35,271 nt of DNA from SAR202 cluster bacterium (GCA_016872495.1 VGZT01000023.1:1-35271); one strand, 5' to 3'. Shown: positions 1 through 35,271, counted from the stretch's first letter. Program-made: numbers and translations. The notes: generated by a model not told the origin, from the sequence alone.

Positions 1-5
1 TCGAC

Positions 6-1307
6 TCATGGTGCCGCGCTGCGCCGAAGAATGGCCGCCGCGGCCGGGTAAGCGGCCCCGTGGAAGCCGATCACCGAGAGCCCGGTGCCCTCAACCAGAT
101 AACCGGCGGGAAACAGGTTGGCGATATCCACCGACTCGCCTGTTTCCGGGTGCACGCGCATCTGGTTCAGCTGAAACCGGTAGTTGTCCCGCTTCGGCTG
201 CAGGCTGAGCGGAGCGAAACGCTTCAGCAGGCCGTAGTCGGGTTCCCCTCCGATTTCGACGATGGCGTGATCGACTCCGAGCGCCTCTGCTTGCCCCAGG
301 ACGTCGATCTTGATTCCCCCGCCTGCCGTGAACTCCTGCACGTGTGCACGGAACACCCTCCGCAGGCCCGCGCTGCCCGTGTCGATGATGGAACGCAGCC
401 TGGCGTAGTAAGGAAGGTGCAGGCTCTCGTTGATCAACCGTTCCTGGAGCTCGGGCTCCTGGCGCATCACGTACGTGACCAGCTTGCCGGCGTCGTGCAG
501 CTCGGTCGCCGCCCAGTCGGCGGACCGACCTCCGCCGATCACGGCCACCCGATGTCCGGGGAAGTCGGACCAGTCGTCGTAATGATGTGTCACGAAAGGC
601 AAGGACTCGCCCGGGACGTTCAGCCTCCTGAGCAAGCTGCGCGGCCCCGGAGCAAACACCAGGAAGTCCGAAGCGAAGCGCAACTCCGGTCCGTCGCCTG
701 ACCTCTTGCCCAGCAGAAGGAACCCGCGCCCTTTCTCCCCCGGTGAAATCGCGCTGATGTGCACGCCGCTACGGACCCGATCTGCGAATCCGAGCTTGCC
801 GGGAATCGAGTGGTAGTAGGGCACGAGATCGTTCTTGCGGATCAGATCCTCGGGCACGATCGCGCGTCCCGAGTCCCTGGCAAAGCTTGCGACCGGATGG
901 GGCGCCATCTCCATCCAGCGCCCTGGAGAAAGGGTTAGCTGGTTGCGTGGGACGTTGTTCCACAGGCCGCCCACTTCCTCGTTGGTGACGAGCACGAAAT
1001 CGACGGGTTGCGTTTTGCGGAAAGCCATTCCGCTCGCGCCTTTCCCGTAGCTGTTTCCCGGGTGATGGAGGGCCCTGAACAAATCGCCCGGATTCATCCC
1101 GGCTTCGACCAGGGGCCGGAAGTCAGCGCTCAGCAGATCCGGCGAGTGCGCGTGCAGCAGCTTCGCGATAGGTGGCGGAAAGCCATGAGACGGGAATCCA
1201 GGAACAAGCCGTGGACGCCATCCGGCCAGTAACGCCGCGATGCCGAGGCCGCCCGGACCGCCGCCCAGGATGATCACGGCGTGGCGTTCGATGGTCCGGT
1301 CCAACAT
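6..1307 (-). CDS. OSGIN-like FAD/NAD(P)-binding oxidoreductase
   Basis: Likely a flavin-dependent, NAD(P)H-using monooxygenase or oxidoreductase; substrate unknown. With the ATG at 1307 the protein has 433 residues. An N-terminal dinucleotide fold carries GGGPGG at about residues 15-20, and a second one mid-protein carries VAVIGGGRSADWAA, the two-Rossmann layout of flavin monooxygenases. The block GGLWNNVPRNQLTLSPG followed by RWMEM resembles the eukaryotic OSGIN (oxidative stress induced growth inhibitor) family, recalled from memory. An in-frame TTG at 1331 could add eight residues; neither start has a Shine-Dalgarno site, so the ATG close to the FAD motif is preferred. It is transcribed divergently from the EamA pair across about 140 bp. 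A TAGGAT box on the minus strand (1349-1344) could be its -10 element. The flavoprotein assignment is firm; the OSGIN subgroup is moderate. Confidence 0.8.
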   Translation of the reverse strand: MLDRTIERHAVIILGGGPGGLGIAALLAGWRPRLVPGFPSHGFPPPIAKLLHAHSPDLLSADFRPLVEAGMNPGDLFRALHHPGNSYGKGASGMAFRKTQPVDFVLVTNEEVGGLWNNVPRNQLTLSPGRWMEMAPHPVASFARDSGRAIVPEDLIRKNDLVPYYHSIPGKLGFADRVRSGVHISAISPGEKGRGFLLLGKRSGDGPELRFASDFLVFAPGPRSLLRRLNVPGESLPFVTHHYDDWSDFPGHRVAVIGGGRSADWAATELHDAGKLVTYVMRQEPELQERLINESLHLPYYARLRSIIDTGSAGLRRVFRAHVQEFTAGGGIKIDVLGQAEALGVDHAIVEIGGEPDYGLLKRFAPLSLQPKRDNYRFQLNQMRVHPETGESVDIANLFPAGYLVEGTGLSVIGFHGAAYPAAAAILRRSAAP

Positions 1308-1451
1308 GTGAGCCCAATTACGGGTGGACAATCTGGACAGCGTATCCTATCTGTGCTCGCTCGAGCCCATATTCGCAGCGAGCGTTGAACGGATACATCC
1401 CCCTTTGATGCTCGGTCCCCTGCCACCGCGCCGGGCCGGACAACAGGCCGC

Positions 1452-2345
1452 ATGCCGGTAGGCGAATTCTCCGTCCTGGCCAGTTCATTTGCCTGGGCAG
1501 CCAGCAACATCGTTGCAAAGACCGCCCGAACGGCACGCGCCCTCCACGTCAGCGTCGTGCACAGCTGGTTGGCGCTCGCCGTGGTGCTTGTCGTGACGCT
1601 GTCCATCGGTCGCTTCGACGACATGCTGCGGACGCCGTGGCAGGCCGCGTTGCTGCTGGGGCTGGGTGCCTCGCTGGGTACGCTCGGCAACATCGCGTTC
1701 TTCACCGCCGTCACGCGCGGCGAGGTGGGCCGGACCTTCACCACCACGACCAGCCTGAATGTGCTGTTCTCGATCATGGCGGGCTGGCTCGCCCTGGATG
1801 AACCGATCGCAGGCGCCACCTGGGTAGGCGCAGCGGCGATCCTGGGCGGCGTGTACATCGTGAACCGGCGCCGCGAGCTGGCCGGGGCGCCGTCGACCTC
1901 ACCGGCCGCGCGTGGGCGTGGCTTCACGCCAGGAGTCTTTGCCCTGGCGGTCTTCGCCGCCGGAATGTGGTCGATCGGGCTCATCGCGACCAAGATCGGA
2001 CTGCGTGACACCGACGTCTTCACCGGCGCCGTGCTCCGCAACCTGGTACCCGCGATCGCTTACCTCTCGATCGCGTGGATCAGCCCCACGATCCGGCTCA
2101 CGGGGGTGCCGCGTGCCGACCTGAAGAGGCTGGCGATCAGCGCCTTGTTCTTCGTTGGCTCACTGCTCGGCTGGACCTTTGCGCTACAGCGTTCGGACGC
2201 CAGCATCACGGCGATCCTGAGCGCGACTTCACCGGTCTTCGCATACCTCCTCGCGGTCGCCTTCCTCAAGGAGAAGGTCCGCATCCAGGTCATCGGGGGG
2301 ATCGTGCTCAGCCTGGCGGGCGTCCTGCTCATCCTGGGGAGCTAG
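1452..2345 (+). CDS. EamA/DMT-superfamily transporter (first of a tandem pair)
   Basis: An inner-membrane drug/metabolite transporter of 297 residues, the usual length for a carrier with two EamA repeats and about ten hydrophobic helices. The first repeat ends with GEVGRTFTTTTSLNVLFS and the helix AAILGGVYIVN, followed by an arginine-rich loop. The second repeat ends with SATSPVFAYLLAVAFLKE, the typical helix-9 signature. The start at ATG 1452 gives the normal EamA N-terminus beginning directly at helix 1; no clear Shine-Dalgarno site precedes it. The next gene begins three bases after its stop and encodes a homologue, so the two probably form one transcript and may act as a pair. The substrate (amino acid, amine or nucleoside-like metabolite) cannot be read from the sequence. 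Confidence 0.9.
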   Translation: MPVGEFSVLASSFAWAASNIVAKTARTARALHVSVVHSWLALAVVLVVTLSIGRFDDMLRTPWQAALLLGLGASLGTLGNIAFFTAVTRGEVGRTFTTTTSLNVLFSIMAGWLALDEPIAGATWVGAAAILGGVYIVNRRRELAGAPSTSPAARGRGFTPGVFALAVFAAGMWSIGLIATKIGLRDTDVFTGAVLRNLVPAIAYLSIAWISPTIRLTGVPRADLKRLAISALFFVGSLLGWTFALQRSDASITAILSATSPVFAYLLAVAFLKEKVRIQVIGGIVLSLAGVLLILGS

Positions 2346-2348
2346 ACG

Positions 2349-3221
2349 ATGTTGCTGGGACAGCTCGCGGCCCTGGCGGGGGCGGTTGGTTGGGCGGCCG
2401 GTGGCGTGGCCATCAAGACCGTCTCGTCCTCCTTCAGCGCGGTCCAGATTTCTGCCGTGGGCTACTGGGTCGCCACAGTGATCATGGTCCTCCTTGTCGT
2501 GGCGACGGGAAGCCTCGACGAGTTCGCCGGAATGCCGTTCCAGTCCATGGCCTGGCTTGCGGGCGCGGGCGTGCTGTACACCTTCAGCGACCTCGCCTTC
2601 GTGCGCCTCCTCGCACTGGGAGCGGTCGGTTGGACGTTCGTGACCACCACCAGCCTGTTCATCCTCTTCTCCTTGTTGTCGGGCGTCCTGATCCTCGGCG
2701 ACGACATGACGGTGGTTGCCTACATTGGCGCGGCGGCCATTGTCGCCGGGATCTACCTGATCAACCGGAGCGGAACCGGCGCGCTTGAACCATGGCGTGG
2801 GCTGCGGTTGCGGCTGGGCATTTCCGTCGGTGTCGCGTTTGTCTGGGCCGCCGCCCTGCTAATGACCGACGTAGGCGTCGAAGACGCCGATCCGTTCGGC
2901 GCAGCCCTCTGGCTCGCCGCGGTCCCGGCGGCGTTCTACGTCGGGTTCGCCGCAGTCAGCAGGAGGGCACGTATCTCCGGAGCGCACAGCAGAGACCTTC
3001 GGCGGTTGCTGGCTGCGGCGCTCTTCTTCGGCGCAACCGTCCTGGCCTGGACCGCGGCGCTGAAGCTCGAAACCGCCGGCATAGCCGCAATCCTGACGAG
3101 CAGCTCACCCCTGTTCGCAGTGGTGTTCGCCGCGCTCTTCCTGCGAGAACGGCTGAATCGCTGGTCCATGTTAGGGGTCGCCCTCTGCCTGGCCGGTATC
3201 GGATTCGTCCTTTCGGGCTAG
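2349..3221 (+). CDS. EamA/DMT-superfamily transporter (second of a tandem pair)
   Basis: A second EamA-family carrier of 290 residues. It shares the same landmarks as its neighbour: GAVGWTFVTTTSLFILFS, AAIVAGIYLINRS at the end of repeat one, and SSSPLFAVVFAALFLRE in repeat two. This points to an old tandem duplication. GGGGAG at 2336-2341, inside the end of the upstream gene, lies seven bases before the ATG and supports this start and coupled translation. The 3' end overlaps by four bases the end of a convergent hydrogenase-subunit remnant. Membrane export is inferred from the family; the substrate is unknown. Confidence 0.9.
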   Translation: MLLGQLAALAGAVGWAAGGVAIKTVSSSFSAVQISAVGYWVATVIMVLLVVATGSLDEFAGMPFQSMAWLAGAGVLYTFSDLAFVRLLALGAVGWTFVTTTSLFILFSLLSGVLILGDDMTVVAYIGAAAIVAGIYLINRSGTGALEPWRGLRLRLGISVGVAFVWAAALLMTDVGVEDADPFGAALWLAAVPAAFYVGFAAVSRRARISGAHSRDLRRLLAAALFFGATVLAWTAALKLETAGIAAILTSSSPLFAVVFAALFLRERLNRWSMLGVALCLAGIGFVLSG

Positions 3222-3586
3222 GCCGGAATCCGGTGCTTGATGCGTCCGAGCATCCTCAGCAAGCCGTCGAGCAGGGTCAACTGGTGTGGGGGACATCCGG
3301 GGATGTACAGGTCGACCGCCAGGACGCCCCCGGCGCCGTCGTTGACCTCACGATGGCCGGCGATCGGCCCACCTGAGATCGCACATGCCCCGGCGGCGGT
3401 CACGATCTTCGGGGCGGGCAGCGCCTGGTAGGTCTTCTCGACCGCCACTCTCATATTCCCGCTTACGGGCCCGGTGATTAGAGATATGCCCGCGTGTCGC
3501 GGCGACGCTTGCTTTGCGCGTGGCCGTGACCACGACGGTCGAATGCCGGAAGTCGCGATCCGGGCACCTGTTGGGCCCGGCCGCAA
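3218..3586 (-). pseudogene. Truncated NuoB/HyfI-type [NiFe]-hydrogenase or complex I small-subunit remnant
   Basis: Only the C-terminal half of a NADH:quinone oxidoreductase 20 kDa-like protein is present. From about 3505 downward the reading frame gives SPRHAG, then LITGPVSGNM, AAGACAISGG and LYIPGCPPHQLTLLDGL. These match the distal half of the NuoB/HycG/HyfI family, including the last two iron-sulfur ligand cysteines (GACAISGG and IPGCPP). The N-terminal half with the first two cluster cysteines is absent: the in-frame residues before SPRHAG look unrelated, and the DUF3500 gene ends only about 90 bp away. A neighbouring frame there contains AFDRRGHGHA, which may be a frameshifted scrap of the missing part. 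No other hydrogenase or complex I gene lies in the window. It is most likely a relic; a short working protein is unlikely without the cysteines. Confidence 0.65.
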
Positions 3587-3594
3587 AGCATGCG

Positions 3595-4590
3595 TCAGTG
3601 GCCGGAGCGGTAATGGGCGGCGAGCAGGTCCTCGCCCCAGTCACCCTTGAACTCTCGCAGCACGCTGTGGATGTGATTGGCGTCGTTCTGGGTGTTGTCG
3701 TACTCGATAGTGAACGACTTCGCCACGATCGAGTAGTAGTGGCCTTTGCCGGGATCGACCGGACCTGCCCACGCAAACTTGGCCGACTCGAAGCCCTCGG
3801 ACTCGAAGTTCCGCCACTGGTTCCGGGCAAGGTCGTCCGGCGCCCGGTTCACGTAGTGGCGAACGAGCTTCGTAAGCCTGGTCTGCTGGTCGGCGTTCAA
3901 GCGGTCGTAAGAGATACCGTGCAGAGGCATCCCCGGCTCCACCGCCCGGTAGTTCTTGGTGAGGATGTCGGCTGGAGCGACCCGGTCCACTATCGCAGCC
4001 TTCTGCTGGGCGGCGTCGAGCGATTTCACGAGATCTCGTGCGGCGTCCTCCTCGAAGCCAAGAACACGCTTGCCCTTCGATGGGCCGTGCTTTACCTCGG
4101 CCGGGTTGGCGCCGAAGAACAGGGGCATGATGGAAACGAAGTCACCGTTGACGACCGTGACGTGCAGCCCTATGTGGTGCCCACCCACGCGCCAGCCCCA
4201 GGGTTCCTTGCCCTCCGGAGTGCCAAACACGCTGAACCAGTAAAACTCGGGTTTCCGGTCCCACTGGCTCTTGTGATTGGTTATCGCCTCCCACTCGCCC
4301 AGGATCGTTTCCAGCGCCACGATCTCCCGCGCCACCTTGTAGCCACCGCTGCTGTAGCCCGTTTCCATGAGCGCGAAGGCCAGCCTGCGCTGCTCGTCCG
4401 ACATATCACGAATCAGCAGGCCATTCCTTGGTGTCGGCGTGTAGGCCCAGAGATACCGCTCGTCGCCCGCGAACGGAAAGGAGGCTTTCTTCCTCTGCCC
4501 CGCATCCAGCGAATTCAGGAAGCGGTGCGCGGCTTCCGCCGTCTTGCGGACGAACGCTGGCGCCCGTGAGGCCCTGGTCGCAGTGGACAT
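3595..4590 (-). CDS. DUF3500 family protein
   Basis: A 331-residue protein recognised as DUF3500 from its overall pattern, for example LILGEWEAI-like helices (here TILGEWEAI), WGWRVGGHHIGLHVTVV, then ISYDRLNADQQ and the C-terminal HYYSIVAKSFTIEYDNTQ and DANHIHSVLREFKGDWGEDL. The biochemical role of the family is not established to my knowledge. The His-rich segment GGHHIGLH and the closing DANHIHS...DWG could bind a metal, but that is inference. The start is set at ATG 4590 because AAGGAG stands seven bases upstream on the minus strand; an in-frame upstream codon at 4632 has no such site. There is no obvious signal peptide. The gene is divergent from the TIM-barrel gene at 4785, across 194 bp. 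Confidence 0.85.
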   Translation of the reverse strand: MSTATRASRAPAFVRKTAEAAHRFLNSLDAGQRKKASFPFAGDERYLWAYTPTPRNGLLIRDMSDEQRRLAFALMETGYSSGGYKVAREIVALETILGEWEAITNHKSQWDRKPEFYWFSVFGTPEGKEPWGWRVGGHHIGLHVTVVNGDFVSIMPLFFGANPAEVKHGPSKGKRVLGFEEDAARDLVKSLDAAQQKAAIVDRVAPADILTKNYRAVEPGMPLHGISYDRLNADQQTRLTKLVRHYVNRAPDDLARNQWRNFESEGFESAKFAWAGPVDPGKGHYYSIVAKSFTIEYDNTQNDANHIHSVLREFKGDWGEDLLAAHYRSGH

Positions 4591-4784
4591 CGATGTCTCC
4601 TTGCTGACGTACGCCGCTGGTGGGCGCCGCATCTCGTGCGCCGGTGCCGCGCGCGGGGCCTATGGTACATTCCGCCGGCGATGCCAGGCCTCATCCCCTT
4701 CAATGCGTACCACGAGAACGTTGTTCGCGGCGCCTCGCCGCCCCGCGCCATCGCCTCGCACGCCAACCCACGAGGAACCCCAGG
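4591..4784. promoter_or_regulatory. Divergent intergenic region between DUF3500 and TIM-barrel genes
   Basis: This 194-bp non-coding gap must hold promoters for both divergent genes. The only AT-rich patch is TATGGTACATT at 4661-4671. It offers TANNNT -10-like boxes on both strands (TATGGT or TACATT forward, TACCAT reverse). No good -35 hexamer is visible for either direction. The remainder is GC-rich and I see no RNA gene or strong hairpin in it. Confidence 0.3.
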
Positions 4785-5627
4785 TTGCTGAGGGTTCACC
4801 TCTTTTCGCTCTCGTACCGGAAGCCGTCGGCCAGAACCGGGAAGGTCGACCTGCACGAGATCATCGAATACGCCGCGCAGCTCAGGCTGGATGGGGTCGA
4901 TCTCGAGGCGCGGCAATTCGAGACGACCACGCCCGAATACCTGGAGGGGCTCCGTACGCATGCGCTGCAGAAGGGATTAGAGATCGGCTACGTCGGCGTC
5001 CGCTCCGACTTCGGATGCAAAGGCGCCGAGCTCGAGGCCGAAATCATGCGCGTCAAGGAATGGATCGAGCACGCCGCGTTCCTGCGCGTGCCCCTGGTCC
5101 GGGTGATCGGCGCCAACGTGCCCAAGGGGGAGACTGAAGCGACCGTGTGGCCCAGGCTGCGGTCGTCGTTCGCCGCGATCGTTGAGCAAGGTCGCGCGCA
5201 CCGCATACGCATCGGCCTGCATAACCACAATCACGGCGCGATCCCCGCGACCGGGCAGCAGGTCCTACGCCTCCTTGGCGAAATCGACGACCCCTACTTG
5301 TTGCACATCCTCGACACGGGCCAGTTCAGGGGCTCTCCCGGCGCCTCGGGACAGGCGCGGTCGGATCGACCTGCGCACGAAGAGCTGTATGAGCACATCG
5401 AAACAGCCCTGCCGCGGGCGGTGGTCATGCGTACGAAGTTCTACCGCAACGAGTCCGGCCGCGAACGGTGGCTGGACTACGACCGCATCTTTGGCCTCAT
5501 TAAGCGGTCCGGATTCAACGGTCCCCTGTCGATCGTCTACGAGGGGCACGAATTCCTGGGCGAGGAGCGGGCGCTCCCGAACGCCGTCGGCGAGCTCCGG
5601 GCCCTCTGCCGCAAGTTTGAGGTCTAG
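4785..5627 (+). CDS. Sugar phosphate isomerase/epimerase-like (xylose isomerase-like TIM barrel) protein
   Basis: A 280-residue member of the AP-endonuclease-2/xylose-isomerase-like TIM-barrel superfamily. Barrel landmarks are DGVDLEARQFE (strand 2), PLVRVIGANVPKGE, IRIGLHNHNHG (metal-binding His region), LLHILDTGQFRGSPG, AVVMRTKFYRNESG and LSIVYEGHEFLGE near the end. These are the usual positions of metal-binding Glu, His, Asp and Glu. Proteins of this type isomerise or epimerise sugars or inositols; the substrate here is unknown. The start is taken as TTG 4785, because GAGGA at 4772-4776 is spaced eight bases and translation then begins immediately before the first barrel strand. In-frame sequence further upstream looks non-coding. 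It precedes a RidA-like gene by 88 bp on the same strand. Confidence 0.8.
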   Translation: MLRVHLFSLSYRKPSARTGKVDLHEIIEYAAQLRLDGVDLEARQFETTTPEYLEGLRTHALQKGLEIGYVGVRSDFGCKGAELEAEIMRVKEWIEHAAFLRVPLVRVIGANVPKGETEATVWPRLRSSFAAIVEQGRAHRIRIGLHNHNHGAIPATGQQVLRLLGEIDDPYLLHILDTGQFRGSPGASGQARSDRPAHEELYEHIETALPRAVVMRTKFYRNESGRERWLDYDRIFGLIKRSGFNGPLSIVYEGHEFLGEERALPNAVGELRALCRKFEV

Positions 5628-5715
5628 GGCCGCCGCCTCGTCCGGGGAGGTTCCTGGAACGAGGTTGCGGTACCCTTTACGACCGTAGCCGGCATTGAAC
5701 AATCTGGAGGTTGCG

Positions 5716-6486
5716 TTGGGCAAGTTCTACGACCAGTCGATCATTCCTGCGGCTCTGCGCCGCAGCTTCGATGTCTACGACCGAATCAAGAAGATCCGAC
5801 TGGACCTGGGAACGTTCGAGAAGAATGTCGGTTCGCTCAAGGGACGCAACATCGCGGGTTGCGTGTTCCATGAGGGCGGCCTGGTCTACCTGTCGGGCAT
5901 CGGCACCGGCAGTGAGCCGATGAACGATGACCCCGAGCGGGTGAAGCACGGGCAGGACGCCGGGCGCGTCGCGGCCGACCACCACATCCGGACCCTCCAC
6001 TGGGCTCTGACGTGTGGTGGGGAAGGCGGCGATCTGAACGACGTGCTGTACACCGTCAAGGCCCTTGGCATGGTCGTCTCTACGGACGTCGAGTTTCGCT
6101 CCGGCCCGGCGGTAGTCAACGGCTACTCGGGCCGCTGGCAGACGGTGTTCGGGGGTGCGATCGGGGAATTCGCAAAAGACGGCGCCGACGCGGGCGGCTA
6201 CACGGGCGTGCATGCTCGGAGCGCCATCGGCGGGTTCACCGGCCGCTTTTCCCAGGAGCCCGAGATCATCGTTGCGATCCCGCCGGCGCTGGCGCGGGCG
6301 ATCATCGAGAATCGGGGCTGGATCTACCCGATCCACCCGGCGGTCTACGACCGTGTGGCGCGCAGCAAGGGCCGGGCGCCCACGCGCGGCAAGGCCACCT
6401 CTCCATCCGCTACCACACCGGCCCGGAAGATGCAGACGACTCGACGAGCGCGTGCTACCAGGAGGACCAGCGCGCGCCAGTCCTGA
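5716..6486 (+). CDS. RidA/YjgF-like protein with N- and C-terminal extensions
   Basis: The central part matches the RidA (YjgF/YER057c/UK114) family, whose members hydrolyse reactive enamine/imine intermediates from amino-acid metabolism: GLVYLSGIGTG at the first strand, then GGEGGDLNDVLYTVKALGMV and later EIIVAIPPAL near the trimer interface. The protein has 256 residues, about twice the usual 125-150. There is a roughly 40-residue N-terminal extension and a C-terminal tail ending in about 35 residues very rich in Arg, Thr and Ala. The start is set at TTG 5716, five bases after GGAGG at 5706-5710. The basic tail runs toward a decayed gene, so it may be read-through of degraded sequence rather than a functional segment. 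A deaminase role is inferred from family membership only. Confidence 0.75.
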   Translation: MGKFYDQSIIPAALRRSFDVYDRIKKIRLDLGTFEKNVGSLKGRNIAGCVFHEGGLVYLSGIGTGSEPMNDDPERVKHGQDAGRVAADHHIRTLHWALTCGGEGGDLNDVLYTVKALGMVVSTDVEFRSGPAVVNGYSGRWQTVFGGAIGEFAKDGADAGGYTGVHARSAIGGFTGRFSQEPEIIVAIPPALARAIIENRGWIYPIHPAVYDRVARSKGRAPTRGKATSPSATTPARKMQTTRRARATRRTSARQS

Positions 6487-6562
6487 GCGCCGCATCCCGC
6501 CGCGCACCTGGGACGGAACAGAGTAGCCCCCGCCCCGCAGCAGACGGTCTTCTGAACGGAGT

Positions 6563-7170
6563 CTGACCACCGAGGTCACGGACACGGTCGGCAGTGGCAT
6601 CGCGCGCGTAGCGCGGCGCCTTGAGGACATCGCCAAGGACGCAGCCGTCCGGCGGCGCGCAATCACGACCGGGTTGCCAGCTGCGGCCGGCACCGCTCTG
6701 GCCAAGGGCTCGGTCCTGTCACAGAGGGCTGCCGTAATCGTCGTGATCCTGGGCGGCGTCATCGGCCTGACCACGCAACTCAGGCCGGACTCCTGGCTGG
6801 TTTCCTGGCGCCACAAGAGTCCCGGCTGACTCTTGGTGGGATAGGGCTCTTCGGCGTCCTCAGCATCGAGTTGCTCGTGCGGTCCGTATCGCATTACCTG
6901 AAGTCGCGAAACGCCCGGCGCGCCGCTCTTGTGCTGAGGGTCGTATCAGGACCGCCTCCCACGCGATCCTGGCCGTCTCGATCGTGGCGGTACTTGCGTC
7001 GAACCCGGCACTTGCCATCGGGGTCGGATCGGTCACCGGCCTGATCATCGGACTTTCAGCGCAGGCGACGGTCGGCAATGCCGTGGCGGGGTACGCAATC
7101 GGATCGCCCGGCCGTTCCCCGCGCACTCCATCGTGACCGCAAGGATCTTGCGGGGCCGGTGCCTGAGGTA
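6563..7170 (+). pseudogene. Frameshifted MscS-type mechanosensitive channel
   Basis: No single frame is open, but successive frames give a recognisable small-conductance mechanosensitive channel. Frame one (about 6563-6829) ends in a hydrophobic helix with VILGGVIGLTTQL. Frame two (about 6793-6950) gives LFGVLSIELLVRSV and HYLKSRNARRAA. Frame three (about 6951-7132) gives the hallmark pore helix GSVTGLIIGLSAQA then TVGNAVAGYAI. Frame four (from about 7097) gives IARPFPAHSIVTA, matching the conserved ARPF..GD.V that follows the pore in MscS. All three frame changes have the same sign, as single-base losses would produce. The cytoplasmic vestibule domain is not recognisable after 7170. This is a dead gene or, less likely, an assembly with repeated base-drop errors. 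Confidence 0.7.
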
Positions 7171-7195
7171 ATCCAGCGTCAGGCTGAGTCGCTCC

Positions 7196-7456
7196 TTGAC
7201 CAAGTCCGTCCACAGCGAGGCGCCAGGCGCCCTGATCGACGTCAGGCACGTCTCAGTGCACGAGCAGGCAGTGCATGCCAGTCGGAGTTACGTCCTGGCG
7301 CAGCCCTGCGAGTGGCATCGCATGGTTGCGGAAGGCAAGCTGGAGCGCCTGGTGGTGGAACCGCTGGTCGGAAATGCTCGGGCTGCCGCCGCCGGCCTTG
7401 AAGAGCCGGGAATTCACTCTTTCGACGGGCATTCGGCCGCCCTGCTAGCCCTTTGA
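7196..7456 (+). CDS. Doubtful hypothetical ORF between the MscS relic and acnA
   Basis: The roughly 270 bp between the MscS relic and the aconitase stop codon has one plus-strand reading frame of 86 codons from a TTG. It includes HEQAVHASRSYVLAQPCEWH and KLERLVVEPLVGNARA, which look more protein-like than random. I do not recognise a family, there is no convincing ribosome-binding site, and the frame runs 12 bases into the end of acnA. It may be another decayed gene fragment. Nothing else of note is visible in this stretch. Confidence 0.2.
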   Translation: MTKSVHSEAPGALIDVRHVSVHEQAVHASRSYVLAQPCEWHRMVAEGKLERLVVEPLVGNARAAAAGLEEPGIHSFDGHSAALLAL

Positions 7457-10162
7457 CTCCGCGAGGAACTTCCTCAGTACGTAGTTAAGGACCCCACCGT
7501 GCCGGTAGTACTCGAGCTCGATGGGCGTGTCGATCCTCACGGTGACTTCGAATGCCGTCTTCTTCCCGCCCGCGCCGGTGGCGCTCACCGTGAGTTTCTG
7601 GCCGGGTTTGAGCCCCTGAGCGATTCCCGGGATGTCGTAGGTCTCCTTGCCCGTCAGCCCCAGCGAGGCTGCGCTCTCACCGGATTTGAACTGAAGGGGG
7701 AGCACTCCCATTCCGACGAGGTTGCTGCGGTGTATGCGCTCGAAGCTCTGTGCGATCGCTGCCTTCACGCCGAGCAACATCGGGCCCTTGGCGGCCCAGT
7801 CGCGCGAGCTGCCGGTCCCGTACTCGCGTCCGGCGATCACCAGGAGCGGCACGCCCTCTTTCTGGTACTTCATCGATGCTTCGTACACCCGCATCAGTTC
7901 GCCCCCGGGCAGATGCACGGTCCAGTCGCCTTCCTTCTCCGGCGTCAGCAGGTTCTTCAACCGGATGTTCCCGAAGGTGCCGCGCACCATCACCTCGTGG
8001 TTCCCGCGTCGGGCGCCGTAGCTGTTGAAGTCGCGTCGCTGCACGTCGGAACCGATGAGGAACTGGCCCGCCGGAGCGCTGGGCGGGATGCTCCCCGCGG
8101 GCGAGATGTGGTCGGTGGTCACGCTGTCGCCCAGCGCCACCAGGACACGCCCGTGGCGGATGTCCGCGAGCGGCGCCGGTTCGCCGCCCATTCCGTCGAA
8201 GAATGGCACCCTCTGGATATACGTCGAGCCCTTGTCCCATGCGAACAGCTGGCCTTCGGCCACCGGGAGCTTTTCCCAGCGGTCATCGCCCTTGAAGACC
8301 TGCGAGTAGCGGGCGCGGAACATGTCCGCACCGACCGCGGCCGCCATGGTCTCGGCGATCTCCTTTTGCGACGGCCAGATCTCCTTCAGGAACACCGGCT
8401 TGCCCTTCGAATCGACGCCAATGGGCTGGTTGACCAGGTCGACATCGACGCGTCCCGCGAGCGCGTATGCGACGACCAGCATCGGTGATGCCAGGTAGTT
8501 GGCCTTTACCTGCGGGTGGACGCGTCCTTCGAAGTTCCGGTTGCCGCTCAGGACCGCGGCGGCCACTAGGTCGTGGTCCTGGACCGCCTCGGCGATCGGC
8601 TGCGGTAGTGGCCCGCTGTTCCCGATGCAGGTGGTGCATCCGTATCCGACAACCCCAAACCCGAGCTTTTCCAGCTCGCCGATGAGGCCTGACTTCTCGA
8701 GATAGCTGGTCACCACCAGCGAGCCCGGGGCCATGCTGGTCTTCACCCATGGCTTGCTCTTCAGGCCGCGCTTCACCGCGTTCCTGGCCAGCAGCCCTGC
8801 GCCGATCATCACCGACGGGTTGGAGGTGTTCGTGCAGCTCGTAATCGCCGCGATGACGACCGATCCGTCGCCAACGATGCCATGCTTGCCATCCAGCTCG
8901 AACTCGACCCCCTTGCGGACGGGTGCATCGACGCCCGTGGCCTGCGACGTCGACCCGTTGGGAAACGCAGCCAGGAAGTTCCTGGCCACCTCAGGCAGAG
9001 CGACCCTGTCCTGGGGGCGCCTGGGTCCCGCGAGACTCGGGACGACGGTCGACAGATCGAAGCTGAGCCTGGTCGTGTACTCCGGGTCAGGCGACGACGG
9101 GGTGCGGAACATCCCCTGCGCCTTGTAGTACCTCTCGACCAGGTCGACCAGCGAGTCGTCACGCCCGGTCAACCGCAGGTAGCGCAGGGTCTGGGCGTCC
9201 ACGGGGAAAAAGCCGCAGGTAGCTCCGTACTCCGGCGACATGTTGGCGATCGTCGCCCGGTCGGCCACCGGCAGTTCGTCGAGACCGGGGCCGAAGAATT
9301 CGACGAACTTCTCGACGACGCCGGTCTTGCGGAGCAGTTCGGTGACGGTCAGGACAAGGTCCGTTGCGGTGGCGCCCTCGGGCAGCTTCCCGGTCAGCCG
9401 GACGCCGACGACTTCAGGAACGAGCATGTAATAAGGCTGCGCCAGCATGACCGCTTCGGCTTCGATTCCGCCCACGCCCCACCCGAGAACTCCGAGGCCA
9501 TTGATCATCGTGGTGTGGGAGTCGGTACCGACCACGGTGTCCGGGTACGCCACGGCGCCGGCGCCCTTGCCGTCTACCAGCACGACTGGCGCGAGGTACT
9601 CGAGGTTGACCTGGTGGACGATACCGGTCCCGGGCGGGACGACCCGCAGGTTGTCGAACGCCTTCTGCGCCCACTTGAGCAGGAGGTAACGCTCCTGATT
9701 GCGCTCGAACTCGCGTGCGATGTTGAGCGCAAGCGCGCCCTCGGTGCCGAAGTAGTCGACCTGCACCGAGTGGTCAATCACCAGATCCGAACGTACGACG
9801 GGGTTGATCCGGCCAGGTTGCCCACCGGCGCGCGCCATCGCATCGCGCATCGCAGCCAGGTCGACGACCGCTGGCACGCCGGTGAAATCCTGGAGAACCA
9901 CCCGTCCGGGCATGAAAGGTATTTCGCGCTTGGGGGTCGCGGCCGGGGTCCACGAAGCAACGGTCCGGACGTCGTCTTCCGAAGCAACGCCGGTCGCAGT
10001 GTGGCGGAGCGCGTTTTCGAGCAGCAAGCGGATCGTGTAGGGCAGGCGCTCCAGCTTGACCAGGCCATGGCGTTCGAGCGCAGCCAGGCTGGCGTATTCG
10101 ACTTCCCCGCCGGTCGATCGCAACCTGGCGCGGGCACCAAACGCATCCTTCTGACCTGGCAT
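7445..10162 (-). CDS. acnA: Aconitate hydratase A
   Basis: Aconitase A (IRP1-type), the TCA-cycle enzyme that interconverts citrate and isocitrate through cis-aconitate in the cytoplasm. The protein has 905 residues, normal for AcnA. The [4Fe-4S] ligands are Cys443 in AITSCTNTSNPSV and Cys509 and Cys512 in GYGCTTCIGNSGPL. Other family blocks are VGTDSHTTMINGLGVLGWG, the swivel-domain GDSVTTDHISPAG and GREYGTGSSRDWAAKG. The start is set at ATG 10162, which gives MPGQKDAFGARARL and has GGAGAA about six bases upstream; an in-frame GTG-type start at 10186 lacks such a site. It stands alone on the minus strand, divergent from the MFS gene, with a candidate TTGACA element and a 16-bp palindrome upstream. 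The identification is secure. Confidence 0.98.
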   Translation of the reverse strand: MPGQKDAFGARARLRSTGGEVEYASLAALERHGLVKLERLPYTIRLLLENALRHTATGVASEDDVRTVASWTPAATPKREIPFMPGRVVLQDFTGVPAVVDLAAMRDAMARAGGQPGRINPVVRSDLVIDHSVQVDYFGTEGALALNIAREFERNQERYLLLKWAQKAFDNLRVVPPGTGIVHQVNLEYLAPVVLVDGKGAGAVAYPDTVVGTDSHTTMINGLGVLGWGVGGIEAEAVMLAQPYYMLVPEVVGVRLTGKLPEGATATDLVLTVTELLRKTGVVEKFVEFFGPGLDELPVADRATIANMSPEYGATCGFFPVDAQTLRYLRLTGRDDSLVDLVERYYKAQGMFRTPSSPDPEYTTRLSFDLSTVVPSLAGPRRPQDRVALPEVARNFLAAFPNGSTSQATGVDAPVRKGVEFELDGKHGIVGDGSVVIAAITSCTNTSNPSVMIGAGLLARNAVKRGLKSKPWVKTSMAPGSLVVTSYLEKSGLIGELEKLGFGVVGYGCTTCIGNSGPLPQPIAEAVQDHDLVAAAVLSGNRNFEGRVHPQVKANYLASPMLVVAYALAGRVDVDLVNQPIGVDSKGKPVFLKEIWPSQKEIAETMAAAVGADMFRARYSQVFKGDDRWEKLPVAEGQLFAWDKGSTYIQRVPFFDGMGGEPAPLADIRHGRVLVALGDSVTTDHISPAGSIPPSAPAGQFLIGSDVQRRDFNSYGARRGNHEVMVRGTFGNIRLKNLLTPEKEGDWTVHLPGGELMRVYEASMKYQKEGVPLLVIAGREYGTGSSRDWAAKGPMLLGVKAAIAQSFERIHRSNLVGMGVLPLQFKSGESAASLGLTGKETYDIPGIAQGLKPGQKLTVSATGAGGKKTAFEVTVRIDTPIELEYYRHGGVLNYVLRKFLAESKG

Positions 10163-10229
10163 GCAAGTTCTCCGGTCGCGCGACACGCGAAATTGGGGTC
10201 CGATCGTGGGACCAAAAGGTTACCAAACG

Positions 10230-10257
10230 GCATCGGGCCCGATGCTAGCATTGTCAA
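10230..10257. promoter_or_regulatory. Perfect 16-bp palindrome and promoter-like boxes in the acnA/MFS divergent region
   Basis: GCATCGGGCCCGATGC at 10230-10245 is a perfect 16-bp inverted repeat. It is overlapped by a second palindrome, TGCTAGCA, at 10243-10250. On the minus strand TTGACA (10257-10252) is a perfect -35 hexamer pointing toward acnA, although the expected -10 (about 10234-10229) is poor. On the plus strand TAGCAT (10246-10251) could be the -10 box for the MFS gene. A palindrome placed between the boxes of two divergent genes is typical of a repressor operator; no adjacent regulator gene is present to name the protein. Confidence 0.4.
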
Positions 10258-10278
10258 CTTGAATTCGGAGTAACCCCT

Positions 10279-11586
10279 TTGATCACCCGCCAGTCCATCG
10301 CCCGCCGAACGCCATTCTTCTATGGCTGGGCGATCGTTTACGCGGCCGGCAGCTCCATGTTCGTGCGGAACGCGGCGGCATCGCTCACGCTCGCGGTCTT
10401 CATGTACCCGATGTCGCAGGACCTCGGCTGGAGCCGTGCCCTCATCGCCGGCGCGATCTCCGCCGCCGGTATCGCAGCCATGTTCGTCTCGCCGGTAACC
10501 GGCTGGCTCCTCGACCGCTACGGGCCCCGCGTCCTGCTTGGCATGTCAGTGCTGGTCCTGGGCCTGACCTCATTAGGCCTGGCCTGGGTGACGGTCCCGA
10601 TCGTCTTCTACCTGCTCTTCGGCATCGGCCGGATCATCTTCTCGTCGCCCGTGCAGATCGGCGCCGCCACGGTCGTCGCCCAGTGGTTTGTGAAGCGGCG
10701 GGGACGTGCGACCGCGGTCCTGTTCATGGTCCACTCCGCAGGCATGGGGCTAATCCCGCTCTACGCCCAGTTCATCATGAACCGGTCGGGAGGCGACTGG
10801 CGACCCGCCTGGATCGGGATCGGCATCCTCGTGTGGACGGTGGCCCTGTTGCCCGTCTGGACGATGCTGTTCCGCCGCCCCGAAGACTTAGGGATGGTCC
10901 CGGACGGGAGGACGCCAGAGGATGCGGCCCGGATCAGGGCCGCTGCCAGGAAGACCACCGCCGACGCGGATGCGTTTTCGCTCAAGGAAGCGATGCGGAC
11001 TCCCGCCTTCTGGATGCTGGCGGTGGTGGGCGGCCTGATGTTCTTCGTCCATGCCGGCGTCAATACCCACCAGGCCGCGTTCCTGCGCGACCAGGGGATC
11101 GGCGCCACTGCGGCCGCCGGCGCACTGACCGCAATGGCCGCCGGGACCGCCGTCGGCAGCTTCCTGTGGGGCATGCTCACGGACCGCCTGCCAACGCGCC
11201 TCGTATACGCCACAGTCGCGGCGTGGATCGGCGTCGTCTCGCTCGCGTTTCTACTGGTCGACAGCACTGTGAAGGCGTACGCGGCCGGCTTCATCTTCGG
11301 GGTTGGGCTAGGCGGCCTGCTGGTAGTACCCCCCGTGATCCTTGCGGACTACTTCGGCCGGACGTCGCTCGGGTCGATCCGCGGCACGACCGAGCCTTTC
11401 GTCAGCTTCGCCCAGGCGCTGGGGGCAGTCGGGGCCGGCCTCGTATACGACGTCACCGGCAGCTACGACCGCGTCTTCCCGGCGTTCACCGTCGTGGCGG
11501 GATTCGGCGCGCTCCTCCTGCTGCTCGCCCGGCAGCCGACGCGCCGGAACCCCGAACCAGTTGCCGTTCCGGGCAAGGCAGACTAA
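10279..11586 (+). CDS. MFS transporter, OFA/monocarboxylate-like
   Basis: An integral membrane major facilitator with 435 residues and about twelve hydrophobic helices. The first helix follows TPFFYGWAIVYAAG, a pattern common in oxalate/formate antiporter (OFA) and related monocarboxylate carriers. The loop after helix 2 has GWLLDRYGPRVLLG, the MFS motif A. The central loop contains FRRPEDLGMVPDGR. The start is TTG 10279, with GGAG at 10266-10269 nine bases upstream; no ATG would preserve helix 1. It lies 68 bp upstream of a split TPP-dependent decarboxylase, so it may import that enzyme's organic acid substrate. The substrate itself is inference; the family is secure. Confidence 0.88.
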   Translation: MITRQSIARRTPFFYGWAIVYAAGSSMFVRNAAASLTLAVFMYPMSQDLGWSRALIAGAISAAGIAAMFVSPVTGWLLDRYGPRVLLGMSVLVLGLTSLGLAWVTVPIVFYLLFGIGRIIFSSPVQIGAATVVAQWFVKRRGRATAVLFMVHSAGMGLIPLYAQFIMNRSGGDWRPAWIGIGILVWTVALLPVWTMLFRRPEDLGMVPDGRTPEDAARIRAAARKTTADADAFSLKEAMRTPAFWMLAVVGGLMFFVHAGVNTHQAAFLRDQGIGATAAAGALTAMAAGTAVGSFLWGMLTDRLPTRLVYATVAAWIGVVSLAFLLVDSTVKAYAAGFIFGVGLGGLLVVPPVILADYFGRTSLGSIRGTTEPFVSFAQALGAVGAGLVYDVTGSYDRVFPAFTVVAGFGALLLLLARQPTRRNPEPVAVPGKAD

Positions 11587-11654
11587 GCTCACCGCAGGGT
11601 CGAGTAGCCGGAATTCAAGCCCGCGACCGCGCGGGTGGCCAGAGGTCGCGATCG

Positions 11655-12164
11655 ATGCAGGAAATCAGGCTGCGGGCCAGCGGAATCGTGAACGAACTTG
11701 TCCGCGAAGGCATCACCCACGTGATCACTCTTCCCGACAGCGAAACGAAGTTCATGTACGACGCGATCCGGAAGGCTGGCGATATCACGGTCGTGCCCGT
11801 GTGTCGCGAAGGTGAAGCGATACCGATCGCGGCCGGGCTCTGGGCCGCGGGCAAGAAGCCGGTGGTCATCATCCAGAACTCGGGGCTCTACGAATCCGGC
11901 GACGCACTGCGGGGGCTCGGAATCGGCGTCAACCTCCCCGTGGTCATGTTTATTGGCTACCGGGGGTACAAGCGGCACGGCGATACGCCCGACACCGCCG
12001 CCCGCTTCCTCGAGCCTTACCTCCACACGTGGGGTGTCCCGTTTTACCTCCTTGAGTACGACTCCGATCTCGACCGCATTCCGATGGCGTTCAAGCACGC
12101 GGCGCGGGATTCGACCCCAGTGGCCGTCCTGGTCGGGGTCGAATACGCGGATGAGTCGGTCTAG
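11655..12164 (+). CDS. TPP-dependent decarboxylase alpha subunit (sulfopyruvate decarboxylase ComD-like)
   Basis: A 169-residue protein corresponding to only the N-terminal (Pyr) domain of thiamine-diphosphate decarboxylases, as in sulfopyruvate decarboxylase alpha or the first half of phosphonopyruvate decarboxylase. Landmarks are ITHVITLPDSETKFMY, VPVCREGEAIPIAAGLWAAG, with the Glu of CREGE expected to activate the cofactor, and VIIQNSGLYESGDALRGLG. The C-terminal TPP-binding domain is the next gene, 18 bp downstream, so the active enzyme is probably an alpha/beta complex. The start is ATG 11655. Decarboxylation of sulfopyruvate, phosphonopyruvate or another 2-oxo acid cannot be told apart here: there is no coenzyme M, taurine or phosphonate gene nearby. 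The MFS gene just upstream may supply the substrate. Confidence 0.85.
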   Translation: MQEIRLRASGIVNELVREGITHVITLPDSETKFMYDAIRKAGDITVVPVCREGEAIPIAAGLWAAGKKPVVIIQNSGLYESGDALRGLGIGVNLPVVMFIGYRGYKRHGDTPDTAARFLEPYLHTWGVPFYLLEYDSDLDRIPMAFKHAARDSTPVAVLVGVEYADESV

Positions 12165-12182
12165 GCACCCGGGGAACCTGCA

Positions 12183-12764
12183 ATGATCGAATACGGCGAT
12201 GCCGTCAAGGTGATTTCAAAAGAACGCGGTGATGCGGTCGTCATCACCACGATGACCCAGAGCGGTTTCTGGGGTCAGGTTTCGACGCACAAGAATCTCG
12301 ACATCGGCATTGCGAACGGAATGGGCAAGGCGTCGTCGGTCGGGCTCGGGGTGGCGCTTGGCCGGCCCGATCGCAAGGTCATCGTCCTCGACGGCGATGG
12401 CAGCCTGCTGATGAACCTGGGTTCGCTGGTCACGGTCGCCGGGCAGCAGCCCGCGAACTTCTATCACTTCGTGTTCGACAACGGGGTCTACGCAATCACC
12501 GGTGGGCAGCCAGTGCCCGGCCACGAGATGGTGGATTACGCCGGCCTTGCCAGGGCCGCCGGCTACAGGAATGCCTACTCGTTCGCCGACGTCGAGACGC
12601 TCGCCACTGAACTGCCCGGGATCATGGCAAAGCCCGGGCCCGTCCTGGTCAACATCAAGTCGAAGACCGTCCTGCCGAGAGGTCCGGTCGATCAGACCTG
12701 GGAGTCGAATAAGCGCATGCCGGCCGCGCTCCGGGCGGTGAGGAAGACCCTGACCGGCTCCTGA
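12183..12764 (+). CDS. TPP-dependent decarboxylase beta subunit (sulfopyruvate decarboxylase ComE-like)
   Basis: A 193-residue protein matching the C-terminal TPP-binding domain of the decarboxylase family. The cofactor and Mg2+ motif is LDGDGSLLMN, with Asp72 in GDG, followed about 27 residues later by FDNGVYAITGGQP. GMGKASSVGLGVALGRP precedes it, as in this family. GGGGA at 12171-12175 is seven bases before ATG 12183. It pairs with the upstream alpha subunit; together they make one full Pyr/PP decarboxylase split between two chains, as in archaeal ComD/ComE. The gene ends eight bases before the convergent uppP stop, with no room for a separate terminator. Substrate specificity is unresolved. 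Confidence 0.87.
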   Translation: MIEYGDAVKVISKERGDAVVITTMTQSGFWGQVSTHKNLDIGIANGMGKASSVGLGVALGRPDRKVIVLDGDGSLLMNLGSLVTVAGQQPANFYHFVFDNGVYAITGGQPVPGHEMVDYAGLARAAGYRNAYSFADVETLATELPGIMAKPGPVLVNIKSKTVLPRGPVDQTWESNKRMPAALRAVRKTLTGS

Positions 12765-12772
12765 TCTGCGCG

Positions 12773-13573
12773 TCAGACAACCCACTCGAAGAAGGCGGCC
12801 AGGATTACGGCGACCCCGGCGATCAGGACGAACTTTCCAAAGTTGATCCTTGTCGCAGCGGCCAGCAGCAATCTGAGCGTCACGAGGCCGACGGCCGCCG
12901 CCACGGCGACACCCAGCAGCGCGCTCCCCGACACGAACAGGCCGCCGTCGATGCCCGCATACAGGGCCGCAGCGACGCTCGCGGGGATGCTCATCAGGAA
13001 GCTCAGTGACAGTGCCTCTCCGCCACTGATTCTGCGAGCAAGCATCACCCCGATCGTGCCGGCCGAACGGCTGAGCCCCGGCAAGGCGCTGAGGCCCTGC
13101 GCGATTCCGACCATTACACCGTCGACAGTCGTGACCTGGGTGCGATCGCGCGTGCCCGGCTCCCGCCGCCGGAGCTGTACCAGGCCGGTCGCAATGAGCA
13201 TGATGCCGACCAGAAACATCGCGCTGCCGCCCAGCGCGGCCGAAAACTGGTCCAGGTAGACGAGCAATGGCAGGGCGACCAGGCCGCCCACTACCGTGGC
13301 CAGTCCCAGGAACCACATCTCGGGAGTCAGCCGGCCCCGCCGGCTCACCAGCTCACGCAGCAATCGCCAGATCGCGGACCGGAAATAGATCGTGGCCGCC
13401 AGCGCGGTACCCAGGTGCAGCCAGAACGCCATGCGCACACCTTCGGACAACGAGCTGCCAAACAGGTACCTGCTCGTCGTCGCGATCGCGCCGTCCGAGC
13501 TCACAGGGATCCATTCCGTCACGCCCTGCACTGCGCCCAGGATCACCGCGGCCAGCGCGGAATCGGGGCTCAT
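12773..13573 (-). CDS. uppP: Undecaprenyl-diphosphatase (UppP/BacA family), active-site variant
   Basis: A polytopic membrane phosphatase of 266 residues, the family's normal length. UppP enzymes dephosphorylate undecaprenyl diphosphate for cell-wall lipid-carrier recycling. The first motif reads GAVQGVTEWIPVSSDGAI and the second GLSRSAGTIGVMLARRISGG. Compared with E. coli BacA, Glu21 (here Glu20), Ser27 (Ser26) and the Arg of SRS are kept, Glu17 is Gln (common in the family), but the conserved His30 position is Ala29 and the usual SSxGH is SSDGA. This may be a divergent paralogue with altered activity. It is the last gene of the cupin-gnd-zwf-uppP operon, 28 bp after zwf; GAGGT lies just before its ATG. 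Confidence 0.85.
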   Translation of the reverse strand: MSPDSALAAVILGAVQGVTEWIPVSSDGAIATTSRYLFGSSLSEGVRMAFWLHLGTALAATIYFRSAIWRLLRELVSRRGRLTPEMWFLGLATVVGGLVALPLLVYLDQFSAALGGSAMFLVGIMLIATGLVQLRRREPGTRDRTQVTTVDGVMVGIAQGLSALPGLSRSAGTIGVMLARRISGGEALSLSFLMSIPASVAAALYAGIDGGLFVSGSALLGVAVAAAVGLVTLRLLLAAATRINFGKFVLIAGVAVILAAFFEWVV

Positions 13574-13601
13574 GTGACCTCAGCCTGGCACCGGGGGTGG
13601 G

Positions 13602-15110
13602 TCAACGTCGACCGCCCGGGGCCGCCAACTGGCTGGCACGGATGTCGGCATGGGTGCCGCACACCTGTAACCAGCGGTGCCCGGTCGATGCAATAAGGCG
13701 CTCTGACACTTGCGGCCCCCAGCTGCCGCGCCGGTAGAGCTCGACCCTCGGGGCGTCGGCCCCCTCCCAACCCGCGATCATCGGATCGACCACCCGCCAG
13801 GCCTCTTCTATCTGGTCATTTCTTATGAAAAGCGAGGCATCCCCCTCCAGCGCGTCCTGCAGCAGGCGCTCGTAGGCCTCCGGGATCATCCGGTCAGGAA
13901 ACGCCGCCCGGTATTCGAACTCCATATCGACCGGCTGGATCGCCATCTCTTCATCCGGGGTCTTCACTTCAAACCTGAGCCGCGCTCCCTCGTCAGGCTG
14001 TACGCACAGCGCCAGTACGTTTGGCTGAAGCCACTGTCCCGGCGGCAATGTGAACATCGTGTGCGGGGCCGTGCGGAACTGGATGACGATCTCCGAGACC
14101 TTGCGCGCCATCGCCTTTCCGGTCCTCAGGTAGAACGGCACGCCCTGCCACCGCCAGTTGTCGATAAAGTGACGGGACGCTATGAAGGTGGCCGTGTTCG
14201 AGTCGGGCTGTACACCATCACCGTCGACATAACCCTCGTACTGGCCCGCCGCGCTGTTGCGAATTGCTTCCCGGGAGTCGTAACGACGGATCGCCTTCAG
14301 GACTTCGACCTTCTTGTTGCGCAACGTCTCGGGATCGGCCGAGCTCGGGGGCTCCATGGCGACCATTGCCAGCAGCTGTAGCAGGTGATTCTGCACCATG
14401 TCTCGCGTCACGCCAGACCGGTCGTAGTAGAACGACCGGTCGCCCACACCCACCTTTTCAGCAACCGTGATCTGCACGCTGTCGACGTAGTTGCGGTTCC
14501 AGATCGGTTCAAAGATGGCGTTGGCGAACCGGAACACGAGGATGTTCTGAACCGTCTCCTTGCCAAGGTAGTGATCGATCCGAAATACCTCGTCCTCGGA
14601 AAATACGCGGTGCAGCGCGGCGTTGATGGCCCGCGCGGAGTCGAGGTCCCACCCGAACGGTTTCTCGATCACCAGCCGCCGGTACCCGCCCGCGCCTTCG
14701 TGCAGCCCGGCCGTCTCGATGGCGGTCACGGCCGGCTCGTAGAGCTGAGGCGCGAGCGCCAGGTAAAACACCCGGTTTGCACCGGTCGAACCGGCTTCAA
14801 ACTCCGCCAGCCTGCGGGCCAGCGCGTCCAGTCCCCCGCTCCCCCCTACGTTTCCGGAGACGTAGTGGAGGTTGGCCGCGAAACCCCGCCAGTCGGATTC
14901 ACGCGCCTTCAAGTGCGGGTGCGCCGACACGTCCTGCCATGACATGTCCCGGTATGCGTCGTCGCTGTAGGGGGTTCGGGACAGGCCGACCACCTGGATC
15001 CCATCGGGCAAACGTCGTTTGCAATACAGGTTGAAGAGGGACGGCACCAGCTTGCCTCGGGCGAGGTCGCCAGAAGCGCCCAGGATGACAAGCGTCGTGG
15101 TCGCCGTCAT
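13602..15110 (-). CDS. zwf: Glucose-6-phosphate 1-dehydrogenase
   Basis: The first enzyme of the oxidative pentose phosphate pathway: it oxidises glucose 6-phosphate to 6-phosphogluconolactone with NADP+ (or NAD+). It has 502 residues, typical length. The N-terminal coenzyme motif is [10 protein letters not shown] (residues 11-20). The substrate-binding signature is [13 protein letters not shown], with Asp179 and the catalytic-region His180. Downstream blocks include LRTGKAM and EIVIQFR. The ATG overlaps the stop of gnd by four bases (ATGA), so the two dehydrogenases are translationally coupled in reverse pathway order. No 6-phosphogluconolactonase gene is present in the window. The identification is secure. 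Confidence 0.97.
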
Positions 15111-16018
15111 TTCGTCGCAGATCTTACGGCGTGCCCGCCGAACTGCTTCCGCATGGCCGCGAGCAGCCGGGCCCCGAAGGGTTCCTCCTGCCGGGATCGG
15201 AAGCGCGCTTGCAACGCGAGCGAGATGGCCGGCAACGGCACCCCGAGCTCGATCGACTCCTGCACCGTCCAGCGTCCTTCACCCGAGTCCTCGACGTAGG
15301 CGGCGGTCTTCTCAAGGGTCGGATCTTCCTTGAGTGCATCCGCGGTCAGGTCCAGGAGCCAGGACCGCACGACGCTTCCGTGGCGCCACGCTTCTGAGAT
15401 CGCGGCGAGGTCAAGCTGGAACTCCCGCTTGGCCTGCATGAGCTCATAGCCCTCCGCATACGCCTGCATGAGTCCGTACTCGATCCCGTTGTGGACCATC
15501 TTCACGAAATGTCCGGCCCCTGAGGGGCCGGCGTGAATGAGGCCGCGGTCCGGCGCAGGCGCCAACGCCTCCAGCAGAGGCCTGGCGGCCTCGAACGCAG
15601 CATCGGTGCCGCCGACCATCAGGCAGTAGCCGTTCTGCAGGCCCCAGATGCCGCCGCTGGTTCCAACGTCCAGGTAACCGATGTCTTTGCCCGCGAGTTG
15701 CTTCGCCCGGCGCATGCTGTCCTTGTAGTAGGAGTTCCCCCCGTCGATGACGATGTCGCCCTTCGAAAGGTGGGTACCGAGCCAATCGATGGTGGTTTCC
15801 GTGGCCGGACCGGCCGGGACCATCACCCAGGCAACGCGCGGCGGCTTGAGCAGCCGTACGAGCTCCTCGAGCGATGCCGCCGGGCCGCCGCCATCGGCGG
15901 CCAGCGCCTTCACCGCCGCCGGGGCAGGGTCGTACGCAATGACGCGGTGGCCTCCCTTGATCAGCCGCCGTGCCATGTTGCCGCCCATGCGACCGAGTCC
16001 GATCAGCCCGACTTCCAC
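15107..16018 (-). CDS. gnd: 6-phosphogluconate dehydrogenase (decarboxylating), short GndA/YqeC type
   Basis: Oxidative decarboxylation of 6-phosphogluconate to ribulose 5-phosphate. At 303 residues it belongs to the short, often NAD+-preferring class rather than the ~470-residue enzyme. The coenzyme motif is GLGRMG (residues 7-12). The substrate signature is [19 protein letters not shown], and the catalytic pair is Lys173 and Asn177 in [18 protein letters not shown]. The start is a GTG at 16018 with GGAGG five bases upstream (16028-16024), a clear start-deciding site. It lies 25 bp downstream of the cupin gene and overlaps zwf by four bases. The absence of the long C-terminal helical domain is normal for this class. 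Confidence 0.95.
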
Positions 16019-16043
16019 CTTTGCCTCCAGTGTCTGAGGGGAA

Positions 16044-16409
16044 CTACAAGAAGACGACCCGGCGGTCCGGGCTGTCGTACGCGATCACGCAGACGAATGG
16101 CTCGCTGCCGGTATTGCGGGCGAAATGGTGGACTCCACGGGGAATGCGCACGGTATCGCCGGGCCCCATTGTGAACTGCTGCTCCCCGACCGTCTTGATG
16201 CACTCACCCGACTGGACGTACAGGATCTCATCACAGTTCGGGTGAAAGTGCGGGCGATTCGATTCCCCCGGGCTGATCGAACAGACCCCCAGCGTCATCG
16301 TGGCTCCCGGATCCAGGGCGGCGGACTTCAGGAACACGATCCATCCCCACGAGTAGTCCTCGCGTGCACCGCGATCGAAGGCGGTCAGGAGGTCCGCGGG
16401 ACTGGTCAT
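16044..16409 (-). CDS. Small single-domain cupin protein
   Basis: A 121-residue single-cupin protein. The metal-binding motif one is PHFHPNCDEILYVQSGE, with His54, His56 and Glu61. Motif two is GDTVRIPRGVHHFARNTG, with its His in the expected place. Such proteins bind a divalent metal and act as sugar-phosphate isomerases, dioxygenases or sensors; the reaction here cannot be named. Being first in an operon with gnd and zwf suggests a link to sugar-acid metabolism, which is inference. ATG 16409 is preferred because GGGGAG lies eight bases upstream; a GTG three codons earlier would sit against that site. It is divergent from the CoA-transferase genes, 71 bp away. Confidence 0.85.
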   Translation of the reverse strand: MTSPADLLTAFDRGAREDYSWGWIVFLKSAALDPGATMTLGVCSISPGESNRPHFHPNCDEILYVQSGECIKTVGEQQFTMGPGDTVRIPRGVHHFARNTGSEPFVCVIAYDSPDRRVVFL

Positions 16410-16466
16410 CTGATGCACTCCCCGGTCAGGCGCTTGAGCTCAGGGCAACTCGGTCGCACCCGCTGC

Positions 16467-16472
16467 TAAAAT
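16467..16472 (+). promoter_or_regulatory. TAAAAT -10-like box, possible leaderless start of the CoA-transferase operon
   Basis: TAAAAT at 16467-16472 is the best -10 hexamer in the 71-bp divergent region. It ends eight bases before ATG 16481, and no Shine-Dalgarno sequence stands before that ATG. That spacing places the likely transcription start at or within a few bases of the start codon, as in leaderless genes. No -35 hexamer is evident at 16-18 bp. Confidence 0.4.
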
Positions 16473-16480
16473 CTGCCGCC

Positions 16481-17197
16481 ATGCCCACCAACAAGACATG
16501 CCATGGCTTCGCAGACGCCGTTTCGGATATACCCGACGGCGCGTCGATCATGGTAGGCGGTTTTGGCGGCGCGGGCGGGCTGCCCTTCAGGCTACTCACC
16601 GCGCTGCGGGATCACGGCGCCCGGCGGCTCACGATCATCAGCAATACGGCCGGAGTCTCCATGGTCACCGGCTTCGGCTGGCCAAAGGGGGAGAAGCCGA
16701 TCGACCATTCGATCCTGTTCGAGAACGGGCAGGTCGCCCGTTTCATTGGAACCTACCCGGTGCCTGGCTCGGTCTCGCTGCGGAACGCCTTCCAGGCTGC
16801 TTTCGACCGCAAGGAGGTCGCGCTGGAACTCGTCCCCCAGGGCACGTTCGTCGAAAGAATCCGGGCGGGTGGGGCTGGCATCCCGGCGTTCTTCACGCCG
16901 ACGGCCGCCGGGACCCGGCTTGCCGAGGGCAAGGAAGTCCGCACTTTCGACGGACGGGCCTGCGTGATGGAACGTGCGCTGCGTGCCGATTTCGCGTTCG
17001 TGCGGGCCGCGGTGGCCGACACGCTGGGCAACCTGATGTACGTCGGGTCCTCACGTGCGTTCAACCCGGCCATGGCGACGGCCGCCGATATCACGATCGC
17101 CGAGGTCGACCGCATCGTGCCGCCCGGGAAGATCGACCCGGAGCGCGTCGGCACGCCCGGCGTCTACGTTGACCGCGTGGTGGCGCGCAGCGCATGA
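16481..17197 (+). CDS. CoA-transferase subunit A (class I, 3-oxoacid/3-oxoadipate type)
   Basis: The alpha subunit of a family I CoA-transferase, 238 residues, which moves CoA from an acyl-CoA donor (often succinyl-CoA or acetyl-CoA) to a carboxylic acid. The CoA-binding glycine-rich motif is IMVGGFGGAGGLPF near residue 25. Further family landmarks are LTIISNTAG, GTFVERIRAGGAGIPAFFTP and ALRADFAFVRAAVADTLGN. ATG 16481 aligns with normal N-termini; the frame is open further upstream but that part is the shadow of the cupin gene. Its stop overlaps the start of the B subunit (ATGA). It opens a long run of coupled plus-strand genes, so the acid it activates may be a product of that pathway. Substrate unknown. 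Confidence 0.92.
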   Translation: MPTNKTCHGFADAVSDIPDGASIMVGGFGGAGGLPFRLLTALRDHGARRLTIISNTAGVSMVTGFGWPKGEKPIDHSILFENGQVARFIGTYPVPGSVSLRNAFQAAFDRKEVALELVPQGTFVERIRAGGAGIPAFFTPTAAGTRLAEGKEVRTFDGRACVMERALRADFAFVRAAVADTLGNLMYVGSSRAFNPAMATAADITIAEVDRIVPPGKIDPERVGTPGVYVDRVVARSA

Positions 17198-17874
17198 GCG
17201 ACCCGGCGCCCCGCCTCGATCGCGACCTGATCGCGATGCGTGTCGCTCGCGAGTTCGAAGACGGGTTTGTCGTCAATCTGGGCATCGGCATCCCGACCCT
17301 CTGCTCCAACTTCGTTCCGGAGGGCGTCCAGGTCCTGTACCAGAGCGAAAGCGGGGTCCTCAACTACGGACCCCTCGCCGAAGAAGGCCGGGGCAGCATC
17401 GATCTGATCAACGCGGGCGGCCAGTTCGTCACGCCCAATCCTGGGATGGCCCTGTTCGATTCCGCCGAGGCCTTCGCCATGATCCGGGGCGGCCACATCG
17501 ACGTCACGGTGCTCGGAGGGCTGCAGGTCTCACGCGCCGGCGACCTCGCAAACTGGTTCCTGCCTTCCCGGGGCATCGGCAACGTCGGCGGGGCCATGGA
17601 CCTGGCCGCGGGCGCACGCAAGGTCATCGTCGCCATGGAGCACAACGACCGCACCGGAAACCCGAAGGTCGTCGACCAGTGCACCTTCCCGCTCACCGGG
17701 GCACGCTGCGTTGACCTGATCGTCACCGATATCGCGGTCATCGAGGTGCTGCCCGACGAGCGCGGCCTGTTGCTGAAAGAGCACGCCCCGGGGTGGAGTT
17801 TCGAGGCGGTCCAGAAGGCAACCGGCGCCCGGCTCGAGCGGTCGCCGTCACTCGCCGAGTTCACCTTCGCCTGA
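17194..17874 (+). CDS. CoA-transferase subunit B (class I, 3-oxoacid/3-oxoadipate type)
   Basis: The beta subunit, 226 residues. It carries the catalytic glutamate (Glu52 in YQSESGVLNYGP) that forms the glutamyl-CoA thioester. Other family blocks are VNLGIGIPTLCSNF, INAGGQFVTPNPG, VTVLGGLQVS and VIVAMEHNDRTGNPKVV. The usual SENG is SESG here, an accepted variant as far as I know. It overlaps subunit A by four bases and shares one base with the following hyuB (TGATG), so translation is coupled on both sides. The pairing with hydantoinase-type genes is less usual than its more common partners in ketone-body or aromatic degradation operons. Confidence 0.92.
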   Translation: MSDPAPRLDRDLIAMRVAREFEDGFVVNLGIGIPTLCSNFVPEGVQVLYQSESGVLNYGPLAEEGRGSIDLINAGGQFVTPNPGMALFDSAEAFAMIRGGHIDVTVLGGLQVSRAGDLANWFLPSRGIGNVGGAMDLAAGARKVIVAMEHNDRTGNPKVVDQCTFPLTGARCVDLIVTDIAVIEVLPDERGLLLKEHAPGWSFEAVQKATGARLERSPSLAEFTFA

Positions 17875-19640
17875 TGACAGCTCCTCCCGGCCGGCGGACA
17901 CGAAAACGCGCTACCGACCCGATCCGGTTCGAGGTCATTCGTAACGCCCTGACGCAGGCGACCGAAGAGATGGCCATCGCCCTGCGGCGCAGCGCCTACA
18001 GCACCAATGTGAAAACGCGCCAGGACTTCTCCTGTGCCTTCTTCGATCGCGACCTCCGGGTCATCGCACAGGCGTTCACTCAGCCCGTTCATCTCGGCTC
18101 GTTCGTCGAGCACGTCCCTCGTGCCGTGCGACGCTTCGGCATCGACAAGTTCGGGCCGGGTGACATGGTCCTCTCCAACGACCCCTATGGCGGCGGCGTT
18201 CACCTGAACGACATCACCTTGATCGGCGCCGTCCACTGGCAGGGCCAGCTGGTCGGGTACACGGCTTGCCTGGCCCACCACGTCGATGTCGGCGGCGGCG
18301 CCCCCGCATCGGTCGGCGCCTTCCAGGAGGTCTTCCAGGAGGGTGTCATCATCCCGGCGGTCAGGCTGGTGCGGGCCGGGAAGATCGTCGACGACGTGTT
18401 TCGGCTTGTCCTCGCCCAGATTCGATCGAAACGGGAGACCGCCGGTGACTTCCGGGCACAGGTGGCATCGAACGTTACCGGCGCCAAGCGAGTGTGTGAG
18501 CTGATCGATCGCTACGGGCTCCCCGAGTTCGAGCGCTACGTCAATGAGATCGTCGAGTACACACGCCGGCGCACACGCTCGGAGCTCAAAAAGCTGCCGC
18601 CCGGGACTTACGAGGCGGAAGGGTTTGTGGACAACGACGGCTTCACGGACGAGGTCGTGCGGTTGAAGGTGAAGGTCACGGTCGACGCGTCCGGAGTGGT
18701 GTTCGACACGACCGGATCGGCCCGGCAGCGAAGGGCGCCCGTTAACTCGACCTTCGCCCAGACCTTCTCGGCGTGCGCCTACGCCCTGCGCGCGCTCATG
18801 GACAAGGACCTGCCCGTCAACGCCGGCTTCTACGAGTTCGTGAAGGTGATCGCACCGCCCGGTTCCGTGACCAACGCGGTCCACCCCGCGCCGGTAGTCG
18901 GCGGCTGGGAGACGCACGTGCGCGTCAATGACCTGATATTCAAGGCGCTATCAGCCGCCCTGCCCGACGCCATCTGCGCCGGCACCAAGGCGATGCAGTG
19001 CCACGCAGGGTTTGGCGGCATCCAGGCCGAAGGCGACTACTACTGCTTCCTGGAAACCCTCGCGGGCGGGTACGGGGCACGCTCGCGCAAGGACGGACCG
19101 GATGCGGTGCAGTCGCACGGGCAGAACACCGAAAACGCACCGGTGGAAGAGACTGAAACGAACTACCCGGTCCGGATCCTCAGGTATGAGCTGGTTGCCG
19201 ACTCCGAGGGCCCCGGCCGCCAGCGCGGCGGGCTCGGCTTGCGGCGCGACTACCAGTTTCCCGGCGAGACGACCTTTACCGTGCTGGCCGATCGCGACCG
19301 GGCAGGTCCGCACGGCCTCTTCGGCGGCCTCCCTGGCAGTGTTTCCAGCTACGTCTTCAATCCCGATACGAGCTCCGCGCGCGCCCTGGGCTCAAAGTCC
19401 ACATTGCAACTTCAGCCCGGCGACGTAATCAGCTACCGGACTTCGGGCGGCGGCGGGTTCTACCCTCCCGAGAAGCGTGACCCCGAGCTGGTGAGTATCG
19501 ACGTGCGCGATGGCAAGGTGAGTGCAGCCCGCGCCCGCAGCGTATACCGCGTGATCACGGATTCCACCGGCAAGGTCGATGCAGCTGCAACTGCGCGCCT
19601 TAGGAAGTCGGGCCGCCGCGCCCGGGGCCAGGACGCATGA
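17874..19640 (+). CDS. hyuB: Hydantoinase B/5-oxoprolinase family protein (first HyuB paralogue)
   Basis: A 588-residue HyuB-type subunit. With HyuA it makes ATP-dependent amidohydrolases (N-methylhydantoinase, 5-oxoprolinase) or carboxylases (acetone/acetophenone type). The signature NDPYGGGVHLNDIT starts at residue 102 and HHVDVGGGAPAS at His135, both expected to bind the metal. C-terminal family blocks are APVNSTFAQTFSACAYALRA, HGQNTENAPVEE and RQRGGLGLRRDYQF. The start is ATG 17874, sharing its A with the TGA of the CoA-transferase B gene; open sequence further upstream is that gene in another frame. A second, clearly homologous hyuB follows with a four-base overlap. The substrate is not readable; the neighbouring N-methylglutamate genes suggest an N-methylated ring compound. 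Confidence 0.92.
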   Translation: MTAPPGRRTRKRATDPIRFEVIRNALTQATEEMAIALRRSAYSTNVKTRQDFSCAFFDRDLRVIAQAFTQPVHLGSFVEHVPRAVRRFGIDKFGPGDMVLSNDPYGGGVHLNDITLIGAVHWQGQLVGYTACLAHHVDVGGGAPASVGAFQEVFQEGVIIPAVRLVRAGKIVDDVFRLVLAQIRSKRETAGDFRAQVASNVTGAKRVCELIDRYGLPEFERYVNEIVEYTRRRTRSELKKLPPGTYEAEGFVDNDGFTDEVVRLKVKVTVDASGVVFDTTGSARQRRAPVNSTFAQTFSACAYALRALMDKDLPVNAGFYEFVKVIAPPGSVTNAVHPAPVVGGWETHVRVNDLIFKALSAALPDAICAGTKAMQCHAGFGGIQAEGDYYCFLETLAGGYGARSRKDGPDAVQSHGQNTENAPVEETETNYPVRILRYELVADSEGPGRQRGGLGLRRDYQFPGETTFTVLADRDRAGPHGLFGGLPGSVSSYVFNPDTSSARALGSKSTLQLQPGDVISYRTSGGGGFYPPEKRDPELVSIDVRDGKVSAARARSVYRVITDSTGKVDAAATARLRKSGRRARGQDA

Positions 19641-21451
19641 GCCGCCGGTCGTCCATTGACCCCGTGCGATTCGAGGTGGTGCGCAACGCCCTGACCGAGG
19701 TCACCGAGGAGATGGCCGCCGCGCTGCGCAAGAGCGCGTACTCAACCAACATCAAGACGCGCATGGACTTCTCATGCGCATTCTTTGATGCCGCCACCCG
19801 CCCCATAGCGCAATCCTTTGCTCAACCCGTCCACCTCGGATCATTCGTAGAGCTGATCCCGCGTGCCGTGAAGGCCTACGGGCCCGAGAACATGGCGCCC
19901 GGCGACATGCTGGTCACCAACGACCCCTACGGCGGCGGCAGCCACCTCAACGATGTCACCGTCTTCGCGCCCGTCTTCTACCAGGGGGAGAAGCAGCCAG
20001 GGCGGCTGATCGGGTACGTCGCAGCACTCGCGCACCACGTGGACGTCGGGGGCGGCGCCCCGGCCAGCATCGGCCCGTTCCAGGAGGTCTACCAGGAGGG
20101 CGTGATCATCCCCCCGGTGAAGCTCGTGGAACAAGGCGAGATCTCTGACGACATCTTCCGGCTGATCCTCGCCCAGATCAGGTCAAAGCGGATCACCGCG
20201 GGCGATTTTCGGGCCCAGATCGCGGCCAACATCGCAGGCATCCGGCGGCTCCACGAGCTGGTGACCAGGACCGGAGTGGACCAGTTCCTGGCATACGTCG
20301 AGGAGATCATCGCTTACACGAGGCGCCGGACGGCCGCAGAGATCGCAAAGCTGCCGCGCGGTGTCTATGAGGCCGAAGGCTTCCTGGATAACGACGGGTT
20401 CACGGACCAGGTCGTGAACCTCAAGGTCAGGATTACGATCGACGGATCGGGCGTCTTCTTCGACCTTGCCGGCTGTGACCCGCAGAGGCGGGCGCCCGTC
20501 AATTCGACCTACGCGATGACGTATTCCGCGTGCGCCTACGCCCTTCGTGCACTGATGGACAAGGACCTGCCAATCAACAGCGGGTTCTACCAGTTCGTGC
20601 GCCTGAACGCGCCAAGCGGGACGGTCGTAAACGCCGTTCACCCCGGTGCGGTCGTCGGTGGCTGGGAGACGCAGATCAGGGTCAACGACCTGATGTTCAA
20701 GGCGCTTTCCCAGGCCGTGCCGGAGGCTGTCCCCGCTGGCTGCAAGGCCATGATGGCGCAGGCCGGGTACGGCGTCATCGAGCGCAAATCGGGCGAGTAC
20801 CTGTGCAACTACGAGGCGCTGGCAGGTGGCTACGGGGGCCGGGCGACCAAGGACGGACCGGATGCCGTGCAGGGCCACGGCCAGAACACCGAGAACGCCC
20901 CGGTGGAAGAGACCGAAGGCGCATACCCGGTAATGATCACCCGGCTGGAGCTCATCGACGACTCTGACGGGGCCGGGCGCCACCGCGGCGGACTCGGCCT
21001 CCGTCGCGACTACTACTTCCCCCACGACGACGCCACGTTCACCATCCTGTCCGACCGCGACCGTGCAGGTCCCTGGGGGTTGTTTGGCGGTCTGCCAGGC
21101 CGCAAGGCCTACTACCTCCTCAATCCCGAATCCGAGGCAAGGCCGCTTTCGTCCAAGTGCGTCGTGCAGTTGAAGGCCGGCGATACCCTGAGCTTCCAGA
21201 CCCCCGGCGGCGGCGGCTACGGGTTCCCCGGGCAGAGGGACCCGGAACTGGTACTGCGGGACGTGCGGGACGGCAAAGTCAGCCTGCAACGAGCGCGTGA
21301 CGTCTACCGCGTGGCGATCGACCGATCCGCGTGGAAGGTCGACGGACGGGCGACCGCGCGCCTGCGAGCATCTGCCGCTGCACGGGGCGGGACCACGCAC
21401 CAATCAAGGGACAAACAGGCAGCCGCCAGGGCTGAAAGGGGATCCAGATAG
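19637..21451 (+). CDS. hyuB: Hydantoinase B/5-oxoprolinase family protein (second HyuB paralogue)
   Basis: A 604-residue HyuB subunit clearly paralogous to the preceding one; by eye well over half of the residues agree along the whole length. It keeps NDPYGGGSHLNDVT (Asn95 onward) and HHVDVGGGAPAS (His133 onward), HGQNTENAPVEE and the late HRGGLGLRRDYYF. Small differences include a short insertion, QGEKQPGRLIGY, before the histidine motif and an extended polar C-terminus rich in Ala, Arg and Gln. The start overlaps the previous stop (ATGA). Two intact metal motifs imply both B subunits are functional, perhaps forming A with B and B' for two substrates, or one mixed complex. Its TAG overlaps the unusual ATA start of hyuA. 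Confidence 0.92.
   Translation: MSRRSSIDPVRFEVVRNALTEVTEEMAAALRKSAYSTNIKTRMDFSCAFFDAATRPIAQSFAQPVHLGSFVELIPRAVKAYGPENMAPGDMLVTNDPYGGGSHLNDVTVFAPVFYQGEKQPGRLIGYVAALAHHVDVGGGAPASIGPFQEVYQEGVIIPPVKLVEQGEISDDIFRLILAQIRSKRITAGDFRAQIAANIAGIRRLHELVTRTGVDQFLAYVEEIIAYTRRRTAAEIAKLPRGVYEAEGFLDNDGFTDQVVNLKVRITIDGSGVFFDLAGCDPQRRAPVNSTYAMTYSACAYALRALMDKDLPINSGFYQFVRLNAPSGTVVNAVHPGAVVGGWETQIRVNDLMFKALSQAVPEAVPAGCKAMMAQAGYGVIERKSGEYLCNYEALAGGYGGRATKDGPDAVQGHGQNTENAPVEETEGAYPVMITRLELIDDSDGAGRHRGGLGLRRDYYFPHDDATFTILSDRDRAGPWGLFGGLPGRKAYYLLNPESEARPLSSKCVVQLKAGDTLSFQTPGGGGYGFPGQRDPELVLRDVRDGKVSLQRARDVYRVAIDRSAWKVDGRATARLRASAAARGGTTHQSRDKQAAARAERGSR
21435..21450 (+). promoter_or_regulatory. Shine-Dalgarno site pointing to an ATA start codon of hyuA
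   Basis: AAAGGGG at 21435-21441 is a strong ribosome-binding site. Six bases later, at 21448-21450, stands ATA, in frame with the conserved HyuA N-terminus. An in-frame stop at 21433-21435 and the first in-frame ATG at 21505 (inside the ATP-binding domain) bracket a stretch with no ATG, GTG or TTG. ATA overlaps the TAG of the upstream gene (ATAG), as ATGA does at other joints of the operon. Confidence 0.6.
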
Positions 21452-23562
21452 CTACGGCAAAGTTCCGGCTGGGCGTCGACATCGGTGGCACCTTCACCGA
21501 CGCGATGCTGGTGAATGAAGAAACCGGGGGCATCGAGATCGTCAAGGTGCCTTCGACCCCGTCCGACCCCTCCGGGGGATTCGTCGAGGCGACGCTCCGC
21601 ATCCTCAAGAGATCAGATGTGACGCCGGGCCAGCTGGCGTTCGTCGTGCACGGCACCACGGTCGCCACCAACTCGATCATCGAGGGCAAGGTGGCGCGGA
21701 CCGGATTCGTTACCACGGACGGGTTCCGCGACATGCTCGAGATCGCCCGCCAGATACGGCCATCGCTTTATGACCTCCAGTTCGACAAGCCGCCGCCACT
21801 GGTCCCGCGGTACCTGTGTTTCGGCGTGCCGGAGCGACTGGATGCGCGCGGAAAGGTCCTGAAGGAACTCGACGAGGAACGGGTCCGGGAAGTCGCCCGC
21901 GAACTCGGCCGGCAAAAGGTCGAGTCGATCGCCGTCTGCCTCCTGCACTCGTACGTGAACCCCGCGCACGAGGCGCGCATCAAGCAGATCCTCCAGGAAG
22001 AGCTCGGGGACATTTCACTCTCGATCTCGTCCGAGCTCGCTCCGGAGTTCAGAGAGTACTTCCGTGCGAGCACCACCGTGGTCAATGCCGCGATCCGTCC
22101 CGTGGTGGCCCGTTACCTCCAGGGGATCGAGAAGCGGCTGCGGGCGGAAGAGCTGACCGCCGAACTGCTCGTGATGCAGAGCAACGGCGGAGTCCTCACT
22201 TTCGAGGCGGCTGCCGAGCGCCCGGTGTTCATGGTCGAGTCGGGCCCCGCCGCCGGTGTGATCGCCGCCTCCTACCTGGCCGCCTCGCTCGGACACAAGG
22301 ATGCGATCTCATTCGACATGGGCGGCACTACCGCAAAGGTCGGACTGGTCCAGGACGGCCGGGCGAGGATCACACGGGACTACGAGGTCGGAGCGGCGGC
22401 GCGTGCCGGCACCGGCTCGGCCCGCGGCAGCGGATACCCGATCCGCACACCCGTGATCGATCTGGTCGAGATCGGTGCGGGTGGCGGCTCGATCGCATGG
22501 GTCGACTCAGGCGGTGTGTTGCGAGTGGGACCGCACAGCGCGGGCGCCGATCCGGGCCCGGCCTGCTACGGCCAGGGCGGCAAGGAGCCGACCATCACGG
22601 ACGCCAACCTCGTGCTTGGCCGGCTGAACCCTGACTACTTCCTGGGCGGCGAGGTCAAACTCCATGTCGAACTGGCGCGCGCCGCGATCGAGAACCGGTG
22701 CGCCCGCCCCCTCGGAATAGATGTGCTGCAGGCCGCCAACGGGATCATCGAGATCGCCAATAGCGCGATGGTCAACGCACTCCGGCTCATCTCCGTCCAG
22801 CGCGGGTACGATCCACGTGACTTCGCCCTGATCGGCTTCGGAGGCGCGGGCCCGGTCCACGCGAATCGCCTGGCCGCAGAGAACGACATCCCCACCACGA
22901 TCATCCCGATGTCGCCCGGGATCACCTGCGCCATGGGACTGCTGGTGACCGACCTCCAGCACGACTACTCAGCCACCCTCCTGCGAAGGGCTGACGCCGT
23001 CGAGCCCGCCAGGATCGAGGAGCATTTCAAGCGCCTCGAAGCGTCCGGGCGCGCCGCATTGAAACGAGACGGAGTGCCCGCCTCAGGCATGAAGTTCCTG
23101 CGGCTGATCGATATGCGCTACGTGGGTCAGAGCTATGAGCTGCCAGTGCCGCTGGCTTCCGGAGCGTTCGGCGCGACCCGGCTCGACAAGGCCGTTTCCG
23201 ACTTCCACGCCGCCCACGAGCGGGCATATGGACACGCGGCCCCCGCCGAGCCGGTGGAGATCGTGAACCTCAGGTTGACCTCCCTTGGCGCGATCCAGCG
23301 CCCCACGTTGAGGGAGATACCGAACCAGCCAGGTGCTTCCCCGGCGACCGCCCTGAAGGGCACTCGCCAGGTCTACTTCGCAGAATCGGGCGGCATGGTG
23401 AAGGCGTCCGTATACGACCGGTATCGCCTCGTTGCGGGAGCGGTGCTGAAAGGGCCGGCAATCGTCGAGGAGATGGACTCAACCACGGTGATACATCCCG
23501 GCTACCAGGGCTCCGTGGACCGCTTCGGGAATATCGTCCTGACCAGAGGCAGGTCGCGATGA
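21448..23562 (+). CDS. hyuA: Hydantoinase/oxoprolinase A subunit (HyuA) with apparent ATA start
   Basis: A 704-residue ATP-binding subunit of the hydantoinase/5-oxoprolinase/acetone carboxylase family. It phosphorylates the ring or carbonyl substrate that HyuB then hydrolyses. Phosphate-binding loops are DIGGTFTD (residues 11-18) and FDMGGTTAKVG (from about residue 289). Further blocks are HGTTVATNSIIEGK, IGAGGGSIAWVDSGG, AGADPGPACYG and ALIGFGGAGPVHA. The first in-frame ATG (21505) would delete the first ATPase loop, so it cannot be the real start. Homology requires translation from about 21448, where ATA follows a strong Shine-Dalgarno site; CTG at 21469 is a weaker alternative. One HyuA thus serves two HyuB paralogues. 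Its stop overlaps the next gene (ATGA). The family is secure; the substrate is unknown. Confidence 0.9.
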   Translation: MATAKFRLGVDIGGTFTDAMLVNEETGGIEIVKVPSTPSDPSGGFVEATLRILKRSDVTPGQLAFVVHGTTVATNSIIEGKVARTGFVTTDGFRDMLEIARQIRPSLYDLQFDKPPPLVPRYLCFGVPERLDARGKVLKELDEERVREVARELGRQKVESIAVCLLHSYVNPAHEARIKQILQEELGDISLSISSELAPEFREYFRASTTVVNAAIRPVVARYLQGIEKRLRAEELTAELLVMQSNGGVLTFEAAAERPVFMVESGPAAGVIAASYLAASLGHKDAISFDMGGTTAKVGLVQDGRARITRDYEVGAAARAGTGSARGSGYPIRTPVIDLVEIGAGGGSIAWVDSGGVLRVGPHSAGADPGPACYGQGGKEPTITDANLVLGRLNPDYFLGGEVKLHVELARAAIENRCARPLGIDVLQAANGIIEIANSAMVNALRLISVQRGYDPRDFALIGFGGAGPVHANRLAAENDIPTTIIPMSPGITCAMGLLVTDLQHDYSATLLRRADAVEPARIEEHFKRLEASGRAALKRDGVPASGMKFLRLIDMRYVGQSYELPVPLASGAFGATRLDKAVSDFHAAHERAYGHAAPAEPVEIVNLRLTSLGAIQRPTLREIPNQPGASPATALKGTRQVYFAESGGMVKASVYDRYRLVAGAVLKGPAIVEEMDSTTVIHPGYQGSVDRFGNIVLTRGRSR

Positions 23563-24701
23563 AGCGGGTTGCCGACATCGCGGTCATCGGGGCCGGATGC
23601 ATGGGCCTCAGTATCGCCTGGCACCTCGCGCGCGCCGGCGCCGGGCGTGTGATCGTCATCGACCAACGTGGCGTGGCCACTGGTGCGACCGCCAATTCGA
23701 GCGCAATCCTGCGCACCCACTACGAGAATCCCGCGCTTGCGAGCATGGCGTGGCACGGGCTGAAGGTTTTCAGTGACTTCGAGGCGATCGCAGGCGGGCC
23801 CTCCGGCTTCCGCAAGACGGGCTTCCTTTTCCTGGGCGGAAAGAAGGACGCCGCCGCGATTCGCAAGACCTCCCGGGCCATCCGGGCCCTGGGCATCAAC
23901 TCGGTGATCCTCGAAGCCGGCGAGTTCCATCACATCGAGGCCCGCACCTCGCGTGACGACATTGGAGTCGTCATCTGGGAGCCCGAGTCCGGCCACGCCA
24001 GTGCGTCGGTTGCTTCGGCCACCCTTGCCGATGCCGCTCGCCGAAGCGGCGCGCAGATCAGCACGGGCGAAACCGTTATTTCCATCACCGGCCGCAAAGG
24101 GCGCGTCACCGGTATCGAGTCCACCGCTGGCAAACTGGCCGTTGGCACGGTCGTGGTCGCAGCCGGTTTCAGGTCAATGGGGTTGTTGGAGCCGCTCGGC
24201 GTCAAGCTGCCCCTGACCCCCGTGCGTCATCCGATCGCGGTCGTGACAACCGCCGGAAGCCATCCCGTCGCTCCCGTGGTCGGTGACAGGATCCTCGGTG
24301 CGTACCATCGGCCCGAGGGATCGAACCAGTTCCTGGTGGGCCGGTACGGCTTCATGGACGGCGACCGCGACGAAAGCGTCGAAGAAGCAAAGCCTGCCAG
24401 GGCGACCGCGCTCGAATCCCTGTTGAAGGCCTTCAAGGCTCGCTGGCCTTACGAGGCAAACGCACGATTGGCACGCAGCTACACCGGCGTCTATGACTGC
24501 ACCCCGGACCTTGAGCCGGCCCTCGGTCCCGTCGCCGGTGTCGACGGGCTGCACGTCGCGGCGGGCTTCAGCGGTCACGGTTTCAAGCTTTCCCCCGCGG
24601 TCGGCGAAATGGTCGCCGGCGGGATCACCGGGGACAGCAGCAGGATTGCCCGTGCCGACCGGTTCGACGTCAGGCGCTTCGAGCTCCGGAGCCTGAAATG
24701 A
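23559..24701 (+). CDS. DAO-family FAD-dependent amine/amino-acid oxidoreductase (first of pair)
   Basis: A 380-residue flavoprotein of the D-amino-acid oxidase/sarcosine oxidase/dimethylglycine dehydrogenase superfamily, which oxidises secondary or tertiary amines to imines. The FAD motif VIGAGCMG lies at residues 9-16. Near the C-terminus VYDCTPDLEPALGP and GLHVAAGFSGHGFKLSP are the isoalloxazine-contacting blocks of this family. The RHDA histidine that carries covalent FMN in sarcosine oxidase beta subunits is not present (GHASASV at the corresponding region). It overlaps hyuA and the next gene by ATGA at both ends and is paralogous to the next gene. It plausibly oxidises an N-methyl amino acid released by the HyuAB enzyme, which is inference. 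Confidence 0.88.
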   Translation: MKRVADIAVIGAGCMGLSIAWHLARAGAGRVIVIDQRGVATGATANSSAILRTHYENPALASMAWHGLKVFSDFEAIAGGPSGFRKTGFLFLGGKKDAAAIRKTSRAIRALGINSVILEAGEFHHIEARTSRDDIGVVIWEPESGHASASVASATLADAARRSGAQISTGETVISITGRKGRVTGIESTAGKLAVGTVVVAAGFRSMGLLEPLGVKLPLTPVRHPIAVVTTAGSHPVAPVVGDRILGAYHRPEGSNQFLVGRYGFMDGDRDESVEEAKPARATALESLLKAFKARWPYEANARLARSYTGVYDCTPDLEPALGPVAGVDGLHVAAGFSGHGFKLSPAVGEMVAGGITGDSSRIARADRFDVRRFELRSLK

Positions 24702-25870
24702 ACCAGTCGGCGGACATCGTCATCATCGGCGGCGGCGTCATGGGCGCAAGCATCGCCTTCAACCTTGCAGGGCGTGGCCACACCAACGTCGTCCTCCTCG
24801 AGGCTCGCAAGCTCGCGGCCGAAGGCACCGGGCACTCCGGCGCCCTCGTGCGACAACACTATTCCCAGGATGTCATCACACGGCTCGCGCGCCGGTCTGT
24901 CGACATCTTCGAGAACTTCGACCGGCTCACCGGAGGCGGGAAGGTCTTCGAACAGACCGGGTGGATCAAGCTCGGCACCGAGGCAATGCGCCCCGCGATG
25001 GAGAAGAACCTGGTCAGACACCGGGCGCTCGGTGTCGATGCCCGCATGTTGACCATCGACGAGCTCAAGGCAGCGATCCCGGGGATGAACGTCGAGGGCA
25101 TAGGGAGCGCCTTGATCGAACCGCGCGGCGGCTACGCCGACCCGGTCGCTACCACGCTGGGCTTCGCGCATCGGGCCCGGGCGCTCGGCGCTCAGATACG
25201 CGAGGGCGAAGCGGCCACCGGGATCGACGTCCAGGGCGGGCGAGTGACCGGCGTCAGGACGACGCGTGGTCGCATCGCAACTCGGACGGTGGTGAACGCC
25301 GCAGGCCCCTGGGGGGCTCAAATCGCCGCCTGGGTCGGGGTTACCGTCCCGCTGGAAGTCACACGCGAGCAGGACATTGTGCTGGCCTGCGACGACCTCT
25401 CGTTGATCCCGCGCATGCCGGTGTCCAACGGCGTCGATCGGGATTACTGGAGGCGCGAGCCGGGCGACCTCCTCCTGGTTGGCGACGGCCACCCCAAGGA
25501 GATCGAACGCGCAGATCCCGACAGTTTCAAGCGCGCGGTTGACCGCTCGTTCGTCGACATGATCATGGGGCGGCTCTCACACCGGCTCCCACGCCTGGCC
25601 GCGCGTGCCAGGGTAGTCCGGGGGTACGCAAGCCTCTACGATGTGACGCCCGACTGGCACCCGATCCTGGGGAAGACCGACGTGGATGGATTCGTCCTGT
25701 GCGTCGGTTTCAGCGGCCACGGCTTCAAGCTTGGGCCGGCAATCGGCGAGGTGATCGCCGACGAGCTCGTTGGGAGACGCCCGGGTTCGATCGACGTCTC
25801 AACCCTCGGCCTCGACCGGTTCGCAAGCGGACGTCTCCTTGAAGGTAGCTACGCAGGCAATCAGGCCTGA
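24698..25870 (+). CDS. DAO-family FAD-dependent amine/amino-acid oxidoreductase (second of pair)
   Basis: A 390-residue paralogue of the preceding flavoprotein. The FAD motif VIIGGGVMGAS begins near residue 8, followed by the second acidic pocket LLEARKLAAEG. A mid-protein IEPRGGYADPVATTLGF resembles the substrate domain of glycine/sarcosine oxidases. The C-terminal blocks are LYDVTPDWHPILGKT and GFSGHGFKLGPAIGEV. It overlaps its partner by four bases. It is the last gene before an 86-bp gap leading to the N-methylglutamate genes. Two similar oxidases side by side could form a heteromer or act on two successive N-methyl groups; neither can be decided here. The family is secure. Confidence 0.88.
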   Translation: MNQSADIVIIGGGVMGASIAFNLAGRGHTNVVLLEARKLAAEGTGHSGALVRQHYSQDVITRLARRSVDIFENFDRLTGGGKVFEQTGWIKLGTEAMRPAMEKNLVRHRALGVDARMLTIDELKAAIPGMNVEGIGSALIEPRGGYADPVATTLGFAHRARALGAQIREGEAATGIDVQGGRVTGVRTTRGRIATRTVVNAAGPWGAQIAAWVGVTVPLEVTREQDIVLACDDLSLIPRMPVSNGVDRDYWRREPGDLLLVGDGHPKEIERADPDSFKRAVDRSFVDMIMGRLSHRLPRLAARARVVRGYASLYDVTPDWHPILGKTDVDGFVLCVGFSGHGFKLGPAIGEVIADELVGRRPGSIDVSTLGLDRFASGRLLEGSYAGNQA

Positions 25871-25956
25871 GCGGTTCGGTCGTCTACACTCTTGCTCCGG
25901 GAACGCTCTTTGAGAACCGCAGCCGCCCGCTCGGGCGGGACCAGAGGCGAAACAAT
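25871..25956 (+). promoter_or_regulatory. 86-bp leader upstream of mgsA with two inverted repeats
   Basis: This is the only sizeable gap within the fifteen-gene run. GCGGTTC (25871-25877) and GAACCGC (25914-25920) are perfect 7-bp arms 36 bases apart. Immediately after, CCGCCC (25923-25928) and GGGCGG (25933-25938) form a six-base-pair hairpin with a four-base GCTC loop. No T-run follows, so it is not a classical terminator. It ends only four bases before the AGAGG ribosome site (25943-25947) of mgsA and may modulate transcription or translation of the N-methylglutamate block. Confidence 0.35.
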
Positions 25957-26883
25957 TTGTGCGGAATAGCCGGATACCTCGATAAACGGACCGCCAGCGC
26001 GCCGGTGGGCAATGTGTTGCTGGGGATGCTCGAGGCGCTCGGGAAGCGAGGCCCGGACTCCGCCGGGCTGGCGCTCATGGGGCCCACCCCGGACAGCCGC
26101 GAGGTCTGCTGGATATGCCTGCCCGAGGACCGCGATCTCGAGTCGGCGGTCGATGTTGCGCTCGATCTCGTCAAGAGCGTGGCCCGGGTGCGCGATCACC
26201 GGGTCTCCGGCGGGATGGTCAGGCTGGAAATCGCACGCCAGTGCGACGTCGTAGAGTTCTGCCGCAGGGTTGAAGACCCACGGCACGGACTCGAGATCGT
26301 GAGCCTCGGCAAGAACCTGGAACTCGTGAAGCAGGTAGGTTCACCACGCAACCTGGCGCACGCCCTCGACGTCCGTAGATTCAAGGGCAGCCACGGAATC
26401 GGCCATACGCGGCTATCCACCGAGAGCAAAGTCGACCTGTCCCACTCGCAGCCCTTCTGGGCGAGAGGCGTGCCGGACCTGGCCACCGTCCACAACGGCC
26501 ACATAACGAACTACCACCGCCTGCGCAGGATCTATGAGCAGAAGGGGGTCCGATTCTTCACGGAGAACGACTCTGAAGTCATCGGCGTCTACCTCGCCGA
26601 CCAGATGAGCGCGGGCCGCTCGCTCGAAGAGGCGATGGTCAGGTCGCTGCAGGACCTCGACGGCAGCTTCACCTACCTCGTCGCGACGCCTGACCTGCTC
26701 GGCTATGCGCGTGACCCGTTCGCCCTCAAGCCCCTCATTACCGTCGAAACCGACGGATACGTCGCGATCGCCAATGAGGAGGTCGCGATTCGCGCGGCCC
26801 TCGGGACCGATGGCGTTGCGCATGAGCCCTCGGGGAATGTGCATCGCATCTGGAGCAGGGCCCGACAGGCGGCGCTGGCATGA
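25957..26883 (+). CDS. mgsA: N-methylglutamate synthase subunit A (class II glutamine amidotransferase, GlxB-like)
   Basis: A 308-residue class II glutamine amidotransferase. The mature N-terminus would be Cys2 in MCGIAGYLDK, the Ntn nucleophile, followed by KRGPDSAGLAL. Conserved HIGHTRLSTES-like sequence (here SHGIGHTRLSTES), VHNGHITNYHRLR and FTENDSEVIG complete the glutaminase fold. In the NMG pathway this subunit hydrolyses or transfers from gamma-glutamylmethylamide within the MgsABC complex. Start codon TTG 25957 is fixed because the Cys must be residue 2; AGAGG (25943-25947) lies nine bases upstream. Its stop overlaps mgsB (ATGA). GlxB of the glx operon is the close alternative name, but gmaS and mgd genes downstream favour MgsA. 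Confidence 0.9.
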   Translation: MCGIAGYLDKRTASAPVGNVLLGMLEALGKRGPDSAGLALMGPTPDSREVCWICLPEDRDLESAVDVALDLVKSVARVRDHRVSGGMVRLEIARQCDVVEFCRRVEDPRHGLEIVSLGKNLELVKQVGSPRNLAHALDVRRFKGSHGIGHTRLSTESKVDLSHSQPFWARGVPDLATVHNGHITNYHRLRRIYEQKGVRFFTENDSEVIGVYLADQMSAGRSLEEAMVRSLQDLDGSFTYLVATPDLLGYARDPFALKPLITVETDGYVAIANEEVAIRAALGTDGVAHEPSGNVHRIWSRARQAALA

Positions 26884-27581
26884 GTCCTGCGCGCAACCCG
26901 GTCATCGACTGCGCTGGGCGGTCGACACGCGATATCAATAGAGATATCAGGGCGAGCCTGGGCCCCGGGCGGAGGGTCAAGGTTCGGAATCCGGCTGCGC
27001 GCCACAACCTCGGTGTCGCCCTTCTTTCGCCTGGCGCGGTCGGCTTCGAAGGCAGCGTTGGCTACTACTGCGGCGGCATGAACGATGGCGCCACGGTAAC
27101 CGTCAACGGGAGCGCCGGTTGGGGCGTGGCCGAAGGCATGCTCTCCGGCACGGTCGAAGTGGCGGGCAACGCCGGCAACGGCGCGGCGGCCTCGATTCGC
27201 GGCGGGCTGGTGGTCGTCAAGGGCGACTGTGCCGCGCGCGCCGGCGTCAGCATGAAGGGCGGGCTGCTGTTGATCGGTGGCGATGCCGGCTACATGACGG
27301 CTTTCATGATGCAGCGCGGAACGATCGTGATCGTTGGCAACGCCGGACACGCGCTCGCCGATTCGATGTACGAAGGGGTCGTCTACGTCGGCGGTGAGAT
27401 CGAGTCACTCGGCAACGACGCCGTCGTCAAGGCGCCGAGCCGGTCAGACCGCCAGGCAATCGCAGCAGCTCTCGAGGAGCACCACATACCGGTACCTAAA
27501 CGCCTCAAGAAAGTTGTATCCGGCAGGAAGCTCTGGAACTTCGAGCATGCCGAGCTGGAAACATGGCGGGCGGCGCTATGA
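26880..27581 (+). CDS. mgsB: N-methylglutamate synthase subunit B (GXGXG domain, GlxC-like)
   Basis: A 233-residue protein matching the C-terminal GXGXG beta-helix domain of glutamate synthase large subunits. Glycine-rich repeats of about 19-20 residues run from roughly residue 50 to 190, for example GSAGWGVAEGMLSGTV, GNAGNGAAASIRGGLVVV, GDAGYMTAFMMQRGTIVI and GNAGHALADSMYEGVVYV. In glutamate synthase this domain is structural, connecting the glutaminase and FMN domains; here the three domains are separate polypeptides MgsA, MgsB and MgsC. It overlaps mgsA by four bases and mgsC by four. The same gene order A-B-C is found in known methylamine-utilising bacteria. Confidence 0.92.
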   Translation: MSPARNPVIDCAGRSTRDINRDIRASLGPGRRVKVRNPAARHNLGVALLSPGAVGFEGSVGYYCGGMNDGATVTVNGSAGWGVAEGMLSGTVEVAGNAGNGAAASIRGGLVVVKGDCAARAGVSMKGGLLLIGGDAGYMTAFMMQRGTIVIVGNAGHALADSMYEGVVYVGGEIESLGNDAVVKAPSRSDRQAIAAALEEHHIPVPKRLKKVVSGRKLWNFEHAELETWRAAL

Positions 27582-28894
27582 CACCCACCGGCGACGAGCG
27601 GACCAGCCGGATCTTCACACCCGGCGTGATCGACGAGATTCAGGAAAAGGCTGCGCTCGCACGCTACCGCATCCGCGGCTTCGGCACCCTGCGCGAACGG
27701 GCCCTGCCGTCGCTCGACGACCTCACCTTCCTCCCGGCATCCCTGACCCGGATCCCGCTCGAGGGCTACCGCGAGAAGTGCGATACCAGGACCGTCCTCG
27801 GCACGCGCCACGCCGAGGTGCCAGTCGAGCTCGACATCCCGGTCATGATCACCGGCATGAGCTATGGGGCTCTCTCGTTCAACGCAAAGGTGGCGCTCGC
27901 ACGAGGCGCCGCCGCGGCAGGCACATCGACCACCTCGGGCGACGGCGGGATGCTGCCGGCCGAACGCGCGAATTCGAAGAAGATGATCGTGGAGGTGCTC
28001 CCCAGCAGATACGGCGCCAACGTCCATCACCTGCGGGAAGCAGACGCCATCGAACTCACGATCGGCCAGGGCGCCAAACCGGGCACCGGGGGGCTCCTCC
28101 TGGGCAGCAAGATCTCGCCCGAGATCGCGAAAATCCGCGAGCTGCCTCCCGGGGTCGACCAGCGCTCCCCCGCCCGGCACCCCGACTTCCTGGGGCCGGA
28201 CGACATGATCATCAAGATCGAGGAGTTGAGGGAAGCGACCGACTGGAAGGTGCCGATCTTCGTCAAGATGGGCGCCACCAGGGTCTTCGACGACGTCAAG
28301 CTGGCCGCCAAGTGTGGCGCCGACGTCGTGGTAGTCGACGGAATGGAAGGCGGCACCGCAGCTTCACCGGAGCTGCTGCAGGACCACACCGGGATCCCGA
28401 CCCTGGCCGCCATTGCCGAGGCACGGCGAGCGCTCGAGGACCTCGGTCTCTTCGGTTCGGTGCAGCTGATCGCAGCAGGCGGGATCCGCAGCGGTGTCGA
28501 CGTCGCCAAGGCCCTGGCCCTGGGCGCCGACGCCTGCTACATCGGCACGGCTGCGCTGATCGCCCTGAACTGCAATCGCTCTCTCTATGTCGAGGACTAC
28601 GAGAGACTCGGCACCCGGCCCGGCCGCTGCCACCATTGCCACACCGGCCGCTGCCCGGTCGGCATCACGACTCAGGACCCAAAACTGGTTGCCCGCCTCC
28701 CCATCGATGAGGCGGCGCAGCGCGTCACCAACTTCCTGATCGCGATGACCCTGGAGGCGCAGATGATCGCGCGCTCGTGCGGGAAGGCCAACGTGCACGA
28801 CCTGGACCCCGACGACCTGCGCGCGCTCACGGTAGAGGCGGCCGCGATCACCCGGATCCCGCTGGTTGGGACGCACTGGATACCAGGACAGTAG
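27578..28894 (+). CDS. mgsC: N-methylglutamate synthase subunit C (FMN-binding glutamate synthase domain)
   Basis: A 438-residue FMN-dependent glutamate-synthase central domain (GlxD-like). The FMN/TIM-barrel landmarks are PVMITGMSYGALS, QGAKPGTGGLLLG, FVKMGATRVFDD, VDGMEGGTAASPE and AAGGIRSGVDVAKALALGA. The iron-sulfur motif GRCHHCHTGRCPVG supplies Cys351, Cys354 and Cys359. The complex converts gamma-glutamylmethylamide plus 2-oxoglutarate and reductant to N-methylglutamate and glutamate. ATG 27578 overlaps the mgsB stop (ATGA), which is preferred over an in-frame ATG five codons earlier. A single base separates its stop from the TTG of mgdB. Confidence 0.93.
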   Translation: MTPTGDERTSRIFTPGVIDEIQEKAALARYRIRGFGTLRERALPSLDDLTFLPASLTRIPLEGYREKCDTRTVLGTRHAEVPVELDIPVMITGMSYGALSFNAKVALARGAAAAGTSTTSGDGGMLPAERANSKKMIVEVLPSRYGANVHHLREADAIELTIGQGAKPGTGGLLLGSKISPEIAKIRELPPGVDQRSPARHPDFLGPDDMIIKIEELREATDWKVPIFVKMGATRVFDDVKLAAKCGADVVVVDGMEGGTAASPELLQDHTGIPTLAAIAEARRALEDLGLFGSVQLIAAGGIRSGVDVAKALALGADACYIGTAALIALNCNRSLYVEDYERLGTRPGRCHHCHTGRCPVGITTQDPKLVARLPIDEAAQRVTNFLIAMTLEAQMIARSCGKANVHDLDPDDLRALTVEAAAITRIPLVGTHWIPGQ

Positions 28895-28895
28895 C

Positions 28896-29183
28896 TTGTC
28901 ATTCCTCCTGCCCTGCCCGCAGTGCGGCCCACGTGACGTCTATGAGTTCAGGTACGGCGGCGAGGCACAGCGACGGCCGGCGCCCGGTTCACCCCGGTCC
29001 ACGTGGACCGCATACCTCTACGACCGGACCAACGCCGCCGGCGTAGAGGATGCCTGGTGGTACCACCGCCTTGGCTGCAAGCGGTGGTTCAGAGCCGTAC
29101 GGGATACCCGCGACAACACCGTCCTGAAGTCGACCGCACCCACGGTCCCGCCCCGCGATGCGAATGACCCGCCAGGAGATTAG
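28896..29183 (+). CDS. mgdB: N-methylglutamate dehydrogenase subunit B (sarcosine oxidase delta-like)
   Basis: A 95-residue SoxD-type subunit. The zinc site is Cys7 and Cys10 in LPCPQCGPRD together with His57 and Cys61 in YHRLGCKRWF, matching the Cys/Cys/His/Cys pattern of heterotetrameric sarcosine oxidase delta. FRYGGEA and the WFRAVRDT block are also typical. Start TTG 28896 is chosen because AGGA at 28885-28888 is spaced about seven bases and the protein then begins just ahead of the zinc motif. It follows mgsC by one base and overlaps mgdC by 26 bases. It stabilises the dehydrogenase complex rather than catalysing. Confidence 0.9.
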   Translation: MSFLLPCPQCGPRDVYEFRYGGEAQRRPAPGSPRSTWTAYLYDRTNAAGVEDAWWYHRLGCKRWFRAVRDTRDNTVLKSTAPTVPPRDANDPPGD

Positions 29184-31998
29184 CTTCACGTTCGACGGCC
29201 GAAGGGTCCAGGCCTTCGACGGCGACACCTATGGCTCGGCGCTGGCACGCGCACGGGTCGATGTCATCTCGCGCAGCTTCAAATACCACCGGCCACGGGG
29301 GTTACTGTGCTGCGCTGGTCGCTGCCCCAACTGCATGGTGACCGTCGACGGCGTCCCGAACGTGCGCGCCTGCGTGACCAGGGCGGTCGACGGCGGCACG
29401 GTCTCGGGGCAGAATGCATGGCCTTCGGTCCGCCGGGACCTCTTCGGCGCGTTCGACCGCCTCGACCGAATCCTGCCGGTTGGCTTCTACTACAAGACAT
29501 TCATCAGGCCCCGGGCCGCATGGCCAGTGTACGAAGGCGTGCTGCGACGGCTCGCAGGGCTGGGCTCGGTCAGGCGCACGCCCCGGCAAGCGGACCATGC
29601 GACCAAGCGCCACATGTTCTGCGACGTTGCCGTAATCGGTGGCGGACCAGGCGGATCGGTGGCTGCGCTGGCGGCCTCGCAAGCTGGCGCGCGAGTGGTC
29701 TTGATCGACGACCAGGAGCAACTGGGCGGCCATCTCGCCTACTCGCAGGCTACCGTTACCGGCGACGACGTCCTCAACGGTCTCCGCGGTCCCGAGGCGT
29801 CGGCGCGCCTCGAAAAGCTCATCCGGGAAAACCCGCTGATCGAGCACCTGCCTTCAACATCCGCGTTCGGCATCTACGAAGGCAACCTGGTTGGCGCCAG
29901 CCGCGGCGACTCCCTCTACCGCGTGCGGGCGAAACAGATAGTCGTGGCAACCGGGGCGTTTGAACGGCCCCTGCTCTTCCACAACAACGACCGCCCCGGC
30001 GTGATGTTGGCGTCGGCGATCCTCCGCCTCGCCGCGCGCCACGACGTCCGGGCTGGCCGGCGCGTCGCGGTGGTTACCGAAGACGACCACGGGTGCGCGG
30101 CGGCGCTTGAGCTCGCAAGCTCCGGATTCGACGTCACCGCCCTGGTCGACTCACGCCCGGCGGCGTCCGACCAGGAACGCTCCGCCGCCGTGCGTTCTCG
30201 ACACATACCGGTCTGGGAAGGCGCCACCAGGATCGAGGTGGTCGGGCGCTCCAGGGTCCGCCAGCTTCGCTTCGATTCAGGCGGCGGACGCCGTTCCGTT
30301 AACGCCGACCTGGTGGCGATGGCCGCTCGGCCCGAACCAGTCGTTTCGCTCCTTGCCCAGGCCGGCGCAAAGCTGGTTTTCGACGGCTCAACCGGCCTGT
30401 TCGTGCCCGCCGAGTGTCCTGCAAACATCACCGCTGCAGGCCATGTCGAGGGAATCTCCGACATCGCGGGCGTGCTGAAATCGGCGCGGGCGGCCGGCAC
30501 GCGCGCCGCCCTGCGTGCGCTTGGCCAGCCGGTAGCCACGCCGGCTCGGCCGCTACCAGGCGCGCCGATTGGAGCCGCGCCGCCACCGCCGGCCACTCGC
30601 AAGGCATTCGTCTGCATGTGTGAGGACGTGACGGTCAAGGACATCAAGCTCGCCATCCATGAAGGCTTCGACGCCCTGGAAACCGTCAAGCGCTACAGCA
30701 CGGCCACCATGGGGCCGTGCCAGGGCAAGATGTGCCACAGCCTGTCGGCAGGCGTCCACGCCGGCATCACCGGCCAGTCGGTCGGCAAGACCGGCCTCAC
30801 CACCGCCCGCCCACCATTTCAGCCGGTGACCCTGGCAGCCCTCGCCGGCCCTCACCTTGCGCCCGAACGGCAGACGGCACTCCACGACCGCCACGCCCGC
30901 CTGGGTGCGCGCTGGGTCGACATGGGCGAATGGAAGCGGCCGTTCATCTACACGACGGTTGCCGAGGAATACCGGGCGGTCCGCGAGGCGGCCGGAATCA
31001 TCGACGTCAGCACTCTCGGCAAGCTTGAGGTCACGGGTCGCGACGCCGGTGAGTTCCTGGACTGGCTGCATCCAAACAGGTTCAGTGACCTGCGAATCGG
31101 AAGGGTCCGATACCGGGCGATGACCGACGACGCTGGCATCGTGCTGGACGACGGCACGGTGGCGAGGCTGGGCCCCGAGCGGTTCTTTCTCACCACAGGC
31201 ACCGGCGCGTTCGACGCGGTCGAGCAGTGGCTGCAATGGTGGCTGGCCGGTTCCAGGCGCGACGTCCAGACCATCAACGTGACCTCCGAGCTGGCGGCGA
31301 TCAACCTCGCTGGCCCGAGATCACGCGAGGTCATCAAGCGACTGACCGGGGCGGACGTCTCTAATAAGGCCATGCCGTACCTGGCCGCCGTTGAGACGGA
31401 GGTCGCAGGCGTGCCGGCCATCATCCTGCGGATCGGCTTCGTGGGCGAGCTCGGCTTCGAGATCCACGTGCCGGCCGAATACGGCGCGCATGTCTGGGAC
31501 ACATTGATGGACGCCGGCCACGAATTCGGCATCAAGCCATTTGGCGTCGAGACCCAGCGAGTCCTCCGTCTCGAAAAGCTGCACATCATCCCGGGACAGG
31601 ACACCGACGCCCTGTCGAACCCGGTGGACTCAGGGCTCGGCTGGATCGTGAAGGCGGAAAAGAGCGATTTTGTCGGGCGCGCTGGGATCGCGGCGCTCGG
31701 AAGCCGATCCGGACGACCCCTTCTCATCGGCTTCGAGGTCACGGGCGGAGGCGTCCCGGCGGAAGGCGCTGCGGTCGTCCACCAGGGCCGCCCGGTCGGA
31801 CGCGTAACCAGCTGCAAATTGTCGCCCGGACTCCAGCGAGCGATCGGACTAGCATGGGTGAATCCGGAGCATGCAACCGAAGGCTCCGCCCTGTCGATAA
31901 GGCTTGGCGAAGGCACCAGCGGCACCACGACCGCCGCCCGGGTGCACCTGGCGCCTTTCCATGATCCAGAAGGCGCGCGACTGCGGGGCGGGGGATGA
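29158..31998 (+). CDS. mgdC: N-methylglutamate dehydrogenase subunit C (sarcosine oxidase alpha-like)
   Basis: A 946-residue SoxA-type subunit with the full domain order. First an N-terminal ferredoxin-like segment with Cys51, Cys52, Cys56, Cys59 and Cys72 (LLCCAGRCPNCMV, ACVTRA). Then a dinucleotide fold with VIGGGPGGSVAALAA near residue 160. Next a BFD-like region VCMCEDVTVKDIKLAIHEGF near residue 485 with GPCQGKMC about 35 residues later. Last, from about residue 595, an aminomethyltransferase (GcvT-like) domain predicted to bind tetrahydrofolate and capture the C1 unit as methylene-tetrahydrofolate. It works with MgdA, where amine oxidation occurs. ATG 29158 lies inside mgdB; ATG 29164 is an equally possible start. 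Its stop overlaps mgdD (ATGA). It could also be called sarcosine oxidase alpha; context favours MgdC. Confidence 0.93.
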   Translation: MRMTRQEISFTFDGRRVQAFDGDTYGSALARARVDVISRSFKYHRPRGLLCCAGRCPNCMVTVDGVPNVRACVTRAVDGGTVSGQNAWPSVRRDLFGAFDRLDRILPVGFYYKTFIRPRAAWPVYEGVLRRLAGLGSVRRTPRQADHATKRHMFCDVAVIGGGPGGSVAALAASQAGARVVLIDDQEQLGGHLAYSQATVTGDDVLNGLRGPEASARLEKLIRENPLIEHLPSTSAFGIYEGNLVGASRGDSLYRVRAKQIVVATGAFERPLLFHNNDRPGVMLASAILRLAARHDVRAGRRVAVVTEDDHGCAAALELASSGFDVTALVDSRPAASDQERSAAVRSRHIPVWEGATRIEVVGRSRVRQLRFDSGGGRRSVNADLVAMAARPEPVVSLLAQAGAKLVFDGSTGLFVPAECPANITAAGHVEGISDIAGVLKSARAAGTRAALRALGQPVATPARPLPGAPIGAAPPPPATRKAFVCMCEDVTVKDIKLAIHEGFDALETVKRYSTATMGPCQGKMCHSLSAGVHAGITGQSVGKTGLTTARPPFQPVTLAALAGPHLAPERQTALHDRHARLGARWVDMGEWKRPFIYTTVAEEYRAVREAAGIIDVSTLGKLEVTGRDAGEFLDWLHPNRFSDLRIGRVRYRAMTDDAGIVLDDGTVARLGPERFFLTTGTGAFDAVEQWLQWWLAGSRRDVQTINVTSELAAINLAGPRSREVIKRLTGADVSNKAMPYLAAVETEVAGVPAIILRIGFVGELGFEIHVPAEYGAHVWDTLMDAGHEFGIKPFGVETQRVLRLEKLHIIPGQDTDALSNPVDSGLGWIVKAEKSDFVGRAGIAALGSRSGRPLLIGFEVTGGGVPAEGAAVVHQGRPVGRVTSCKLSPGLQRAIGLAWVNPEHATEGSALSIRLGEGTSGTTTAARVHLAPFHDPEGARLRGGG

Positions 31999-32669
31999 CC
32001 GCGAAGCCGCTGGCTGACCCGGTGCGCCGCAGCCCGCTGGAGGCGGTTCATGAGGCGCGGGGCGCGCGCTGGCGTACGGAGACGGAGCGCTGGCCTGCCA
32101 ACTTCGGTCAGCCTGACCGGGAACGGAAAGCGCTGGCGCAAGCTGCTGTACTCGTCGAGATGGGACCGCTCGACAAGCTCCTCGTTGCAGGGCATGGGAC
32201 CGCCGCGGTACTCAGGGCCGCAGGTCTCGAGGTGGCCCCCGGCCACGTGTCCCCTGCCCGCCATCCGGGCATGCCGGAGGTCTGGGGCCTCGCCCCCGAC
32301 GAGGCGCTCGTGCTGGCGGCCGACGACGCGCTGGCAGCGCGCCTGATCGGTCCGGGCGCTGCGAGCGCCCGCTACGGTTCCGCCGTGACACTGCTCTGGC
32401 TGGCCGGCCCGCGTGCGCCCGAAATCCTCCAGATCAGTTGTCCCGCTGACACCCGCCTCACCTCCTTGATGGACTTACGCCTGCTCCACGGACCGATCGC
32501 GAACGTGCGCGTGACCATGGCGCGCCGCGACCTGCGTGGGACAACCGCGTACACGCTCGCCGTGCCGCGCGATTACGCGGCCTACCTCTGGTCGGCCCTG
32601 CTATCAATTGGCCGCGATCTCGGCCTGGTCGCGGCCGGCCTCGACGTCTTCGAGGGGGCGGGCGCATGA
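31995..32669 (+). CDS. mgdD: N-methylglutamate dehydrogenase subunit D (sarcosine oxidase gamma-like)
   Basis: A 224-residue SoxG-type subunit, the most variable chain of the heterotetramer. Family hints are LVEMGPLDKLLVAGHG early on and the late LRLLHGPIANVRVTMARRDL and YLWSALLSIGRDLGL, a short GcvT-like fold. It has a structural role in the complex that oxidises N-methylglutamate. Overlaps of four bases on both sides (ATGA) tie it to mgdC and mgdA. Identification rests on position as much as on sequence, as usual for this subunit. Confidence 0.82.
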   Translation: MTAKPLADPVRRSPLEAVHEARGARWRTETERWPANFGQPDRERKALAQAAVLVEMGPLDKLLVAGHGTAAVLRAAGLEVAPGHVSPARHPGMPEVWGLAPDEALVLAADDALAARLIGPGAASARYGSAVTLLWLAGPRAPEILQISCPADTRLTSLMDLRLLHGPIANVRVTMARRDLRGTTAYTLAVPRDYAAYLWSALLSIGRDLGLVAAGLDVFEGAGA

Positions 32670-33877
32670 TCGGAGTCTTCAAACGCCTGAAGATGTGGTC
32701 GCCTCGACCACTCAAGAAGACATACGACGTCGTCATCATCGGCGCCGGCGTACACGGCCTGGCGACCGCGTACGAGCTCGCCCGGCGTGGCGTCCGGAAC
32801 ATCGCAGTCCTGGAGCGGTACTACATAGGCGCCGGGTCCAGCGGCCGCAACACCGCCATCATCAGATCGAACTACCGCACCCCGGAGGGCGTTGCGTTCT
32901 ACGACCAGTCGGTCAAGATCTACGAGAAGATGTCCGTCGACCTGGACATGAACGTAATGTTCAGCCAGCGCGGGCACCTCACGTTCGCCCATACCGAGCA
33001 GGCGATCGCCGGGTTGCGAGTGAGGGCGGAAATCAATCAGCTGACCGGCGTCGACAGTCGTGTCATCTATCCCTCCGAGATCGCCAGGCTGGCACCTGCC
33101 GTCGACCTTTCGAGCCGTCCCCGGTTCCCGGTCCTCGCGGCCCTTTACCACCCGCCGGGGGGGATCATCCGCCACGACGCCGTCGTGTGGGCCTATGCCC
33201 GGGCGGCGAGCCGCCTGGGAGTGGATATCCACCCGTTCACAACCGTGACCGGTATCAACCATGGCGGCGGGGTCGTGACCGGCGTCGACACGTCCAGGGG
33301 AGCGATTGGCGCGGGCACCGTAGTGAACTCGACCGCCGGTTGGGCGTCGACGATCGCAGCGATGGTTGGCTTGCGACTGCCGATCGTGTCGCACCCGCTG
33401 CAGGCGCTTGTCACCGAGCCGCTCAAACCGTTCCTCGACCCCGTGCTCGTGTCGGCGACCCTGAACGTCTACGTCAGCCAGACCGACCGCGGTGAGCTCG
33501 TGATCGGCGCCGAGATCGACCCGTACTCGTCGTACAGCAACCGCTCGACGCTGCCTTTCATGGAAGCGAGCGCCGCGCACGTGCTTGAGCTACTCCCTTC
33601 GATATCGTCCGTGAAAGTATTGAGGCAGTGGGCCGGCGTGTGCGACATGACCCCCGACTACAGCCCGATCATGGGGTTCGTCCCCGGGCTGAAGGGATTC
33701 GTCCTCGACGTCGGGTGGGGCACGTACGGTTTCAAAGCCGGGCCGATCTCCGGGCGCTGCATCGCAGAGCTGATCCACACCGGCGTCACGCCAGACCTGA
33801 TCAAGCCCTTTTCCATCACGCGATTCGCCAGCGGCGAGATGCTGGGCGAGAAAGCGGCGGCTGCGGTCTCACACTGA
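32666..33877 (+). CDS. mgdA: N-methylglutamate dehydrogenase subunit A (sarcosine oxidase beta-like)
   Basis: A 403-residue flavoprotein, the catalytic SoxB-type subunit. The FAD motif is VIIGAGVHGLATA at about residues 23-35. His170 in GIIRHDAVVWAYARAA matches the histidine that holds covalent FMN in heterotetrameric sarcosine oxidase beta (His172/173 by memory of that family). The C-terminal blocks are VCDMTPDYSPIMGF and VGWGTYGFKAGPISG. It oxidises N-methylglutamate to the imine, releasing glutamate and the C1 unit. In described methylotroph clusters the order is mgdABCD; here mgdA comes after mgdD. The start overlaps mgdD (ATGA). It is related to, but clearly different from, the two DAO oxidases upstream, which lack the His. 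Confidence 0.92.
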   Translation: MIGVFKRLKMWSPRPLKKTYDVVIIGAGVHGLATAYELARRGVRNIAVLERYYIGAGSSGRNTAIIRSNYRTPEGVAFYDQSVKIYEKMSVDLDMNVMFSQRGHLTFAHTEQAIAGLRVRAEINQLTGVDSRVIYPSEIARLAPAVDLSSRPRFPVLAALYHPPGGIIRHDAVVWAYARAASRLGVDIHPFTTVTGINHGGGVVTGVDTSRGAIGAGTVVNSTAGWASTIAAMVGLRLPIVSHPLQALVTEPLKPFLDPVLVSATLNVYVSQTDRGELVIGAEIDPYSSYSNRSTLPFMEASAAHVLELLPSISSVKVLRQWAGVCDMTPDYSPIMGFVPGLKGFVLDVGWGTYGFKAGPISGRCIAELIHTGVTPDLIKPFSITRFASGEMLGEKAAAAVSH

Positions 33878-33898
33878 CCAGACCAGGAGGCGAACGAC

Positions 33899-35257
33899 AT
33901 GAACGCGCAGGAAATCAAGGCAAGGCTGCAGAAAGAAGGGATCACCTACCTCCTCGCCCAGTGGGTCGACATTAATGGAACGCCGCGCTGCAAGGGGGTT
34001 CCCGTAAGCGCGCTCGACCAGTTCCTCCAGGGCAGCGCCGGATTCGCTGGCGCGGCAACGGTCGGCATGGGACAGGGGCCCCACAGCCACGACATGATCG
34101 GCGTGCCCGATCTGGAGACGTACACCCCCGTGCCATGGGAGTCGGGCGTCGTCCGATTCGCCTGCGACATCCACGTCGACGGTGAGCCATCGCCCTACTG
34201 TTCGCGCGGCGCCCTCAAGCGGGCCATCGCCCGCCTGGCCGAGCGCGGTTACGAGTTGCGGGCGGGCGTGGAAGCGGAGCACATGCTGGTTCGGCGCTTC
34301 GAGGACGGGTCGATCCGCACCTTCGACCCCACCGGTTTCGACACCCTCTCCAAGCCTTGCTACGACTTCAAGAGCCTCTCCGGCAGCATGGCCTACCTCA
34401 GGACCCTGCTGGAGCACATGGAGAAACTGGGCTGGGAGCCGTACGCCTCCGACCACGAGGACGCCACTTCCCAGTTCGAGCTCAACTGGAAATACTCGGA
34501 CGCGCTCACGACCGCCGACCGGTACACGTTCTTCAAGATGATGACCAGCCAGGTCGCGCGTGCTTCAGGCGCCATCGCTACCCACATGCCGAAGCCTTTT
34601 GGGAACCTGACGGGTAACGGGAGCCACATCCATTTTTCGGTATGGGACAAGCGGGGCAAGAACGCCTTCCTCGACCCCCGGGACAAGCGAGGACTGGGCC
34701 AGTCGCAGCTTGCGTATCATTTCCTGGGCGGGCTGATGGCGCACGCACGCGGGCTCGCCGCGCTCTTTGCTCCCACGGTCAACTGCTACAAACGCCTGTC
34801 GGTCGGTGAGTACCTGACAGGCGCGGTCTCGGGCTTCACCTGGACACCCGCGTTCATCTCCTATGGCGATAACAACCGGACTCACATGTTCCGGACGCCT
34901 GAGCCCGGCAGATTCGAGTGTCGTGCGGTGTCCGGCGCGGTAAACCTCTACCTGGCGCTGGCCGGCTTCATAGAGGCCGGGATCGACGGAATCGAGCGGC
35001 AGCTCGATCCGGGTGAGCCCTTTGCCGGCACCAACATGTACGAGTTGCCGCTGTCCGAAGTGAAACGCCGCAAGATCCAGTGGATCCCGCAGACCCTCGA
35101 AGAAGCCGTCAATGAGTTCGAAAAGGACGGGGTTGCCCGGCGGGCGCTCGGTCCAGACCTTGCCGAAGAGTTCATTCGTGTGAAGCGCCGGGAATGGGTC
35201 AGGTATCACAACCAGGTCAGCCGCTGGGAAACCGACCAGTACTTGACACTCTTCTGA
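33899..35257 (+). CDS. gmaS: Gamma-glutamylmethylamide synthetase (glutamine synthetase family)
   Basis: A 452-residue glutamine-synthetase-like ligase. In the NMG pathway it condenses methylamine with glutamate using ATP to give gamma-glutamylmethylamide. GS landmarks are the N-terminal LAQWVDINGTPRCKGVP, a metal-binding Glu in GVEAEHMLV (about residue 125), NGSHIHFSVWD (from Asn240) and the catalytic-arginine region NNRTHMFRTP then GRFECRAVSG. The N-terminus with VDINGTPRCKGVP and GAGFAG-like text (here SAGFAGAATVGMGQGP) resembles GmaS rather than housekeeping GlnA. AGGAGG at 33885-33890, eight bases before ATG 33899, is the strongest ribosome site in the cluster, so gmaS may be made in higher amount. 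It follows mgdA by 21 bp and ends 14 bp before the window edge. Confidence 0.92.
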   Translation: MNAQEIKARLQKEGITYLLAQWVDINGTPRCKGVPVSALDQFLQGSAGFAGAATVGMGQGPHSHDMIGVPDLETYTPVPWESGVVRFACDIHVDGEPSPYCSRGALKRAIARLAERGYELRAGVEAEHMLVRRFEDGSIRTFDPTGFDTLSKPCYDFKSLSGSMAYLRTLLEHMEKLGWEPYASDHEDATSQFELNWKYSDALTTADRYTFFKMMTSQVARASGAIATHMPKPFGNLTGNGSHIHFSVWDKRGKNAFLDPRDKRGLGQSQLAYHFLGGLMAHARGLAALFAPTVNCYKRLSVGEYLTGAVSGFTWTPAFISYGDNNRTHMFRTPEPGRFECRAVSGAVNLYLALAGFIEAGIDGIERQLDPGEPFAGTNMYELPLSEVKRRKIQWIPQTLEEAVNEFEKDGVARRALGPDLAEEFIRVKRREWVRYHNQVSRWETDQYLTLF

Positions 35258-35271
35258 CACAAGTCGAGTCC

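Follow-up and report, generated by a model that had tools for sequence, protein, structure and literature searches.

Start codons that depart from the canonical set and start-stop overlaps between neighboring genes have both been described in bacteria. In Staphylococcus aureus, the AUA starts of infC, ccpN and citZ function in vivo at ~10-30% of AUG output, initiation at citZ and ccpN being cut to this range, and the citZ AUA is confined to one lineage, the NCTC 8325 strains (PMC13009471). Initiation factor 3 (IF3) discriminates against AUA-type starts (PMC13009471 and references there), and start codons are said to all end in G (PMC10666635). Translational coupling across -4 overlaps, where the stop of one gene and the start of the next share four bases, is well documented (PMC6728339, PMC10666635), the published pairs being ATGA/GTGA or NTGA with TGA stops (PMC6728339, PMC10666635, PMC12548453).

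We analyzed a hyuA gene of a SAR202 cluster bacterium that appears to start with AUA within a -4 overlap. It has in common with infC genes starting with AUU or AUA, e.g. that of S. aureus, the AUA codon, a purine-rich Shine-Dalgarno (SD) element at short spacing and the expected discrimination by IF3 (PMC13009471); in contrast to these genes, hyuA is metabolic, its start overlaps the stop of the preceding gene, and relatives do not share the ATA. As with citZ, the AUA is confined to one lineage, whereas no overlap with an upstream stop is described for citZ or ccpN in the available text of PMC13009471. The hyuB-hyuA pair resembles termination-reinitiation pairs in its four shared bases and in encoding co-directional subunits of one enzyme, but it differs from the published ones in its TAG stop, with which the start must be NTA (PMC6728339, PMC10666635, PMC12548453). 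Neither AUA starts nor -4 overlaps are new as such; in the literature on these two subjects, of which our coverage was incomplete, we found no mention of the two combined at a UAG stop, with the AUA start inside the -4 overlap.

Gene context and integrity of hyuA

The window, i.e. the whole stretch of 35,271 nucleotides that was analyzed, corresponds to contig 23 in a draft genome of 2.34 Mb (102 contigs, 98% complete). An operon-like gene row spans positions 16364-35257 and encodes, in order, two CoA-transferase subunits, two tandem HyuB proteins, HyuA, two DAO-type FAD oxidoreductases, a class II glutamine amidotransferase, a GXGXG protein, a glutamate-synthase-like protein, sarcosine oxidase alpha, a GcvT-like protein, a third DAO and a type III glutamine synthetase. 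From what is generally known of these families, we presume that the row serves the use of N-methylated amines or hydantoins. The hyuB1/hyuB2, hyuA/DAO and DAO/DAO junctions are all ATGA (Table 1). Tandem hyuB paralogues before a single hyuA (17874-21451 here) are also suggested by DNA matches in several relatives (G021, G023, G030 and G031).

Table 1 Features of the hyuB-hyuA region (positions in the window).
Feature	Position	Strand	Remarks
hyuB1, tandem paralogue 5' of hyuB2	17874..19640	+	mechanical ORF from 17793; ATGA -4 overlap with hyuB2 at 19637-19640
hyuB2 (hydantoinase B / oxoprolinase family)	19637..21451	+	Pfam PF02538, E 7.7e-173; stop TAG 21449-21451
In-frame TGA, upstream limit of the hyuA frame	21433..21435	+	sequence reading
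SD-like AAGGGG	21436..21441	+	6 nt 5' of ATA; same element precedes infC
hyuA (hydantoinase A / oxoprolinase family ATPase-type subunit)	21448..23562	+	704 aa, intact; proposed ATA start
ATA, proposed hyuA start codon	21448..21450	+	aligns with TTG/ATG starts of relatives; canonical start absent
ATAG, shared by hyuA start and hyuB2 stop (-4 nt)	21448..21451	+	sequence; junction comparison
CTG, sole other common near-cognate candidate	21469..21471	+	would cost most of first beta strand up to GVDIGG
First in-frame ATG of hyuA	21505..21507	+	3' of DIGGTFTD loop; expected choice of automatic gene callers
FAD-dependent oxidoreductase (DAO)	23559..24701	+	ATGA -4 overlap with hyuA
Second DAO oxidoreductase	24698..25870	+	ATGA -4 overlap with preceding DAO

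HyuA carries the Hydant_A_N, Hydantoinase_A and C-terminal domains of its family (PF05378, PF01968 and PF19278; E 3.3e-56, 5.7e-102 and 7.7e-20) together with the DIGGT loop. Its closest solved relative is an N-methylhydantoinase (7hk5), 6yra being a further relative in the PDB, and it does not reach the curated NCBIfam equivalog cut-offs for caprolactamase or acetophenone carboxylase (NF050156, 619 bits versus 1000; NF042975, 343 versus 1500). Pairwise dN/dS extends from ~0.13 (G002, part of the gene) to ~0.18 (G023), values that are only rough because synonymous sites are near saturation. By these sequence measures, hyuA is intact and under purifying selection.

Start region of hyuA

After the bounding TGA, the hyuA frame reads AAG GGG ATC CAG ATA GCT ACG GCA AAG TTC CGG CTG GGC GTC GAC ATC GGT GGC ACC TTC ACC GAC. 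An earlier note on this DNA had claimed that no ATG, GTG or TTG lies in this frame between the stop at 21433-21435 and ATG 21505, and direct reading confirmed it. The same note had placed AAAGGGG six bases ahead of the ATA (the element occupies 21435-21441) and had the ATA overlap an upstream TAG. Both observations hold: the TAG is the stop of hyuB2 and shares bases with ATA to form ATAG, the in-frame stop of hyuA itself being TGA. The pair thus has the layout of a -4 overlap, with four shared bases and an upstream SD.

No canonical start fits the conserved N-terminus. Counted along the ORF from stop to stop, the Pfam Hydant_A_N match begins with residue 11, so that a start at ATG 21505 would remove the phosphate-binding loop. 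That match, together with canonical starts at all 59 other loci compared (see below), indicates that the missing canonical start is more than chance. In agreement with the earlier proposal, ATA 21448-21450 is the best start, favored by homology, by its distance from the SD, by the overlap of four bases and by the same design at infC of this genome.

Two other ways of making HyuA from this junction were considered. Translation from CTG 21469 would give MGVDIGGTFTD..., and CTG is the likely start of two other genes in this genome (see below). However, this codon lacks an SD at the right distance, every homologue that was compared has its start at least 3 codons ahead of GVDIGG, and most of the first strand, which aligns from residue 3 of the solved N-methylhydantoinase, would be lost; we regard this start as very unlikely. 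A HyuB-HyuA fusion via -1 frameshifting before TAG 21449 is conceivable in that the two frames are offset by a single base and both stay open over 21436-21451. Yet the overlap contains no X XXY YYZ slippery heptamer, the RNA structure at the hyuA start is unremarkable (z 0.43), and relatives make separate proteins, each with its own canonical start, which leaves such a fusion with hardly any credibility.

Comparison with hyuA of relatives

We compared the starts of 60 hyuA-type loci, including this one, from relatives and the GTDB genome collection. At each of the 59 others, a canonical start (ATG, GTG or TTG) precedes the loop, so the ATA is specific to this genome and is not conserved across species. 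In the comparison of this position among relatives, which the earlier note had suggested, the ATA, 8 codons before GVDIGG, falls on the start codon of relatives (TTG in G023, G004 and G014, whose HyuA proteins are 66-68% identical to that of the source, and ATG in G020 and G021); ATA itself occurs at none of the 59 loci. Among the closest relatives, the G002 contig starts partway through hyuA, and G001 gave no hyuA match. In two other genomes, hyuA is interrupted or damaged by assembly, being split over two frames in G011 (L050/L067, C42) and containing an in-frame TAG in G005 (C14).

Because ATA is unique among the 60 loci, the change would be recent on this scale, and with all other loci canonical it could even be harmful. 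This uniqueness also fits a gene that recently lost its start and has just become a pseudogene or nearly fallen silent. Against such a loss stand the intact 704-codon ORF with its low dN/dS, the SD retained at the right distance and the intact downstream operon, and we consider it a shade less probable even than the CTG start.

Junctions were counted in the 31 relatives whose hyuA starts canonically and is preceded by a long ORF. In 13 of these the start lies in a 4-nt overlap with the upstream stop (ATGA, GTGA or TTGA), and in none does the overlap exceed 4 nt; the -4 overlap is therefore, as judged from these sequences, the usual hyuB-hyuA junction among relatives. This count bears on the base-call error that the earlier note had offered as an origin of the ATA. 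In a metagenome-assembled draft of 102 contigs, a mistake in sequencing or assembly, or else a minority variant, could hide a true G at 21450 and an ATG start, a single base separating the two codons. With ATGG, however, the hyuB stop would be abolished and hyuB would run ~63 nt into hyuA to TGA 21512-21514, an overlap without parallel among the 31 relatives. Indel errors are of no help, because the downstream frame is already right, and infC independently shows the same ATA design. An error is thus unlikely, if the least improbable of the alternatives.

AUA as the start of infC in this genome and order

The infC gene of the same genome (L266, G000 C13:23300-24300), an ORF that scores as IF3 (TIGR00168), also has no ATG, GTG or TTG start. 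Its start region reads AGG GGG TCT GGA ATA GCT CGA GAA TAC CGC ATC AAC CGG, i.e. AGGGGG-N6-ATAGCT (N6 = TCTGGA) as against AAGGGG-N6-ATAGCT in hyuA, which thus shares the start and SD layout of this putatively IF3-regulated type of start. RGGGG-N6-ATAGC has 5 matches in the whole genome, and only those at infC and hyuA are followed by a convincing coding frame that lacks a canonical start. Another of the matches (L326, G000 C14, ~27016, minus strand) opens a 181-codon frame with a modest coding score, whose first canonical codon is at 64 and which overlaps an upstream 183-codon ORF ending in TAG.

Across the order, infC was readable in 29 genomes, of which 26 have ATA at the start position and one has ATT (L266, L305-L324, L183-L194); 20 of those 26 genes have zero canonical codons in frame upstream, and the ATA is mostly preceded by a purine-rich SD. 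Given the 26 of 29 genes, the sequences indicate that the lineage has kept AUA as its infC start, as in S. aureus (PMC13009471). The statement that AUA initiation is very rare in bacteria stands in general, but this order has AUA as the conserved start of infC. Because infC of this bacterium and of its relatives also begins with AUA, the codon is probably a working start signal here, and probably a weak and regulated one.

Loss of IF3 was rejected as a cause of relaxed starts, IF3 being present in the source genome and in 36 of 40 genomes, and an altered anticodon stem of the initiator tRNA was rejected because GGG/CCC is retained. Position 1:72 of this tRNA (L222) is U-G, versus C-A in E. coli.

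Other non-canonical starts

A codon-score scan over 775 kb of the 2.34 Mb genome was used to find genes whose conserved domain starts 5' of the first canonical start. In aroK (L102, + strand, 9622), a CTGA -4 overlap with the upstream gene, presumably aroB from its position and family, is preceded by a GGAG SD, and the first canonical codon lies beyond the P-loop; relatives have TTGA (G004, G014), GTGA (G021) or ATGA (G003) at this junction. A uracil-DNA glycosylase gene behind an acyl-carrier-protein gene has no canonical start 5' of its conserved tryptophan near the N-terminus in any of the three members of the genus (G000, G001, G002; L245, L246, L247), the start being canonical in the other genera read. 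From these sequences, CTG is likely the start of both genes in this genome. In rsmA/ksgA (L279, minus strand, G000 C3), no ATG, GTG or TTG precedes SPRKALGQHFL, G001 having an ATG nearby, and translation likely begins at an ATT preceded by a G-rich element. The conserved domain likewise precedes the first canonical start in genes for an EamA transporter, an MFS protein and a beta-lactamase-family protein. The glutamine amidotransferase gene at 25957 was rejected as a start-less case, as TTG directly precedes CGIA. The excess over four relatives is not significant (7/596 genes versus 4/992; Fisher p 0.11).

Similar junctions occur in other genomes. In G046, queA (L176, + strand, 5849) follows a folD-like ORF with a CTGA -4 overlap, the QueA N-terminus falling exactly at CTG; in G029, an MFS gene (L151, minus strand) has a CTGA -4 overlap in which CTG is the only start that fits the conserved N-terminus; and a recF-like gene of G003 has no canonical start. 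In the source genome, L344 (G000 C26, ~31524, minus strand) shows GGAGG, a short spacer and an ATAG at which a 340-codon ORF stops and an MFS frame begins, possibly a second ATAG -4 overlap, with a GTG 19 codons on as the alternative start. We tentatively suggest, while thinking it somewhat doubtful, that reinitiating ribosomes at -4 overlaps tolerate non-canonical starts in this Chloroflexota lineage, so that CTGA (aroB-aroK, queA of G046, MFS of G029) and ATAG (hyuB-hyuA, possibly MFS of C26) would be ordinary start sites at which gene callers systematically overlook or shorten the gene.

Separately, a TlpA/AhpC-like thioredoxin gene (L094, minus strand, 14857 in reverse coordinates) reads MWASW(TGA)ACREQLPVWQ, with an in-frame TGA at the position of an active-site cysteine; selenocysteine, a small deletion and a pseudogene are candidate readings.

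Proposed initiation at hyuA and its significance

We consider it very probable that hyuA is translated from AUA 21448, most likely by weak, IF3-sensitive initiation supported by reinitiation after hyuB2. Ribosomes finishing hyuB2 would halt at the UAG, where the four-base junction also contains the AUA and AAGGGG lies just upstream, and either these terminating ribosomes or a fresh 30S subunit would initiate on AUA with fMet-tRNA. The product would be a normal HyuA of 704 residues whose sequence opens with (f)Met-Ala-Thr-Ala-Lys-Phe-Arg-Leu-Gly-Val-Asp-Ile-Gly-Gly. Because the AUA would be weak and sensitive to IF3, as that of infC probably is, HyuA output would be low and tied to hyuB translation and to the IF3 level. 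Initiation at this codon, reinitiation, IF3 sensitivity and low output are what we infer from the layout.

Regulatory down-tuning by the AUA is plausible. As for its history, the ATA may have come from an ATGG start through a G-to-A change: ATGG to ATAG is one change, which would both weaken the start and create the hyuB stop at the -4 position, whereas TTG to ATA takes two. A history involving a 10-nt insertion (GATAGCTAC, common to G023) was rejected because the ungapped N-terminal alignment (ATAKFRLG / ATDSYRLG / TTEKYRIG) stays in frame.

For a TAG stop to lie in a -4 overlap the start must be NTA, and among the NTA codons only ATA differs from ATG by a single base. ATAG junctions would escape gene callers as well as the rule of published overlap surveys. 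At hyuA, gene callers would trim the protein by 19 residues, deleting the phosphate-binding loop. As IF3 discriminates against AUA-type starts, hyuA and infC should respond alike, and this pair of AUA starts with the same layout in one genome would offer a direct test of IF3 control over a metabolic gene, and of whether reinitiation relaxes the choice of start codon.
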